This document shows positions 1 to 64,000 of a stretch of 64,000 bases of DNA, piece after piece. A model generated the notes under the pieces. It saw only the letters and a program-made list of their open reading frames with translations, was not told where the DNA came from and did no database searches. A program made the position numbers and the translations under genes. Source of the DNA: Cellulophaga fucicola (GTDB lineage Bacteria > Bacteroidota > Bacteroidia > Flavobacteriales > Flavobacteriaceae); the NCBI RefSeq assembly GCF_900119145.1, contig NZ_FPIY01000007.1, positions 1 through 64,000 on the forward strand, read 5' to 3'. The stretch's first letter is position 1, and every line of letters starts with the position of its first letter.

Positions 1-1025
1 GAAACACTCGATGCCATTTTAAAATTTACGCCATCCTCAGCATATTGTATGGTTTCACGCTCGTTACCATCCTTAATAGCTAAGGTAGCTACACCACCTT
101 TATAGGGCCAGTATGTGGTCTCATGACCTGATTGCATCACTGGATTTAAAGAATGCTTTTTATAAGGCCCTAAAGGATCTTCTGCTATTGCCAAACCATG
201 CCCTACAGCATAGTTACTTCTATTATCGGGCCATTTGTTATATGCTGCTTTGTAATACACATAAATTTTTCCGTCATGTACCAGAGGCTGTGGATCATGC
301 GTAGCTTTATGGTCCCATTCTCCTTCTTTACCAAACGGAATTACTTTATCTCCGCCATGGGTCCAAGGGCCATTGGGCGAATCAGCATAGGAAATAGATA
401 CAGGACACAAATCTCCTCTTAACCCACTCGGTTCATCAAAAGCTTGGTAGTACAGATAGTATTTATTCTTCCAAACAAGAATATCGGGCGTAGCCACAGA
501 ACGCCATCCTGACTTTGGCTTTTCAGGACGTGAAATAGCCACCCCTTTTTCTTCCCAAGTAACTCCGTCTTTACTAGTAGCATACCAAATATCACATAAA
601 TCCCAATCGGTAGAAGGTATTACATCGGTAGCCTCTGCCGCACGATTCCAACCAATAGGAGGTACTACTGTATGCCTTTTAGTGTACCAAACATAATAAG
701 TATCATTTACCAAGATTGGTCTAGAAGGATCTCTTCTAGAAATAGTACCATCACCATTATTATAATCAAAACCATTTAAACGCGTATACTTAAATTGCGA
801 GAAAAGTTCATTGTCTTGAACTCTTGGTGTTGGGTAATTAAACATTCGTTCTGAAGAAGCACTAAGCGGAATATTTGGCTTTTCAATAGGCATTTTAAAA
901 GGAAAAACCTGTAAAGTATCGATTATGACATTGTCTACAACCTTAGCTTCTTTCTGAGTACAAGATATTGCCGAGAGCACTACCAGTAAAAGAGTACTTA
1001 TCTTCAAGTTATGTGAAAACTTCAT
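1..1025 (-). CDS. GH117 family glycosidase (partial, C-terminus beyond left edge)
   Basis: This gene begins at an ATG at 1025 and stays open to the window edge, giving about 341 residues without a stop. The N-terminus looks like a lipoprotein signal (LVVLSAISC). The segment SASSER then falls where GH117 enzymes carry the dimerisation motif SxAxxR, and is followed by DNELFSQFKYT and the SRRDPSRP region at the first propeller blade. GH117 enzymes are exo-acting five-bladed propellers; characterised members release 3,6-anhydro-L-galactose from neoagaro-oligosaccharides. The protein is collinear with the complete GH117 encoded at 17477. It is the last visible gene of the minus-strand GH2 operon, 39 nt after the GH2 stop. 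The family call is strong; the exact substrate is inferred. Confidence 0.85.
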   Translation of the reverse strand, partial: MKFSHNLKISTLLLVVLSAISCTQKEAKVVDNVIIDTLQVFPFKMPIEKPNIPLSASSERMFNYPTPRVQDNELFSQFKYTRLNGFDYNNGDGTISRRDPSRPILVNDTYYVWYTKRHTVVPPIGWNRAAEATDVIPSTDWDLCDIWYATSKDGVTWEEKGVAISRPEKPKSGWRSVATPDILVWKNKYYLYYQAFDEPSGLRGDLCPVSISYADSPNGPWTHGGDKVIPFGKEGEWDHKATHDPQPLVHDGKIYVYYKAAYNKWPDNRSNYAVGHGLAIAEDPLGPYKKHSLNPVMQSGHETTYWPYKGGVATLAIKDGNERETIQYAEDGVNFKMASSV

Positions 1026-1064
1026 AGTTTATATGTTGTTTGATGTGAATTTTACTATTTTAAA

Positions 1065-2801
1065 TTATTCCCACTCTTTGTAAATTTCTTTTAATTGATG
1101 GTAGGCTTTCTTTTTATTTCGATGTTCATCAACTATGCCCCATTCTCTAAAACCCGAAGCGGGTGTACCTTTATAATTACTTCTGTAATCATTATAGCTC
1201 CAAATAGAAACGCCTGTTACCCAAGGGTACTTTTTCAATTCATTTAAATAGCCTACCAATTCATCGCTCAAAGCACCTTCTGGTGCAGGACCTATTTGAC
1301 CTATTCCTATTTCAGAAATAAAAATGGGTTTTCCTGGGAATTTCTCATGTGTTTTTTCTGCCAATACAGGTGCATTTCCGTAGCTATTCATCGATATAAA
1401 ATCTACCTTCTCATAAGGCTCCGTTCCTATTTCCCCTTTTCTATACGTGGTTATACTCACATAAGTTTTTAGCCGTGTACTATCTAATATTGCCACATAA
1501 TCTAACATAGCATCTACGTAACCATACTGCCCTTTGGTTAAGGCCTTATCATCCCAATCATCCCCAGGATTTCTCAATTCATTCCCTACACTCCAAGCAA
1601 CTACAGAAGGATGGTTAAAATCTCTCTCAATCATTGTTTTCATCCATTGTTTGGTTAAAGGATTATCTGGAAAAGAATTAGGGTCTTCATCTCCCCAAAC
1701 GGGAATTTCTTCCACTAATAAGAATCCGTTTTTATCACAAAAATCTAATAGATTTTCAGATAAAGGGGCATGCATTAGTCTTGAAAAATTACACCCCAAA
1801 GACTTTATATCTAAGATATCTTGTGCTATTAACTGATCTGGTTCTGTATTGCCATAGACCGGATGATCGTGTACACGATTGACACCGTTCATACGTACAG
1901 CACTATTATTTAAATAAAACTGTTCCCCTCTAACTTCAAATTTTCTAATCCCGAAATTATCAACAGTTTGATCCTGCAACATACCATCTACTGCTACATC
2001 TGTAGCTAATTGATATAAGTTTGGCGTATCAAAATGCCACAAATCAAAGTCTGAGAGCTTTCTTTTAAACCTTACTACTACTTCTTCTACTTTCCCTGCG
2101 TCTATGGATAATGAAGTTTCAGGCAACATTTCTTTGCCTTTAATTGTTGATTTTACAGCAACATTCATTGGCGATTTTCCATTGTTTTCTATTTTATACG
2201 TGATGCAAAAATTCACCACTTCATTCTCAAATTCGGGTACCGAACTAATATGCTGGTATACCAAGCGCACAGGTTCATAAGCCTCTAAAACCACGGCTCT
2301 ACTTATACCGCCCCAAGCCCACCAAGCACCGCGTTTAATGGTATTATCTGCCATTACCACCAAATTGTTTGTTCCTGTTTTATGTATATAAGGGGTTATA
2401 TCAAAATCAAAAGGCAAATAGCCTCCTACGTTTGTTCCTAAAAACTCACCATTTAACCAAACCTTTGCCGTTTGATAAACGGCTCCAAATTTTAATCTAA
2501 TGTGCTTGTCTCTCCAATTTTCAGGAAGTGTGAAGCTTTTTTTATAATACCCTTTACCTACATAAGTGCCGTGTTTTTCTCTAGTATCCCAATTGCCAGG
2601 CACGGTAATGGTATCCCATTGCTGGTCTATTTGCGACAACACTGCTGTTTCTGCTATAGTATTTGATGCTAAAAATTGCCAAGTACCATCTAAAGATTTA
2701 TTCTTCTCATAGGAATTATAATCGTTTAAGGGGCTTACTTTTTTACAGGAAGTGCCCCATAAAATAGGAATAGATAACAGTAAAAAGAGCTTCTTATTCA
2801 T
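1065..2801 (-). CDS. GH2 glycoside hydrolase (beta-galactosidase-like), short form
   Basis: The 578-residue lipoprotein (signal ending in GTSC, Cys19) has the three core GH2 domains: a jelly-roll sugar-binding domain (about 35-180), an immunoglobulin-like domain (180-285) and a TIM barrel (285-578). The acid/base is Glu408 in WSVGNELR and the nucleophile is Glu497 in PIFISEIG. It lacks the C-terminal domains of large LacZ-type enzymes. In agar and porphyran systems GH2 enzymes remove terminal beta-D-galactose, the likely role here. It lies 3 nt after the propeller gene's upstream partner in the same operon. The DNA is visibly less AT-rich than the second GH2 gene at 3932. Confidence 0.88.
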   Translation of the reverse strand: MNKKLFLLLSIPILWGTSCKKVSPLNDYNSYEKNKSLDGTWQFLASNTIAETAVLSQIDQQWDTITVPGNWDTREKHGTYVGKGYYKKSFTLPENWRDKHIRLKFGAVYQTAKVWLNGEFLGTNVGGYLPFDFDITPYIHKTGTNNLVVMADNTIKRGAWWAWGGISRAVVLEAYEPVRLVYQHISSVPEFENEVVNFCITYKIENNGKSPMNVAVKSTIKGKEMLPETSLSIDAGKVEEVVVRFKRKLSDFDLWHFDTPNLYQLATDVAVDGMLQDQTVDNFGIRKFEVRGEQFYLNNSAVRMNGVNRVHDHPVYGNTEPDQLIAQDILDIKSLGCNFSRLMHAPLSENLLDFCDKNGFLLVEEIPVWGDEDPNSFPDNPLTKQWMKTMIERDFNHPSVVAWSVGNELRNPGDDWDDKALTKGQYGYVDAMLDYVAILDSTRLKTYVSITTYRKGEIGTEPYEKVDFISMNSYGNAPVLAEKTHEKFPGKPIFISEIGIGQIGPAPEGALSDELVGYLNELKKYPWVTGVSIWSYNDYRSNYKGTPASGFREWGIVDEHRNKKKAYHQLKEIYKEWE

Positions 2802-2804
2802 ACT

Positions 2805-3929
2805 TTATTTTTCTTTGGTAATCTGTAATGGAATTTGAATATTGAAGGAGTGTCTCACATTATTCACATCTATAGTATCTGCAGCACATAACAAAGCTAA
2901 GGGCTCTCCGTTCTCTAGATATACTTGGGGACGTTCTAGATGATCAAATTTTGTTTCTGTACCATCTTCCCAAGTAACTGTCCTGTCAGATATTTCAAAA
3001 TACTTGCCTTGCTCCCATTTTATTCCGTCTTCAGAATCATAATGTACTAAAGAAAAAACTCTTTTTTTATCTACTGTTTTAAATCTTTTTACAATAGCTC
3101 TGTATTTACCATCTTGGTACCAGATATAAGGATCTTCTGCCGGAAAACGCTCTCCTTTAAAAACAAAAATAGGATCAGGATATTTTGTAAAAGGTCCGGT
3201 TGGTGTATCTCCTATAGCTACCAAGTGTACTACAGGACCACCAGCTGGTAATTTAAATGCTTTCCCTACTGCCTTGTATACCATTAGTATTTTGCCATCT
3301 GGCATTTCACATACAGACGGATTGGAGGTCATCAAGGCGTCATGTGCCTTATCATTACCATGAGCAATATCTAAAACAGGTGTGTCAAATCTTTTCCAAG
3401 GTCCGTTAGGACTATCGGCAACGGCAACACCTATTCTTTGGTTATTTCTATGTTCCCAATTTAATTTAGGGTTTCCGGGGGCACTTACAATTTCTTTATT
3501 TCCAGTGTTACCCATATAATATAAATAGTACTTGCCTTTAATTTTAAGGATGGTAGGGTTGTGTGTTGTAGCTCCATCCCAATATTCTTTTCCCCTATCA
3601 CCCAATGACACCTCTTGAAAAGTGAATGGTCCAAATGGACTAGTAGCCGCAGCATGCGCAATTTCTGAATAGTTTACCCATTCCCATCCAATATTTTTTG
3701 GCCATCTAGAGTAAAACATGTGGTATAAACCATCTTCGCCTTTGGTTAAGGTACCACCCCAAACACTTTTGCTTTCTTCTTTAAAAATTGATTTTTTTGA
3801 TACTTTGCCAAATTCAATTTTAAAATTTTCTATTTTTTCTACAACTTTTTCTTGTTCTTTTTGTTCCTTTTTTTCTTTACAAGATGTAATTGTCAAGATT
3901 AAAAAAACTGCTACTATTATGTTTTTCAT
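2805..3929 (-). CDS. GH43/GH117-like five-bladed propeller lipoprotein
   Basis: The start is placed at 3929 because it yields a clean lipoprotein signal (MKNIIVAVFLILTITSC) only 2 nt after the stop of the upstream GH2; an upstream in-frame start would add 12 charged residues before the signal. The mature protein (about 374 residues in total) has repeated blades with motifs such as SPFGPFTF, HNPTILKIKGKYYLYYMG and DSPNGPW, typical of the GH43/GH62/GH117 propeller clan and related proteins. Acidic residues that could be catalytic include the DP of AEDPYIWYQDGKY. I do not recognise a characterised family member. Its position between two GH2 genes suggests an exo-glycosidase acting on the same oligosaccharide. 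Confidence 0.7.
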   Translation of the reverse strand: MKNIIVAVFLILTITSCKEKKEQKEQEKVVEKIENFKIEFGKVSKKSIFKEESKSVWGGTLTKGEDGLYHMFYSRWPKNIGWEWVNYSEIAHAAATSPFGPFTFQEVSLGDRGKEYWDGATTHNPTILKIKGKYYLYYMGNTGNKEIVSAPGNPKLNWEHRNNQRIGVAVADSPNGPWKRFDTPVLDIAHGNDKAHDALMTSNPSVCEMPDGKILMVYKAVGKAFKLPAGGPVVHLVAIGDTPTGPFTKYPDPIFVFKGERFPAEDPYIWYQDGKYRAIVKRFKTVDKKRVFSLVHYDSEDGIKWEQGKYFEISDRTVTWEDGTETKFDHLERPQVYLENGEPLALLCAADTIDVNNVRHSFNIQIPLQITKEK

Positions 3930-3931
3930 AA

Positions 3932-6900
3932 TTAATTCTTTTTCACAGTTATTACCGGAGACCAATTACTATCTCCATTTTTATCTTTTCTTTTAATTTG
4001 AAGAAAATAGGTATCTAACTTCATAATTGGTATAGTCATCATACCTCTAGTATATGTTGTAATTATATTAAGTAATTTATCCTTACTAGTACCGTAACGT
4101 ACAGTATAAGACTCATCATTTAACTCACCAGAATACCCTACTATTATATAATTATCTCTAATAAAAGTTTGCCAAATTACAGGAGGTAATTTTTGCTGAT
4201 TATTTTTTAACTCTACGCTCTGTGGCAAACTCTCTCCTAAACTATTTACAGCTATTAGATTTGCTTTTATAGCAGGCAATTGTAAATCTTTAACTTCAAT
4301 AAAATTAGCAATTGTAGGTTCTGTTTTTACAGTTTCTCCTTTACTATTTGTATAACTAATAAAATATTCTTCTGCAGCAACCACTTCATTAAAATATACT
4401 CTTGTTTCATTTTTACCTGCAACTACAGATGTTATAGTTGGTTTTTCTGGTTTTTGCAAGGCTATCGTTTTTTCAAAGCGGGTATAACCATTACTACTTA
4501 CCAAAGCAATGTTCATAACCACAGCTTTGTCTATACTTTTAGATAGTTTTATTTGTCCTTCCCAAACAGCATCTTCTGGTTGCAACACAGGTAACTTTTT
4601 AGTCTCGCTACTTATAACTGTTCCGTTAGCATCTTTTAAATTCCATACCAACTTATAATCTACCATTGTAAAACTAGGGTAGTTATTTCTTTCCTTTATT
4701 GGTATAACTATAGCGGCCTTAGTTTTATTAAAAGTTACTTTAATATCTTTAACCGGGCTATTTTCTTTCTGCATTCTTGTGTAGAATCTTCGCTTTTGTC
4801 GCCAAGCATTTACAATTCCCCAAGTTCTATTTTCTTCTTCACTAGTACCAATGTACCCGCTTCTGTAATCGTTATACGTCCATAATGAAGCACCAATTAC
4901 AAATTCATTTTTACCTCTTAAATTATCATTTAAGTCAGATGCTTTAGGTAAGTCTTCATCTAAAGAAGTAGATTTTAACCTATCTACTCCGTATTCTGAT
5001 ATAAAAATAGACTTATTAGGCCACTTATTTCTTATGGCAGATAAAACACTTTGTGCAGTACCTTGAAAAGAGTAATGGTTGTGCATAATTATATCTGTAT
5101 TAGTATTAGGATCGGTTGCCGGAGTTGCTTCTTCTCTAAATCCAGTATTACTAACACAAGTAACCAATCTGTGCGCATCTAACTCTCTCACATAATTCAT
5201 CATCATGGTAGCATAAGCATTATGACCTGTGAGTTCATTACCTACACTCCACCCTATTATACTTGGGCTATTGCTATCTCTCTCTACCATTTCCTTAACC
5301 CAAGACTTTACCAATGGATAATTGGGGGATGTAAATTCTGAATTATCTAAATCTCTTACGTTTACTTCTTCAAACAATAAAATTCCTTTTTCGTCGCAAC
5401 GCTCTATTAGTTTTCTATTTTGCGTTCCGTGCATAATTCGCATAAAATTTGCACCCGCATTCTTCATTAAATCTACATCCTTATTAATAATTTCTTGTGG
5501 TTCTGATGATCCCCAATATCTATGATCACTAACTCTATTATAACCAGCTAAGCGTACAGCTTCGCCGTTTAGAAATAAGTTTTTGTCTGTTAGCTCTATT
5601 TTTCTAATACCAAACCTATCATTTACAGTGTGTACTTCTGTACCATTATCCAAAAGAGTATGTTGCATTTTGTACAAGTAAGGCCTATCAAAATGCCATA
5701 GTTTAACATCTTTAGCCTTTAAAGAACTTTTTAAAACTAGTTCTTTAGTAGAGTTTGCTTTAACAGTTACTTTTTTGGTTATTTCTTGTAGTTGTTTTTC
5801 TCTATAAATATTGGTTTTTAGATCTAAAACTCTATCCGTAGAACCACTATTTTCAATTCTAATTTTTAGCTCCAAGCTTGCAGTTCCTTTGTCTAAATCT
5901 GGGTCTGCATGTATATAATTGTGTGTAATACGTACATCATTATTTTTTACCAAAGTAACATCTCTAATAATACCACCCCAGTTCCAGGTAGCACCAACTA
6001 TTGCATTGTTATTTGTTTCTACAGCTAAAACATTAGGTTTGTTTAGCTCTACGTTTTTAGTAATATCTATCTCAAACGGAGTAAAGCCTCCTTGGTGTTC
6101 TCCTATAAATTTACCGTTTAGGTACACTTTTGCTATATGGTAAACACCATCAAACTTTAGTCTAATTTTTTCGTTCTTATCTAGTGTCCATTTATCAGGA
6201 GTTGTAAATGTTTTTCTGTACCAAGCTTTTCCTGTGTAATTAGAAAAATCATTAATCATTCCGTAATGTCCTGGCACTTTTAAATTGTACCAATCTGTAT
6301 CATCAAAATTGTTTAAAAAAACAGTTTTCTTTTCTTTCTCTGAGCTAATTATTTTCTCTTTAGATACGGGTCTAAAAAGTACAGCGTCTGCAGAGACTGA
6401 TACGCCATATACATCTGAGGTAATTTCTAATCCGTTTTCTTTGTCTTTTTCAAAAGTAAAAATACCTAGGCTTAACCACTCATCACAGCGATTACGCTGA
6501 TTAAAATATTGAGTATCTATACCATTAGCGTGTTGTATGTTAACTTTAGTATTTAAGTTAATAGCAAACGGAAAACGTACAAATGCTTCATAATAACCAG
6601 ATGTTGGTAAGTTTGGAATGTATATTACACTAGACTTATCTGTTTTATCCTTAAAAAAATGTTTTAAGTAGTTATCCTTATAAAAACCAGAGCCTCTTTC
6701 TTCTACATTAGTGGTTGTCCATTCTCCTTTTACTTTTATTTGATTAATATCTAGATTATCTACAACAACATCCCTACTGCTGGCTTTTATGTTATTGTAA
6801 TTAGAGCCTTCACCATAAATAGCATTGAATTTCCAGTTGCCATTTAAATTCATCATTTGTTCTGATTTGTTGTTCTTCATTTTTTCTTGAGAAAACCCAA

Positions 6901-6943
6901 AAGACACAAACAACAACACAATGATAAACAGCTTATTTTTCAT
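3932..6943 (-). CDS. Large GH2 glycoside hydrolase with inserted golvesin-like domain
   Basis: The start at 6943 is preferred because it gives a Sec signal (MKNKLFIIVLLFVSFGFSQ) and sits 2 nt beyond the upstream stop. Of 1003 residues, about 30-60 begin the GH2 sugar-binding domain. Residues about 60-195 form an insert resembling golvesin/xanthan-lyase-type accessory domains (YYEAFVRFPF, NQRNRCDEWLSLG). The GH2 jelly roll then resumes (VPGHYG). The barrel carries acid/base Glu570 (WSVGNELTG) and nucleophile Glu650 (SIFISEYG). C-terminal fibronectin-III-like domains follow, with no CBM that I can recognise. It is a secreted or periplasmic beta-glycosidase, probably beta-galactosidase-like; the substrate is inferred from context. 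Confidence 0.85.
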   Translation of the reverse strand: MKNKLFIIVLLFVSFGFSQEKMKNNKSEQMMNLNGNWKFNAIYGEGSNYNNIKASSRDVVVDNLDINQIKVKGEWTTTNVEERGSGFYKDNYLKHFFKDKTDKSSVIYIPNLPTSGYYEAFVRFPFAINLNTKVNIQHANGIDTQYFNQRNRCDEWLSLGIFTFEKDKENGLEITSDVYGVSVSADAVLFRPVSKEKIISSEKEKKTVFLNNFDDTDWYNLKVPGHYGMINDFSNYTGKAWYRKTFTTPDKWTLDKNEKIRLKFDGVYHIAKVYLNGKFIGEHQGGFTPFEIDITKNVELNKPNVLAVETNNNAIVGATWNWGGIIRDVTLVKNNDVRITHNYIHADPDLDKGTASLELKIRIENSGSTDRVLDLKTNIYREKQLQEITKKVTVKANSTKELVLKSSLKAKDVKLWHFDRPYLYKMQHTLLDNGTEVHTVNDRFGIRKIELTDKNLFLNGEAVRLAGYNRVSDHRYWGSSEPQEIINKDVDLMKNAGANFMRIMHGTQNRKLIERCDEKGILLFEEVNVRDLDNSEFTSPNYPLVKSWVKEMVERDSNSPSIIGWSVGNELTGHNAYATMMMNYVRELDAHRLVTCVSNTGFREEATPATDPNTNTDIIMHNHYSFQGTAQSVLSAIRNKWPNKSIFISEYGVDRLKSTSLDEDLPKASDLNDNLRGKNEFVIGASLWTYNDYRSGYIGTSEEENRTWGIVNAWRQKRRFYTRMQKENSPVKDIKVTFNKTKAAIVIPIKERNNYPSFTMVDYKLVWNLKDANGTVISSETKKLPVLQPEDAVWEGQIKLSKSIDKAVVMNIALVSSNGYTRFEKTIALQKPEKPTITSVVAGKNETRVYFNEVVAAEEYFISYTNSKGETVKTEPTIANFIEVKDLQLPAIKANLIAVNSLGESLPQSVELKNNQQKLPPVIWQTFIRDNYIIVGYSGELNDESYTVRYGTSKDKLLNIITTYTRGMMTIPIMKLDTYFLQIKRKDKNGDSNWSPVITVKKN

Positions 6944-6945
6944 AA

Positions 6946-9225
6946 TTACATACATAAAATTTCGAATATTGAAGCTGGTACATCTATAGACGGATGCATT
7001 ACTTCTATTACTAATTCTGTTATTTTTATAGGAGTTTTAAAGTGTATAGAATTTATGGTTTGATAGTTATCTTTCTTCTCTACCAACACTTTACCACTTT
7101 GATCTTTAATTCTGTAATTACGCACACAAAAAGGGATTACATCTTCTGGGTGTCCCATTAATGTAGACTCCATTGGGTGATCATAATCTGTATCAAAAAA
7201 GAGCTTAATTTCTTTAACCTCTACCTCTTTACCCCAATTAATATTTATTGTAGGTTTGTTATCTTTTAAACTAGCAACCCAAGCATTTGCACCTCCCCAA
7301 GGCCTAACGTAACCATTACTGCTATTTTCTACATTAAAAGCCTTAATAGCTGGGGAAATAGTCATTGCTATATTTTTACCCTCTGGTCTACGCTGAGGTA
7401 TCCAAAACTCAAAAGTATCTACACCTAAATCTAATGGTGGTGTTTGCTTACCTGTATTAGAAACTGCTTTATTTGTACCATTAAAAACAGATAGTATACC
7501 CGTGAATCTTTTATTACTATTCTTAAGACTTACCTTATTATTCTTTATAAAAGTTACAAATGCATATTTATCTATTTTAAAAGTAGATTTAAAAGAAATT
7601 GTTACTTTTTGTTGCCCTTTTTTAAGTTGAAATTTATACGTTTCTAAAATTAAATCTGGTGTGTAGTTTTTTGTATTTTCTGATGAACGAAGCTGCACTT
7701 TTAAAACTGTATCTTCTTCTGCATTAGCTTCTACAACAAACTCGTATGCTGTATTTGCCTGTAACGGTAATAACTGTGCTGCTGCTGTTTTTAAGCTCAT
7801 CCATTCTCCGTCAAATAAAATAGTGTTTAGTTCTAATGTAGATGATGCCGTTACCTTTGCAGAGCTTACTAAATTACTATCCCTTGCTATTGGAATATCT
7901 GGAATACTTTGCCCAATTATATTTAACTTATTCTGTAGTGTTTTTAAGTAATTCCCTTCTAAAATATGTTTAGGAAGTATAGCATTGGTAGTACACATAT
8001 GCGCTGCCATACCCACTGCTTGTGCACAAAAACCAGTTGTTGCCATAACACGTATAGAGCCAAAAGCAACGTGACTAGCACTAATTATTCTGCCTGCAAA
8101 AAAAAGATTCTCAATTTCATGACCAATAAAAGAACGATAAGGTATTTGATAAATACCCTTAGAGTGCCATTGTGTACAACCAGATAATTTACTGTAAATA
8201 CCATCTGCAGGGTGTAAATCTATTGCCCAACCACCAAAAGCAATAGCGTCGTAAAACGTTTTTTGCTCTATTACATCTTGTTGTTTTAGCATATACATAC
8301 CTTGGAAACGACGACTTTCTCTTTTGCCAGGTACAGTACCAACCCATTCTAGCGTATGGTTTTCTACACCATCAAACTCACCCGAGTTTTTAATAAAATC
8401 CCAGACACCATAGATTACTTTCCAAAGCTCATATTTTATTTCTTCTGTATCGTAAATAGTGTCTTTTCTTCCACCATACTCAAACCACCAAAAACGGCAA
8501 CCTTTATCATCTTTACCAATTGCTTTATATCTAGGAATTTCAGTAATATCTTTTAATGCAAAAGCTGGTGGTCTATACGTTACAGGCGAATTTTCTTGTT
8601 TACTATAAAAGTACATTGAGTGCCCTAACAACTCACCATAAGAAGTATCTGGCGCAAATAATTCTCCAAATTCTTCTTTGGTTTCTGCACCCATTCTAAA
8701 TGGTGCACCTGCTTTAAAAGCTACAATACCGTCACCAGAAGCATCACAAAATAAAGGAGCACTAATTTTATATGTAATTGAATTTTGACTGCAAAACCCT
8801 ATTACATTATCAATTGTTTTTTCGTTTGACTTTTTAATATCATAAATACTGGTATTTAGTAAAAGTGTAATATTTTCTTCAACCAATACTTTTTCTAGTA
8901 AAATGGTATCAAAAATAACAGCATTCCCCTCTTTATTTCTATATAAATTTTCAACAAGAATTTCATCTATAACTCCTCCTTCTCTTGCCCATCTGTTGTT
9001 ATTGCCCATATGAGAAGTTGCACCTAAAATCCACAGTCTAACTTCTGACGAGGCATTACCACCTAAAACTGGTCTATCTTGTACCAATACTGTTTTAGTT
9101 CCTTGTCTAGCTGCTGTTATTGCTGCACATACACCTGCTAAACCGCCACCAACAATAACAAAACCTGTATTTAGCTTAATAGTTTTATTGTCTCTTTTTT
9201 GCGGACTATAATCTTCTACTAACAT
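6946..9225 (-). CDS. FAD-dependent oxidoreductase with C-terminal beta-rich domain
   Basis: The first 430 residues belong to the FAD-dependent oxidoreductase family often found in glycan-utilisation loci. They include a Rossmann dinucleotide-binding site (FVIVGGGLAGVCAA, about 22-35), VLGGNASSEVRLW, and a second FAD contact near LFFAGRIISASHVAFGSIRV. Residues about 460-759 are beta-rich, ending in a region that looks like a carbohydrate-binding jelly roll. No signal peptide is visible, so it is probably cytoplasmic. The gene lies 2 nt before the large GH2 and 11 nt after the symporter stop, so it is clearly co-transcribed. It may oxidise an imported sugar; no substrate can be read from the sequence. 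Confidence 0.75.
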   Translation of the reverse strand: MLVEDYSPQKRDNKTIKLNTGFVIVGGGLAGVCAAITAARQGTKTVLVQDRPVLGGNASSEVRLWILGATSHMGNNNRWAREGGVIDEILVENLYRNKEGNAVIFDTILLEKVLVEENITLLLNTSIYDIKKSNEKTIDNVIGFCSQNSITYKISAPLFCDASGDGIVAFKAGAPFRMGAETKEEFGELFAPDTSYGELLGHSMYFYSKQENSPVTYRPPAFALKDITEIPRYKAIGKDDKGCRFWWFEYGGRKDTIYDTEEIKYELWKVIYGVWDFIKNSGEFDGVENHTLEWVGTVPGKRESRRFQGMYMLKQQDVIEQKTFYDAIAFGGWAIDLHPADGIYSKLSGCTQWHSKGIYQIPYRSFIGHEIENLFFAGRIISASHVAFGSIRVMATTGFCAQAVGMAAHMCTTNAILPKHILEGNYLKTLQNKLNIIGQSIPDIPIARDSNLVSSAKVTASSTLELNTILFDGEWMSLKTAAAQLLPLQANTAYEFVVEANAEEDTVLKVQLRSSENTKNYTPDLILETYKFQLKKGQQKVTISFKSTFKIDKYAFVTFIKNNKVSLKNSNKRFTGILSVFNGTNKAVSNTGKQTPPLDLGVDTFEFWIPQRRPEGKNIAMTISPAIKAFNVENSSNGYVRPWGGANAWVASLKDNKPTININWGKEVEVKEIKLFFDTDYDHPMESTLMGHPEDVIPFCVRNYRIKDQSGKVLVEKKDNYQTINSIHFKTPIKITELVIEVMHPSIDVPASIFEILCM

Positions 9226-9236
9226 AACTAATACTA

Positions 9237-10883
9237 CTATTTAAGATTTTTATAAACAATTATGCTTCCAAGAATACCAACTAATAGTCCCATAATACCA
9301 ACAAAATAGGCACCAGTTTCAGCTAAAAATGATAAGATTAATATAATTAAGCCTGTTAAAGCAATCCCTATTCCTATTACACGTGCTCCTTTTTTATTTT
9401 GAGTGCCTGTGTTTTCTTTTTCTGCAGTAGCTTTTAACTCTATTAAAGCCTTATACTCTTTATATTTTGGGTTTTCTACCGGTTTTAATGTGTAGTAAAC
9501 TTCATAAATAGTTAATAACACTATTGGTACTGCCACACCAAGTAACATTTCTGATGCTCTATCTAATTTTAAATTAAATAGTAGTGGTACTAAAAACTTA
9601 AAAAATGTATTTATAAAAAGTGATATTAGTGTAACCGATAGAATAGTAAACCCTGTTTGTTTTTTAGAGAATAAAGCCCAAATAGGCGGCAAAAACATTG
9701 CTCCTCCTGTTAAGGCAGCTAAAGACATTACGACTTCTACAATACCGCCAAAGTAAGGAACAAGTAAGGCTATAAGAATAGTAATAAGCCCTAGTATAAT
9801 TGTAGCTAATTTACCAATTTTTACTAATTTATGTTCTGGTGTATTGGGTCTAAAATGCTTATAAATATCATTAGTTAATACTCCTGCAGATATGTTTAAT
9901 GTGGTATTTACAGAGCTAGACGTGGCAAAAATCATACCTCCCAACATTAGCCCTAACATACCTACTGGCAACACTTCTTTACACATTAATAAATAGGCAC
10001 CTTCGTTTTCTAAACCATTTAAATCTGGATTTAACACACGGTAAATCATTGGTGGTAACATCCAAATTAACGGACTAATAGCATATAAAACACCAAATAA
10101 CCAACCTACTTTTTTTGCATCTTTAGGTGTTGCTACACTGGTATAACGCTGAACATACGCCCAGTTGCCCGCAATAAAAAACAAATTATACAATCCAAAT
10201 GCTACTAAAAACAACGGAGAATACTCTGTATTAACAAACTGAAAAAAAGTGTCTGGAGCTTTAGATATAAAGGCATCTACACCTCCTATTTTATTAAAAG
10301 AAAGAGGTACAACAATTAGTACAACTGCTGTTAACACAACAAACTGTAAAACATCTGTAACTATAACTGCCCATAAACCACCTACAGTTGTGTACACTAA
10401 AATTAAAATACCTAAACCTATAATACTTGCTGTTATTGGTATCCCCGTAGATACCTCTACAATTTTAGCAACAGGGTATAAAAAAGCACCCATTGTAAAG
10501 ATTGAAATTAGTAAAAACAAATAAGTATATGTACGCTGGGTTTTATAACCCAACCTATCTGTAATAAACTGAGCCGTAGTAATAGCTTTTGTTTTTTGCC
10601 ATTTTGGTGCTATTACAAAACCTATAATTATACCTGCAATACACATTGTCCATTGTATAGAAATTGCTACCCAACCACTACTGTATGCAATAGCTCCCCA
10701 AACTACAAATGTACCAGCAGAAAAAAAACTCATAAATAAAGACAAGCCACTCATCCACCAAGGTAATGCACCTCCTGCAGAAAAATAAGATTTCATATTT
10801 TTACCTGTTTTAGAAAAACTCATTCCGCAGATAAAAATTAATAAGACAAATATAAAAATGACCGATATGTCTATAATTCCCAT
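9237..10883 (-). CDS. Sodium:solute symporter (SSS family)
   Basis: This 548-residue polytopic membrane protein has about 13-14 hydrophobic segments. Its N-terminal motif, with GMSFSKTGKNMKSYFSAGG followed by LPWWMSGLSLFMSFFSAGTF, is typical of SSS transporters, where this region lines the sodium and substrate sites. It is the first gene of the minus-strand left operon and faces lacI, so it is the probable inner-membrane importer for the sugar released by the GH2 and GH117 enzymes. The two LacI-type operators lie directly upstream. The family is certain and the sugar unknown; galactose or an anhydro-sugar is likeliest from context. Confidence 0.88.
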   Translation of the reverse strand: MGIIDISVIFIFVLLIFICGMSFSKTGKNMKSYFSAGGALPWWMSGLSLFMSFFSAGTFVVWGAIAYSSGWVAISIQWTMCIAGIIIGFVIAPKWQKTKAITTAQFITDRLGYKTQRTYTYLFLLISIFTMGAFLYPVAKIVEVSTGIPITASIIGLGILILVYTTVGGLWAVIVTDVLQFVVLTAVVLIVVPLSFNKIGGVDAFISKAPDTFFQFVNTEYSPLFLVAFGLYNLFFIAGNWAYVQRYTSVATPKDAKKVGWLFGVLYAISPLIWMLPPMIYRVLNPDLNGLENEGAYLLMCKEVLPVGMLGLMLGGMIFATSSSVNTTLNISAGVLTNDIYKHFRPNTPEHKLVKIGKLATIILGLITILIALLVPYFGGIVEVVMSLAALTGGAMFLPPIWALFSKKQTGFTILSVTLISLFINTFFKFLVPLLFNLKLDRASEMLLGVAVPIVLLTIYEVYYTLKPVENPKYKEYKALIELKATAEKENTGTQNKKGARVIGIGIALTGLIILILSFLAETGAYFVGIMGLLVGILGSIIVYKNLK

Positions 10884-10955
10884 AAATTATTATAAAGTTG
10901 AATGTTAATTTATGATAAATATTACTACAAAATTCACTAATGTTATTTTATGACC

Positions 10956-10973
10956 TTCGGAAGCGCTCTCGTA
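10956..10973. promoter_or_regulatory. LacI-type operator O1 (imperfect)
   Basis: An imperfect copy of the O2 palindrome (TTCGGAAGCGCTCTCGTA) lies 30 bp, about three helical turns, from O2. It sits some 20 nt upstream of a -7-like octamer on the minus strand (GAATTTTG, 10935-10928), so it would overlap the -33 region of the symporter promoter. Its role in repressing the symporter operon is inferred. Confidence 0.6.
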
Positions 10974-10985
10974 AGCATTATTTTT

Positions 10986-11003
10986 TTCGGAAACGTTTCC
11001 GAA
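10986..11003. promoter_or_regulatory. LacI-type operator O2 (perfect 18-bp palindrome)
   Basis: TTCGGAAACGTTTCCGAA is a perfect palindrome with the central CG typical of LacI/GalR operators. It lies 36 bp before the lacI-type start codon, just upstream of a -7-like octamer (TTTATTTG, 11017-11024), as expected for autoregulation. Together with O1 it could allow cooperative binding across the divergent promoter. Confidence 0.8.
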
Positions 11004-11039
11004 TTTGCCGAAAACTTTTATTTGTGTTAATATTACTGT

Positions 11040-12050
11040 ATGAAGCATATTACAATAAAAGATGTTGCTAAAAAGTTAAACGTATCTATATCTACAGTTT
11101 CTAGAGCCTTTAATAACAAGTATGATATTAAAGAAGAAACAAAAGAAAAAATACTAAAAACAGCCAAAGAGCTTGGGTACAAACCAAACCCTATTGCAAA
11201 AAAATTAAGTCAGCAACGATCCTTTACCATAGGCATTATAGTGCCAGAGTTTAGTAATAATTTTTTTCCTGAAGTAATGTTAGGAGCTCAGGAAGTATTG
11301 TTAAAAGAAGGGTGTCAGGCATTAATTATGCAGTCTAACCATTCTTGGGAAGTTGAAAAGAAAAATGTAGAGACATTAGTTAATAATATGGTTGATGGTT
11401 TAATAATTTCATTAACATCAGAGAGTAAAAACAATGCTTATTACAACGATTTAATAAAGCAAAATATCCCTATTGTATTCTTTAACCGTACCGTAGATCA
11501 AATTAAAGCCTCTAAAGTTTTATTTGATGATTATAAATGGGCAATGTTTGCAACAGAACACTTAATAGTACAGGGTTATAAAAACATTACACATTTAGAA
11601 GGTGACAAAAACCTAACGCTAACTAAAAACAGATTAAGAGGTTTTACAGATGCTCATAAAAAATATAAACTTACGGTTGGTAAAGTTGTTCCTTGCGGAT
11701 TTAAAATGGAAGATGGCGAGCGTGTTGCCCAAGAAATGATTGATAAGAGTGAGGTTCCAAGGGCTATTTTTGCGGCTAATGATTCTTCTGCTGTTGGCGC
11801 AATTAGTGTTTTTAAAAAAAATGGATATTCTATTCCTAAAGACATAGCAATTGTTGGCTTTACAGAATCTAATCTTGCCAAACATACCACACCAACATTA
11901 ACGTCTGTGGAGCAGCCTACTAATGATATTGGACAAACTGCAGCAAAACTATTATTAGAACAAATAAACACCAAAGGGTTATTTGTACCACAAACTATTG
12001 TTTTAAACGGAAGATTAAATATTAGAGACTCCTCAGTTAAAATTATTTAA
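11040..12050 (+). CDS. LacI-family transcriptional regulator
   Basis: The 336-residue protein begins with a LacI helix-turn-helix and hinge (TIKDVAKKLNVSISTVSRAF, residues 4-23; YKPNPIAKKLSQQ before residue 58). A type I periplasmic-binding-protein-like effector domain follows (about 60-330), with the usual TIGIIVPEF opening and AAKLLLEQI near the end. It diverges from the symporter-oxidoreductase-GH2-GH117 operon across two operators, so it most likely represses that operon until a galactan-derived sugar binds. The effector cannot be predicted from sequence. Nothing supports co-transcription with the next gene, which is on the other strand. Confidence 0.92.
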   Translation: MKHITIKDVAKKLNVSISTVSRAFNNKYDIKEETKEKILKTAKELGYKPNPIAKKLSQQRSFTIGIIVPEFSNNFFPEVMLGAQEVLLKEGCQALIMQSNHSWEVEKKNVETLVNNMVDGLIISLTSESKNNAYYNDLIKQNIPIVFFNRTVDQIKASKVLFDDYKWAMFATEHLIVQGYKNITHLEGDKNLTLTKNRLRGFTDAHKKYKLTVGKVVPCGFKMEDGERVAQEMIDKSEVPRAIFAANDSSAVGAISVFKKNGYSIPKDIAIVGFTESNLAKHTTPTLTSVEQPTNDIGQTAAKLLLEQINTKGLFVPQTIVLNGRLNIRDSSVKII

Positions 12051-12276
12051 TATAGTTGTGTATACCATTTTCCGTTATTTTACAGAGGTCTCTTATAAAT
12101 ACCATTATCAACAGTTACATTTGGTTTTGTTCTGTTGTATTTATTTCCATCTCAATTTACTATTGGTGTTACTGCCAATTTATTCCCATTGTACGGATTT
12201 AGAAAATCTATTGCATTATGACCTAAATGGCTTGTATGATAAAGAAAGGGTTTTAATTGTATTTGGCTTCTTCATT

Positions 12277-14889
12277 CTATTTTTTTAACCAAGGTTCTTT
12301 ACTGTTATTTAAGTATGTAATAAACCAACCTGAACCCCAACCTGCACTCCAAAGAACATTTTCATTATAAGGGTCTGGCTTAACATCTACCATTTTATTA
12401 GGTTGCCCTAAGCCTTTGTTTATTTTTTTCCAACTAATAGCGCCGTCCTCGGACAAATAAATTCCTGGGTTTTTAAAATTATCAATTAAATTATTTGCTT
12501 GTCCGGCCACACTAATTACAATAATATTTTCATCTAAAGGAGAAGTCTCTACTTGCCAAACAAAAGGAGCATTAAAAATTTTATTCCAACTTTTTCCATT
12601 ATTTTTTGACATCCAAACACCGCCTTCTTCATAAGTTCCAGAACGTCTTCCGGTTGCTATGTATATGTTATGACTATTACGATCTATAAAAACATTATTT
12701 ACCGCTTTTATTTGGGATGGTATTTTAATTTTTTCCCAATTACTTCCTTTGTTTGTTGATTTATATAACCCTCCATCATCATCATTACAAGCAGCATACA
12801 AAATATTAGAGTTTTTAGAATCCATTTTAATTCTGCGTACACTTACATTTTTATGAAACCCATTATTACTTAACTCCCAAGTATAGCCGCCATCTAAAGA
12901 ACGGTAAAATCCATAACCACCCTTGGTAAGCTTTGGTGCTTTACTACCTACTTCTGAAATAGGTTTTTTAATAGCACAGAAATACATATTCTCTGGAGTA
13001 ACAGGATCTATAATTAAGGAGTATTGCATTGCCAAGCCCTCCCATGAATTGTTATCTGCATCAAAAATTGTGGCTATATTTTTCCAAGTTTTACCTCCAT
13101 CATTTGTTCTTCTTATTTTCCCTCTATGCTCTTGTCTCCAACCTAATGAATAAATAATATTTGGATTATTTGGATGTACAGCCATTGTAGAAGTAGAATG
13201 TTGACCGTGCATACCATTGTGGTCATGAACTTGACCATCTATTTGCTCTACAGCAACTGCCTGTTTATTAGGCCATTTATCCAAACTTGTTGTTTGCCAT
13301 AATCCGTGCTCGCCACTTGCCAGTAATCTTCTGTCGGGAATTCCTGTTTCCAACAGCATAAACCTTCCTGGTAAATTACTATCTCCACGCCCAATCCATT
13401 TATTACTTCCTTTAGATGTCTCATTATCATCAATCTGACACCAAGTTTTGCCGTTATCTGTAGATTTTAAAGTTTGTTGATCTATCCCTATAAAAACATC
13501 TCCTTTATTATTAATTGCTAACATACGGTTACCCGAAATTTCTGCATGGTTATTCATATATCTTTGCAGGTGTGCAAATGTTACATTTGCACCCATAGGG
13601 TTGTTTCTACTTTGCCAATATGCTGTATCTTTTTTTGACAACCAGTAAGTTCCTTGTCTTGCACAAGCAAACCAAGTTTTTCCACCGTCTTCAGTTTTCC
13701 AAAGGTCTCCTGCCCCAAAAGATTTATCATGCTTTTTATTAAAAGAAACATAAATTTCATTTTTATTTAAAGGATTAACAACCAACCTATTAAACACAGG
13801 TAAAATTCTATTAGGCAAAACTGTAAATTTAGACTTAGCCTCATTTTTTGTGATACCAAACCAAAAACCAATTGTTTTATAATACCTGTCTATTTCTGCA
13901 GAAAATTGTATTTTATTTAAGTTAATGTCTAAATTACCTGTACAATTAATCCAAGACGCACCATTGTCTATACTTTTATACACACCACCTTTAGAGGTTA
14001 CAGATTTTCCGTCTTTTTTATATTCTGTTTGTGTTACCAAGTACAATATAAACTCACCTGTTTTTGCATTGTAATAAGATGTTAGGTCTCTTGGTAAGTT
14101 GTTTGGTAGTCCTTTGTCACTTAAATGCCAGTTAGCACCACTGTCATTAGTTATATAAACTCCATAATTGGTGGTAATAAAAATATTCTTTGTGTTTTTA
14201 GGATGATAAACAATTCTGGCTACATCTAAATTTTCATTAATACTTGTTGCTATTTTAATCCAAGATTTTCCTCTGTCTTTGGTCTTTAAAACATAGCCAT
14301 AACTTGATCTTGAACTAATTTTTCCGTGCGGATTTTTTAAACTTCTATGGTTTTCTTTTACATTCCAAAAGTCGCCTGCTCCAATTAGCCATTCAGTATC
14401 ATCTTTAGGGTTTATAGCAATTTTTGTATGTGCATTACTAACGTGTTTACCACTTGTTCGCGGAATAGTATAAATTATTTTCCAACTTTTACCTCTGTCA
14501 TTAGATACATAAACGCCTCCTGCACGCTCTATTGCAACACCAAAGTCTGGATTTTGCCTAGAGAAAACAATATCATGTACACGTTCCATATCTAAACCAT
14601 TACCATCAAAATCTTTAATCGTATGCCACGATTTACCTGCATCCCAAGTTCCGTAACTTACGTGCATATCTGGCCCCATAAACATTGTATTGGTATCTGT
14701 TGAGTGTGTCCAAAACTCCTCGTTATAACCAGACATTCCTGGCCCAAAGTTATTCCATATAATTAACGAATCTGAGTCTACTCTCTCTGACTTAATTTTT
14801 TCAAAAAAATCATCCAAATTTTTCTTATTCTGACTATATCCTGTAGAAATAATTAATATAGAAACTAATAGTAAAATGTTAGTTTTCAT
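12277..14889 (-). CDS. Secreted BNR/Asp-box beta-propeller protein
   Basis: This 870-residue protein has a Sec signal (MKTNILLLVSILIISTGYSQ) and at least ten Asp-box repeats of the form S/T-x-D-x-G-x-x-W, for example TKDRGKSW, TEDGGKTW, TNDGGKTW and SLDGGYTW. That implies one or two seven-bladed propellers of the sialidase/Vps10/GH74-like fold. The fold alone does not give an enzyme: no sialidase RIP motif is visible, and I cannot assign GH74 with confidence. It is a single-gene unit whose promoter shares the heptamer found upstream of PUL enzymes, so it is probably induced with them. It may be a glycan-binding or novel glycan-active protein. A 226-bp gap of unclear content separates its 3' end from lacI. 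Confidence 0.7.
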   Translation of the reverse strand: MKTNILLLVSILIISTGYSQNKKNLDDFFEKIKSERVDSDSLIIWNNFGPGMSGYNEEFWTHSTDTNTMFMGPDMHVSYGTWDAGKSWHTIKDFDGNGLDMERVHDIVFSRQNPDFGVAIERAGGVYVSNDRGKSWKIIYTIPRTSGKHVSNAHTKIAINPKDDTEWLIGAGDFWNVKENHRSLKNPHGKISSRSSYGYVLKTKDRGKSWIKIATSINENLDVARIVYHPKNTKNIFITTNYGVYITNDSGANWHLSDKGLPNNLPRDLTSYYNAKTGEFILYLVTQTEYKKDGKSVTSKGGVYKSIDNGASWINCTGNLDINLNKIQFSAEIDRYYKTIGFWFGITKNEAKSKFTVLPNRILPVFNRLVVNPLNKNEIYVSFNKKHDKSFGAGDLWKTEDGGKTWFACARQGTYWLSKKDTAYWQSRNNPMGANVTFAHLQRYMNNHAEISGNRMLAINNKGDVFIGIDQQTLKSTDNGKTWCQIDDNETSKGSNKWIGRGDSNLPGRFMLLETGIPDRRLLASGEHGLWQTTSLDKWPNKQAVAVEQIDGQVHDHNGMHGQHSTSTMAVHPNNPNIIYSLGWRQEHRGKIRRTNDGGKTWKNIATIFDADNNSWEGLAMQYSLIIDPVTPENMYFCAIKKPISEVGSKAPKLTKGGYGFYRSLDGGYTWELSNNGFHKNVSVRRIKMDSKNSNILYAACNDDDGGLYKSTNKGSNWEKIKIPSQIKAVNNVFIDRNSHNIYIATGRRSGTYEEGGVWMSKNNGKSWNKIFNAPFVWQVETSPLDENIIVISVAGQANNLIDNFKNPGIYLSEDGAISWKKINKGLGQPNKMVDVKPDPYNENVLWSAGWGSGWFITYLNNSKEPWLKK

Positions 14890-14911
14890 AAAGAGTAAGG
14901 TTATGTTTTTT

Positions 14912-14951
14912 CAAATCTACACAAGTTAATTATTCTTTAACAACACATATG
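14912..14951 (-). promoter_or_regulatory. Promoter of BNR gene: CATATGT box plus TAGATTTG
   Basis: On the minus strand the heptamer CATATGT (14951-14945) is followed 25 nt later by TAGATTTG (14919-14912), an exact match to the Bacteroidota -7 consensus TAnnTTTG. Transcription would start about 16 nt before the ATG. The same heptamer with the same spacing precedes three other PUL units. Confidence 0.65.
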
Positions 14952-15112
14952 TTTTTACTATTACAACAAATAAACAACTAGACAATTTACAATATTACCT
15001 ATTTAAAACTATTTTAAAACAAACAAAACCATTTATGGTAGTATTCTAATAGTCTCTTCCCCTTATTTCTCTTCTGATTTGATACTTTTATTTCAGAAAA
15101 ATAAAATAAAAA

Positions 15113-16495
15113 ATGAAACACCTTTTCCTGCTTCTTTATATTGGTTTTTGTTTATCTGTATGTGCTAACGAGTATAATGTTATGGATTATGGCGCAAAAG
15201 CCAATGGCACAACCTTAGATACAAAAGCTGTACAAAAAGCTATTGATTTATGCTCCAAACAAGGTGGCGAAAAAGTTTTAATTCCTGCTGGTAAAACAGT
15301 ACTTATTGGCACTATATATTTAAAAGATAATGTAACACTTTATCTGCAAAATGGTGCTGTACTTTTAGGCAGTCCAGATTACAAAGACTATACAACAGAT
15401 ACCCACAAAAATACTTATAAGAATGAACCTCATATGGACAGGTGTTTAATTTTTGCTGATGGAATAAACTCTTTTTCTATAGAAGGTAATGGAACAATTA
15501 ATGGCAACGGTTTTCCTAACAATTTTACAAAAGAAAAAGGCGGTAGACCAATGATGTTACGCTTTCTTAATTGTAATAATATTAAAATTAAAGATGTAAC
15601 TCTTATAAACTCTGCTTCTTGGACTTCTGCTTGGTTATATTGTAATGAAATTGTTGTAGACGGTATTAAAATTACAAGTAGAGTTAACCACAACGGAGAT
15701 GGTTTAGATTTTGATGGTTGTACCAACGTACGTGTTTCTAATTCTTCTTTTAATACTAGTGACGACTCTATTTGCTTGCAAACATCTAGGCCAGATAAAC
15801 CTTGTAAAGACATTGTAATTAACAATTGCGTATTTACCAGCAAATGGGCCGCTATGCGCATTGGGTTAGCTTCTAGAGGAGATTTTGAGTCCGTTACTGT
15901 AAGCAATTGTACGTTTCATGACATACAAGATTCCGGACTAAAAATACAAATGAATGAGGGTGGTGAAATGAAAAACATGATTTTTTCTAACATTGTCATG
16001 AAAAACGTTCCTAGACCTATTTTTATGACTTTCTGCCAACAAAGAGCTGGTACAGATACTCCTGTGAAAATGCTTCCTATGAAGGCTATGCATTCTTTCT
16101 CTTTCAATAATTTTATTATAGATAATAAAGATTTAGATAAAAACTCTGCTATTTTTTTAACTGGTATGCCTAAAAATTACATTACAGACATACAGTTAAA
16201 CAATATACAAATGACAGTTTCTGGCGGTGGAAATAAAATAGACGCTAATAGAACAGATATTAAAGAGTATACTTTAGAAACCTTAGGCAATTGGTGGCCA
16301 GAATTTAGTCTAGTTGGCACATTACCTGCTTCTGGTATTTATGCCAGACATATTAATGGTTTGTTTATAAACAACTTTTATTTACATACTGTTTTAGATG
16401 ATAAAAGACCTGCTGTTGTTTTAAATGATGTTCTACATTTTAATAGCAATTCTATTTTTTTAAACCGAAAAAAACAAACTATTAAAGACAACTAA
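15113..16495 (+). CDS. GH28-type right-handed beta-helix glycosidase
   Basis: The 460-residue protein has a signal peptide (about 18 residues, ending CAN) followed by the GH28 N-terminal segment (VMDYGAKANGTTLDTKAVQKA) and parallel beta-helix coils. The catalytic region holds the paired acids expected in polygalacturonase-like enzymes, DGLDFDGC and SDDSICLQT, then MRIGLASRG and SGLKIQ in later coils. GH28 classically hydrolyses galacturonans, but nothing else in the window handles pectin. It heads a plus-strand operon with a GH16 and a GH117 enzyme, so an alpha-galactoside or anhydro-galactoside linkage in a red-algal galactan is a better guess. The family is clear, the substrate uncertain. 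Confidence 0.82.
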   Translation: MKHLFLLLYIGFCLSVCANEYNVMDYGAKANGTTLDTKAVQKAIDLCSKQGGEKVLIPAGKTVLIGTIYLKDNVTLYLQNGAVLLGSPDYKDYTTDTHKNTYKNEPHMDRCLIFADGINSFSIEGNGTINGNGFPNNFTKEKGGRPMMLRFLNCNNIKIKDVTLINSASWTSAWLYCNEIVVDGIKITSRVNHNGDGLDFDGCTNVRVSNSSFNTSDDSICLQTSRPDKPCKDIVINNCVFTSKWAAMRIGLASRGDFESVTVSNCTFHDIQDSGLKIQMNEGGEMKNMIFSNIVMKNVPRPIFMTFCQQRAGTDTPVKMLPMKAMHSFSFNNFIIDNKDLDKNSAIFLTGMPKNYITDIQLNNIQMTVSGGGNKIDANRTDIKEYTLETLGNWWPEFSLVGTLPASGIYARHINGLFINNFYLHTVLDDKRPAVVLNDVLHFNSNSIFLNRKKQTIKDN

Positions 16496-16584
16496 CATAG
16501 GACTTAATGCCCCTACAGAACTATCTATAATATATTCAAAAAAACAAGTACTTAAACCAAATATAAAACCTTAAACTAACTAAA

Positions 16585-17475
16585 ATGAAATCTATTTTAC
16601 GTGTAACTAAAAAAATCACATTACTACTAATTTTTATTTGTGTTGGGCAATCTTTTGCTCAAAAAGCTCCGTTTTTTAAAGATGGACAAGACCCAAAGCC
16701 TACCCATAAAAAATGGAAGCTAGTAAAAAACATGTCTGATGAATTTAAAGGCAAGAAAGTAAATGAGAGTAAATGGCAAATATCTGGTCAAGGATGGATT
16801 GGCCGTGCTCCAGGATTATTTTTAGCCGATAATATTAAGGTTAAAGATGGTAGTTTACAAATTACAACTACTCTATTAGACAAACCAATTATTAAAAACG
16901 GAAAAACATTTACGCACGGTGGTGGTTATGTAGGCTCTGTAAACGCAATGAAATACGGGTTTTACGAATGTAAAATGAAAGCCAACAAAACCTTTATGTC
17001 TTCTACTTTTTGGTTGATAAATGAATCTAGAGAACTTAAAGGTTGTGATAAAAGGGTTACAGAACTAGACATACAAGAAACTGTGGGGCAAATTGTAAAC
17101 AAAGCAGAATGGATGAAACATTTTGATGAATCTATGAACTCTAACACACACAGTAGAAACATACCGGAAGGTTGTGACTTTGAAAAAGGCTCTGTAAAAT
17201 CTAAAGGCAGTCTTAATAGTAAAACATATGATGATTTTCATGTATACGGAGTGTGGTGGAAATCTAAAGATGAAATTTTATTTTTTATAGATGGCAATTT
17301 TGTCTCCAAAGTAAAGCCTGCGGCAGATTTTAATATAGATATGTATTTAAGAATGGTTGTAGAAACGTATGACTGGAATCCGGTTCCTGAAGATGGCGGA
17401 ATGAACGGTTCTAAAGAAGAAAGAACTACTACCTACAACTGGGTAAGAACTTGGAAATTAGTAGACACTAAATAA
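16585..17475 (+). CDS. GH16 endo-galactanase (agarase/porphyranase/carrageenase class)
   Basis: The 296-residue secreted enzyme (signal ending QSFAQ) is a GH16 beta-jelly roll. The catalytic signature ExDxxE is present as ELDIQE with Glu160 as nucleophile, Asp162 and Glu165 as acid/base. Conserved GH16 elements include DEFKGKKVNESKW near residue 52 and a late WWKSKDEILFFIDG strand. No CBM or sorting domain follows. The sequence differs clearly from the typical GH16_16 agarase encoded at 29485, so the two endo-enzymes probably cut different motifs of the polymer. Subfamily is unresolved; porphyranase or carrageenase-like are both possible. It is 2 nt upstream of GH117 and 90 nt downstream of GH28. 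Confidence 0.82.
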   Translation: MKSILRVTKKITLLLIFICVGQSFAQKAPFFKDGQDPKPTHKKWKLVKNMSDEFKGKKVNESKWQISGQGWIGRAPGLFLADNIKVKDGSLQITTTLLDKPIIKNGKTFTHGGGYVGSVNAMKYGFYECKMKANKTFMSSTFWLINESRELKGCDKRVTELDIQETVGQIVNKAEWMKHFDESMNSNTHSRNIPEGCDFEKGSVKSKGSLNSKTYDDFHVYGVWWKSKDEILFFIDGNFVSKVKPAADFNIDMYLRMVVETYDWNPVPEDGGMNGSKEERTTTYNWVRTWKLVDTK

Positions 17476-17476
17476 T

Positions 17477-18724
17477 ATGAAAAGACTAAAAATAACATTA
17501 ATAATGAGTTGCCTTTTTTTAACGGCTAATACTGTATGTGCGCAAAATTTTCCTTTTATATTACCTAAGGAAAAACCCAAACAACCGTTAAGCACTGCTA
17601 TGCAACGTAATTACGATAATTACTTAGCGCCAAGACCAGAGGATAATGAACTGTATACTCAGTTTAAATATACCAAAGTAGAAGGTTTAGATTATAGTAA
17701 TGATGACGGTACAGTTAGCCGTAGAGATCCATCTAAAATTATTTTTGAAAACGGAAAATACTATGTTTATTATACACACAGAAAAACCGAAACACCTCCT
17801 AAAGGAGCCAAACAAGCTACAGAAACTATACCTTCTGCAGATTGGGATTTGTCTGAAATTTGGTATGCTACCAGTGTAGATGGTTTTAATTGGAAAGAAC
17901 AAGGTGTTGCTATACCTAGACCTCCAGAACCAGCATTAGGTCATAGATCTGTGAGCACTGCAGATATTTTAAAATGGAAAGGAAAATACTATATGTATTA
18001 TCAAGGTTTTAGTGAAGCTAGTGGTTTACGAGGAGATGATTGCCCTGTACTAATGTCTCATGCAGATTCTCCAAATGGACCTTGGACAGCAACTAACAAA
18101 ATTATAATTCCCAACGGCCCAAAAGATACTTGGGATCAATTCTCTATTCATGACCCTTATCCTTTGGTTTATAAAGACAAAATATACTTGTATTATAAAT
18201 CAGATTTTGATGGTGATCCAAATTTAATAAGAATGCAAGGTTTAGCCACAGCAGACTCCCCTTTTGGCCCCTTTACAAAAAGTAAACTAAACCCTGTGTT
18301 AACATCTGGTCATGAAACTACTATGTTTCCTTTTAAAGATGGTATTGCAGCATTAACTATTAGAGACGGTAATGAGCATAATACGGTGCAATTTGCAAAA
18401 GACGGAGTTAATTTTGAGATTGCTTCTTTAGTAGAGATGATGCCTGCCGCAGCTGGTCCTTATGTACCAGACGCTTTTACAAATACTAAAAATGGTGTTG
18501 GTATTACTTGGGGATTATCTCATTTTACAAATGCCACTACATGGGATAAAAATCACGCTATTTTAGTGCGTTTCGATTGTGATTTAAGTCAGGCAATTAA
18601 CGATCCTGAAATGAAAAAACACCACGTTTATCATAGACCAGAGGTGTATTTAAAACAAAGTTTAAGTAAAAAACAAAAAGAACGTATAACTACAAATAAT
18701 AAGGAATTACAAAAATCCAAATAA
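17477..18724 (+). CDS. GH117 anhydro-galactosidase-like enzyme
   Basis: This complete 415-residue GH117 protein has a Sec signal (about 22 residues, ending CAQ), the dimerisation motif STAMQR (residues 39-44, matching SxAxxR), DNELYTQFKYT, and the SRRDPSK region around Asp84 that supplies a catalytic acid in the family. Later blades include HADSPNGPW, HDPYPLVYKDKIYLYYKSDFDG and SGHETTMFPF. Known GH117 enzymes cleave alpha-1,3-linked 3,6-anhydro-L-galactose from the non-reducing end of neoagaro-oligosaccharides; that role fits its operon with an endo-acting GH16. It is followed by a strong hairpin terminator. Confidence 0.87.
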   Translation: MKRLKITLIMSCLFLTANTVCAQNFPFILPKEKPKQPLSTAMQRNYDNYLAPRPEDNELYTQFKYTKVEGLDYSNDDGTVSRRDPSKIIFENGKYYVYYTHRKTETPPKGAKQATETIPSADWDLSEIWYATSVDGFNWKEQGVAIPRPPEPALGHRSVSTADILKWKGKYYMYYQGFSEASGLRGDDCPVLMSHADSPNGPWTATNKIIIPNGPKDTWDQFSIHDPYPLVYKDKIYLYYKSDFDGDPNLIRMQGLATADSPFGPFTKSKLNPVLTSGHETTMFPFKDGIAALTIRDGNEHNTVQFAKDGVNFEIASLVEMMPAAAGPYVPDAFTNTKNGVGITWGLSHFTNATTWDKNHAILVRFDCDLSQAINDPEMKKHHVYHRPEVYLKQSLSKKQKERITTNNKELQKSK

Positions 18725-18737
18725 AAAATAACATCTT

Positions 18738-18779
18738 AAAAAAAGCCCAAACAAGAGTATAAATTGTTTGGGCTTTTTT
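18738..18779. terminator. Bidirectional intrinsic terminator
   Basis: The stem GCCCAAACAA/TTGTTTGGGC is flanked by an A-run on one side and a T-run on the other, between the convergent GH117 and sulfatase genes. It can end transcription in both directions. Confidence 0.9.
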
Positions 18780-18792
18780 ATGAATATATATT

Positions 18793-20307
18793 CTAAATTT
18801 TAGTTTTTTCTCCTGTATCTCTGTAGTTATTATAGGTTGTAAAAAGGCTTTTTACTTTAGATGCATATTTAGGAGCATCTATCAAGTTTTGTTTTTCATT
18901 CTCCGTAATATTGGTATTTAGGTTAAATAATGCAACAGGTTTTCTAGTACTATCAGTCTTATCTTTTTTATCAAAAGCTATAATTAATTTCCAACCGTCT
19001 TTAATAATTATTGCTTCTTTACCCGTACCAGACTGTGTTACCAAATAAGAATGTACTTCTGTATTTTTATTCTCTCCTAGAAAAATAGGCAATAAATTAG
19101 CAGAATCTTTTGCTTGGTTTTCTTCAATTTCCTGATTTGTAATTGCTGCAAGTGTACTAAGAATATCAATACTTAAAACTGGTATTTTAGATGTACTACC
19201 AGACTTAATTTTTCCCGGCCACCAGACAATAAAAGGTACTCTATGTCCGCCTTCATAAGCTTGGTTTTTTCCGCCTCTATAAATATCATTAGATTTATGT
19301 CCCGCTTTTATACTTTTCTTTTTTAATAAACCTCCATTGTCTGATGTAAATACAATTACGGTATTATCATAAACACCTTTCTTTTTTAATGCAGCTACAA
19401 GCATTGCCATTTGCACATCTAACTCTTTTACCATATCTAAATGTTTAGATGGCGTTTCACCTGCAATTTTTTCTCCATTAAGTTTTTTGGTTGGTGTGTG
19501 TGGTAAGTGCACAGCCAAGGAACAGTAATACATAAAAAAAGGTTTGTCTGTATCTGCGTTAGCAATATAATCTACAGCTTTATTTACAAGTAATGGCCCC
19601 ATATTGTGCGGATCCCAATTTGTATCTCCTAAGCCTTCATCTTTATCTAGAGTAACCCCTATTTTTGTCATATTCTCTTGTGAAATATAACCAATTTCTG
19701 AGTTTTTTTCTAAAGGCATCCACTCTTCGTTTTCATATACAACATATGGCACGTTTTGTATACCTGCAGGAAAAGTTAAACTGTAATCAAAACCATTATC
19801 TAAAGGTCCTTTACCTACTATTTTGTTTACATCTACATCTAATTCTACTCTTTTTCTAGGTGATCTGTATATTTCTGTAGCGCTTCCTTTTTTTAAAAAA
19901 TCCATTCCAAAACCCCATTTGCCAAAAAAAGCTGTTTGGTATCCTGCATTTTTCATAAGCTTACCAAGTGTTAATTGGTCTGACTTAATGGGTGATGGTT
20001 GATATGATCCCCACACTCCCCAAGGAGCATAACTACGGTAGCAATTATTACCTGTCATTACTGCATATCTAGATGGCGCACATAACGCAGCAGGTGAATG
20101 TGCATCTGTAAAAGTCATTCCGCTTTTAGCTAAATTATCTATAGCGGGAGTTTTTAAAACTACATTATTGCTGTTCATTTGTCTGTAATAAGAAATATCG
20201 CCCACACCAATATCATCTGCTAAAACAACAATTACATTTGGTTGCTTTTGCGCGGAAACTTGTATTGTAAGAACAATACTTACTATAAAAACAATTTTCT
20301 TTAACAT
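18793..20307 (-). CDS. S1-family sulfatase
   Basis: This 504-residue type I sulfatase has a Sec signal (ending VSAQ), metal-binding Asp31 and Asp32 (VLADDIGVGD), and the formylglycine motif CAPSR with Cys76 as the residue converted by an anaerobic or aerobic maturase outside this window. A second metal site is visible as FTSDNGG, and YEGGHRVPFIVWWPG is typical of the C-terminal half. It is the third gene of a GH29-GH43-sulfatase unit, 6 nt after GH43. It likely removes a sulfate ester (for example from galactose or L-galactose units) so exo-glycosidases can proceed. Subfamily and regiospecificity cannot be called by eye. Confidence 0.9.
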   Translation of the reverse strand: MLKKIVFIVSIVLTIQVSAQKQPNVIVVLADDIGVGDISYYRQMNSNNVVLKTPAIDNLAKSGMTFTDAHSPAALCAPSRYAVMTGNNCYRSYAPWGVWGSYQPSPIKSDQLTLGKLMKNAGYQTAFFGKWGFGMDFLKKGSATEIYRSPRKRVELDVDVNKIVGKGPLDNGFDYSLTFPAGIQNVPYVVYENEEWMPLEKNSEIGYISQENMTKIGVTLDKDEGLGDTNWDPHNMGPLLVNKAVDYIANADTDKPFFMYYCSLAVHLPHTPTKKLNGEKIAGETPSKHLDMVKELDVQMAMLVAALKKKGVYDNTVIVFTSDNGGLLKKKSIKAGHKSNDIYRGGKNQAYEGGHRVPFIVWWPGKIKSGSTSKIPVLSIDILSTLAAITNQEIEENQAKDSANLLPIFLGENKNTEVHSYLVTQSGTGKEAIIIKDGWKLIIAFDKKDKTDSTRKPVALFNLNTNITENEKQNLIDAPKYASKVKSLFTTYNNYRDTGEKTKI

Positions 20308-20313
20308 ACTTTC

Positions 20314-21651
20314 TTATTTTAACATTAGCCAATTTAGGTTTACAATTTTATCTGCTCCCCAAACAGACTTAAAAACAACTACAATATTTTGCATCCCAGA
20401 AACTTCTTTTAAAAGATCTGTTTCTATGGTTTGCCAAGTATTCCATCCACCAGTATATTTTATAGGAAACTCTGCAATTAAATCTCCTTTAGGATTGCCT
20501 AAATGTACCTCCATAGAACCTATTCTTTGTCCGCTTGCAATACGTGCAACCATTTTTTTAGCAGAACCATTTGCAAAATCTACATTATTAAACCTTACGT
20601 TACTCATCATTTTGGTATCTGTAACCATCCACCCAATAGGCTCATTACCACCTACAAAACTAGTTTTTGCTCCACTAATATCGTTATACCTATCTATTTG
20701 TATTTTTTCTCCTATGGTTGGTGCGCCTATGCCTCTTAATGTTGGTTTTACACGGGCTATGGTTCCATCTTCTTTAAATGTCATATAATCTGCACGCATA
20801 GATCTTAATTTGTTGTAACCGCTAATTTCCCACCAATGGTAAAATAATATCCATTTTCCTTTGTATTTTACAACAGAATGATGATTAGTACCATTGCCTA
20901 GGTTGTCCATTATTTTACCTCTATACGTAAAAGGCCCTAAAGGATTGTTACTTGTAGCGTATGCAATAGTGTATCCTTCATTTGCAAATACATGCGCAAA
21001 GGTTAAGTAATACATACCGTTTGCTTTTATAGGAAAAGAACCTTCTTTGTAGCCTGCTGGCAAACCTTCAATTTTTATGGGTTTTGAAGCTACTTCTTTC
21101 ATATTACCTTTTAAAGGTGCTACAAATAATTTTTCTCCTCCTCCAAAATATAAATAGGCTTTACCATTGTCATCTAACAACAATCCTGGATCTATACCTT
21201 CTACATTTTTTATATAGTTTTTTTCCCATTTAAATGGCCCTGTAGGGCTTTTAGAAGTACCAACTCCTATACGTCTAAAAGAAGACTTATCTACTGGTTC
21301 CGCAGGGTAATAATAGTAATATGTATCTCCTTTTTTAATACAATCTGGTGCCCACATTCCGTATGAGTTTTTTTTACCCCAAGGCACGCTATTTTGATCT
21401 AAAACAACACCATAGTCTTTCCAAGTATTACCGCCTTCTAAAGAATACATATGATAATCTGGCATACAAAATTTTGGAGCTTCTATACCTTCTTCTGGTA
21501 CAATGTCATGAGACGGATAAACATACAACTTACCATTAAAAACACGAGCAGTTGGGTCTGCTGTAAATATATCTGTTACCAAAGGGTTTTGTGCTTTTAA
21601 ACCATTGCCTATTAATAGCAGTATTACAAAAAATTGTAAAACGTTTTTCAT
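20314..21651 (-). CDS. GH43 family glycosidase with C-terminal CBM6
   Basis: The 445-residue secreted protein (signal ending LKAQ) has a five-bladed GH43 domain with the expected acids: Asp32 in ADPTARVFNG (base), Asp103 in MWAPDCIKKG or Asp154 in GIDPGLL (pKa modulator), and Glu203 in GYKEGSFP (acid). Residues about 315-445 form a CBM6-like jelly roll (IARVKPTLRGIG precedes it; IGSMEVHLGNPKGDLIAEF is inside). GH43 includes exo-galactanases as well as xylosidases and arabinofuranosidases; in this setting a galactan-directed role is inferred. It sits 41 nt after GH29 and 6 nt before the sulfatase. Confidence 0.85.
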   Translation of the reverse strand: MKNVLQFFVILLLIGNGLKAQNPLVTDIFTADPTARVFNGKLYVYPSHDIVPEEGIEAPKFCMPDYHMYSLEGGNTWKDYGVVLDQNSVPWGKKNSYGMWAPDCIKKGDTYYYYYPAEPVDKSSFRRIGVGTSKSPTGPFKWEKNYIKNVEGIDPGLLLDDNGKAYLYFGGGEKLFVAPLKGNMKEVASKPIKIEGLPAGYKEGSFPIKANGMYYLTFAHVFANEGYTIAYATSNNPLGPFTYRGKIMDNLGNGTNHHSVVKYKGKWILFYHWWEISGYNKLRSMRADYMTFKEDGTIARVKPTLRGIGAPTIGEKIQIDRYNDISGAKTSFVGGNEPIGWMVTDTKMMSNVRFNNVDFANGSAKKMVARIASGQRIGSMEVHLGNPKGDLIAEFPIKYTGGWNTWQTIETDLLKEVSGMQNIVVVFKSVWGADKIVNLNWLMLK

Positions 21652-21692
21652 ATAAATATTTATTTTAATTAAATGTGTTTTTGATAAGTATA

Positions 21693-23258
21693 CTAATCCG
21701 CATGAGCGTCTATGGCCCCTCCAATATTATTTTCTTTGTATCCTTCTAAAATAACCTTAAATGCGTGCGCATACTTAGTTGGGAATGTCCTAGGAGCTTC
21801 TATTACAAGTCCTCTCTGATCTCTTTTCCAATTAATTTTTTCATTACTACCCAATAGTGTTATGTTTTCTATTTTAGAATTTAAAACCCCTATAGAAGTA
21901 GATAAAGATTTTACAATAACTTCTTTTTCAGGAGTATCCATTACTATAATGTAGAATTCATTATCAGATTTTTTAGTAAACCTAATATCCGCGTTTGTAT
22001 ATTCTATTTTAAATTTTTCAACTTTATGCCCGCCTTCTGGTAAACGTGTTGGTCCTTCTCCAAAAATTGTCCAAGGTCTTGTACCGTAAATTGCATCTCC
22101 ATTTACAGCTAACCAACTCCCCATATCTAACAATAAATTTTTCATTTCATTTGGTATAGAACCATCAGGATTTGGCGGTACGTTTAAAAGCATTAATCCA
22201 TTTTTAGACACAATATCTACAAGTATATCTACAAGCTCGTTTGGAGTTTTAAATTTTGCGTTTGGTCTGTAAAACCAAGCCCCAGGAGAGGTGTCAGTTA
22301 ACCATGAAGCCGATTTTGGCTGATTAGGTCTTCCACGCTCATAGTCTTTAACAGCTGTAGTTTCTGGAAAAGTAGTTTCTTTATAAGACACCACTACTTC
22401 TTTGTTCCATTCTATTCCTTTGTTGTAGTAATAGGCTAAAAATTGTTGCCTACTTTCTTCAGTCATATTCTCTAACCACCAGTCAAACCAAATTAAATCT
22501 GGTTGGTACACATCTATATATTCTTTAATTTTAAGCCACCAATCATTATAAAAATCTTCATCTGGAGTATTAGATTCTAATGAATGCGGATTTGTATATA
22601 AGTCATAATCTTTAGGGCTTATGCCACCGTGTTTATGCGCAGGTGCAAAATATTTCCAAGTAAATGCATGATGAAAAGAAGCCATAAATTTTAGCCCCTT
22701 TGCCTCTATTTCTTTTTTTAGTTCTGCTGATGGATCTATGTCTCCATAATTTATAGAGTTCCAACGTGTAACCTTACTGTTCCACATAGCAAAATTATCA
22801 TGATGCATAGCTACGGGTCCTGCAAACTTTGCTCCAGATTTAGCAAACAAGTCTGCCCATTCTTTTGCATTAAAAGCTGTTGGAGAAAACTGTTCTATTA
22901 TATGCTTATAACCGTATTTAGCTGGGTTACCATACTTTTTTTTATGGTGGACATAGTTTGTTGTTGGCTTGCCGTTTTTAGTTGGTACTTTTTTTCCATC
23001 TTCATACATTTTCATTCCGTGCCAACCTGCATAATATTTAGTTGGGTCTGTACCTTCAAAAGCAGAAGAAACTGGTCCCCAATGCGCATAGATTCCAAAT
23101 TTTGCATCTTGAAACCAATTTGGAGCTGCATTTACTTTTTCTAATGACTCCCAACTCTCTTTATATGGCTTACTGTTATTTTTTTGTTCTTTTGATGATT
23201 GACTATAACCAAGTGCAGTTATACTAAGAGCTACTATTGTTAATTTAAATTTTATCAT
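21693..23258 (-). CDS. GH29 alpha-L-fucosidase/L-galactosidase-like (copy 1)
   Basis: This 521-residue secreted GH29 enzyme (signal ending LGYSQ) opens its barrel with WFQDAKFGIYAHWGP and has the substrate-binding MHHDNFAMWNS (about 151-161). The nucleophile is Asp259 in DLIWFDWW. The usual GH29 tail follows (NGLMLLNVPPNPDGSIP, then a beta-sandwich). GH29 retains alpha-L-fucosides, and L-galactose differs from L-fucose only at C6, so porphyran-type loci use GH29 as alpha-L-galactosidase. It is the first gene of a GH29-GH43-sulfatase operon with its own promoter box. It differs enough from the other two GH29 copies to suggest different linkages. Confidence 0.88.
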   Translation of the reverse strand: MIKFKLTIVALSITALGYSQSSKEQKNNSKPYKESWESLEKVNAAPNWFQDAKFGIYAHWGPVSSAFEGTDPTKYYAGWHGMKMYEDGKKVPTKNGKPTTNYVHHKKKYGNPAKYGYKHIIEQFSPTAFNAKEWADLFAKSGAKFAGPVAMHHDNFAMWNSKVTRWNSINYGDIDPSAELKKEIEAKGLKFMASFHHAFTWKYFAPAHKHGGISPKDYDLYTNPHSLESNTPDEDFYNDWWLKIKEYIDVYQPDLIWFDWWLENMTEESRQQFLAYYYNKGIEWNKEVVVSYKETTFPETTAVKDYERGRPNQPKSASWLTDTSPGAWFYRPNAKFKTPNELVDILVDIVSKNGLMLLNVPPNPDGSIPNEMKNLLLDMGSWLAVNGDAIYGTRPWTIFGEGPTRLPEGGHKVEKFKIEYTNADIRFTKKSDNEFYIIVMDTPEKEVIVKSLSTSIGVLNSKIENITLLGSNEKINWKRDQRGLVIEAPRTFPTKYAHAFKVILEGYKENNIGGAIDAHAD

Positions 23259-23317
23259 ACTTAAAAAGGGGTATTATAATTACAAAAAGGGATACTTGTT
23301 GTTATAAACAACACTTT

Positions 23318-23357
23318 CAAAATTAATTTAATAGCCTTTGCAAGCAGATAACGTATG
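23318..23357 (-). promoter_or_regulatory. Promoter of GH29-GH43-sulfatase unit: CATACGT box plus TAATTTTG
   Basis: Minus-strand CATACGT (23357-23351) precedes TAATTTTG (23325-23318), an exact TAnnTTTG match, by 25 nt. The start of transcription would be about 50 nt before the GH29 ATG. Spacing and sequence match the other boxed promoters. Confidence 0.65.
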
Positions 23358-23397
23358 TTTTAGAATATAGAACGGATGATGAATTACATTATAAATA

Positions 23398-24306
23398 CTA
23401 CTTATTTACATACTTTTTAGGGAAAGAAGTAATTGGCGTAATACTTAAATTTTTATAATATACCTCAGCAGCTTCAGACTGTATTTGTATTTTTCCTTTA
23501 GTTACTGGTGTAACAATACCATTTTTTAAATAACGGGCATTTTTTACCCTGTTTACAACTTTACCGTTTACAAGGTGTATACTTTCTGGCCCCAAACAAT
23601 AAATTTCTAATGTATTCCATTCTCCGTTTGGCTTCTCAAACATTCCAAATTTACTTGCCTGACCAGACTCAAATTCTGCGCCCCATTTTAAAGGAACCAA
23701 TTCTGCATTAGGATTATATACAAAAAATGCCTTTCCGTTTTTAGCATACTTTTTTTCTGCGGGAACATCTCCAAAAACATCTGTTAGAGCAATAAAATCT
23801 CCACAATCTCCTTCTTGTACTTGAAACTCTAAGCTAGACATCCAAACATTCCAAAAAGCTCCGTGTGGCCCCTTTGCGTGGTATAAAATTCCGCTATCTC
23901 TTTTGGTACGTAAGCGTGGCTCCCATTTTTTTTGTCCCCATTTAAACTGTACAGATAAGTGGTAGTTTCCGTATTCTTTTTTAGTTGTTAAGCCACCGTA
24001 AATTTCTCCTGTTATTTTTAATACAGGCGTATTACCTTCTTTTATAACTGAAAAAACATTTTTAATATCTTTGTTTAAACCTAAGGGCTTTCCTGTTTTT
24101 ACATCTGTAAACTTTTCTACATCTAAATCTACAGAAGTATGTACGGCTCCCATCCAAACTTCCCAATTAGACAAGTTATCATCAAACAAATTAGCAGTAG
24201 ACGAGCTTGTGTTTTTTTTAACCTTAGTAGCTTTGCACCCAAAAAAAATTAAAGCGGTTAATATTATAATAAAAACGGGTGCTTTTTTTGAAAAAAATAC
24301 GTTCAT
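23398..24306 (-). CDS. DUF1080 (3-keto-disaccharide hydrolase-like) lipoprotein
   Basis: The start at 24306 gives a lipoprotein signal (lipobox FFGC); an earlier ATG at 24315 would add only three residues, and the longest frame reaches 24381. The roughly 302-residue protein has the DUF1080 concanavalin-like fold, with NWEVWMGAVHTS, KRDSGILYHAKGPHG, EFQVQEGDCGDFI, EWNTLEIYC and the terminal GKIQIQSEAAEVYYKNL. Members of this family hydrolyse or eliminate 3-keto-glycosides made by partner dehydrogenases. It lies downstream of a GH29 gene, but a hairpin terminator lies between them, so expression may be lower or separate. A possible partner oxidoreductase is encoded at 47378. Confidence 0.8.
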   Translation of the reverse strand: MNVFFSKKAPVFIIILTALIFFGCKATKVKKNTSSSTANLFDDNLSNWEVWMGAVHTSVDLDVEKFTDVKTGKPLGLNKDIKNVFSVIKEGNTPVLKITGEIYGGLTTKKEYGNYHLSVQFKWGQKKWEPRLRTKRDSGILYHAKGPHGAFWNVWMSSLEFQVQEGDCGDFIALTDVFGDVPAEKKYAKNGKAFFVYNPNAELVPLKWGAEFESGQASKFGMFEKPNGEWNTLEIYCLGPESIHLVNGKVVNRVKNARYLKNGIVTPVTKGKIQIQSEAAEVYYKNLSITPITSFPKKYVNK

Positions 24307-24320
24307 AACAGACATCACTT

Positions 24321-24362
24321 TAAAATAAAAAAGCCAAAATTTTAAACTAATAAAATCTTGGC
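24321..24362 (-). terminator. Terminator or attenuator between GH29 and DUF1080
   Basis: Minus-strand transcription meets a GCCAA/TTGGC stem extended by ATTTTA/TAAAAT with one mismatch, followed by a T-rich run. It ends GH29 transcripts or lets only part through to DUF1080, whose start is just downstream. Confidence 0.6.
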
Positions 24363-24386
24363 CCTTAATAACATTAAACAATTTAA

Positions 24387-25934
24387 CTACATTTCTAACT
24401 CAATAACATATGCAAAGTCGCTTGGTTTTTCTTTAGGCATTGTAACCATTAAACCTTTATTATCTTGACTCCATTTAATCTCTTCTGTACTACCCAATAC
24501 TTTTGCACTGGTAATATTAATATCTTTTGCATATGTTGCTCCTTTAGCTAAAGATTCTATAGTTACAACACCATCTTTAGGCCAATCTAACACAATAGCA
24601 TATAATTTATTTTCTTTGGTTGTAAACCTAATATCTTTAGAAGATAGATCTTTATTATTACCCTCAGAGTGGTGACCTTTTTTAACCTCTGTTGGTCCTT
24701 CTCCAAACGTTTTCCAATAGGTAGTATCATAAATTGCTTCGCCATTAATTGCCAACCAGTCTCCTATTTGGAGTAAAATTTCTTTTTGATCTTCTGGTAT
24801 TGTTCCGTCTGATTTTGGACCTACATTTAATAATAGATTTCCATTTTTACTTACTATATCTACCAAATCATCTACAATTTGGTTGGCTGTTTTAGACTGC
24901 CAATTAGATACATAACTCCAAGAGTTTTTTCCTATTGATGTATCTGTTTGCCAAGGCAACTTACGTATACCTGGTAACTTACCACGTTCTAAATCATAAA
25001 TAACTGTACCCTCTGGAAAAGCTTCATGTGAAAAGTTTTTGTCTTGCAGCACAACTTCTTTACCCCACTCTAGACCTTTATTGTAGTAGTAAGCTGCTAA
25101 TTTTGGTCTTTGGTCTGCAAAATCTGGAATATCTAAATAAAAATCGAACCACATAATATCTGGTTGGTAATTGTCTATAATATCTTTAGTTCTTGCCCAC
25201 CATAATTCTTTAAATTCTTTAGAAACTGGCTCGTTTAAATTTTTACCTTTAGTTGAGTACAAATCTGCATATGCCGGGTCTGTAGTATCAAAATGATCTT
25301 TTTTATTGAAGAATGACCAATTAAAAGCAAAATGAGAAGACGCACCCATAATCATACCCTTTTGCCTTCCTGCTTTAAATAACTCTCCTAGAATATCTCT
25401 TTTAGGTCCCATATCTACAGAGTTCCAACGAGTAATATTAGACTTGTACATTGCAAAACCATCATGATGTTCTGCAACAGGAATTACATATTTTGCTCCT
25501 GATTTCTTAAATAAATCTATCCATTCGTTTGCGTCAAACTTTTCACCTTTAAACATTGGTATAAAGTCTTTATAACCAAACTCTTTTTGATCTCCCCAAT
25601 TTGCTTTATGATGCGTATATACATCTGATGGCCCTTTTTTTTCTGGCTTTAACTGCGCAGAAAAAGTAGCAGTGTCCATATACATTTTACGTGGATACCA
25701 TTCTGATGAATATTCAGGAACACTATAGGCTCCCCAATGAATAAAAATTCCGAATTTTTTTTTATTAAACCAAGTTGGATCTTTATAATTTTTTTTGATA
25801 GATTCCCAATTTGCTTCGTAAACTGGCTTTACTTCTTGAGTTACTTCTTCTTTCTTTTCCTTTTTATCTGCACAAGACAGAATAGTTAATGAAAGAATAA
25901 AAAAGCTCAGTACTATATATTTTCCACTTTTCAT
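24387..25934 (-). CDS. GH29 alpha-L-fucosidase/L-galactosidase-like (copy 2)
   Basis: This 515-residue lipoprotein (lipobox LSC, Cys21) is a GH29 barrel: WFNKKKFGIFIHWGAYSVP, VAEHHDGFAMYKS (about 153-165), and nucleophile Asp264 in DIMWFDFYLD. The C-terminal half has NGNLLLNVGPKSDGTIPEDQ and a beta-sandwich. Outer-membrane anchoring suggests action on larger oligosaccharides than the soluble copy 1. Its promoter carries the shared CATACGT box. The protein aligns more closely with the third copy at 37437 (both with DFIPMF and AEHxDGFAM) than with copy 1. Substrate is inferred from locus context. Confidence 0.88.
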   Translation of the reverse strand: MKSGKYIVLSFFILSLTILSCADKKEKKEEVTQEVKPVYEANWESIKKNYKDPTWFNKKKFGIFIHWGAYSVPEYSSEWYPRKMYMDTATFSAQLKPEKKGPSDVYTHHKANWGDQKEFGYKDFIPMFKGEKFDANEWIDLFKKSGAKYVIPVAEHHDGFAMYKSNITRWNSVDMGPKRDILGELFKAGRQKGMIMGASSHFAFNWSFFNKKDHFDTTDPAYADLYSTKGKNLNEPVSKEFKELWWARTKDIIDNYQPDIMWFDFYLDIPDFADQRPKLAAYYYNKGLEWGKEVVLQDKNFSHEAFPEGTVIYDLERGKLPGIRKLPWQTDTSIGKNSWSYVSNWQSKTANQIVDDLVDIVSKNGNLLLNVGPKSDGTIPEDQKEILLQIGDWLAINGEAIYDTTYWKTFGEGPTEVKKGHHSEGNNKDLSSKDIRFTTKENKLYAIVLDWPKDGVVTIESLAKGATYAKDINITSAKVLGSTEEIKWSQDNKGLMVTMPKEKPSDFAYVIELEM

Positions 25935-25972
25935 ATCAATAGATCTTAATAGGTTGTTCTAATTATCTAAAG

Positions 25973-26012
25973 CGAAATTCCAATTATACTTTTAAAAGCA
26001 TTAAAACGTATG
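25973..26012 (-). promoter_or_regulatory. Promoter of GH29-DUF1080 unit: CATACGT box plus GAATTTCG
   Basis: Minus-strand CATACGT (26012-26006) is followed after 25 nt by GAATTTCG (25980-25973), a degenerate -7 box. The weaker -7 fits a promoter that needs an activator at the heptamer. The ATG is about 39 nt beyond the -7 box. Confidence 0.55.
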
Positions 26013-26054
26013 TTTTTTATAGTAGACCAAATGTCTAATTCCTTGTTTTTACTA

Positions 26055-27674
26055 CTATTTAAGCCTAGAAATAAGAATTGCATCTGCTGTTTCTGCCCAA
26101 GGAGACTTAAACTTTCCTTGTTTTTCTATTGCAACCTCTTTTGTAAACTCTCCTGTTATTGTATTAAACCACTGCATAGTTCGGTTTTCTTCTTTCTTTT
26201 TTAAAAATGCAGCATCTATTCCGTAGTTTTCTTTGTGTATGTATAGTAGAACTGTGCCTTTATCATCTGTTAAGTTATAGCCACTACCATTATGCCACGG
26301 AGTTGGTTTCATTTTATGAAACTGAAACTTGCTAAACAGTTTTTGCATATGATTAAAGTATGCAAACTTTGGCTTATTAAATTCTTTAGGTTGCTCAAAA
26401 GGGTTATAAATTATTACATTCCAAGAAGTACCCTGCCAATAATAAGTTGTATACACACCCGAAAACAAACACATATAGTTACGGCGTAAACAGGTTTCTG
26501 CATTGGTATAATCTCCTGTAAAAACGGTATACGGAGACTCTTCATAACCACCGTGCTCTATATTAAATATGGGCTTGTTTTTAAATTTTGTTTTGGCTTC
26601 TAACATTTTATTATAAATATTATGAGACCAATTTTGAGAAGAAATAAAATCTACTTTATCAGGAAAATTAGAACAATATTTATAATCATGTACAGAAACC
26701 AACCTATTGTATTTATCGTTTGCTTTTAACCTTTCTATTCTTCCGTGAATATAATCTTCATCTGCTCTACCATAATACAACGCCTCTTTAGAAATATCCC
26801 ATACTATATTAGGAAAAGCCTGGTATCTTTTTACCACATAATCAAAATACATATTGTCTGCATTAGTGTTCATCCCTGGCCAAGCTACTAGTTTGTTCCA
26901 AACATAAATCATTAAATGAGATGCTATGCGTTTGTTATGCATTAAACTAATTGTACGATCTAATTTTTTGAAAAATTCTGGATTTAGAGCTGAGTAATTT
27001 GGATTGTCATTATTCCCTAGAAAAGGAAAAATATCTTTTGGACCACCAAATTCATGTTCTGGATGTTGCTCTAATTTAGAATCTTTGGTCCAGCTAACAT
27101 CATAAGAAAAAACGTTCATCACTACCTGATTAAATCCGTTTTGGTTTAAAAGGTTTAAAAGATGCTCTGTTTTTGGCAATCCTTTTTTGTCGTGGTAATC
27201 TAAAGCATAAAGCCAGTCACACTCAAAAGCCAATAAAAAATAAGGTGTACCATCTTCATAATAAAAATTTTGAGGATCATTTTGTTGTATCACTAGTCCT
27301 CCATGATTATCAACAACAGCAGAAGACACAACTACACTACCTTTTTTATTATTTATTTTTTTTACGTCTCCTTGAATTGTAAAACTCCATTTACCCTCTA
27401 AAGAACTAGAGAACCGTATTACCCATTCTTTATTACCATTATAAAAACCTGGTACTTGTTGTGCTGTACCATTACTATGGGTAAAAACAGCGTAAAAATT
27501 AGTTTTATAAGGCGATGCTACTTTTTGGTTTGTAGTAAATATAATGTCTAGAACCTCCCATTTAGGAATTTTAAAAACAATGTTAGACTTGTAGTTTTCT
27601 TTTTTAAGTTGACTAGTTGCTGTTGAAAAAATAAACAACAGAATAACAACTAAAAGCCTTTGTCTATTTTGCAT
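26055..27674 (-). CDS. DUF5060/DUF4038-type secreted glycan-active protein
   Basis: This 539-residue protein has a Sec signal (about 21 residues, ending ATS). Its N-terminal immunoglobulin-like domain (about 25-120, with KWEVLDIIFTTNQKVASPYK and GKWSFTIQGD) resembles DUF5060, and its barrel-like domain (130-450, FYYEDGTPYFLLAFECDWLYALD, NIVWDISKEALYYGRADEDY, IFNIEHGGYEESPY) resembles the DUF4038 group of putative glycosidases. Glu residues in WDISKEALYYG and NIEHGGYE occupy places where clan GH-A enzymes have acid/base and nucleophile, but catalysis is not established. It is 26 nt after the sulfatase and shares its promoter. Confidence 0.7.
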   Translation of the reverse strand: MQNRQRLLVVILLFIFSTATSQLKKENYKSNIVFKIPKWEVLDIIFTTNQKVASPYKTNFYAVFTHSNGTAQQVPGFYNGNKEWVIRFSSSLEGKWSFTIQGDVKKINNKKGSVVVSSAVVDNHGGLVIQQNDPQNFYYEDGTPYFLLAFECDWLYALDYHDKKGLPKTEHLLNLLNQNGFNQVVMNVFSYDVSWTKDSKLEQHPEHEFGGPKDIFPFLGNNDNPNYSALNPEFFKKLDRTISLMHNKRIASHLMIYVWNKLVAWPGMNTNADNMYFDYVVKRYQAFPNIVWDISKEALYYGRADEDYIHGRIERLKANDKYNRLVSVHDYKYCSNFPDKVDFISSQNWSHNIYNKMLEAKTKFKNKPIFNIEHGGYEESPYTVFTGDYTNAETCLRRNYMCLFSGVYTTYYWQGTSWNVIIYNPFEQPKEFNKPKFAYFNHMQKLFSKFQFHKMKPTPWHNGSGYNLTDDKGTVLLYIHKENYGIDAAFLKKKEENRTMQWFNTITGEFTKEVAIEKQGKFKSPWAETADAILISRLK

Positions 27675-27700
27675 AACACTGTTTTTATTTACTTATAAAT

Positions 27701-29362
27701 TTAATCGTTCCAATGCTCGTCTATCACTTTTTGTATGTGCGGAAACTTACTACCATCTTCTTCGTTTAAGCTTTTACGCTTTTCTTTTAACTGTTGTTTA
27801 AGTTCCTTAATTATATCTTTATACGCAGGGTCATTGTAGGCATTATTCATTTCTTTAGGATCTTTAGATAAATCATAAAACTCCCAAGCAACTGGCGTAT
27901 CCATCTCAAACTTATTACCCCAACTTTTTTTGTTCCATGTGGCATTAGGGTCTTTGGTATCTACCCAATATTTACCATAAAAAAATATTAATTTGTATTG
28001 TTTTGTTCTAATACCAAAATGCGCTGGATTTGCATGCGCATGTGCCATATGCATCCAATACCTGTAGTAGGTAGACTGTTGCCAATCTTTTGGTTCTTTA
28101 CCTGTTTCTAATATTGTTTTAAAACTATGTCCCTGCATTTGTTTTGGAGCTTTACCACCTGCTAAATCTATTAAAGTAGGTGCAAAATCTGCATTGTTAA
28201 TTATAGCATCTGTTCTAGTACCTGCTTTTATTTTTTCTGGGTAACGCACAAAAAATGGCATACGCATAGACTCATCATACATCCATCTTTTATCTATATA
28301 ATCATGTTCTCCTAGCATAAAACCTTGATCACCTGTATACACAATTATAGTATTATCATACAAGCCTTCTTCCTTTAAAAACTTTACTAGTCTTGCAACG
28401 TTATCATCTACACCTTTTACGCAACGTAAATATCTTTTTAAATACTCTTGATATGTTTTATGCGTATATTCTTTATCACTTATATCTAAAGAAATAGCAT
28501 TAGAAACATTAAACTCTGGGTTAGAAATTTTTGTAAATTCATTAGACCAGATTCTCATTCCCATACCTCTTACTATATTTCTTTTAGATACTGATGAGCC
28601 AATAACGCGTAGTAAAGAGTCATTAGCACCTCTTGTTGCAATAGAACCATTATTTCCATTTTCATACAAACTTGCAGGTTCTGGTATGTATGTATTTTCT
28701 AAATAATCTTTATAGCGCGGTGCATACTCAAAATCGTCATGAGGTGCCTTGTAATGGTGCATTAAAAAGAATGGTTTGTCTTTATTACGTTTATCTTTTA
28801 ACCAAGCAATAGTTAAATCTGTAATATTATCACTAGAATGCCCTTTTGTTTGTATTCTATTTTTAGGCCATTCTTGCTCTCCTTGTACTATAAATTCAGG
28901 GTTATGGTATTTACCTTGTCCTGGCAATACCGCATAATAATCAAAAACAGCAGGTTCATCTTCTAAATGCCATTTGCCAACTACAGCAGCCTCATACCCC
29001 AGTTTTTTCATTTCTTGCGGCAAATATTGTCTTTCTGGCGGTACGTGACCTTCTAAATCTAACACGCCGTTTGCCTGACTGTATTGCCCTGTAATCATAG
29101 TTGCTCTACTTGGTGTACAAATAGAATTTGTAACAAAGCAATTGTCAAAAATTATACCCTCGTTTGCAATTTTATCAAGATTTGGAGTAGGGTTTAAACT
29201 TGCCAACCTGCTACCATATATACCAAAAGCCTGTGATGTATGATCATCTGCCATGATATAAATAATATTTGGCTTTTTAATTTCTGTGCTAGTTTCTACT
29301 TTTTCTTTACAAGAAATTGCAACAACAATAAGTAGAGAAAAACAAAATACCTTTTTAAGCAT
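27701..29362 (-). CDS. S1-family sulfatase lipoprotein
   Basis: This 553-residue sulfatase lipoprotein (lipobox ISC, Cys18) has metal ligands in YIMADDHTSQ and the maturation motif CTPSR with Cys82 as formylglycine precursor. Later motifs include VYTGDQGFMLGEHDYIDKR and MYDESMRMPFFVRYP, typical of exo-acting S1 enzymes. Compared with the 18793 sulfatase it is lipid-anchored, longer, and has a different active-site helix, so it probably takes another sulfate position. It heads a unit with the DUF5060 gene, and its promoter carries two copies of the shared heptamer. Confidence 0.9.
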   Translation of the reverse strand: MLKKVFCFSLLIVVAISCKEKVETSTEIKKPNIIYIMADDHTSQAFGIYGSRLASLNPTPNLDKIANEGIIFDNCFVTNSICTPSRATMITGQYSQANGVLDLEGHVPPERQYLPQEMKKLGYEAAVVGKWHLEDEPAVFDYYAVLPGQGKYHNPEFIVQGEQEWPKNRIQTKGHSSDNITDLTIAWLKDKRNKDKPFFLMHHYKAPHDDFEYAPRYKDYLENTYIPEPASLYENGNNGSIATRGANDSLLRVIGSSVSKRNIVRGMGMRIWSNEFTKISNPEFNVSNAISLDISDKEYTHKTYQEYLKRYLRCVKGVDDNVARLVKFLKEEGLYDNTIIVYTGDQGFMLGEHDYIDKRWMYDESMRMPFFVRYPEKIKAGTRTDAIINNADFAPTLIDLAGGKAPKQMQGHSFKTILETGKEPKDWQQSTYYRYWMHMAHAHANPAHFGIRTKQYKLIFFYGKYWVDTKDPNATWNKKSWGNKFEMDTPVAWEFYDLSKDPKEMNNAYNDPAYKDIIKELKQQLKEKRKSLNEEDGSKFPHIQKVIDEHWND

Positions 29363-29390
29363 TATTGGTGGTTTTAGTTTGATAAAATAA

Positions 29391-29412
29391 AAAGCGCTAA
29401 TTAAAGCGCTTT
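29391..29412 (-). terminator. Hairpin terminator downstream of GH16 agarase
   Basis: The stem AAAGCGCT/AGCGCTTT with a 6-nt loop is followed on the minus strand by TTTTTATTTT. It would end the GH16 transcript; it also lies where the sulfatase transcript begins, so it could form in that leader. Confidence 0.65.
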
Positions 29413-29413
29413 A

Positions 29414-29474
29414 CAAAAGTTACATTTTTTTACGGAATGAAGAATAACATATGATTTTATGAATAAAACATATG
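29414..29474 (-). promoter_or_regulatory. Promoter of sulfatase-DUF5060 unit with two CATATGT boxes
   Basis: Minus-strand CATATGT occurs at 29474-29468 and 29453-29447, 21 bp apart (two helical turns). The proximal copy precedes AACTTTTG (29421-29414), a near match to the -7 box, by exactly 25 nt. Confidence 0.6.
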
Positions 29475-29484
29475 ATTAATACAC

Positions 29485-30465
29485 TTAATCTGCTTTAACC
29501 GGTTTAAAAATTCTAATCCAATCTACTTTAAATGTATTATTCTCTTCATTAGCCAATTCTGCATCTGAAGGAGTTATATTTTTGTCTGATCTCCAAGTTT
29601 GGTCTTCTGCATTAATAATAATATCCATAGGCTTACTTAAACCTTTACCCTCTGCAAAATCATTAGGATCTATCATATCTTCACCAGAAGTTGTTCTTAC
29701 CAATTTACCATTAATATAATATTCTAAATGAAAAGGATCCCTCCAGTAAACACCTACTCTATGAAATTCTTCTCTCCACAATGTGCCAACCTCATCTTTA
29801 TACCAACTACCAGAATCTGTTGGTTGGTAATCTTGAAAAGGATCTCTAATAAACATATGATGACTTAAGTGAATACGCTCTGCATACCAGGTTTGGTCTG
29901 CTTCTGCTAACTCAGAATAACTTGCTCCATAAGCCTCTACAATATCTATTTCTTGAGTATCATCTGAACTTAAAAGCCAAACATCTGATGCCAAAGTAGT
30001 ATTTGCTATTTTTACATTTGCCTCTATATACACAGGGTATATTACTTGCTCTTTAGATGTAATACATCCTAAATGAATTTTATTAGAATTTGGCACTCTA
30101 CTTGCTACCATTTGTAAATAACCATCTTTTACTAAAGAGTGGTCTCTTTTCCATTCTGTTAATCCTGGACCAGACCATTGGTTGTGATAAAAGTCTGTCC
30201 ATTTTGCATTAAACTCTGCTCCTTTGTTAGCTGCTTCTGCCTCATAGTCAAAACTGTCTGACATATCTTGAAATTCCCAAACATTACCTTCTCCTGCATT
30301 TGGAGGCACCGGAATTGTTTTCCATGTTACTTCTGGTTCTTCTGTTGGGGTATCTGGAGTTTCTACTATCTCTTCTTTTTCTTCCAATTTGTTTGTTGAA
30401 TCGTTATTGCTACAAGAGACAGCGTAAAAAAATAAGAACAGTATTGCTACATTAAATTTCATCAT
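29485..30465 (-). CDS. GH16 beta-agarase (GH16_16-like) lipoprotein
   Basis: This 326-residue lipoprotein (lipobox VSC, Cys18) has an acidic linker (about 25-47) and then a GH16 domain. The active site is EIDIVE with nucleophile Glu172, Asp174 and acid/base Glu177. Strong agarase hallmarks are WSGPGLTEWKRDHS, HHMFIRDPFQDYQPTDSGSW and FHRVGVYWRDPFHLEYYING. These enzymes cut beta-1,4 linkages of agarose, releasing neoagaro-oligosaccharides for the SusC/D pair next door. The gene follows the SGBP terminator and has its own terminator, so it appears to be transcribed alone; no CATAYGT box is visible upstream. Confidence 0.9.
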   Translation of the reverse strand: MMKFNVAILFLFFYAVSCSNNDSTNKLEEKEEIVETPDTPTEEPEVTWKTIPVPPNAGEGNVWEFQDMSDSFDYEAEAANKGAEFNAKWTDFYHNQWSGPGLTEWKRDHSLVKDGYLQMVASRVPNSNKIHLGCITSKEQVIYPVYIEANVKIANTTLASDVWLLSSDDTQEIDIVEAYGASYSELAEADQTWYAERIHLSHHMFIRDPFQDYQPTDSGSWYKDEVGTLWREEFHRVGVYWRDPFHLEYYINGKLVRTTSGEDMIDPNDFAEGKGLSKPMDIIINAEDQTWRSDKNITPSDAELANEENNTFKVDWIRIFKPVKAD

Positions 30466-30559
30466 AATAAATTAATTAGTTTGGCTCAAAGTTGTAGAAT
30501 GATTGTGATTTTTACACAAAAAAAAACTGTACAAAAAATAGACAACGCCCTTTTTTTTA

Positions 30560-30592
30560 TAAAAAAAGGCTTCACATTAATAGTGAAGCCTT
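30560..30592 (-). terminator. Intrinsic terminator of SusCD-SGBP operon
   Basis: The stem AAGGCTTCAC/GTGAAGCCTT with a 7-nt loop is followed on the minus strand by a long T-run. Confidence 0.88.
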
Positions 30593-30614
30593 AATATTCT
30601 TATTCTTTTAATTT

Positions 30615-32171
30615 TTATGGTCTTTCATCTACTTCCATAACTCTAATATCATCAAAATAAACAACACCCATACCATTATGTCTTATATAAATTTCATAAT
30701 CACTAGCGGTTGCAGATGCTGTAAATCTTTGATCAGGACTTACCGTTACCCAAGTATCTTCTGCAGCTGAAGCTATCACATTATTCCAAAATTGAAAAAT
30801 AGTTTCTCCTCCCTTTTGTATCCATGGACCATTCATATTTATTGCTGCTCCAGCTTGTTTGTATATTTTATACTCTAATTGATAAGTTACACCTGCTGTT
30901 AATGTGTATTGATCTACTATATTTTGAAATCCAGACCATGCACCTGCAGCAGCCGCATCTACTTTCATACTATATATACCACTTGCTGCTTGTTCTGTTG
31001 ATGGAGCAACGGTTGTTGTTGGTAAATTATCATCTTTAATACTCCAATTAGCACCACCATCTTCTATATCGAAACGTACAGCCTCATGCTGATACATTTG
31101 AACAGGCAAATCTGTAAAAGCACCAGGAATACGAGTGTCTGATGACTCTAGCGTTCCATTACCATCATAAGAAACAGTAATATTATCTGATCTGTAAATT
31201 TGATCCTGGAGCTTAATTTCTAAAATAGTAGCATTAGAAGAATTTAATCCTACTGATGAAATTGCAAAAGGAGAACCATTTACATTTACAGTAAAATGAG
31301 ATTTTTGATCCGTAAAAGGTGCAAACTCTCCATTGTAAGGTATTTGTATTGTTTGATCTTCTAATTCTGATATATCGCTAGCTACCTCAAAAGGTAAGGA
31401 TGATGGCACAACTTTAATAGTTGCAGCTATATTATACTTTTCATAACCTGCAGGTATTGTTTCTCCCTGTCTACTAAGGTTTAATACAGCCTTAAATTCT
31501 CCTAATTTGTTTAATTGTATAACCGCAAGAGAATCTGTGCTTGTAATACCTGCAACTTGCCATGACCATGTATTTGGACGCCCTATAGTTGTTACATCTA
31601 CAAACTCTAATTCTGACCCAGCTTCTACAGTAATTACATCACTTTCCGATTCATGAGGAACAACTATTCCGTTTTGACGAATTAGTATTTGCGGCATAAT
31701 AGCATCATAAACATCTACTACAAAAGTAGTATCTATAACCCATTTATTACCTACTTCCTTAGCCGGAAAAACAAAACCATCTGCTCCTTTAAACTCTACG
31801 TATTCTTTAAACTCGTTATAAAGGTTTACTTTTTTTAAGCCTCCTTTTGTAAATAAAACGTGTACTGTTTTATCTGCACTCTCTAAAGATTCTGGCTTAA
31901 TAATAAACTCATCAAAAATAGAATCTTTACGAGTAATTGGGCCTTTTAAAAAATGACTTCCCTCTTCTATTGTCCATTTATGTGATATTTCTCCTTGAGA
32001 TAAGTCTGAAAATGACGCAAAGTCATTTACACTTACACTAACTATTTCTTCTCTAAATCCGCTTGTATACCAAGATACATCTGAGAACGAATTAGGAGCA
32101 TCATAATCATCACTATTACATGCTGTAATAAGCGATATAACTAATGCTATTAAAATTAATCTATTATTCAT
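30615..32171 (-). CDS. Surface glycan-binding lipoprotein (SGBP), third gene of SusCD operon
   Basis: The 518-residue lipoprotein (lipobox TAC, Cys18, followed by NSDDYD, an acidic surface-export-like signal) has PKD/immunoglobulin-like domains in the first 360 residues. These include a segment around 165-250 with SELEFVDVTTIGRPNTWSW. The C-terminal domain (about 370-512) resembles family 4/9 type CBMs (YSMKVDAAAAGAWSGF, VVYFDDIRVMEVDE). It follows SusD by 12 nt. This position and domain layout are those of the SusE/F-like or SGBP component that holds polysaccharide at the cell surface. No catalytic motif is seen. Ligand binding is inferred. Confidence 0.82.
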   Translation of the reverse strand: MNNRLILIALVISLITACNSDDYDAPNSFSDVSWYTSGFREEIVSVSVNDFASFSDLSQGEISHKWTIEEGSHFLKGPITRKDSIFDEFIIKPESLESADKTVHVLFTKGGLKKVNLYNEFKEYVEFKGADGFVFPAKEVGNKWVIDTTFVVDVYDAIMPQILIRQNGIVVPHESESDVITVEAGSELEFVDVTTIGRPNTWSWQVAGITSTDSLAVIQLNKLGEFKAVLNLSRQGETIPAGYEKYNIAATIKVVPSSLPFEVASDISELEDQTIQIPYNGEFAPFTDQKSHFTVNVNGSPFAISSVGLNSSNATILEIKLQDQIYRSDNITVSYDGNGTLESSDTRIPGAFTDLPVQMYQHEAVRFDIEDGGANWSIKDDNLPTTTVAPSTEQAASGIYSMKVDAAAAGAWSGFQNIVDQYTLTAGVTYQLEYKIYKQAGAAINMNGPWIQKGGETIFQFWNNVIASAAEDTWVTVSPDQRFTASATASDYEIYIRHNGMGVVYFDDIRVMEVDERP

Positions 32172-32183
32172 AATATCTTTTTT

Positions 32184-33986
32184 TTAGTTATTCAAATTTG
32201 GATTAGCTGTAACTTCGCTATTTGGTATAGGGTAGTATCCATGAATACTTTCGTTATAATTTACAGCAGCTTGCGCATAATCTACAAACGTAAAACCATT
32301 TGCTAGGGGGCTTTCTCCTTCTCTTAAAATAGAAGCCCATCTTGTTACAGACTTACCTTCTTTATCTGTAAAAGGGAAATCTTCTGCCCAATATCTTCTT
32401 TGACTTAAATCTTGAAAACGTTCTTTTAAAACTCCCCAACGTCTTAAATCTAGAAAACGAATTGCATGCCCTTCTTCTGCCAATTCTAATGGTCTTTCTA
32501 TATACATTAAATGCTCCATTAAACTGTTTGCGTCATAAGCCACATCATCATGATCTGCTGCTGGATAGCTACCAGTACCATTAAGACCTATAAGTTTTAA
32601 AGCAGAACGATGTCTTACTTCATTTACCAAAGCCATTGCCTGTTCTACACCACCATCATCTGTACCACCTTTAATTAAGCATTCTGCCAACATTAAGTAA
32701 ACATCTGCTAAACGTACTAATCTAATATTAACACCAGATCGTGTATTTGGTACTATATCACTCTCTGTTGCTACAGTTGCCCAGTTTGTGTATTTTCTAA
32801 AATAAGCTGTTTCTTTATTGTTAAACGGACTTGCATCTGCAGTAGATAAACCTCCGTAATAAGGAGTGTCTTTATCGTCTACTACCGCAATAGAATACGA
32901 TGCACGTAGTGAGTAAGATCTTGGTCTCATTAAAGTTACAGGATCGCAACCTTCTTCACCATCTTCACAAGCCACAAAGTTTCTAGGATCACTTAAATCC
33001 AATTCTTCACTTTTGTAAGCCATTTGCAACCATGTACTTGGCATAGAAGCTCTATAACCTCCTAAATTAGCAGGTGCAAATATTCTACCTAAAGTATTAG
33101 ATACATTTTGACTATCGTAAGGATTTAATTCTGATTTAAAGTTTACAGAATAACTAACTTCTAAAATAGACTCAGAATTAAATTCACCTGCCTCTGAAAA
33201 ATTATCGTCTATGTTTTCTACCAAAGACCTACCATATTCTCCGTTAGTAATAATATCATTAAAATATACTGCTGCAGTTGTATAATCTTCTTCATACAAA
33301 TAGCTTCTGCCTAATTCTGCGGCTGCGGCTGCGCCTGTTACACGGCCAACGTTTGCATTTCCGTCCCATGATGGAGGTAAATTTTCGTATGCAAATTCTA
33401 AGTCTGCTAAGTAAAAAGCTTTTACCTCATTTGCAGGACTTAATGGTTGGTAAAAATCGCTTTCTGCTTCTGGAACAAAATCAAAAATTGGCACACTACC
33501 TTGGTTATACATATTGTATAGATAACTGTAAGATATTCCTCTAAAAAATTTAGCTTGAGCAATAATTTGAGTTGCAAAATCTATTTTATCTTGGTCTTTA
33601 TAAGTTGCTATTAATCTTTCTCCGTTTGATATAACTTGGTTAGACCTAAAAATAACAGTATAAGTTGCAGACCATTTATTTCTAATATCATTTTCTGCAT
33701 CATTAAATGTTTGCAGGTAAAATGCATTTTGCGTGTTTGGTCTACCAAAACCAGGCCAGCTCATATCTGCTCTATGGTTGTCTGATAATACATTAAAAAC
33801 ACTTGTATTTTTAAAAGCGTTATATACAGAAGTTAAACCTCCGTTAAGATCTACGTTATTTTTCCAGAAACTACCTGTTGAAAGCTCGTTAGGATTAGTT
33901 TCTTCCAAATAATCATCTGAACATGCTGTACTGCACATAACACACAGTAAAACAACAGCTATTTTGTTAAATATTAATTTTTTCAT
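32184..33986 (-). CDS. susD: SusD/RagB-family outer-membrane glycan-binding lipoprotein
   Basis: The 600-residue lipoprotein (lipobox TAC, Cys22) has the SusD start (YLEETNPNELSTGSFWKN, then ALTSVYNAF-type helix), the TPR-like helices, and the conserved C-terminal HAIRFLDLRRWG and YYPIPNSEV motifs. SusD proteins lie over the SusC barrel and capture oligosaccharides. Overlap with SusC is absent (17-nt gap), and the order SusC-SusD-SGBP is standard. The cargo here is probably agar or porphyran oligosaccharides, from the adjacent GH16 agarase. Confidence 0.94.
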   Translation of the reverse strand: MKKLIFNKIAVVLLCVMCSTACSDDYLEETNPNELSTGSFWKNNVDLNGGLTSVYNAFKNTSVFNVLSDNHRADMSWPGFGRPNTQNAFYLQTFNDAENDIRNKWSATYTVIFRSNQVISNGERLIATYKDQDKIDFATQIIAQAKFFRGISYSYLYNMYNQGSVPIFDFVPEAESDFYQPLSPANEVKAFYLADLEFAYENLPPSWDGNANVGRVTGAAAAAELGRSYLYEEDYTTAAVYFNDIITNGEYGRSLVENIDDNFSEAGEFNSESILEVSYSVNFKSELNPYDSQNVSNTLGRIFAPANLGGYRASMPSTWLQMAYKSEELDLSDPRNFVACEDGEEGCDPVTLMRPRSYSLRASYSIAVVDDKDTPYYGGLSTADASPFNNKETAYFRKYTNWATVATESDIVPNTRSGVNIRLVRLADVYLMLAECLIKGGTDDGGVEQAMALVNEVRHRSALKLIGLNGTGSYPAADHDDVAYDANSLMEHLMYIERPLELAEEGHAIRFLDLRRWGVLKERFQDLSQRRYWAEDFPFTDKEGKSVTRWASILREGESPLANGFTFVDYAQAAVNYNESIHGYYPIPNSEVTANPNLNN

Positions 33987-34003
33987 TTCTAGTTCTTTTT
34001 TTA

Positions 34004-37000
34004 TTAAAATTTAAATTCAATACCAGCTCTATATTGTGTACTTATTGGATATACACCTGCATCTATACCACGAGTACTTAAACCGTCATTTCCAATTTCT
34101 GGATCAAAACCGTCGTAACCTGTAATGGTTAATAGGTTATCTGCTGCTATGTAAAATCTTAATTTATTAATATTAAGCTTCTCATTTAATTTTTTAGGTA
34201 AAGTGTACCCTAGAGTTACGTTTCTTAGTCTACCAAAACTTCCGTCTTGCAACCAATAATCTGTATAACCTCTATAATTAAAATGATCTCTACCTCTGTC
34301 TGAAGGCACAGTTGAAGTTGGATTTGAAAGTGTCCATTGGTGAACCAAGTCTTGGTGTGTACCTTGCTTATAAGCATAAGCTTTACTACCATTTATAATT
34401 TCTCCTCCTATTGCAGCATACCAGTTCATAGAAAAATCTAGGTTCTTATAATTTGCATTAAAGTTTAAACCCAACTCATATTCTGGAGCTCCACTACCTT
34501 TATAAACTCTATCATCTAAAGTAATTTCACCATCTCCTGTGTCTGCAACACCATCGTTATTAGTATCTACTGTTGGTTGGTCTACATATCTAAGATCTCC
34601 AAGGTTTGCTGTAGGGTCTAATAATCTATACTCATCTAACTGTTCTTGCGTTGTTACAAGTCCGTCTGTTTCTACTAAAAAGAATGCACCAGCCTCATAC
34701 CCTTCTCTAAGAGCAGTAACTAAATCTTCTCCTGGTAAACCTGGTGCTACTTGACTACCACCTAAAAATGAAAATTTATTAGAATCACTCATTCTAGTAA
34801 TTCTGTTTTCGTTTTTAGAATAGTTAGCAGAAACATTCCAGCTAAACTTACCTCTATGCTTATAATTAGCACTCCACTCCGTACCATAGTTACGCATATC
34901 ACCAACGTTTAATATTACACTAGAGTTGTTACCACCACCAACTGTTGGCGGTAAAATAACTGGGAATAACATATTAGTTCTAGAACCATCGTAAACTTCA
35001 CTAGTTACCGTAAGCTTGTTGTTAAAAAAACCGAACTCCATACCAAAGTTCTTTTCAATTTTCTTTTCCCATTTTGCCTTAGGGTTTTTAAACGCTTCTT
35101 GTATAGCTCCTAAAACCAATACTTGGTCTGATCCTGTACCAAAAACATAATCATGTCCTAAACCAATAGTTGGTGCTGTACTATAATCTAAAATACTTTG
35201 GTTACCTGTTGTACCATAACTAAACCTCATTTTAAAGAAGTTAAACGTTTTTCCAAATACTTTATCCCAACCTTCTTCATCAGAAGCAATCCAAGCTGCA
35301 GATGCAGAAGGTGCATAGATCCATCTATTTTCTTCAGAAAAACGACTTGTACCATCACGTCTAAGACTGGCACTTACTAAGTATTTTCCTTTATAATCGT
35401 ACTGTACACGACTTAACATACCTATTAAAGTATTTGTTCTGTCTTGTCCGTAACCATTACCTGTACCAACATTAGCATCTAAGGTTGCGCCATTTAAGTT
35501 GGTTATTTCATTATTAAAAAGATCGAACTTCTGTGCAAAGAAAGAATCGTATGTATATTTTTCTGCACTTACCGCGCCTACTAAAGTTACGTGGTGATCT
35601 CCAAATGTTTTATCAAAAGTTGCAATACCATCTATAGTTGCACTAGTAGATCTATCACTTTGATTGTAAACTCCAGATCTAACTTGTTGTGGTATTAAAT
35701 CTCCTTCTACTGAATACGCAGTAAATAAAGGATTTATTCTTACACGTGTATTATTTGTTCTACTTAAAGAAGCACGTGTAGTTAATTTAAAACTTGGAAG
35801 AACTTGACGATCTATTTGCATACGTGCATCAAAATTATCACCTTTTCTAACATCAGATTGCTTTAGTTTAGCTGTTAAAAAACTTAAATTTACAGCATCG
35901 TTACTATTTGCATCACCTGCACTATCGTCTATAGTTGGTGAGTTTGGATCTATTATTTGCTGATAAGGTTTGTATCTATAACCATCTAGTAATACTTGCC
36001 AAGGTGTATATTCTTGCTCATCTGTTCTAAGGCCTATACCTGTAGTAAATGTCCATTTTCCTTTTTTGTACGTTGTATTTGCCCTTACATTTAATCTTTC
36101 TAAACCAGAATTAATTAAAGATCCTTGTTGATCAAAATAGTTAACAGATACATTAAATCTTAATCCCTCTTTACCTCCAGAAATATTCAGGTTATGGTTT
36201 TGTATTAAAGCCATATCTTCCTGAAGAATATCCATAAGGTTAGTTTTATTAGTAAAATCATTAGGATTTTGCTCTAAAGTTGTAAATGAGTTGTTTGGAA
36301 AAGTACCGTTAATATTATTTAACCTTACAAACTGACTATACATAGAATCTTCAAAATTCATTAAAGGAACACTAGATATAATGTCTTGTACACCCATATA
36401 GCTAGTAATACCAATATCCATTTTACCAACTTTACCAGATTTAGTGGTAATTAAAATTACACCAGCAGAACCTCTTGTACCATAAATTGCGGCAGATGCA
36501 GCATCTTTAAGTACATCTATAGTTTCTATCTCTGCAATACTTAATTGTGGGTTACCATCTTGTGGTATACCATCTACAACATAAAGTGGCGAGTTACTAC
36601 CAAAAACAGAGTTAATACCACGTATAAGTATTACTGCATCTGATCCTGGCTGACCACTACTAGAAGTTACGTTTACACCTGCAATTTGCCCTTGCAGCGC
36701 ACTACCAACATCTGCAGTAGATATTTTTTCAATATCCTCTGCACGTACTTGAGCTACTGCTCCTGTTACTTCTCTCTTCTTTTGTACACCGTATCCAATA
36801 AGAACCACTTCTTTTAATGCTTCTATATCTTCTTCCATAGTTACATCAATAGTAGTTTTAGAGCCTACGGTAATTTCTTTTGCCACATAGCCTATATAAC
36901 TAAATATTAATACACTATTTGGCGCTGCTTGTATTGTGTAGTTTCCATCAAAATCTGTAACTACTCCTACTGTTGTACCTTTTACAACAACACTTACCCC

Positions 37001-37144
37001 TAAAAGTGGCTCGCCTTCTCCACTAACATTACCTTTTACGGTTTTTGTTTGTGCCTGAACCAAACCAAAGCCTATAACAAAAAATAGAATCGTTAAAAAA
37101 GCTTTATGTCTAGACTTAACAAGTAAATTAAATTTCATTTCCAT
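34004..37144 (-). CDS. susC: SusC/RagA-family TonB-dependent transporter
   Basis: This 1046-residue outer-membrane receptor has a Sec signal (ending LVQAQ), a carboxypeptidase-D regulatory-like domain (about 33-110, VKGNVSGEGEPLLGVSVVVKG), a plug domain (from about 115, VVLIGYGVQKKREVTGA, and YVVDGIPQDGNP) and a 22-strand-type barrel ending in RAGIEFKF with terminal Phe. There is no N-terminal signalling extension of FecR/anti-sigma type. It imports oligosaccharides using TonB energy with SusD as lid. A second ATG two codons downstream is equally possible. The upstream 290 bp contain one CATATGT box. Confidence 0.95.
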   Translation of the reverse strand: MEMKFNLLVKSRHKAFLTILFFVIGFGLVQAQTKTVKGNVSGEGEPLLGVSVVVKGTTVGVVTDFDGNYTIQAAPNSVLIFSYIGYVAKEITVGSKTTIDVTMEEDIEALKEVVLIGYGVQKKREVTGAVAQVRAEDIEKISTADVGSALQGQIAGVNVTSSSGQPGSDAVILIRGINSVFGSNSPLYVVDGIPQDGNPQLSIAEIETIDVLKDAASAAIYGTRGSAGVILITTKSGKVGKMDIGITSYMGVQDIISSVPLMNFEDSMYSQFVRLNNINGTFPNNSFTTLEQNPNDFTNKTNLMDILQEDMALIQNHNLNISGGKEGLRFNVSVNYFDQQGSLINSGLERLNVRANTTYKKGKWTFTTGIGLRTDEQEYTPWQVLLDGYRYKPYQQIIDPNSPTIDDSAGDANSNDAVNLSFLTAKLKQSDVRKGDNFDARMQIDRQVLPSFKLTTRASLSRTNNTRVRINPLFTAYSVEGDLIPQQVRSGVYNQSDRSTSATIDGIATFDKTFGDHHVTLVGAVSAEKYTYDSFFAQKFDLFNNEITNLNGATLDANVGTGNGYGQDRTNTLIGMLSRVQYDYKGKYLVSASLRRDGTSRFSEENRWIYAPSASAAWIASDEEGWDKVFGKTFNFFKMRFSYGTTGNQSILDYSTAPTIGLGHDYVFGTGSDQVLVLGAIQEAFKNPKAKWEKKIEKNFGMEFGFFNNKLTVTSEVYDGSRTNMLFPVILPPTVGGGNNSSVILNVGDMRNYGTEWSANYKHRGKFSWNVSANYSKNENRITRMSDSNKFSFLGGSQVAPGLPGEDLVTALREGYEAGAFFLVETDGLVTTQEQLDEYRLLDPTANLGDLRYVDQPTVDTNNDGVADTGDGEITLDDRVYKGSGAPEYELGLNFNANYKNLDFSMNWYAAIGGEIINGSKAYAYKQGTHQDLVHQWTLSNPTSTVPSDRGRDHFNYRGYTDYWLQDGSFGRLRNVTLGYTLPKKLNEKLNINKLRFYIAADNLLTITGYDGFDPEIGNDGLSTRGIDAGVYPISTQYRAGIEFKF

Positions 37145-37201
37145 AATCGTTTTTTAAGTTTAGTTACACAAATGTTGATTTTATTTGCTTTAAGGGTAGT
37201 A

Positions 37202-37229
37202 ACAAATGTTTTTTTAAGTAAAACATATG
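37202..37229 (-). promoter_or_regulatory. Candidate regulatory region of SusC operon with CATATGT box
   Basis: Minus-strand CATATGT lies at 37229-37223, about 80 nt before the SusC ATG. Unlike the other units, no good TAnnTTTG lies at 25 nt; a near match, AACATTTG, lies closer (37209-37202). The rest of the gap to 37374 is AT-rich with no other recognisable signal. Confidence 0.45.
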
Positions 37230-37369
37230 TATAAAATCATAAAAAAATGTTAACTAAAACGCCCTGAAACCAACAAACAAGCTGATTTTCTATTATTTAC
37301 GTAATATAACAAGGCTAAGAATGTTAAATTAAAAAAAAATAACATACTATTTTTTCAATTTGGTAATTA

Positions 37370-37415
37370 AACAAAAAACCACCAACAATCCTTAGTAGGT
37401 ATTATTGGTGGTTTT
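37370..37415 (-). terminator. Intrinsic terminator of the cytochrome-GH29 operon
   Basis: The stem AAAACCACCAA/TTGGTGGTTTT is followed by T-rich sequence on the minus strand, 22 nt beyond the GH29 stop. Confidence 0.82.
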
Positions 37416-37436
37416 AATTTTAACTTATTTTTTTAT

Positions 37437-38927
37437 TTATTCAAACTCTATTTTATAGGTAAAAGCATAATTACCAACTTTTGTTTTTGATGGTTCTATT
37501 CGTAAACCATTTGTTGTTTGTTGCCAAGTAACCTTTTCTTTATTACCTAACATCTCTATTTTTTTAATTTGATGCTTTTTGTTGGATAATGATTTTATAA
37601 ACACCTTATCCTTAGGCCAATCTAAAACTATAGCATAAAGAACATTATCTTTTGTTGTAAAACGAATATCTTTTTCTGTGTTGTCTTTATTTTTATGCTC
37701 ACTTAAATGTCCTTCTACAACTTCTGCTGGGCCTTCACCAAAAATATCCCAAGTTCTTGTACCGTAAATTGCTTCTCCGTTTACTTTTAACCAATCTCCC
37801 ATTTGTAGTAAACGTTTTTTAACCTCAGCAGGAATTTCACCTTCTGCTGTTGGTGTAATGTTTAATAAAACAGCCCCATTTTTACTCACTACATCTACTA
37901 AAAAATCTACAAGTCTATTGGTAGATTTATATTTAGGATTTTGAATATGACTCCAAGATCTCCAGTCTATTGAATCATCTGTTAACCATGTAAAATCTTT
38001 TTTATCGCTCATTCTTGAGCGCTCTAAATCTAATACAGCAGAACCTACTGCTAAATCTTGAAATTTATAGGTTACTACAACCTCTTTATTGTTTTTTAAA
38101 CCTTGATTGTAAAAATTTGCTAAAAATTGCTTTCTATAGTCTTCATCAATAATGTCCATTTTATTATCAAACCAAACAATATCTGGATCATATTTAGTAG
38201 TTAATTCTGTAAGTCTATTTAACCACTCTTCATTAAATTCTTTATTTGGCAATGGATTTGTTGGTGTATCTGCCATAACAAAAGTGCCTTCTGGAACTAT
38301 AGGTCCATATAACCCCTTATAATCTGGGTTAGCAGCATCTGTAGTTTTGCTCCATGTTGGGTACCAAGCATATAACCAATGTCTATGGTAAGTGGTAATA
38401 AACTTTAAACCACGTGCTTTTACCGCTTTTTCCATAGCACCAACAACATCTATTTTAGGTCCCTTGTCTTTTGCGTCCCATGTTGTTAATTTACTATCCC
38501 ACATAGCAAAACCATCTGCATGTTCTGCTATTGGTCCTGCAAATTGTGCTCCTGCTTTTACAAATAAATCTGCCCAAGCATCTGCATTAAATTTTTCTGC
38601 TGTAAACATGGGTATAAAATCTTTATATCCAAAAGTATCTAAGCTGCCATATGCTTTTTTATGATACTCGTTAATTGGATGTCCTTCCTCATACATCCAC
38701 TTAGAATACCACTCATTTTTATAGGCAGGTACAGAATAAGGCCCCCAATGAAAATAGATTCCAAATTTTAAATCTTTATACCATTCTGGCACCTTATATT
38801 GCTGCAAAGACTCCCAATTTGCTGTATACTTTTGGGAGTCTTTAGAAATTTCTTTTGTTATTTTTTTAGAAGCACAACCTGCCAATAACAAAACCAGACA
38901 GGCATTTAGTAAAATTTTATTTTTCAT
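37437..38927 (-). CDS. GH29 alpha-L-fucosidase/L-galactosidase-like (copy 3)
   Basis: This 496-residue lipoprotein (lipobox AGC, Cys18) is a GH29 enzyme with WYKDLKFGIYFHWGPYSVP, IAEHADGFAMWDS (about 133-145) and nucleophile Asp254 in DIVWFDNKMD. In the EHxDGFAM motif the second His of copies 1 and 2 is replaced by Ala (EHADGF), a change near the active site. It is the last gene of the operon that encodes the DUF1549/DUF1501 and cytochrome-type proteins, 21 nt after the DUF2231 gene, which ties that unusual module to glycan breakdown. Confidence 0.87.
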   Translation of the reverse strand: MKNKILLNACLVLLLAGCASKKITKEISKDSQKYTANWESLQQYKVPEWYKDLKFGIYFHWGPYSVPAYKNEWYSKWMYEEGHPINEYHKKAYGSLDTFGYKDFIPMFTAEKFNADAWADLFVKAGAQFAGPIAEHADGFAMWDSKLTTWDAKDKGPKIDVVGAMEKAVKARGLKFITTYHRHWLYAWYPTWSKTTDAANPDYKGLYGPIVPEGTFVMADTPTNPLPNKEFNEEWLNRLTELTTKYDPDIVWFDNKMDIIDEDYRKQFLANFYNQGLKNNKEVVVTYKFQDLAVGSAVLDLERSRMSDKKDFTWLTDDSIDWRSWSHIQNPKYKSTNRLVDFLVDVVSKNGAVLLNITPTAEGEIPAEVKKRLLQMGDWLKVNGEAIYGTRTWDIFGEGPAEVVEGHLSEHKNKDNTEKDIRFTTKDNVLYAIVLDWPKDKVFIKSLSNKKHQIKKIEMLGNKEKVTWQQTTNGLRIEPSKTKVGNYAFTYKIEFE

Positions 38928-38948
38928 AGTAGGTTAAATAGCTTTGTA

Positions 38949-40334
38949 TTACATTCCTAATATTATTTTAGGCGTATTTGTTTTATTATACCCCTCTAAA
39001 TCTTTTTGTTCTATATTAGTTTGCCAAACGTAAGCATATTTTAAGTTTTCCATTTTAGAAAAGACCTCTAAACTTTTAGAAGTAATTTTAGTTCCAAATA
39101 AATTAACGCTAGTCATATTTTTTAATTTTAAAAGATGCTGAATAGCATTATCTGATATTGGATTTTCACTAAGCTTCAATTTTTGAATGTTTGTAAATTG
39201 ACTCACAATTTGTACATTTTCATCTGTTAACTTATTATTTTCTATAGACAACCATATTATGTTTTCTTTTATTGGCAATAGTTTTTCTAATTTAGCCTTA
39301 AGCTGATTTTCTTTACCTTCTACTACTGTATTTGGCGCCAATACCACTTCAAACAAGTTAGACTCAAATACCAATTCTTTTAACTTAAAACCTTCTTTCT
39401 CTATACTAGCAATTAACTCATTACTAACTTTAGCAACTGTTGGCAATGCTACTGTATTGTTATTAGCACCAAGACCTAACATTGTACTCGCTATTGTAGT
39501 TATATTTTCTGGAATTTCTACATTAGCTACTTTAGTTTTAAAGTCTGCATTAGAACTATTTATCCAATAAGTAATAATAGCTATTTCCTCCTCAGTTAAA
39601 GGCGTTTTTCCTTCTGGAGGCATAAAATCTTCATTGTGCGGGTCTAATAAAACTCTTTTTACCAGTTCAGATTCATTAGCACTACCTGGTACTAAAATAG
39701 CACCACTTTTTCCGCCACTATGCATAGATACACTATCTATCATAGATAATCCACCCTTCTTTTTACTATCGTTATGACAGCTAATACATTTATTTTCTAA
39801 AATTGGAGCCACCAAATGCCCGTAAACCTCTGCTTCTTCTAAATTGGTGACTGCGGCTAATTCTGTTTTTTCTTCTGTATTAAATGGTAAGTACTTAACC
39901 AAATAATCGCTACCATGGGTAAGATTACCTCCATAATGCCCTGTTACACTTATAACAATAACAAGCAACGTAAGTGCTGCTATATTGGGCTGTATTTTTT
40001 TATAGTTTGATAGCTTTATTTTTTCAATCCTAATTAACCAAGCTACAAAAGCTAGTACAGTTGTTGCTATTCCAAACCAAAAATGAGAATCCAAAGCATT
40101 ATCATCATAATCACCACTTAATGATAACATATAGCCTAAAATACAAGCTACTAATGCACTTACACCTCCTAAAAACAAGGCTAAAGGTATAGCCGTTGTT
40201 AAAACAGGATTTTTTTTAATTCTACTAAAAATTTCAAGTAGAAATGCAAATACTAAAAAACCTATTGGCAAATGCACAACTAGCGGATGAAACCTACCTA
40301 AAAACAATACAAAATCTGGGACACTATTTTCCAT
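38949..40334 (-). CDS. DUF2231 membrane protein with c-type cytochrome and LRR-like domains
   Basis: The 461-residue protein has four predicted transmembrane helices (about 12-35, 47-70, 86-103, 118-134) in a DUF2231-like arrangement with His at FHPLVVHLPIG. A periplasmic cytochrome domain of planctomycete type (PSCyt1) follows: haem-attachment CISCH (183-187) and the probable Met ligand in FMPPEGKTPLTEEE. Residues about 340-450 form leucine-rich repeats. Such proteins are thought to pass electrons across or near the inner membrane, but the partner is unknown. It lies in an operon with DUF1549/DUF1553, DUF1501 and a Tat-exported propeller. Confidence 0.75.
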   Translation of the reverse strand: MENSVPDFVLFLGRFHPLVVHLPIGFLVFAFLLEIFSRIKKNPVLTTAIPLALFLGGVSALVACILGYMLSLSGDYDDNALDSHFWFGIATTVLAFVAWLIRIEKIKLSNYKKIQPNIAALTLLVIVISVTGHYGGNLTHGSDYLVKYLPFNTEEKTELAAVTNLEEAEVYGHLVAPILENKCISCHNDSKKKGGLSMIDSVSMHSGGKSGAILVPGSANESELVKRVLLDPHNEDFMPPEGKTPLTEEEIAIITYWINSSNADFKTKVANVEIPENITTIASTMLGLGANNNTVALPTVAKVSNELIASIEKEGFKLKELVFESNLFEVVLAPNTVVEGKENQLKAKLEKLLPIKENIIWLSIENNKLTDENVQIVSQFTNIQKLKLSENPISDNAIQHLLKLKNMTSVNLFGTKITSKSLEVFSKMENLKYAYVWQTNIEQKDLEGYNKTNTPKIILGM

Positions 40335-40349
40335 ACTTTTCTTTTAAAT

Positions 40350-41456
40350 TTAAACGCGCTCTAATTTTATTGGAGCCGTTTTATTAGCATTCCATTGGCA
40401 TATATATAGATTTTTATCTTCGTCTACACATACATCATGACCGTGCAATATGGGTTTATTCTCTAGTTGATACGATTTTTGAAGCGCTCCATTTTTATAT
40501 TCTGGTGCTGTACCTCCTGGGTTAGAAACTACTTTATCTTCTTCTAAAATAGTTACAAAACCTGTATGGTCTTTCCAATTTGTTTTTCCTTCTTTTGGTT
40601 GAGACCAACACACACCTGCATACAAATTAGCGTCATCAAAAACAGGTCTACAAACCTGCATATTAGGTAATTTTAATTTTTTAATGTATTTACCATCTAA
40701 CGTAAACCACTTAAAAGACTGCTCGTTTCTAGAGGTACACACTACCATTGGGTTGTTTTTATCTCTGTAATCTATAGCAACACCATGGGCATTTTGTAAG
40801 TTGTGATCTTTATTGGCATTATTATGTCCGCCCCAACGTCTAATAAATTCACCTTTGTAATTGTATTGTAAAATGTAATCTTGCCCATAACCATCTGCCA
40901 CATAAATATCTCCGTTAGGACCAATAGCTATTTCGGTTGGACAAAAATTTTCTCCTGGCTCATAGACTCCTATAGTTTGCGGATGGCCAATATCAAAAAG
41001 AACCTTACCATCTATGGTAGTTTTAGTAATTCTACCATTGTGCTTAATCCATTTTCCTGTCTTATTTAAATACCAACCAGAATCTGCTAAAAACAAAAAA
41101 TCTTCACCACCCTCATTAGATATAGTAAGTCCGTGACCACCAGGGTAAGCGGTTCCCCAGGCATCTAAAACTTTACCAGATTTATCAAAAATTATAATAT
41201 TATTTTTTGTGTGATCACCAATCATTATTAGTCTTCCCTTACTATCCATTTCCATTTCATGGCAGTTAAGTAAAGGATTGTTTATAGCACTAATTTGTGC
41301 CCAATCATTATTAACTTTATAGGTATAATCTCCATGACCTAAAATGGGTTGGTCTGGTTTACTTTTTTTAAGAATTGAAAAACCCATAGTTGGCGTAGCT
41401 GCAACTACCGCACTAGCTATGGCTGTATTTTTTATAAAATTTCTTCTAGAAGACAT
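40350..41456 (-). CDS. Tat-exported NHL/six-bladed propeller protein
   Basis: The 368-residue protein starts with a twin-arginine signal (SRRNFIK, residues 3-9, then a hydrophobic Ala-rich stretch). About six propeller blades of NHL type follow (PNGDIYVADGYGQDYILQYN, KGEFIRRWGG, DLQNAHGVAIDYRD-like segments). There is no clear catalytic signature. Tat export suggests folding or cofactor loading before export, possibly as part of a redox complex with neighbours. It sits 11 nt after DUF1501 and 15 nt before the DUF2231 gene. Confidence 0.75.
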   Translation of the reverse strand: MSSRRNFIKNTAIASAVVAATPTMGFSILKKSKPDQPILGHGDYTYKVNNDWAQISAINNPLLNCHEMEMDSKGRLIMIGDHTKNNIIIFDKSGKVLDAWGTAYPGGHGLTISNEGGEDFLFLADSGWYLNKTGKWIKHNGRITKTTIDGKVLFDIGHPQTIGVYEPGENFCPTEIAIGPNGDIYVADGYGQDYILQYNYKGEFIRRWGGHNNANKDHNLQNAHGVAIDYRDKNNPMVVCTSRNEQSFKWFTLDGKYIKKLKLPNMQVCRPVFDDANLYAGVCWSQPKEGKTNWKDHTGFVTILEEDKVVSNPGGTAPEYKNGALQKSYQLENKPILHGHDVCVDEDKNLYICQWNANKTAPIKLERV

Positions 41457-41467
41457 TTGATTGGGTT

Positions 41468-42982
41468 TTAGGTTAATAGGTCTTTTACAACATTACCATG
41501 TACATCTGTTAAACGATAGCGCCTACCTTGATGTTTAAATGTTAAACGCTCATGATCTACACCAAATAAGTGTAAAAGTGTTGCGTGAAAGTCATGCACA
41601 TGCACAGGATCTTTTACAACATTGTAACTAAAATCATCTGTTTCTCCGTATGAAAAACCAGGTTTTACACCTGCTCCTGCCATCCACATTGTAAATGCCT
41701 TTGGATGATGATCTCTACCATAATTTTCTTTAGTTAACTGCCCTTGAGAGTATACTGTACGTCCAAACTCTCCACCCCAAACAACCAAAGTATCATCTAG
41801 CATACCACGTTGCTTTAAATCTTTAATTAAGGCTGCTGTAGGCTGATCTGTTTTTTTAGATTGACTTTTTACTCCTCCTGGACAATAGTTATGCTGGTCC
41901 CATCCTTGGTGATACAATTGCACAAACTTTACTCCTTTTTCTAAAAGTTTCCTTGCCATTAAACAATTTGCAGCATAAGTCCCTGGATCTCTACTATCTT
42001 TGCCATACATTTCAAAAGTACTATCTGACTCGTCTGATAAATCTGAAACTTCTGGAACTGAGGTTTGCATTTTAAATGCCATTTCATACTGCGACATTCT
42101 TGCTTGTATTTCAGGGTCACCATAGGCATCATGTTGTAAATTATTTAAATCGCCCAAATAATCTAACATATGTCTACGGTCGTTACCATCATAATTTTCT
42201 GGATCACTTAAATACAATACAGGATCTTTACCAGACCTAAACTGTACACCCTGGTGCTCTGTTGGTAAAAAACCATTGCCCCATAAACTAGACTTTAACG
42301 GTTGTCCCTTTCCGTTTTTAGAAACCAAAGTTATAAATGTAGGAAGGTTTTCATTATCTGAACCCAAACCATAACTTAACCAAGACCCTATAGATGGTCT
42401 ACCTGGTAATTGATTACCTGTTTGCATAAAAGTAATTGCAGGTGTATGGTTAATCTGGTCTGTTTGCATTCCTTTTATAAAACACAAATCGTCTACTACT
42501 TCAGACAAATAAGGCATAGCATCACTAACCCATGCTCTAGATTCTCCGTATTGTTTAAAATTAAATACAGATGGTGCTATTGGCAATGTACTTTGATTAC
42601 CACTCATACCCGTTAAACGTTGACCACTCATTACAGAATCTGGTAACTCTTTACCAAACATATCTGATAGTTTTGGCTTGTAATCAAACAAATCCATTTG
42701 TGAGGGTCCACCACTCTGAAACAAGTAAATAATACGTTTTGCCTTAGGTAGGTGATGTGGTAAACCTAACCTATTCTTATTATAAGTATTTAATATTTCT
42801 TCTGGCGTACTATTTTTATTTATAGAAGCAAACATTTTATCTGCCCCTAATAAACTACCTAGTGCCAAAGCTCCTAGTCCTAAAGATGTCTTTTTTAAAA
42901 AATCTCTTCGGTCTACTTGCTTTTCAATTTCATGTAAATCTTTATTATTAGACCTTAATTTTTTATGGTGATTGTTGCACAT
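41468..42982 (-). CDS. DUF1501 family Tat-exported protein (alkaline phosphatase/sulfatase superfamily)
   Basis: This 504-residue DUF1501 protein has a Tat signal (RRDFLKK, Arg25-Arg26, then GALALGSLLG). The family is related to sulfatases and alkaline phosphatases and is abundant in Planctomycetes, almost always next to DUF1549/DUF1553 proteins as here. Visible blocks include YLFQSGGPSQMDLFDYKP, GEFGRTVYSQG and DHHPKAFTMWMAGAGVKPG, which carry Asp and His residues that could bind metal. No CxPSR maturation motif occurs, so it is not a formylglycine sulfatase. Function unknown. Confidence 0.85.
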   Translation of the reverse strand: MCNNHHKKLRSNNKDLHEIEKQVDRRDFLKKTSLGLGALALGSLLGADKMFASINKNSTPEEILNTYNKNRLGLPHHLPKAKRIIYLFQSGGPSQMDLFDYKPKLSDMFGKELPDSVMSGQRLTGMSGNQSTLPIAPSVFNFKQYGESRAWVSDAMPYLSEVVDDLCFIKGMQTDQINHTPAITFMQTGNQLPGRPSIGSWLSYGLGSDNENLPTFITLVSKNGKGQPLKSSLWGNGFLPTEHQGVQFRSGKDPVLYLSDPENYDGNDRRHMLDYLGDLNNLQHDAYGDPEIQARMSQYEMAFKMQTSVPEVSDLSDESDSTFEMYGKDSRDPGTYAANCLMARKLLEKGVKFVQLYHQGWDQHNYCPGGVKSQSKKTDQPTAALIKDLKQRGMLDDTLVVWGGEFGRTVYSQGQLTKENYGRDHHPKAFTMWMAGAGVKPGFSYGETDDFSYNVVKDPVHVHDFHATLLHLFGVDHERLTFKHQGRRYRLTDVHGNVVKDLLT

Positions 42983-43008
42983 AGTTTTATTCTTTTAAGG
43001 TTAACAAT

Positions 43009-46000
43009 TTATCTTTTAGTAATAGTAGCATCGGCATTCATAATAGTACTTGCGACTACTGCATTTGCTGCTATTAATGCTTTATTATCTGTTTCTTTTA
43101 ATTTAAAAGCACCCGTATTTAACCAACCTAAGGTTTTAGGTAAATTGTCATTAAATTTTTTGTATTCGTCTTTTTGTAATTTTCGCAGTAAGCTTAGTTC
43201 TTTTTCTGTTGCATTTCTGCCGGCTAATTTTACAAATGCCAAATTAATTCCAGAGTCCACATCTTTTTCTTCAGACATAAGCTTACCTATAACTCTTGAA
43301 GCTTCAATATATGTGGGGTCGTTTAGAATTACTAATGCTTGTAAAGGTGTATTTGTTTTCTGTCTTCGAGAAGAACATAAATCTCTTGTTGGCGCATCAA
43401 AAGTTGCTATTGTTGGATTAGGAATTGTTCGTTTCCAAATGGTGTACATACTTCTTCTGTATAACCCTTCTACGCCATCTTGTTCATAGGTATCTCCATT
43501 TACTTCCCATAAACCTTCTGGCTGGTATGGTCTTACACTTTCTCCTCCTATTTTTTTATTTAATAGTCCAGAAGCATACAATGCATTATCTCTGAGCATT
43601 TCTCCAGAAAGCCTTGTTGATGGACCACGAGACAACCACCTGTTTTCTACATCTACTGCTAAAAGTTCTTCAGATATTACAGAACTTTGCTGATATGTAT
43701 TAGACATCATCATTGTTTTAAATAATGCTTTTACATCCCATCCAGATTCTACAAAACGAATAGCCAACCAGTCTAATAATTTAGGGTGCGTTGGTAAATT
43801 ACCTTGATTACCAAAATCTTCTGAGCTAACCACAAGACCATTTCCAAAAAGGTTTTGCCAATATCTATTTACCGTAACTCTTGCTGTTAATGGGTTGTCT
43901 TTATCTGTAATCCATTTAGCCAAACCTAATCTATTTTTAGGCCATGCATCTTTCCAAGGAAAAATATCTTCAGGTACATTAGGAAAAACAGAATCTGTAG
44001 GAGAGTCATAATTACCACGATCTAGAATATAAGTTTGTCTAGGGGTTTTACGCTCTTTCATTACCATAATTTGTTTTACCACTTCGGTACTATCTACCAA
44101 AGCTTCTCTTTTATGCTCTACATCTTTTAAGACCGACACATATTCCTGAGATTTTGTACTTAAAAAATACTTGGTTAACTCTTGCTTTTCTTTAGCGCTT
44201 AAGCTAGGATATGGTTTCTCTTGAAGCTCTTTTAATTTATCTGATTTGCTAATTTGCAAAACTTCTACAGGAGAGATTTCTTTATCAAAGACCAATAAAT
44301 TATCCACTACAGCACCGCCAATACCCTTATCTCTCCAAATAGCTCCAACTCTTAGGCCTGGCTCAAGCTTTGGACTCTCTTTTCCATAAAGCTGTAATCC
44401 ATTAAAAACAATGTCTTTATAAAGATTATCAAACTTCATCTTCGTTTTTAACTTTTCTCCATCTTGATAAATATTTATTCCTTTAGCTTTACTAGAACCA
44501 TCATAGGTCATTGTTAACTGCACCCATTTTTCTTTGGGTATATCATTTAAAGATTCAATGACAATTGCATTATCTGGATATACATGTGCTAATAAAGCTT
44601 CAATTTTGTTTTCTTTTATTTTTAAATGATAACCTCTAAAACTATGCAGTTCAGAGCTATTCATTTTATGAAAAATTACACCATCATTAATTTCTTCAGG
44701 AATAAAAACTTGTATAGAAATACTAAAAGGCTGATTCCTTTTAAAAATTCCAATTTTATCTAAATCTAGCCAAGTATCTCCGTTCATAGCCAATCCTTTA
44801 CCCGATGCACCTTCTTTATAAATAGTCTTTTCATTTTTTACAAACTGTTGCCGCATTTGAACATTATTACTACCATTGCCTCCAATTGTATTTACAAGCT
44901 TTTGATCATCAAAATTAAAAGCTGCAATTAAACCGTCTGGCTTAGTATTTTTAGTGATATTTTTATAAGAACCATTAGCTAACCATTGTTCTGCTTTCTG
45001 ACTTTCTGTAGTAATTGCTTTTGTTAATTTTTCTTCGCTAATTCTTACTATTTCATCTAAATAAGCAATAACTCCTTCTTGCTCTTTAGTAGGCAGCATC
45101 ATAGCTGGTACAGGTGTTGCTAAATCCCAAGGTATTAAGCCTGTCTCATCTACATTATTAAAAAAACTGTACATTTCAAAATAGTTTTTCTGAGAAATAG
45201 GGTCGTACTTATGATCATGGCATTTAGCACAAGCATAAGACAGTCCTAACATTCCTTGACTTACTGTAGCTGTTCTATCGGCTACATATTCAGATCTAAA
45301 TTCCTCATCTATAATACCACCTTCTAAATTTTGCGGATGTAAGCGATTAAAAGTTGTTGCCAATTTTTGTTCTCGTGTGGCATTATCAAATAAATCTCCT
45401 GCCAATTGCCAAGTTAAAAATTCGTTGTACGGCATATTTTTATTAAAAGACTTAATAACCCAATCTCTCCAAGGAGATGTATCTCTGTATTTATCATTAC
45501 TGTACCCGTGAGTATCTGCATACCTAGAAACATCCATCCAGTCTAATGTCATTTGCTCTCCAAAATGCGGAGAAGCTAATAACCTGTCTAATTGCTTTTC
45601 AAATGCATTAACAGAGGTATCATTTACAAATTCTTGTAGTTCTTCTGGTGTTGGTGGTAACCCAGTTAAATCAAAAGACGCTCTACGTAGTAATACTTCT
45701 TTTTCTGCCTTTTTAGAAGCTTTAAGATTGACCTCTTCTAATTTTGCTAGCACAAAATTATCTATAGCATTTGCTGCTAATTTAGCATCTTTAATTTTTG
45801 GTATACTTGGTTTTTCTGGTTTAATAAAAGCCCAATGATCTTTATATTCCGCTCCGTCTTCAATCCATTTTATTAAAACAGCCTTTTCATAATCTGTAAG
45901 AGTTAAATGCGAGCTAGGCGCAGGCATAATTAAATCTGGATCATTAGACATAATCCTATGAAAAAATTCACTTTTATTTAAGTTTCCTGGTGTTATAGCA

Positions 46001-46263
46001 AATTTCCCTGGAGTTTCTGTTAACTCTCCATATGCTAAAGTGGGATCATGCAATTGTAGACCTCCTTTTATGTTTCCCTTATCTGGACCGTGGCACAAAT
46101 AGCATTTATCAGACAATATAGGTTTTACATGTTGATTAAAATCTACTTTTTCTGGCAAATTATTATATTCTACAGCAATCAATTCTGGTAGATCTGGACC
46201 GCCACAAGAACACAATAATAAAATAACACTTACTAGAATTAACAGTATCTTATTTTTTAACAT
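43009..46263 (-). CDS. DUF1549/DUF1553 c-type cytochrome lipoprotein with LamG domain
   Basis: This 1084-residue lipoprotein (lipobox CSC, Cys20) has, in order, a PSCyt1 domain with haem motif CYLCH (54-58), DUF1549 (about 165-375) with a second CxxCH (CAKCH, 345-349, in the family-conserved CAKCHDHKYDPI), a LamG/concanavalin-like domain (about 445-665), and DUF1553 (about 765-1045, RVTVNRYWQNLFG, CSSRRQKTNTPLQAL). The architecture is typical of Planctomycetes and of some marine Bacteroidota. LamG may bind polysaccharide. It is first in its operon, divergent from araC. Haem loading needs a maturation system outside this window. Function unknown. Confidence 0.85.
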   Translation of the reverse strand: MLKNKILLILVSVILLLCSCGGPDLPELIAVEYNNLPEKVDFNQHVKPILSDKCYLCHGPDKGNIKGGLQLHDPTLAYGELTETPGKFAITPGNLNKSEFFHRIMSNDPDLIMPAPSSHLTLTDYEKAVLIKWIEDGAEYKDHWAFIKPEKPSIPKIKDAKLAANAIDNFVLAKLEEVNLKASKKAEKEVLLRRASFDLTGLPPTPEELQEFVNDTSVNAFEKQLDRLLASPHFGEQMTLDWMDVSRYADTHGYSNDKYRDTSPWRDWVIKSFNKNMPYNEFLTWQLAGDLFDNATREQKLATTFNRLHPQNLEGGIIDEEFRSEYVADRTATVSQGMLGLSYACAKCHDHKYDPISQKNYFEMYSFFNNVDETGLIPWDLATPVPAMMLPTKEQEGVIAYLDEIVRISEEKLTKAITTESQKAEQWLANGSYKNITKNTKPDGLIAAFNFDDQKLVNTIGGNGSNNVQMRQQFVKNEKTIYKEGASGKGLAMNGDTWLDLDKIGIFKRNQPFSISIQVFIPEEINDGVIFHKMNSSELHSFRGYHLKIKENKIEALLAHVYPDNAIVIESLNDIPKEKWVQLTMTYDGSSKAKGINIYQDGEKLKTKMKFDNLYKDIVFNGLQLYGKESPKLEPGLRVGAIWRDKGIGGAVVDNLLVFDKEISPVEVLQISKSDKLKELQEKPYPSLSAKEKQELTKYFLSTKSQEYVSVLKDVEHKREALVDSTEVVKQIMVMKERKTPRQTYILDRGNYDSPTDSVFPNVPEDIFPWKDAWPKNRLGLAKWITDKDNPLTARVTVNRYWQNLFGNGLVVSSEDFGNQGNLPTHPKLLDWLAIRFVESGWDVKALFKTMMMSNTYQQSSVISEELLAVDVENRWLSRGPSTRLSGEMLRDNALYASGLLNKKIGGESVRPYQPEGLWEVNGDTYEQDGVEGLYRRSMYTIWKRTIPNPTIATFDAPTRDLCSSRRQKTNTPLQALVILNDPTYIEASRVIGKLMSEEKDVDSGINLAFVKLAGRNATEKELSLLRKLQKDEYKKFNDNLPKTLGWLNTGAFKLKETDNKALIAANAVVASTIMNADATITKR

Positions 46264-46298
46264 AAAAATTGATGATTATATAACTTCTCAAAAATAAA

Positions 46299-46413
46299 AT
46301 AACTAGATGCTATATTACTGATCAAATCAGTCTATAAAATGTACTTTTCCGTTATGTTGAGTTTTTATCTAGTTATAAAATCCATAAAAAAGTTATATTT
46401 TAGTGCTAGTTAT
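46299..46413. promoter_or_regulatory. Repeated CTAGTTAT elements in the araC/cytochrome divergent promoter
   Basis: The octamer CTAGTTAT occurs at 46369-46376 and 46406-46413 and inverted (ATAACTAG) at 46299-46306. Three copies in a 224-bp divergent gap are candidate AraC binding sites, but the flanks are not conserved. Confidence 0.4.
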
Positions 46414-46487
46414 GGCTATTAGTGTAAGTAGATGTCTATTTAATAAAAAACACCTAATCAGACATTTTAAATAATTACAAGCTAATT

Positions 46488-47357
46488 ATGATAGAAATTT
46501 TGCAATCTCTGCGTTTAACATTGCTTAATACAGGCTACGCTAAACTGGGAACATCTTGGAACTTTGATAATGTTATTAGTCCGTTTACTAGAATGTATTA
46601 CATTACTAAAGGGTCTGCAAAAGTGTACCATAATGATAGTGTTTACATTTTAAAACCAGGCTATATATACTTAATTCCTAGTTTTACTTATGCTAGATAT
46701 TTATGCGAGGATTACCACGAGCAATTTTATATTAGTTTTTTAGAAGAAATTAATAATGGCTTGTCTGTATATAATTTTAAAGGTTTTGAATACGAAGTTA
46801 AAGCAGACGAAAAATGTTTGTATTATTTTGAAAGGTTAGTGCACTTAAATGCACATAGAGAAATTAAAAATAGTGATCCAAAAACGTACGATAATAGACC
46901 TACATTGCTAGATTTTATTAAACAAAATGAAAACTTAACTACCAAAGAATTTATAGAGACACAAGGCATATTAACCATTTTGCTCTCTAAGTTTATTACA
47001 AATAATAAATTGCAAAAAGAGGTAAACTCGTCTAACTCTAATTTAAACCAAATACTAAATTACATAAACAAAAACCTACACTTACCAATTACTATAGAAG
47101 AGCTTGCAAGTAAATGTCATTACAGTCCAGATTATTTTTCTAAATTGTTTCTACAGACTTACGGATTAAGACCTAATAAATACATACAATCTAAAAGAAT
47201 AGAACGTGCACAATTATTACTACTAACTACAAACGATTCTTTAGAAGAAGTAGCGCAAAAGGTGGGTTTTGAAAACGTTTCATACTTTTCTAGATCCTTT
47301 AAAAAGCACACAGAAAAAACACCTGCTTCTTTTAGAAAGGAGCAGGTGAATATTTAA
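46488..47357 (+). CDS. AraC-family transcriptional regulator
   Basis: The 289-residue regulator has an N-terminal cupin-like sensing domain (about 10-110, with KGSAKVYHNDSVYILKPGYIYLIP) and a C-terminal AraC DNA-binding domain with two helix-turn-helices (TIEELASKCHYSPDYFSKLF and SLEEVAQKVGFENVSYFSRSF, about 190-285). It is divergent from the cytochrome/DUF1501/GH29 operon and convergent with the Gfo/Idh/MocA gene, so it likely controls one or both in response to a small sugar. Its last codons encode a hairpin that also serves as a terminator. Confidence 0.9.
   Translation: MIEILQSLRLTLLNTGYAKLGTSWNFDNVISPFTRMYYITKGSAKVYHNDSVYILKPGYIYLIPSFTYARYLCEDYHEQFYISFLEEINNGLSVYNFKGFEYEVKADEKCLYYFERLVHLNAHREIKNSDPKTYDNRPTLLDFIKQNENLTTKEFIETQGILTILLSKFITNNKLQKEVNSSNSNLNQILNYINKNLHLPITIEELASKCHYSPDYFSKLFLQTYGLRPNKYIQSKRIERAQLLLLTTNDSLEEVAQKVGFENVSYFSRSFKKHTEKTPASFRKEQVNI
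47314..47348 (-). terminator. Terminator inside the araC 3' coding end
   Basis: A 13-bp stem (outer arms CACCTGCT/AGCAGGTG, triloop) lies within the last araC codons. On the minus strand it is followed by TTTTTT, so it ends the Gfo/Idh/MocA transcript inside the opposing gene. Confidence 0.75.
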
Positions 47358-47377
47358 ACTCAATTTATTTTTATTTT

Positions 47378-48700
47378 TTAGAATTTACGTTCTTTTCTAC
47401 CACGCATTTTATTTGCCTCACTATCATTTAAAAACTTTTCTTTTACAGGATCCCAGTTTAAATCTCTTCCTAAATTATAAGCAATATTGGCAATATTACA
47501 AACAGTTGCAGAACGGTGACCTGTTTCTACATCGCAAATAGGTTGTGTTCTATTTTTTATAGATGATATCCAATCTTGGTAGTGGTTTCCTTCTGTGTCA
47601 TACAACTTAGTGTCTGACGCTGTTAACTCGGCTTTTATTAGATTTTCAGGTGTTGTTTCAAAATAGCCACGACTAATATCCATTGTACCTTCAGTCCCTA
47701 TAAAACGAACTCCCCATCCTCTTCCAAAATCTTCATGTATCATTTCTACACCATTATCATAATACATTTTTAAACCTCTAACAGCATTTTTATCTGCTGG
47801 CATAACATACTTTACAGGTCCAGACCTATCCATACCTAAAGCCCATTGTACAATATCAAACATATGTGCTCCCCAATCGCAAAGTATACCTCCACCAACT
47901 TCTTCATAAAGTCTCCAGTCTGGCCAAAAATCTACATCGTTTCTAGAAGGTGCCAATCTATGGTTGTACTCTAGTAAAGGCGCTGGTCCGCACCACTTGT
48001 TCCAATTTACCTCGGTTGGTAAAGTTTCTGCTTTTAAGTTATATGGCACTGCAGGATCCCCAACGTTAACAAGAACCTGTTTTATGTCTCCTAAATATCC
48101 GTTTCTTACAAGTTCACAGGCTTTTCTAAAGTTTTTTCCAGAACGCTGCATACTACCAGTTTGTAATATTTTGCTTGTCTTTTTTGCCGTTTTAACTAAA
48201 TCTATACCTTCATTAATATTATGCGTTAAAGGTTTTTCACAGTATACATCCTTACCCGCTTTCATTGCATCTATAGCTTGTATTGCATGCCAATGATCTG
48301 GTGTAGCAATAACTACAGCATCTATATCTTTACGGTCTAACAACTCATTATAATCTGTGTATGTTGTAACACCATTGTAACTATTTTGACTTCTTTTATC
48401 TGCGTAAATTTTATTTACAGCTCCTTTAAACCATTCGTTTTTTGTAGACCACACATCACAAGCTGCAATAATTTGTGAGTTTGTAGCTCCTACAAAATTA
48501 CTAGCCAAACCTCTACTCTGTTTTCCTAATCCAATAAAACCTATGTTTACCCTGTCACTTGGCGCAACAAATCCTCTACCAAAAATATGTCTTGGTAATA
48601 TAGTTACGGCTCCTGTTGCTAAGGCTGTTTTTGTGATAAAACCTCTTCTAGAAATTTTAGAACTAGACATTGGTTTTTTTTTGTTTTTTGAGTCTTTCAT
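47378..48700 (-). CDS. Tat-exported Gfo/Idh/MocA family oxidoreductase
   Basis: The 440-residue protein has a Tat signal (SRRGFITK, Arg18-Arg19), a Rossmann NAD(P)-binding domain (VNIGFIGLGKQSRG from about residue 51) and the family EKPLTH motif with the catalytic Lys. The C-terminal domain includes GGGILCDWGAHMFDIVQWALG. Tat export of a prefolded NAD-enzyme is typical of bacterial glycoside 3-dehydrogenases of this family (as in GFOR-type and GH109-like enzymes). With a DUF1080 protein at 23398 it could oxidise a glycoside at C3. It has no close operon partners: araC is convergent and the MerR gene lies upstream with its own terminator. Confidence 0.85.
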   Translation of the reverse strand: MKDSKNKKKPMSSSKISRRGFITKTALATGAVTILPRHIFGRGFVAPSDRVNIGFIGLGKQSRGLASNFVGATNSQIIAACDVWSTKNEWFKGAVNKIYADKRSQNSYNGVTTYTDYNELLDRKDIDAVVIATPDHWHAIQAIDAMKAGKDVYCEKPLTHNINEGIDLVKTAKKTSKILQTGSMQRSGKNFRKACELVRNGYLGDIKQVLVNVGDPAVPYNLKAETLPTEVNWNKWCGPAPLLEYNHRLAPSRNDVDFWPDWRLYEEVGGGILCDWGAHMFDIVQWALGMDRSGPVKYVMPADKNAVRGLKMYYDNGVEMIHEDFGRGWGVRFIGTEGTMDISRGYFETTPENLIKAELTASDTKLYDTEGNHYQDWISSIKNRTQPICDVETGHRSATVCNIANIAYNLGRDLNWDPVKEKFLNDSEANKMRGRKERKF

Positions 48701-48826
48701 TGTAATAGGTTGTTTATTAAAGTTTGATTTAAAATATTTTCTTCAATAAAATTACTATTACTATAGTTTGCATAGTATTAGCAGTGTTTAAAATAGTACC
48801 ATAAATGGTTTATTCCTGAGAAAAAA

Positions 48827-48866
48827 GCAAAAAAAAACCGAAAACATTATGTTTTCGGATTTTTTT
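48827..48866 (-). terminator. Intrinsic terminator of the MerR/B12 gene
   Basis: The stem CCGAAAAC/GTTTTCGG with a short loop is flanked by A- and T-runs, 15 nt after the regulator's stop on the minus strand. Confidence 0.85.
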
Positions 48867-48881
48867 GCTTTATATCGTAAA

Positions 48882-49757
48882 TTACGATATTCTGTCTCGT
48901 AATATATCTATTAACTCACCAGGATTAGAAACATAAATTGTTCTATCCTCAAAATATTTAGTTTCTAAATTTACAGGGTTACCAGAAACAAGAAGATCTA
49001 CAGTAGTCTGACTTAATATAGCCTCTATTTTTTCCTTTATTCTATCTGGCACAGTAGTTACAAACATTGTCAATAACAGATTAGGCTTTACTATACTCTG
49101 CACAGATTCTATATTACTAATAGGCACGTGCTGTCCCAAATAAAATACATTCCACCCTAAATCTTTTGCTATATACTGCGCTAACAAAAGTCCAATTTCA
49201 TGGTGTTCATTTTCAGGTAAAAATAAAATAATTTTAGGTGCATTTTTATCTGGCAAAGGCAATGCATTAATTGCTGCAATTACTTTTTGTCTAATTAAAT
49301 TGGATATAAAATGTTCTTGCGCTGGCATCACTTTATCAATACCCCACAAAACACCAATCTGATTTAAAAAAGGATAAATTAAATCTTTAATTGCATTTAA
49401 CAACCCTTTACTTAATATTTGAGCATCTATAATTTTTATAAACTCGCGCTCATTCATCTCTAGCAAACCCAACATAAGCGCTGTTAGTTCATCTCCCTCT
49501 ATAGGTTTTAGCAACACTTCTGTTACATTAGAATGTAACTCTTCATTAGACATCTTATCTATTTTAGATATCTTAAACCCATTACGTTGCAAAATACTTA
49601 CATTAAGCAGCTTCCTTAACAACTCATCTGTATAAAATCTAATATTAGTGTCTGTACGTTCTGGCTCTATAAAGCTATACCTACTCTCCCATTTTCTTAA
49701 TGTATGTGCATTAATACCAGTAAGTGTAGCTACTTGCGACATTGAATAACTGCCCAT
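48882..49757 (-). CDS. MerR-type regulator with B12-binding domain, CarH-like photoreceptor
   Basis: This 291-residue protein has a MerR helix-turn-helix (about 4-70, SMSQVATLTGINAHTLRKWE), a helical cap and a cobalamin-binding Rossmann domain. Two CarH hallmarks are present: Wx9EH (Trp138, Glu148-His149, in the bundle that covers the adenosyl group) and ExHxxG (Glu184, His186, Gly189, lower axial His), followed by GWNVFYLGQHVP. Such proteins repress in the dark with adenosylcobalamin and release DNA on light. Placement beside fasciclin, carotenoid and photolyase genes fits. The assignment as light sensor rests on these motifs; it is untested here. Confidence 0.88.
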   Translation of the reverse strand: MGSYSMSQVATLTGINAHTLRKWESRYSFIEPERTDTNIRFYTDELLRKLLNVSILQRNGFKISKIDKMSNEELHSNVTEVLLKPIEGDELTALMLGLLEMNEREFIKIIDAQILSKGLLNAIKDLIYPFLNQIGVLWGIDKVMPAQEHFISNLIRQKVIAAINALPLPDKNAPKIILFLPENEHHEIGLLLAQYIAKDLGWNVFYLGQHVPISNIESVQSIVKPNLLLTMFVTTVPDRIKEKIEAILSQTTVDLLVSGNPVNLETKYFEDRTIYVSNPGELIDILRDRIS

Positions 49758-49778
49758 TTCTAATAATTTTTATAATAA

Positions 49779-49897
49779 CAAAAGTAGTATAAAAATTAGG
49801 CTAGAAGTTATTTTTGTCTAATTTTTTTTAAATTCTCCTAGACAATTTAAAATATTTTAATACATTTGTCCAACAATGAACCTATAAAAGTTAGACA
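49779..49897. promoter_or_regulatory. Divergent carH-like/fasciclin promoter with TTGTCTAA repeats
   Basis: TTGTCTAA (49814-49821), TAGACAA (49839-49845), TTGTCCAA (49866-49873) and TTAGACA (49891-49897) are related elements. The third overlaps TACATTTG (49861-49868), an exact -7 box for the fasciclin gene; on the other strand TACTTTTG (49786-49779) is the regulator's -7 box. They are candidate operators for the B12 regulator. Confidence 0.6.
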
Positions 49898-49899
49898 TT

Positions 49900-51861
49900 A
49901 TGAAAATGAAAATTTATTTATCCGCTTTAATTTTGTTCGTATTCGCCTTTACATCTTGTAATGACGATGATGACGCTACTGCTCCAGAACAAGCACAATT
50001 AAATATTGTAGAAACAGCTTCTGGCACAGATGCTCTTAGTTCTTTAGTTGCTGCTTTAGCTAAATCTGATGAGAGTCCAAACTCTGATCTTATTACTGCT
50101 TTAAGTGGTACAGGACCTTTTACAGTTTTTGCTCCTACTAACGATGCATTTACTGCTTTATTTAATAGTTTGGAAGGCTATTCTTCTCTTGCAGATTTTG
50201 ATACTGAAGAAGAAAAAGCTTTACTTGCAACAATTTTAAAATACCACGTTATTGAAGGTGCTGCTGTAGCTTCTAGTGACTTAACAGACGGCCAAGTAGT
50301 TACTACGCTACAAGGAGAAGAAATTACTATTAACCTTAACAATGGTGTATTTATTACAGATGCATCTGAGGTAGATGCACAAGTTGTTTCTGCAGATGTA
50401 GAAGCAACAAATGGTATTGTACATGTAATTAACAAAGTATTACTACCACAAACAGTCATAGATGCAATAAACCTAGGAACACTTGTAGATGTAGTTGTTG
50501 CTAGCGATGCTCTTACTGTTTTAGAAGCTGCTGTTATAAAAGCTGGTTTAGCAGACACGCTTAGTTCTGACGGTCCTTTTACAGTTTTTGCTCCTACAGA
50601 TGCTGCTTTTGTTGCATTATTAGATATGCTAGGAGATGATTATAATTCTTTAGAAGATTTTGATACTGAAGGAGAATTAGAGTTACTTAAAAACATTTTA
50701 CTTTACCATGTTATACCTGCAAAGGTTTTATCTACAGATTTAGCTGCTGGTGAAGTTGGTACTGCTTTAGCAGGCAATTCTATAGAAGTTGTAGATAAAG
50801 ATGGCACATTTGTTCTATCAGATGCTTCTGATGTTAACGCAACTATTTCTATTGTAGATATTATGGCATCTAACGGTATTGCACACGTTATTGATAAAGT
50901 TTTATTACCACAAGCCGCTGTAGATTTTATAGCTTCTCAACAACCCAATATAGTTGAATTAGCTATAGCAACAAATGATTTATCTTTATTAGTTGGAGCT
51001 CTACAACAAGCGGATGCTGGATTAGTAGACTTATTAGGAACAGACGGACCTTTTACAGTTTTTGCACCTACAAATGATGCCTTTGCTGCTTTATTAGATG
51101 AATTAGGAGATGATTATAATGAGCTTGCTGACTTTGACACTGAAGATGAAAAAGAAATGTTAGCTACAATTTTAAAATACCATGTAATAGCTGGTTCCGC
51201 AGCTTACTCTACAGATTTATCTAACGACCAAATGATAACTACTGCACAAGGAGAAGATGTAACTGTTAACTTAACAGGAGGTGTTTTTATACAAGATGCT
51301 ACCGATACAGACGCAGAAGTAACAACTGCAGATGTTATGGCTAAAAATGGTGTTGTACATATCATAGATAAAGTATTATTACCTCAAGAAATTGTAGATG
51401 CTTTACAACCTAATATTGTAGAACTTGCTATTGCTACAGATGATTTATCTTTATTAGTAACAGCTTTACAACAAGCTGATGCTGGCTTAGTAGAATTACT
51501 AGGAACTGAAGGACCATTTACTGTTTTTGCACCAACAAATGATGCTTTTGCTGCGTTATTAAATGATTTAGGTGATGATTACACAAGCCTAGCAGATTTT
51601 GACACTGAAGAAGAAAAAACATTATTAGAAAACATTCTTAAATACCATGTTGTTTCTGGAGCTGCTGTTATGTCTACAGACTTAACAGATGGCCAAGTTG
51701 TTGCAACAGCATTAGAACAAAACATTACAATTAATTTAACTGGCGGGGTTTTTATTACCGACGCCACTGGTAATGACGCACAAGTTACAGCCGCAGATGT
51801 TGCTGCAAGTAACGGTGTTGTACATATTATAGACAGAGTACTAATGCCAGATACTCATTAG
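49900..51861 (+). CDS. Four-domain fasciclin (FAS1) lipoprotein
   Basis: The 653-residue lipoprotein (lipobox TSC then NDDDDATAPEQ) contains four FAS1 domains of about 145 residues (roughly 33-178, 185-335, 345-490, 497-650). Each has the FAS1 motifs GPFTVFAPTNDAF and a late NGVVHIIDKVLLP. Domains 3 and 4 are nearly identical in protein and DNA, indicating recent tandem duplication. FAS1 proteins mediate adhesion or matrix contacts. It is divergent from the B12/MerR regulator across a repeat-rich promoter, so light control is likely. A hairpin terminator separates it from crtI. Confidence 0.92.
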   Translation: MKMKIYLSALILFVFAFTSCNDDDDATAPEQAQLNIVETASGTDALSSLVAALAKSDESPNSDLITALSGTGPFTVFAPTNDAFTALFNSLEGYSSLADFDTEEEKALLATILKYHVIEGAAVASSDLTDGQVVTTLQGEEITINLNNGVFITDASEVDAQVVSADVEATNGIVHVINKVLLPQTVIDAINLGTLVDVVVASDALTVLEAAVIKAGLADTLSSDGPFTVFAPTDAAFVALLDMLGDDYNSLEDFDTEGELELLKNILLYHVIPAKVLSTDLAAGEVGTALAGNSIEVVDKDGTFVLSDASDVNATISIVDIMASNGIAHVIDKVLLPQAAVDFIASQQPNIVELAIATNDLSLLVGALQQADAGLVDLLGTDGPFTVFAPTNDAFAALLDELGDDYNELADFDTEDEKEMLATILKYHVIAGSAAYSTDLSNDQMITTAQGEDVTVNLTGGVFIQDATDTDAEVTTADVMAKNGVVHIIDKVLLPQEIVDALQPNIVELAIATDDLSLLVTALQQADAGLVELLGTEGPFTVFAPTNDAFAALLNDLGDDYTSLADFDTEEEKTLLENILKYHVVSGAAVMSTDLTDGQVVATALEQNITINLTGGVFITDATGNDAQVTAADVAASNGVVHIIDRVLMPDTH

Positions 51862-51907
51862 AATTATATTAGATTAACCTGTTGGTTGGGTTAATTTGGT
51901 TGTTGTG

Positions 51908-51935
51908 CCGGTGATGTAAAAATCACCGGTTTTTT
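51908..51935 (+). terminator. Intrinsic terminator after fasciclin gene
   Basis: The stem CCGGTGAT/ATCACCGG with a 6-nt loop is followed by six T, 46 nt after the stop. Confidence 0.9.
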
Positions 51936-51957
51936 AACATTATTTAAAAAACATATA

Positions 51958-51975
51958 GTATCTTACGGAAGATAC
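51958..51975. promoter_or_regulatory. Palindrome in crtI leader
   Basis: GTATCTTacggAAGATAC, with 7-bp arms, lies 13 nt before the crtI ATG. It could be an operator or a leader hairpin; no TAnnTTTG box is obvious upstream. Confidence 0.4.
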
Positions 51976-51988
51976 GTGTTAATACTTT

Positions 51989-53452
51989 ATGAAAAAGATT
52001 ATAATTATTGGTTCGGGGTTTTCTTCACTATCTGCTAGTTGCTACTTAGCCAAAGCAGGTTACGACGTTACCATACTAGAAAAAAACACAACTACGGGCG
52101 GTAGAGCAAGACAATTAAAAACCAACGGTTTTGTTTTTGATATTGGTCCTTCATTTTATTGGATGCCAGATGTGTTTGATAAATTCTTTGGAGACTTCAA
52201 CAAAAAAACAAGTGATTATTATCACCTAGACCAACTAAACCCTGCTTATCAAATATATTTTGATAAAAATGATTCTATTTCTATTTCTGAAGATTTTAAC
52301 GAAACCAGAGATACTTTTGAAAAAATTGAAGCAGGTAGTGGCAAACAGTTAGAGCGCTTTATTAATAAAGCAAAAATTAACTATGATATTGCCATAAAAA
52401 ATTTAGTATACAACCCTGGTGAAACTATTCTTGAAATTATAAATAGAAAAACAGTAACCAAATTATACGAATTTATTCTAACCATAAAAAATCAAGTTTC
52501 TGGTTATGTAAAAAACAATAAACTACGTAAAGTTTTAGAGTTCCCTGTATTATTTTTAGGTGCAAAACCTAGCAACACACCATCATTCTATAACTTTATG
52601 AATTATGCAGATCTTAAATTAGGTACATGGCATCCGCAAGGGGGTATGTACAAAGTTGTAGAAGGTATGCAAACACTAGCCCAAAGTTTAGGTGTTAAAA
52701 CCATAACAGATAGTCCTGTGTTAAAAATTGATATACAAGATGGAGTTGTTAAAGGTGTAGATAGTAAAAGTGGATATTTAGAGTGCGATATTCTTTTAAG
52801 TGGCGCAGACTACCACCATACTGAAACCTTACTACCACAGCAATACAGACAATATTCAGAAAAATACTGGGATAAAAAAATATTTGCTCCTTCTGCCCTA
52901 TTATTCTTTGTTGGGTTTGATAAAAAAATAGAAAATGTAAATCACCATACTTTATTTTTTGACACTGATTTTGAAGAACACGCAAAAACAATATACGACA
53001 CCAAAGAATGGCCTAACAAACCATTATTTTACGCAAGTTTCCCTAGCAAAACAGATAAAACTTGTGCTCCTGAAAATAAAGAATCTGCCGTGTTTTTAGT
53101 ACCAATTGCACCAGACATAGAAGATACAGAAGAATTAAGAGAGCACTACTTTAATCAAATCATAGAAAGAGTAGAAATAATTACGGATCAAAAAATAAAA
53201 GATGCTATACTTTTTAAAGAATCTTATTGTGTAGATAACTTTAAGGATGATTATAACTCTTATAAAGGTAATGCTTATGGTATGGCAAACACATTGCTAC
53301 AAACCCATATACTAAGACCTAAATTAAAAAGTAAAAAAGTAGATAATTTATATTTCTGCGGACAATTAACTGTTCCAGGACCTGGTGTACCACCATCATT
53401 AATATCTGGTAAAGTAGTAAGTGAACTAATTTTAAAACACAGTAAATTATGA
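51989..53452 (+). CDS. crtI: Phytoene desaturase
   Basis: The 487-residue FAD enzyme has the N-terminal Rossmann motif (IIIIGSGFSSLSASCYLAKAG) and GGRARQLKTNGFVFDIGPS, both typical of CrtI, and the C-terminal LYFCGQLTVPGPGVPPSLISG that closes the FAD site. It converts phytoene to lycopene in four desaturations. It leads the crtI-crtB-hypothetical-crtZ-crtY operon; its stop overlaps the crtB ATG by 4 nt (ATGA). Confidence 0.93.
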   Translation: MKKIIIIGSGFSSLSASCYLAKAGYDVTILEKNTTTGGRARQLKTNGFVFDIGPSFYWMPDVFDKFFGDFNKKTSDYYHLDQLNPAYQIYFDKNDSISISEDFNETRDTFEKIEAGSGKQLERFINKAKINYDIAIKNLVYNPGETILEIINRKTVTKLYEFILTIKNQVSGYVKNNKLRKVLEFPVLFLGAKPSNTPSFYNFMNYADLKLGTWHPQGGMYKVVEGMQTLAQSLGVKTITDSPVLKIDIQDGVVKGVDSKSGYLECDILLSGADYHHTETLLPQQYRQYSEKYWDKKIFAPSALLFFVGFDKKIENVNHHTLFFDTDFEEHAKTIYDTKEWPNKPLFYASFPSKTDKTCAPENKESAVFLVPIAPDIEDTEELREHYFNQIIERVEIITDQKIKDAILFKESYCVDNFKDDYNSYKGNAYGMANTLLQTHILRPKLKSKKVDNLYFCGQLTVPGPGVPPSLISGKVVSELILKHSKL

Positions 53453-54285
53453 AAGCTCTGTTTGATTCTTCAAGTGTTAACTGTAGTAAGTTAATTACTA
53501 AAACCTATAGCACATCTTTCTCTTTAGGTATTAAACTTTTTGCACCTTCTATTAGGCCAGCAATATATGCTATATATGGTTTTGTTAGATATGCAGACGA
53601 GATTGTAGATTCTTTTCATGACTATGAACAAGAAACACTATTAAACGAGTTTGAAGAAGAGTATAGAAAATCACTTCAAAGAAAAATTAGTTTAAACCCT
53701 ATTATAAATTCTTTTCAGGAAATTGTATTAAAATACGACTTGCACCAATACGTAGATGCTTTTTTAACAAGTATGCGTCACGATTTAGACAAAACAGAAT
53801 ACAACACAAAAGAAGAGTATAATGATTACATCTATGGCTCTGCAGATGTAGTAGGCCTTATGTGTTTACGTGTTTTTGTAAATAACGACAATGAAAAATT
53901 TAACCATTTAAAAGAATCTGCTCAGTACCTAGGTTCTGCTTTTCAGAAGGTAAATTTTTTAAGAGATTTTAAAGATGATATTAATGACTTAGGAAGATCT
54001 TATTTTCCAGAACTAGAAACCAACACTTTAACTAAAAGTGCTAAAGAAAGTATTTTAGAAGATATAGAAAATGATTTTGCTGAAGCTTATAAAGGAATTG
54101 TACAATTACCTCTAGAAAGTAGGTTAGGCGTTTTTGTAGCTTATAAGTACTACTCTAAGCTACTTAAAAAGCTAAAGAGAGCAGATACAACTAGTATTAT
54201 GAATAGTAGAATACGTATATCTAATCCTTTAAAATTTTTAATTCTAACTAAAGCGTATATCAGATTCAAATTCAACATTATTTAA
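53449..54285 (+). CDS. crtB: Phytoene synthase
   Basis: The 278-residue trans-isoprenyl diphosphate synthase-like protein has two Asp-rich sites, DEIVD (Asp50-Asp54, in FVRYADEIVDSF) and FLRDFKDDIND, that bind Mg and the diphosphates. It condenses two geranylgeranyl diphosphates to phytoene. Translational coupling to crtI is indicated by the ATGA overlap. A 51-nt gap leads to the next gene. Confidence 0.93.
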   Translation: MKALFDSSSVNCSKLITKTYSTSFSLGIKLFAPSIRPAIYAIYGFVRYADEIVDSFHDYEQETLLNEFEEEYRKSLQRKISLNPIINSFQEIVLKYDLHQYVDAFLTSMRHDLDKTEYNTKEEYNDYIYGSADVVGLMCLRVFVNNDNEKFNHLKESAQYLGSAFQKVNFLRDFKDDINDLGRSYFPELETNTLTKSAKESILEDIENDFAEAYKGIVQLPLESRLGVFVAYKYYSKLLKKLKRADTTSIMNSRIRISNPLKFLILTKAYIRFKFNII

Positions 54286-54336
54286 GGTAAAACGTGTAAC
54301 TTTATAGTTAAATTAAATTTACCTTAAACTTGTTTA

Positions 54337-54795
54337 ATGAAATTAGTATTCTCACTTTTAGTTCTCATATTCAATCTATCTACAGATTGCACAAATTTAG
54401 AAAAAGTTAGAGATCAGTTTCATACCATAAAAACAAAAGAGGATTTAAAAAAATTTATAGATAGCACTAAAGATACTAGCTGTTCTAGGGTAAAACCATA
54501 TATAGCTTCATGTATAATGAAAAAAGCAGAATACACTATATGGCCTTTTAAAAAACTAGCGTATTTTAATGAAGGTAAAAAATCACTAGAAGATTACATT
54601 GAGGAATACCCAAAAGATATAGAAGCTAAATATGTGCGCTTTTTAGTACAAACTAACATACCAGATTTTCTGGGTTATAATACTAGAATTGCTGCCGACA
54701 AAAAGTTTATAAAAGACAATATAGCTACTGCGGATATACCTGAGAGCTACAAAAAAACAATTTTACAAAACATTAATAATATAAGTCCCAACTAA
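54337..54795 (+). CDS. Hypothetical exported protein in carotenoid operon
   Basis: This 152-residue protein has a hydrophobic leader (LVFSLLVLIFNLST) and is otherwise helical and charged, with KTKEDLKKFIDS near residue 34 and YPKDIEAKYVRFLVQTNIPDF around 100. The spacing of helices resembles TPR-like proteins, and three Cys (one at TDC, others near SCSRV and ASC) could form a disulfide. I recognise no domain. Its stop overlaps crtZ by one base (TAATG), so it is translated with the crt genes and may have a role in carotenoid assembly or in the envelope. Confidence 0.75.
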   Translation: MKLVFSLLVLIFNLSTDCTNLEKVRDQFHTIKTKEDLKKFIDSTKDTSCSRVKPYIASCIMKKAEYTIWPFKKLAYFNEGKKSLEDYIEEYPKDIEAKYVRFLVQTNIPDFLGYNTRIAADKKFIKDNIATADIPESYKKTILQNINNISPN

Positions 54796-55253
54796 TGAAA
54801 ATAGCACTTTTTATACTAATTACAATAGTAACGTTTGCTGTTATGGAAGTTATAACTTGGTTAACGCACAAGTATGTAATGCACGGATTTCTATGGATTT
54901 TACACGCAGATCACCATCAACCTAAATATCCACATCCTTTTGAAAAAAATGATCTGTTCTTTGTAATATTTGCGATACCTAGTATTGCTTTATTTTATTT
55001 TGGAATACACCCAGAATTAAACTTTATGTTTTTTATTGGATTAGGTATTTTATTTTACGGTATGGCTTATTTTTTAATACACGATGTTTTAATTCACCAA
55101 CGATTTAAATGGTTTAAAAAGACTAAAAACAAATATTTAATTGGATTGCGTAAAGCACACAAAGTACATCATAAACATTTAGGTAAGGCACATGGAGAAT
55201 GTTTTGGAATGTTGTTTGTTCCTAAAAAGTACCATACTCAATACAAACCGTAA
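54795..55253 (+). CDS. crtZ: Beta-carotene hydroxylase
   Basis: The 152-residue integral membrane di-iron hydroxylase has the histidine clusters of the CrtZ family: H25xxxxH30 (HKYVMH), HADHH (37-41), HDVLIH and HKVHHKH. It hydroxylates beta-carotene rings to zeaxanthin via beta-cryptoxanthin. Its start overlaps the previous stop by one base and its stop overlaps crtY by one base (TAATG). Confidence 0.93.
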   Translation: MKIALFILITIVTFAVMEVITWLTHKYVMHGFLWILHADHHQPKYPHPFEKNDLFFVIFAIPSIALFYFGIHPELNFMFFIGLGILFYGMAYFLIHDVLIHQRFKWFKKTKNKYLIGLRKAHKVHHKHLGKAHGECFGMLFVPKKYHTQYKP

Positions 55254-55945
55254 TGAAACCCTACTACTACCTACTTATAGATCTTGCATGCATAAGCGTT
55301 CCGTTTATTGCTAGCTTTTACAAAAAACATTCTTTTTACAAAAAATGGGGTTCTTTTTTTAAAGCTACTATACCCGTAGCCTTATTTTTTATAATTTGGG
55401 ATTATTGGTTTACTGCAACTGGAGTTTGGGGATTTAACAAAGATTACCTTAGCGGACTTTTTATTGGCGAGCTACCTATAGAAGAGATTCTATTTTTTAT
55501 AGCAATACCGTATGCTTGCGTATTTACGTATTTTGCTCTTTTATATTTAGTAAAAAACAACCCATTACAAAAAATTGAAAAATACATTACATTTATACTA
55601 ACTGTTGTATTTATACTTGTAGCTATACTCTTTTACAACAAACTATACACATTTACCACTGCTGTTTTAGGCACAGTTTTTCTTTCTTACTTAAGTTATA
55701 AAAAAATAAATTTAAGCTACCATTACCTAACTTATCTATTGATAATTCCATTTTTTCTAGCTAGTAATGGCATCCTTACTGGTAGTTTTTTAGAATCTCC
55801 TATTGTATGGTATAACAACACAGAAAACATAGGTTTTAGAATAGGTACTATACCTATTGAAGATTCCTTTTACGGCTTAATACTTATTTTTATGAATATT
55901 GAATTGTTTCGTTATTTTAATAAGAAGAAACAATTAAGCAATTAG
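55253..55945 (+). CDS. crtY: Lycopene beta-cyclase, fused CrtYc/CrtYd type
   Basis: The 230-residue membrane protein has six to seven hydrophobic segments and two copies of the lycopene cyclase motif: ELPIEEILFF (73-82) in the first half and TIPIEDSFYG (about 199-208) in the second. This is the fused version of the heterodimeric CrtYc-CrtYd cyclase and would form beta-carotene from lycopene. Its stop overlaps the opposing photolyase stop by 4 nt. Confidence 0.9.
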   Translation: MKPYYYLLIDLACISVPFIASFYKKHSFYKKWGSFFKATIPVALFFIIWDYWFTATGVWGFNKDYLSGLFIGELPIEEILFFIAIPYACVFTYFALLYLVKNNPLQKIEKYITFILTVVFILVAILFYNKLYTFTTAVLGTVFLSYLSYKKINLSYHYLTYLLIIPFFLASNGILTGSFLESPIVWYNNTENIGFRIGTIPIEDSFYGLILIFMNIELFRYFNKKKQLSN

Positions 55946-57231
55946 TTTTCAATTCCTTCTTTATATACTTTTAAAGCTCTTTCTCTGGCTGTCTTATGAT
56001 CTACCATAGGATCTGGGTAGTCAAAACCATCAAATTCTGGAATCCATTTTCTAACGTACTTAAAATCTTTATCAAACTTCTTAAGCTGTGTTATAGGATT
56101 AAAAATTCTAAAATACGGTGCAGCATCACAACCTGTACCTGCAGCCCATTGCCAATTACCATTATTAGAAGCCAACTCGTAGTCTAATAATTTTTTAGCA
56201 AAATAAGCCTCTCCCCACTGCCAATCTATTAGCAAGTGTTTACATAAAAAGCCTGCAGTTATCATACGCACTCTGTTGTGCATATACCCAGTTTGGTTTA
56301 ATTGTCGCATTCCTGCATCTACCATTGGATATCCCGTTGTACCATTACACCATTTCTCAAAATCTTCTTGGTTGTTACGCCACTTAATACCATCGTATTT
56401 AGCTCTAAAGTTTTGAGTAACTACTTTTGGATAATGATATAAAATCTGAGTAAAAAATTCTCTCCACACCAATTCACTTAAAAAAACACTTTCTAAACCA
56501 TTTAACCCGCGTATTAGTTTACGTACACTTACAGTTCCAAAACGCAAATGTGGACCAAGATATGTAGTTATATCATCTGACGGAAAATCTCTCTTATCTG
56601 CATAGATATCTAAATGCTTTAAATTATAGGGCATAACTTCTATATCAGAAGCTGTAAAACCTAAATCTTTTAGCGATAAAAAATCGGACGAAAACTCTAA
56701 TAAGTTTTTAGTAAAATCGCATTTTTGCTCTTCTATTAACTCTGGCTTAAAAAGAGATAACCATTTATTTTTATAAGGCGTATATACTGTATAAGCTCCT
56801 CCATCATTTTTTAAAACATCATTTTCTTCAAATATAACACTGTCCTTAAACGATTTTACGTCTATACTATTCCCTTCTAAAAGAGCTGTAATTTTCTCGT
56901 CTCTTTCCTTGGCGTATGGTTCATAATCTTTATTGTAAAAAACATTTTCTATATCGTACTTATTCATCAATTCTTTCCACGCTTTCTCTGGCGTAGTATG
57001 CATACAAAGTACACCGCTATTAAACTTTTTTAAAGCAGTATTTATATTTGACATAGTCTGATGAATAAATGCTACTCTAGCATCATCCCTATCTAATTCA
57101 TTCAGAATATTTTCATCAAAAATAAAAACAGGAAGCACAGGTTTACCCGAAGAAAGAGCTACAGATAATGCTGTATTATCTTCTAACCTTAAATCTCTTC
57201 TAAACCAAAAAATTGATATTTTTTTACTCAT
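55942..57231 (-). CDS. Class I photolyase/cryptochrome
   Basis: The 429-residue protein has the N-terminal antenna domain (IFWFRRDLRLEDNTALSVAL) and the C-terminal FAD domain with GYPMVDAGMRQLNQTGYMHNR and NNGNWQWAAGTGCDAAPYF, where the conserved Asn-Trp and Trp chain serve CPD repair and electron transfer. A CPD photolyase role is most likely, though a cryptochrome cannot be excluded. It converges tail-to-tail with the carotenoid operon, keeping photoprotection genes together. Confidence 0.9.
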   Translation of the reverse strand: MSKKISIFWFRRDLRLEDNTALSVALSSGKPVLPVFIFDENILNELDRDDARVAFIHQTMSNINTALKKFNSGVLCMHTTPEKAWKELMNKYDIENVFYNKDYEPYAKERDEKITALLEGNSIDVKSFKDSVIFEENDVLKNDGGAYTVYTPYKNKWLSLFKPELIEEQKCDFTKNLLEFSSDFLSLKDLGFTASDIEVMPYNLKHLDIYADKRDFPSDDITTYLGPHLRFGTVSVRKLIRGLNGLESVFLSELVWREFFTQILYHYPKVVTQNFRAKYDGIKWRNNQEDFEKWCNGTTGYPMVDAGMRQLNQTGYMHNRVRMITAGFLCKHLLIDWQWGEAYFAKKLLDYELASNNGNWQWAAGTGCDAAPYFRIFNPITQLKKFDKDFKYVRKWIPEFDGFDYPDPMVDHKTARERALKVYKEGIEN

Positions 57232-57361
57232 AAAAAATGTGTTTTCAATTATATCAAAAATAAGGCCTATTGAGTAAAAATGCTATTCTTAACACACCTA
57301 TTCCGCTTGCATATTCAATAAAATATCAAATTAAAAAGTTTATATATCTATAGCACATACT

Positions 57362-57369
57362 TATATTTG
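57362..57369 (+). promoter_or_regulatory. -7 box of tRNA-Leu
   Basis: TATATTTG matches TAnnTTTG exactly and lies 22 nt before the mature tRNA, a reasonable leader. Confidence 0.55.
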
Positions 57370-57391
57370 TAGCTGGTATAATTTTACCTAT

Positions 57392-57475
57392 GGCCACGTG
57401 GCGGAATTGGTAGACGTGCTACCTTGAGGGGGTAGTGTTCTTATGAACGTGCTGGTTCGACTCCAGTCGTGGTCA
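57392..57475 (+). tRNA. tRNA-Leu (anticodon GAG)
   Basis: An 84-nt cloverleaf: acceptor GGCCACG pairs with CGTGGTC (one G-U pair), D-arm with GGTAG, anticodon stem CTACC/GGTAG with loop TTGAGGG and anticodon GAG, a long variable arm (GTTC/GAAC) typical of class II tRNAs, and a T-arm with GGTTCGACTCC. CCA is not encoded. It would read CUU and CUC codons. Confidence 0.95.
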
Positions 57476-57479
57476 CAAA

Positions 57480-57509
57480 AAAAGCGCTTTAGACAAAGCG
57501 CTTTTTTTT
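57480..57509. terminator. Bidirectional terminator after tRNA-Leu
   Basis: AAAGCGCTTT occurs twice as a stem with loop AGAC, flanked by an A-run and a T-run between convergent tRNA and thioredoxin genes. Confidence 0.88.
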
Positions 57510-57526
57510 ATGAGTAAGATTATTAT

Positions 57527-58087
57527 TTATTCTTTTAACAAGTTTTCTATTAAATCTCTTGTTTTAGCACTATTCCAATCTTTAGATCCCGTTTCATTAA
57601 CTACAATTTTACCCTCTTTATTTAATATGTAGGTTGTAGGTATTACTTTAGAAACCAATTCTTTTGGCGCGTTAGACTTACTATAATACACCTTAAAATT
57701 AAATTCATTTTCCTTTAAATATGTGTTCACTTTAGCTATTTTATCTTCTGCTACTAATACAAACACAACCTTATCTTTATAATCTGCATATAGCTTTTGT
57801 AGACTTGGCATTTCTGCCACACAAGGCGGACACCAAGTAGCCCAAAAATTTACAAGAATTACTTTTCCTTTATACTCTTTTAAGTTGAAATTACTACCAG
57901 ACCCATCTACCAAATTCCAATTATAACTCTGCAAAGCAATTTGCTTTTCTATAGTAACTGAAGAAGCGCTACCAGAAAAAATTCTGTTTACATATACTTT
58001 TACTTTAAAACCCAAAGGGGTAAACAATACAGCCGCAATTAGCATATAGAAAATTAAATTTAATATTTTTTTTCTATTAAATGTCAT
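57527..58087 (-). CDS. TlpA/ResA-like thioredoxin-fold protein
   Basis: The 186-residue protein has one N-terminal membrane anchor (about 9-28) and a periplasmic thioredoxin domain with active site WCPPC (Cys86, Cys89) in VNFWATWCPPCVAEMPSLQ, plus the cis-Pro region VIPTTYIL. Such proteins reduce disulfides, for example in cytochrome c maturation. It follows a degenerate paralogue by 2 nt, in the same minus-strand unit. Confidence 0.88.
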   Translation of the reverse strand: MTFNRKKILNLIFYMLIAAVLFTPLGFKVKVYVNRIFSGSASSVTIEKQIALQSYNWNLVDGSGSNFNLKEYKGKVILVNFWATWCPPCVAEMPSLQKLYADYKDKVVFVLVAEDKIAKVNTYLKENEFNFKVYYSKSNAPKELVSKVIPTTYILNKEGKIVVNETGSKDWNSAKTRDLIENLLKE

Positions 58088-58089
58088 TC

Positions 58090-58644
58090 TTATTCTGCTA
58101 TAAGTTGATCTACAATTTCGTAAACATTATCATTATCCCAGTTAGATATTCCTTTTTCGTATATAACTATATTTCCATTCTTATCTATAATATAACTAGA
58201 AGGCACTTTTTCTGTATTTACAGCGTGTTTAGCATCAATAATTAAATAAGTCACAGGAAAATTAAATTTCTTTAATGCCATGAACTCATCTACAACCTCT
58301 TTTTCTTCATTGGTAATAATGTAAAAATCTACCTTCTCTTTATAATCATTATAAAATTTCTGAATAGATTGTAATTCTGCTTCACAATGAACTTTCCAAG
58401 AAGCCCAGTTATTAATAAAAATAACTTTTCCTTTAGATTTTGAGAAGTTAAATAAAGTATGATTTTCATCCTTTAAAACCCAGTCGTAATCTGTTACTTT
58501 TTGCTGTTCTTCCTTTGCAATTACAGAGGGAGATGTTGCCACCATTTTGTTTAAAAATATTTTACCCATATGCCCAAGAGGCGTCCAAAAAAATGCTGCT
58601 ATTACAAGCATTAATAAAAGGGTCAAAATTGTTTTCTTTTTCAT
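58090..58644 (-). CDS. Thioredoxin-fold protein with incomplete active site
   Basis: The start at 58644 gives a membrane-anchor N-terminus (MKKKTILTLLLMLVIAAFF); a longer frame to 58686 would place 14 polar residues before it. It is a paralogue of the adjacent TlpA-like gene (both have TPLG after the helix and a WxLxD segment), but the active site reads WKVHC instead of WCPPC: the first, nucleophilic Cys is replaced by Lys84, leaving only Cys87. It therefore cannot cycle a CxxC disulfide. It may bind partners or act as a monothiol protein. Confidence 0.83.
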   Translation of the reverse strand: MKKKTILTLLLMLVIAAFFWTPLGHMGKIFLNKMVATSPSVIAKEEQQKVTDYDWVLKDENHTLFNFSKSKGKVIFINNWASWKVHCEAELQSIQKFYNDYKEKVDFYIITNEEKEVVDEFMALKKFNFPVTYLIIDAKHAVNTEKVPSSYIIDKNGNIVIYEKGISNWDNDNVYEIVDQLIAE

Positions 58645-58695
58645 TTTTAATATATAATTAGCCCTAAAGTAGTAAGATAAATTCATATAAAAAGA

Positions 58696-58725
58696 AAAAC
58701 TCCCGAATTACTTCGGGAGTTTTTT
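58696..58725. terminator. Terminator after aconitase gene
   Basis: The stem ACTCCCGAA/TTCGGGAGT with a 4-nt loop is flanked by A- and T-runs, 20 nt after the aconitase stop on the minus strand. Confidence 0.9.
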
Positions 58726-58744
58726 TATCAGAAAGAAAATTGAC

Positions 58745-61012
58745 TTATGCTACGTTTTCTTTTTTAATAACATTTAAGGCAGAACCTTCTCTATACCACT
58801 CTATTTGAGGTTGGTTATATGTATGGTTTAGCTTAATTACATCTTTACTACCATCTGCATGAACTAACTCTAAAGTTAATTGTTTTTCTGGTGCAAAATC
58901 TGCAATATCTATAAAGTTAAATGTATCGTCTTCTTGCACAAGATCGTAATCTGCTTCGTTAGCAAACGTTAATCCTAACATACCTTGTTTTTTAAGGTTT
59001 GTTTCATGAATACGAGCAAAAGATTTTACTATTACTGCCGCAACACCTAAATGTCTTGGCTCCATAGCTGCATGTTCACGAGAAGAACCTTCTCCATAGT
59101 TATGATCACCAACAACAATAGATCTTATACCTGCAGCTTTGTATGCACGTGCAGTATCTGGTACACCAGCAAATTCACCCGTTAATTGATTTTTAACAAA
59201 GTTGGTCTTTTTACCAAAAGCGTTAACTGCACCAATTAAACAGTTGTTAGAAATATTATCTAAATGACCACGGAAACGTAACCAAGGACCAGCCATAGAA
59301 ATGTGGTCTGTTGTACATTTGCCAAAAGCCTTAATTAATAATTTAGCTCCCATTAAACTTTCGTCTTTTATTGGAGTAAATGGCTCTAACAGTTGTAATC
59401 TTTCAGAATCTAAAGCAACCTTTACCTCTACACCAGAACCGTCTTCGTCTGGAGCTAAGAAACCTGCATCTTCAACAGCAAAACCTTGTGGAGGCAACTC
59501 TATACCTAATGGCATATCTAATTTAACTTCTTCACCATCTTCGTTAATTAACGTATCGTTCATTGGATCAAAATCTAAACGACCAGATATTGCTATTGCA
59601 GCAACCATCTCTGGTGAACCAACAAATGCGTGAGTATTAGGGTTACCATCTGCTCTTTTAGAGAAGTTACGGTTAAACGAGTGTACAATTGTGTTTTTCT
59701 CATCACCTTTTGCATCACTTCTATCCCATTGACCTATACAAGGACCACAGGCATTTGTAAATATTGTAGCTCCAAGGTTTTCAAAAATCTCTAAAATACC
59801 GTCTCTCTCTGCAGTAAAACGAATTTGTTCTGAACCTGGATTGATACCAAAATCTGATTTTGGTTTAATTTTTTTATCAACAGCTTGTTTAGCTATAGAC
59901 GCAGCTCTAGTTAAATCTTCGTAAGATGAGTTGGTACAAGATCCAATTAATCCCCAATCTACTTTTAATGGCCAGTCATTAGCTTTAGCTTTTTCTCCTA
60001 ATTGACCTACTGGTGTAGCTAAATCTGGAGTAAAAGGCCCGTTTAAATGAGGTCTTAATTCATCTAAATTAATTTCTATAACTTCATCAAAATATTGTTC
60101 TGGATTAGCATACACCTCTGCATCTGCAGTTAAGTGTTCTTTTACTTGGTTAGCAGCATCTGCAACATCATTACGATCTGTAGCACGTAAATAACGCTCC
60201 ATAGACTCATCATAACCAAATGTAGACGTAGTAGCACCTACTTCTGCACCCATATTACAAATAGTACCTTTACCAGTACAAGAAAGGTTTTTAGCACCTT
60301 CTCCAAAATATTCTACAATTGCACCTGTACCACCTTTTACAGTTAAGATACCAGCAACTTTTAAAATAACATCCTTAGCAGAAGTCCACCCAGAAATATT
60401 ACCTGTTAATTTAACACCTATTAGTTTAGGGAATTTAAGCTCCCAAGCCATACCTGCCATAACATCTACAGCATCTGCACCACCAACACCAATAGCAACC
60501 ATACCTAAACCACCAGCGTTAACTGTATGAGAATCGGTACCAATCATCATTCCACCTGGGAATGCATAATTTTCTAAAACTACTTGGTGAATAATACCTG
60601 CTCCTGGTTTCCAGAAACCAATACCATATTTATTAGAAACAGACTCTAAAAAGTTAAATACCTCTGCACTTGTAGAATTAGCTACTTTTAAATCTGGAGT
60701 TGCTCCGTTTTTTGCTTGAATTAAGTGATCACAGTGAACTGTTGTTGGAACGGCAACTTTAGGCTTACCAGCTTGCATAAACTGTAATAATGCCATTTGT
60801 GCTGTTGCATCTTGACAAGCAATACGATCTGGAGCAAAATCTACATAATCCTTACCTCTTTTAAATTCGGTATTAGGATTACCATCCCATAAGTGAGAAT
60901 ATAATATTTTTTCTGAAAGTGTAAGTGGCTTTCCTACTATTTCACGAGCTTTATCTACTCGTTCAGCCATACGGGCATAAACCCCCTTTATCATATCAAT
61001 GTCAAATGCCAT
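58745..61012 (-). CDS. acn: Aconitate hydratase
   Basis: The start at 61012 is preferred because AAAAGGA lies just upstream and it begins [15 protein letters not shown] like family members; the longer frame to 61051 adds 13 unlikely residues. The roughly 755-residue protein is close to mitochondrial-type aconitases. The 4Fe-4S cysteines are visible in [12 protein letters not shown] and ACGPCIGQW, and the swivel-domain signature [19 protein letters not shown] is intact. It isomerises citrate to isocitrate in the TCA cycle. It is a housekeeping gene with its own terminator. Confidence 0.95.
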
Positions 61013-61208
61013 TCCTTTTAGTTTTGAGTTTAATTTATTGCAATTCCACAAAATTAATAAAATCTAAAGGGTAAACGAAAGAATTAAGTAACGATTACTG
61101 TTATTTTGATAAAAAAACAAAAAAAAGCATATCTAAAAATGAATACCTCATTTTTTACTTAAATTTTTATCAAATTGATCACGAAAACGTTTGAAATTTA
61201 TTTTCGTA

Positions 61209-62162
61209 CTAAAGTAATTTACTTATAATTTGCTCTTCAGATATACCTTCTGCTTCTGCTTTGTAGTTTTTTATTATTCTGTGTCTTAATATACCAATAG
61301 CTACTGCTTGCACATCTTCTATATCTGGTGAAAATTTACCACGTATAGCTGCATTTGCTTTAGCTGCCAAAATTAAGTTTTGTGAAGCTCTTGGACCTGC
61401 ACCCCAATCTATATATTGCTTTACATAGTCTTGTGCAGTATCTAAATTTGGTCTTGTACTATTCACCAACTTTACAGCGTACTCTACAACATTATCTGGA
61501 ACAGGTATTCTGCGTACTAAATGTTGTACCGCTACAATTTCTTCTGCACTAAATAGTGCATTAATAGTTGCTTTATTGTCTGATGTTGTACGTTTTACAA
61601 CCTCTATTTCTTCTGCTATAGATGGGTACTGCAATTCTATTGCAAACATAAACCTATCTAATTGAGCTTCTGGCAATGGATATGTACCTTCTTGTTCTAT
61701 TGGGTTTTGAGTAGCCAATACAAAATAAGGTAATTCTAATTTATAGTTATGCCCCGCTATAGTTACAGACCTCTCTTGCATTGCTTCTAATAATGCTGCT
61801 TGCGTTTTTGGTGGAGTTCTGTTTATTTCATCTGCTAAAATAATATTAGAAAATATGGGCCCTTTTATAAACTTAAAATTTCTATTCTGATCTAATATTT
61901 CGCTACCTAAAATATCACTAGGCATTAAATCTGGCGTAAACTGTATTCTTTTAAAATCTAACCCTAGTGTTTGTGCAATTGTATTAACCATTAGGGTTTT
62001 TGCCAATCCCGGAACTCCTATTAATAAGGAGTGACCACCTGTGTAGATCGATAATAATATCTGATCTATTACCACATCTTGACCAACAATTACTTTAGCT
62101 ATTTCTTGCTTTAACGCTTGGTGTTTGCTTACTAGATTTTTAATAGCAGTTACGTCTGACAT
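61209..62162 (-). CDS. MoxR family AAA+ ATPase
   Basis: This 317-residue AAA+ ATPase has Walker A GVPGLAKT (49-56), Walker B IILADEINR (107-115), and the sensor and lid region with QNPIEQEGTYPLPEAQLDRF that is diagnostic of MoxR. MoxR proteins usually act as chaperones with VWA-domain partners, absent here. The gene is 9 nt after the SurA-like gene on the same strand, an order I know from other Flavobacteriia. Confidence 0.93.
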   Translation of the reverse strand: MSDVTAIKNLVSKHQALKQEIAKVIVGQDVVIDQILLSIYTGGHSLLIGVPGLAKTLMVNTIAQTLGLDFKRIQFTPDLMPSDILGSEILDQNRNFKFIKGPIFSNIILADEINRTPPKTQAALLEAMQERSVTIAGHNYKLELPYFVLATQNPIEQEGTYPLPEAQLDRFMFAIELQYPSIAEEIEVVKRTTSDNKATINALFSAEEIVAVQHLVRRIPVPDNVVEYAVKLVNSTRPNLDTAQDYVKQYIDWGAGPRASQNLILAAKANAAIRGKFSPDIEDVQAVAIGILRHRIIKNYKAEAEGISEEQIISKLL

Positions 62163-62171
62163 ATAGTTCTA

Positions 62172-63605
62172 CTATTTTTTAAACCAGTTGTTAGAAAACT
62201 CACAATCTTCATTACCCTTGTTTATACTTACATAAGTATCTTCAATATGCTTTTTCATCCATTTTTGAATAGCATCTATACGTTTTTGAGTTAGTGCTAA
62301 TTCTTTAATTTTTACATAGTCTTGTGCAAAATCTGCCACGTGCTCATCATACCTATTGGTAATCTTCATTATTTTGTACTTCTTACCTCCGCCTCTTTCT
62401 TCAGCCTCTAAAATAGGCATAGAAATTTCGTCGTCTTTAATATTTCTTACTTGGTTATACAACTCTGGCTGCATTTTAGTAAGCTCAAATTTAGAGCTAA
62501 AATCTTGTGGGTTTCTTAATTGCCCTCCTTCAAATTTTGTTTCTTTCTGATCAGAAAAATTAAGTGCTGCTTCTGCGAACGTAAATTCCCCGTCTATAAT
62601 TTTTTGTCTTATTTCTTCTAACTCTTTTCTTGCTTCTTCTAATCTTTCATCAGAAACTTTAGGCGACATAAGAATGTGTCTAACGTCTCTTTCCTGACCT
62701 TTAATTTTTTCTAAGTAAATAATATGATAACCAAACTGAGTTTCAAAAGGCTCAGAAACTTCACCCTCTTTTAAACTAAAAGTAACATCTTTAAATTCTT
62801 TTACATATCCAGATTCTTTAGATATACCTGGATAAAAACCACCATTAGACCTAGATCCTTCATCTTCAGAAGAAATAATAGCTTTAATTCTAAAGCTAGA
62901 ACCGCCTTCTAAAACATCTTCTCTAATTTTATTTAACTTATCTATTACTTTTTGCTTTTCTTCTTCACTAGCTTCTGGTTGTTTTACAATTTGCGCAATC
63001 TCTAACTGTGCTCCAAAAACGGGTCTTTCGTCTTTTGGTATTTCTTTATAAAACTGTCTTACCTCTTCTGGTGTTATTTCTAATTCCGAAATAATGCTTT
63101 GTTGCATTTTTTCAGATAACATTTTTAGCTTATTAATTTTAAAAAGATCTTCTCTTAAAGATTCCTGAGAATCTTTCTTATAAAACTTAAGCAGTTTATC
63201 CATAGATCCTATTTGCGCCACTAGCCCCTGTATTTGTCTTTCACTAGCAGAGTTTACCTCATCATCAGAAACCAACAAACTATCTTGTACTGCTTGGTGT
63301 GCATACAAACGATCTTCCATTAGTTTGCCTAACAAACCACATCTAGAAACTTCTTCTTCAGAAACACCTTGACTACGTAAGTCTATAAGTGTCTTTTCTA
63401 TATCAGAATCTAATATTACATAATCACCAACTACAGCAGAAACACCATCTAACTTTATTCTTTTAAAATTAGATTTTATAGTGTCTTGTACAACCTGCAC
63501 AACCTCTTCTTGCTCTAATTCTTCATCTTGCATAGCATTAACTGTACACGGCACAACCAATAACAATGCTAATAAAAACAGTATTGTATTACTCTTGTTT
63601 TTCAT
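62172..63605 (-). CDS. SurA/PpiC-type periplasmic peptidyl-prolyl isomerase
   Basis: The start at 63605 gives a Sec signal (MKNKSNTILFLLALLLVVP, cleavage after VNA); the longest frame would add 11 residues before it. The 477-residue protein has a SurA-like N-terminal chaperone region (SAVVGDYVILDSDIEKTL) and two parvulin domains (about 180-285, with FGYHIIYLEKIKG, and from about 290, RDVRHILMSPKVSDERLEEA). It would fold outer-membrane proteins such as SusC. It overlaps the upstream gene by 17 nt, suggesting translational coupling. Confidence 0.92.
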   Translation of the reverse strand: MKNKSNTILFLLALLLVVPCTVNAMQDEELEQEEVVQVVQDTIKSNFKRIKLDGVSAVVGDYVILDSDIEKTLIDLRSQGVSEEEVSRCGLLGKLMEDRLYAHQAVQDSLLVSDDEVNSASERQIQGLVAQIGSMDKLLKFYKKDSQESLREDLFKINKLKMLSEKMQQSIISELEITPEEVRQFYKEIPKDERPVFGAQLEIAQIVKQPEASEEEKQKVIDKLNKIREDVLEGGSSFRIKAIISSEDEGSRSNGGFYPGISKESGYVKEFKDVTFSLKEGEVSEPFETQFGYHIIYLEKIKGQERDVRHILMSPKVSDERLEEARKELEEIRQKIIDGEFTFAEAALNFSDQKETKFEGGQLRNPQDFSSKFELTKMQPELYNQVRNIKDDEISMPILEAEERGGGKKYKIMKITNRYDEHVADFAQDYVKIKELALTQKRIDAIQKWMKKHIEDTYVSINKGNEDCEFSNNWFKK

Positions 63606-64000
63606 ATATCTCAAATTCCTTATTTTTAATAGCTTCATCTATAATATCTACTTCTAATTTTCTTAAATATTCTAACCTTCTACGGTTTAGCAAAACGCGT
63701 TTAATAGTTGGCGTAATGTATTGTAAAGGAGCAGCTTCGTTTTTATCTAACATATCTACTACCTTGGTCAAATATACCCCTAATGAATCTTGCATTTCAA
63801 AAAATTGTGATTTTTTTAAGTACAACTGTTCATTTTCACTTGTTAGCGGCGGTATCTCATTTATTAGTCTTGACGCCTCTACCCAAATAGAATCGTTAAA
63901 GTTTACTTTTCTAAATTGTACGTTTATAGAGTCTAAATATATACGGTCTTTTTCAGAAAAACCCTTTAACTTATCTATTACTGCCGCCTTATTTAAAAAC
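63589..64000 (-). CDS. 3' part of an envelope protein, probably a PPIase-related lipoprotein (N-terminus beyond right edge)
   Basis: The frame is open from 64000 to a stop at 63589, about 136 residues, with no start codon needed inside the window. The visible part is charged and helical, with KLKGFSEKDRIYLDSINVQF, KKSQFFEMQDSLGVYLTKVV and LNRRRLEYLRKLEVDIIDEA. In other Flavobacteriia the gene immediately before the SurA-like isomerase is a smaller PpiC-related protein with a similar helical C-terminus, which fits, but no parvulin core is visible here. The stop overlaps the next start by 17 nt. Confidence 0.6.
   Translation of the reverse strand, partial: FLNKAAVIDKLKGFSEKDRIYLDSINVQFRKVNFNDSIWVEASRLINEIPPLTSENEQLYLKKSQFFEMQDSLGVYLTKVVDMLDKNEAAPLQYITPTIKRVLLNRRRLEYLRKLEVDIIDEAIKNKEFEIYEKQE

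Follow-up and report, generated by a model that had tools for sequence, protein, structure and literature searches.

Does the galactan locus of Cellulophaga fucicola hold, besides its hydrolases, a redox-based way of breaking galactan linkages? The preliminary description of this DNA had proposed that a Tat-exported Gfo/Idh/MocA oxidoreductase (hereafter Gfo) oxidises a glycoside at C3, that a DUF1080 protein then cleaves the keto-glycoside, and that an FAD oxidoreductase in the same locus belongs to the route. Oxidation followed by DUF1080 cleavage is indeed a known serial route elsewhere, as indicated by the part of PMC9007349 drawn on here and by the names of solved structures. The stretch analysed, which we call the window, comprises the first 64 kb of one contig (C14) of a 3.9 Mb genome with 33% G+C, and the closest relatives of its proteins by similarity come mostly from Flavobacteriaceae.

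Judged from its gene content, the window region is a hydrolytic agar or porphyran utilisation locus, and PDB sequence matches to agarase-, porphyranase- and exo-alpha-L-galactosidase-like genes bear out the galactan setting that had been proposed. The GH16 genes encode a beta-agarase-B-like protein (29485-30465, minus strand; PDB match E 8e-123, no Pfam match at E 0.001) and a porphyranase-B-like protein (16585-17475, plus strand; porphyranase B match E 5e-149). Three GH29 genes lie on the minus strand: one directly upstream of the DUF1080 gene (24387-25934), one directly downstream of it and assigned by family match (21693-23258), and one 21 bp past the end of the cytochrome cassette described below (37437-38927). 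The PDB comparison covered the first and the last of these, both of which are exo-alpha-L-galactosidase-like, with best matches to BpGH29 entries 7SNK and 7LJJ (E 2e-129 and 4e-128 for 24387-25934; E 2e-118 and 1e-116 for 37437-38927); the two entries represent one enzyme, described in the section of PMC12316285 used here as a porphyran exo-alpha-L-galactosidase. The hydrolytic route is rounded out by GH2 and GH43 genes, by two sulfatases (27701-29362 and 18793-20307, both minus strand, by Pfam), and by SusC/D genes on the same strand, namely a SusC-like transporter with TonB plug and carboxypeptidase-like domains (34004-37144) and a SusD-like lipoprotein assigned by Pfam (32184-33986).

The chemistry of these polymers limits what an oxidative route could act upon. 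Agarose consists of alternating 3-linked beta-D-galactose and 4-linked 3,6-anhydro-alpha-L-galactose, and porphyran carries L-galactose-6-sulfate in place of the anhydro sugar. In neoagaro-oligosaccharides every C3 oxygen is bound, that of galactose through glycosylation and that of the anhydro sugar in its bridge, so the earlier suggestion that these oligosaccharides be used as substrate in a 3-keto assay was wrong; the lack of a free 3-OH leaves only the L-galactose of porphyran or a terminal D-galactose as oxidisable at C3.

The DUF1080 gene (23398-24306, minus strand) is real, and its product is a single-domain match to PF06439, the 3-keto-disaccharide hydrolase family (E 1e-25; 91.3 bits, where the cut-off is 26.8); the Pfam E-values of this protein, of the Gfo and of the FAD oxidoreductase exclude chance matches. 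The gene, separated by 80 and 139 bp from the GH29 genes on its two sides, starts with an ATG at 24306 and encodes 302 amino acids, the mechanical open reading frame from a TTG at 24381 giving 327. The N-terminus is lipoprotein-like, ends in Cys24 and is followed by KATKVKK. Acidic residues after the cysteine bear on export of lipoproteins to the cell surface, and because there are none here the sequence suggests a protein that faces the periplasm, not one at the cell surface. NCBIfam returned no match for any DUF1080 protein tried, and since these included canonical copies its silence on the window protein is uninformative.

An AlphaFold2 model of the DUF1080 protein, built on an alignment of 63 natural sequences, reached a mean pLDDT of 90.9 and is predicted to have the fold of the solved PF06439 members. 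DUF1080-type structures ranked first in Foldseek, with query-normalised TM-scores of only 0.32-0.47 for the 18 top rows. In VIA-align 2, the 14 best rows (Z 16.8-19.4) were all DUF1080-type entries, the same 14 that the DUF1080 sequence profile found at E 0.001. The 3-keto-glycoside eliminase/hydratase 9fbe_A (Z 19.4, rmsd 3.2, 176 residues) was tied at the top of the list with the uncharacterised 3imm, 4jqt and 3hbk, and Z 17.2 was reached by two further entries, BT2157 (3osd) and 8v31, a hydratase from Alistipes. Lower rows held CBM66 (Z 15.9) and lectins and glucanases (13-14); toxin binding-domain jelly-rolls also occur among the lower rows of the fold search, which we read as a common scaffold. 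Those solved members that carry a functional name are called 3-keto-glycoside eliminase/hydratase or 3-keto-2-hydroxy-glucal hydratase. Near the C-terminus, all five printed alignments of solved members read QDHG where the window protein reads QSEA. The genome encodes three further DUF1080 proteins: both of those at L005 have QDHG, and the one at L006 has QSES. Within the 63-row alignment, whose members were chosen as relatives of the window subfamily, E278 of the QSEA motif is kept in every row, and between 57 and 63 rows retain E160, Q162 and N247-G248, which are common to canonical copies.

The history of the family adds to this picture. A scan of the genome collection found 406 stretches with a DUF1080 relative, of which the best 80, in 79 loci, were kept, and the tree was drawn from 63 rows (62 of 83 listed domains plus the window). 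The window protein falls within a 19-row clade (support 97/95), where it forms a single-domain subclade lacking ThuA (support 99/92) with proteins of Cellulophaga baltica DSM 24729, Maribacter sp. 1_MG-2023 and M. spongiicola. Because the other 15 rows of the clade are fused to an N-terminal ThuA, the window protein would most simply derive from a ThuA-DUF1080 fusion after loss of ThuA. Pfam confirmed both domains in one locus inside the clade (L086) and in one outside it (L138); the host genome has a single ThuA match, on another contig, and a ThuA-like gene stands together with Gfo and DUF1080 genes in a Labilibaculum locus. Galactan-type genes (GH29, GH16, DUF5060, GH43-like and other) lie within 10 kb in 10 of the 20 closest DUF1080 loci (L081-L084, L086, L088, L091, L092, L094 and L095), in L099 the sole such neighbour belongs to the GH3-type cluster, and the remaining nine loci show none, several of the 20 ending at contig ends. 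By this measure the window subfamily appears to travel often, but not always, with agar-type loci.

The FAD oxidoreductase (6946-9225, minus strand; PF12831, E 1.3e-92) is present as had been reported, but it is probably cytosolic, because the Pfam match begins at residue 23 and leaves no room for an export signal. It adjoins an SSF transporter (9237-10883, minus strand, by Pfam) in the window and in all six relatives fetched; full-length relatives occur in 8 of the 13 genomes searched, of which G236 and G018 were left out of the fetched six. A PDB sequence search with the FAD enzyme returned only short nucleotide-binding matches. Its participation in the DUF1080 step was rejected on the grounds of the missing room for a signal and the SSF adjacency.

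The Gfo (47378-48700, minus strand; PF01408 E 5.5e-20, PF19051 E 4.6e-26) is likewise present as described, carrying a predicted Tat motif, SRRGF, from residue 17, with RR in the N-terminus of all 25 orthologues fetched. Its best solved matches are 8TDF (E 6e-33) and 8TDH (E 3e-30). The best NCBIfam model, and thus the nearest named family, is the BT_2158 glycoside 3-dehydrogenase (NF058561), which it matches over residues 17-291 only and far below the cut-off (179.4 bits against 750); a Tat-type Gfo on contig C12 of the same genome comes closer with 469 bits, also below the cut-off. E155-K156-P157, D275 and H279 are kept in all 26 rows, window included, and we take these EKP and DxxxH residues to be the active site with a catalytic role. 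Orthologues at E below 1e-118 number at least 37 in at least 35 of the 299 family genomes sampled; the genome-search counts are lower bounds, since groups were sampled and up to 7, 5 and 2 best candidates were scored per genome. In one locus (L067) the orthologue stands beside FucP and L-fucose dehydrogenase genes (both over their cut-offs), a fuconolactonase-like gene (266 of 400 bits), UxuA and a D-mannonate oxidoreductase, neighbours that would fit L-fucose use but point equally to uronates. As L-fucose is 6-deoxy-L-galactose, the fucose genes of that locus would fit an L-galactoside substrate for the Gfo.

Between the Gfo and DUF1080 genes lies what is, from its domains and motifs, a c-type cytochrome cassette (38949-46263), which was absent from the preliminary description; its junction with the galactan operon is to us the most interesting part of the finding. 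Divergent from an AraC-type regulator assigned by Pfam (46488-47357, plus strand), four minus-strand genes follow one another with gaps of 26, 11 and 15 bp, and the GH29 gene comes 21 bp later. They encode a PSCyt1-PSCyt2-PSD1 cytochrome with a lipoprotein-like start and two CxxCH haem motifs (43009-46263), a DUF1501 protein with a Tat signal (41468-42982), an NHL-repeat protein with a Tat-like signal (40350-41456) and a protein that joins a DUF2231 membrane domain to PSCyt1 with one CxxCH (38949-40334). Among relatives at 45% or more, two CxxCH motifs are kept in 24 of 24 PSCyt1-PSCyt2 proteins and one in 12 of 12 DUF2231 proteins. The DUF1501 protein had no PDB sequence match at E 0.1, and the NHL protein gave generic beta-propeller matches only. 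A more distant second cassette is found in the same genome on C12 at 97-105 kb. The part of PMC5615132 used here describes the functions of PSCyt genes as unknown and notes nearby sulfatases; the portions used of PMC5613140, PMC5698469, PMC11036162 and PMC12316285 hold no account of this cassette, and a term search of PMC4807772 gave nothing.

The cassette and the Gfo are neighbours beyond the window. In 11 of the 16 genomes that have a Gfo orthologue as well as a PSCyt gene (at 55% or more), counting the window, the two lie within 1.2 kb of each other, and in four genomes they are on the same strand, 32-142 bp apart. Among 20 fetched Gfo loci, taken as the best-scoring copy in each of the 20 highest-ranking genomes other than the window's own, PSCyt and DUF1501 are near the Gfo in 10, with AraC in 8 of these, NHL in 7 and DUF2231 in only 3. 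On the other hand, PSCyt, DUF1501, NHL and DUF2231 genes stand together in all nine genomes (L163-L171) chosen for having the PSCyt gene and no Gfo orthologue; because the four genes form a unit there, the cassette is, on gene neighbourhood, not tied to the Gfo. In six of these nine genomes the next gene after the cassette encodes a di-haem protein (two CxxCH), with a CCP_MauG domain in the two given to Pfam.

The proposal had also placed the Gfo and DUF1080 genes in one locus, which holds only in part: both are on the minus strand of the same window, but they are 23 kb apart and the plus-strand AraC gene cuts the Gfo off from the other genes, so that the window lacks the canonical 3-ketoglycoside cluster with dehydrogenase and DUF1080 in one operon. 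At least 14 of the 299 genomes have both genes, and at least three, window included, have them within 30 kb. Of the 20 fetched Gfo loci, one has a DUF1080 gene no more than 10 kb from the Gfo orthologue (and one more has it at 12.6 kb), and a window-type Gfo (55% or more) lies within 10 kb in 2 of the 79 DUF1080 loci; on these two counts a conserved two-gene unit was rejected as a general rule and kept for some species. Those species include two Polaribacter genomes, found through DUF1080 and not an unbiased sample, in which the Gfo orthologue stands, in an operon-like arrangement on the same strand, 14 bp before a ThuA-DUF1080 gene (L138; 57%) or one gene from DUF1080 (L142; 60%).

In each of the three single-domain relatives, the contig that holds DUF1080 also holds a Gfo (78-80% identity), at a distance of 23-27 kb. 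None of the other 17 of the 20 close DUF1080 genomes has it in the locus; one of them encodes a 43% relative on a different contig. C. baltica shows the same unbroken order as the window, Gfo-AraC-cassette-GH29-SusC/D-agarase-DUF1080. The two Maribacter genomes keep both the Gfo-AraC-cassette-GH29 block and the sulfatase-DUF5060-GH29-DUF1080-sulfatase-GH29 block, separated by a different SusC/D stretch on the opposite strand. Being inherited with one locus, this four-genome linkage counts once, as one event. Divergently from the window-type Gfo, at a distance of about 380-390 bp, both Maribacter genomes also carry another Tat-Gfo and a DUF1080 gene with two domains. A UxuA-like gene accompanies them, as does a PVC-type haem protein in the one genome tested; at the corresponding position C. 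baltica has apparent xylose-use genes, judged from sequence starts only. Elsewhere in the host genome, a cluster on C12 (L005) holds a GMC oxidoreductase, a Gfo, two xylose-isomerase-like genes and two DUF1080 genes within 8 kb, and by this content looks much like known 3-ketoglycoside clusters. Another DUF1080 gene of the genome, at 570 kb on C12, adjoins a CE2-type esterase.

Taken together, these results make an oxidative pairing of Gfo and DUF1080 plausible from sequence, as a variant of a known system in which the enzyme class is already known. As our tentative first choice, one that we would stop short of calling probable, we propose that this hydrolytic agar/porphyran locus has an oxidative side branch in the periplasm, acting on alpha-L-galactosides and using the cytochromes as electron sink. 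The Tat-exported Gfo would oxidise C3 of an alpha-L-galactosyl residue (the L-galactose of porphyran, possibly at a sulfatase-exposed end), the DUF1080 lipoprotein would break or process the 3-keto-glycoside by elimination/hydration, and the PSCyt/DUF1501/NHL/DUF2231 cassette would pass electrons towards the respiratory chain. The side branch is supported by the DUF1080 fold, the ThuA-fusion clade, the four-genome linkage, the Gfo-DUF1080 adjacency in some species, the proximity of Gfo and PSCyt genes, the kept haem sites and Gfo residues, and the L067 fucose genes. It is opposed by the lack of a shared operon in the window, the fuller 3-keto modules found elsewhere in the genome, the rarity of Gfo-DUF1080 closeness, the QSEA motif, the low TM-scores, the Gfo score below the BT_2158 cut-off, the single event behind the four-genome linkage, the intervening Maribacter SusC/D stretch, and a cassette that is incomplete in Gfo loci yet complete without Gfo. 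No NADH:cytochrome step was identified, and the sulfatase-GH29-GH2 route described in the part of PMC12316285 used here already accounts for porphyran breakdown; both count against the side branch. Of the redox route first envisaged beside hydrolysis, then, the known series of families, the fold and the adjacency in some species are supported, and a shared operon, a Gfo above the BT_2158 cut-off and a part for the FAD enzyme are not.

Several other explanations were weighed against the same evidence. It is a real possibility, though an uncertain one, that DUF1080 acts on keto-glycosides made by an oxidant encoded elsewhere in the genome, and that the window Gfo serves the cytochromes together with L-fucose/L-galactose or uronate metabolism; the L005 cluster on C12 might be the one that feeds it. 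The composition of that cluster, the 469-bit Tat-type Gfo, the 17 of 20 close DUF1080 genomes without window-type Gfo in the locus, the L067 neighbours and the PSCyt genes by Gfo in 10 of 20 loci all point this way, but the galactan locus would then rely on an unlinked cluster, and four genomes, two of Polaribacter and two of Maribacter, do have the Gfo next to DUF1080. Taking oxidation by the window Gfo and by another oxidant together, we consider it probable that DUF1080 acts on keto-glycosides, whichever enzyme makes them. That it is instead a direct glycosidase or carbohydrate-binding lipoprotein of the galactan locus, with the jelly-roll scaffold re-used and no keto-glycoside enzyme involved, seems to us rather unlikely: the named solved relatives are keto-glycoside enzymes, ThuA is fused within its own clade, and the residues common to canonical copies are largely kept. 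This reading nevertheless gains from QSEA in place of QDHG across the subfamily, from a scaffold common to jelly-roll lectins, CBM66 and GH16-type enzymes at Z 13-16, from the GH29 genes on both flanks, and from precedents elsewhere, a Thermogutta DUF1080 protein having been proposed as a backbone glycosidase (PMC5673643, in the part used) and THTE_1561 being cited as endo-xanthanase/lichenase (PMC9007349, likewise in part).

A broader form of the oxidative idea, which we think unlikely, would make the cassette a respiratory module with which marine Flavobacteriaceae oxidise sugars in the periplasm. Glycosides of the L-galactose or L-fucose type would be oxidised by the Tat-Gfo or, where a genome has none, by other oxidants next to the CCP_MauG protein; the cytochromes would pass the electrons on to the respiratory chain, and the keto-glycoside would be cleaved by a diverged DUF1080 subfamily derived from ThuA fusions. 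At the other extreme, the SSF-FAD pair, the GH29/sulfatase/DUF1080 group and the cytochrome/Gfo group could be three independent modules brought together by chance. Each is found without the others, and the cassette/Gfo and DUF1080 blocks are together in four genomes, the SSF-FAD pair in only two (the window and G286); the unbroken Gfo-to-DUF1080 order shared with C. baltica and the gaps of 11-26 bp that run from the cassette into GH29 argue against coincidence, which we regard as quite improbable.

Should the side branch prove true, marine bacteria would break red-algal galactans partly by oxidation, not by hydrolysis alone, and a large orphan cytochrome group (PSCyt, with DUF1501) would gain a testable role; the respiratory module, if true, would give the planctomycete-specific cytochrome families their first function. 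Even without the Gfo-DUF1080 pairing, the run from the cassette into GH29 ties PSCyt cytochromes to alpha-L-galactoside breakdown, and their function thereby becomes testable in cultured Cellulophaga baltica or Maribacter spongiicola.

Among known systems, the closest is the BT2157/BT2158-type 3-keto-glycoside pathway of gut Bacteroidetes (3OSD, 8TDA, 8V31, 8RR2 and 9FBE, with the Gfo-type 8TDF and 8TDH), in which the DUF1080 fold is alike and to which the best solved match of the window Gfo, 8TDF, and its best family model, BT_2158, belong. The window differs from it in the QSEA motif, in a Gfo far below the cut-off, in the distance of 23 kb between the two genes, in their setting among galactan and cytochrome genes, and in a substrate that would be an alpha-L-galactoside. 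The Thu trehalose route consists of ThuA and ThuB, and the ThuA domain (PF06283) forms fusions with this DUF1080 in sister lineages, whereas the window subclade is without it. A 2024 Nature paper (10.1038/s41586-024-07574-y) reportedly deals with an alternative glycan pathway. The lactose route of Caulobacter, LacABC with DUF1080, is alike in its periplasmic logic of oxidising and then cleaving (PMC9007349, in the part used), but its oxidant is LacABC, and scans of 40 among the 42 listed window proteins (all but 3-1025 and 58090-58686) gave no GMC dehydrogenase domain. Work on an Agrobacterium eliminase (PMC10628242, part of the text) and a GH109/Gfo protein without known function, at its highest level on arabinogalactan (PMC11036162, likewise), belong to the same background. 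The porphyran exo-cycle of Bacteroides plebeius, with S1_11, BpGH29 and BpGH2C, has sulfatase, GH29, GH2 and GH16 homologues in the window, and the terms oxidoreductase and dehydrogenase do not occur in the main text of its description as used here (PMC12316285). There is precedent for redox genes in red-algal galactan loci, since a figure legend in the part used of PMC5698469 has AA3 and OXR genes in the carrageenan loci of other bacteria; these oxidoreductases are of other enzyme families than those of the window, and the word cytochrome is absent from the main text of that paper. The planctomycete-specific cytochromes of Verrucomicrobia (PMC5615132, in the section used) share with the window the PSCyt and PSD domains and the nearby sulfatases, but here the cassette stands in a Flavobacteriaceae galactan locus, together with DUF1501 and a Tat-type Gfo.

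The galactan locus of this flavobacterium houses a planctomycete-type cytochrome cassette (38949-46263), which lies in the same direction as GH29 and SusC/D and is accompanied by a divergent AraC gene (46488-47357); the cassette is present across many genomes of the family. A diverged second copy was observed in the same genome at L161 (G000:C12:90000-109000), with members comprising a PSCyt12-like protein of 787 aa, DUF1501, NHL, a 268-aa protein and a DUF2231-PSCyt1-like protein of 686 aa. Where genomes lack an orthologue of the window's Tat-type Gfo/Idh/MocA oxidoreductase (47378-48700), six loci (L163, L164, L165, L167, L168, and L169) showed the cassette followed directly by a gene for a di-haem protein, identified by Pfam as CCP_MauG in both of the copies tested (L165 and L168).

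In the Maribacter loci L187 and L189, the window-type Gfo is adjoined by a two-domain DUF1080, a second Tat-Gfo and a UxuA-like gene, as well as a 744- or 761-aa protein, of which the L187 copy (the one tested) is a PVC-type haem-binding CxxCH protein.

Additionally, the PF12831 FAD oxidoreductase and SSF transporter (6946-10883) form a pair that is conserved in galactan-type loci, often adjoined by LacI and GH2/GH43-like genes. The locus also includes an 870-aa protein with Sortilin/BNR repeats (12277-14889).

In the window, the galactan locus is flanked by genes for MerR, a phytoene desaturase-like protein and phytoene synthase (48882-55945), and MerR and crt-type genes of similar look, as judged from sequence starts, were observed near the Cellulophaga baltica locus (L188). 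The proximity of these genes in both suggests that the locus occupies the same chromosomal site in the window and C. baltica.
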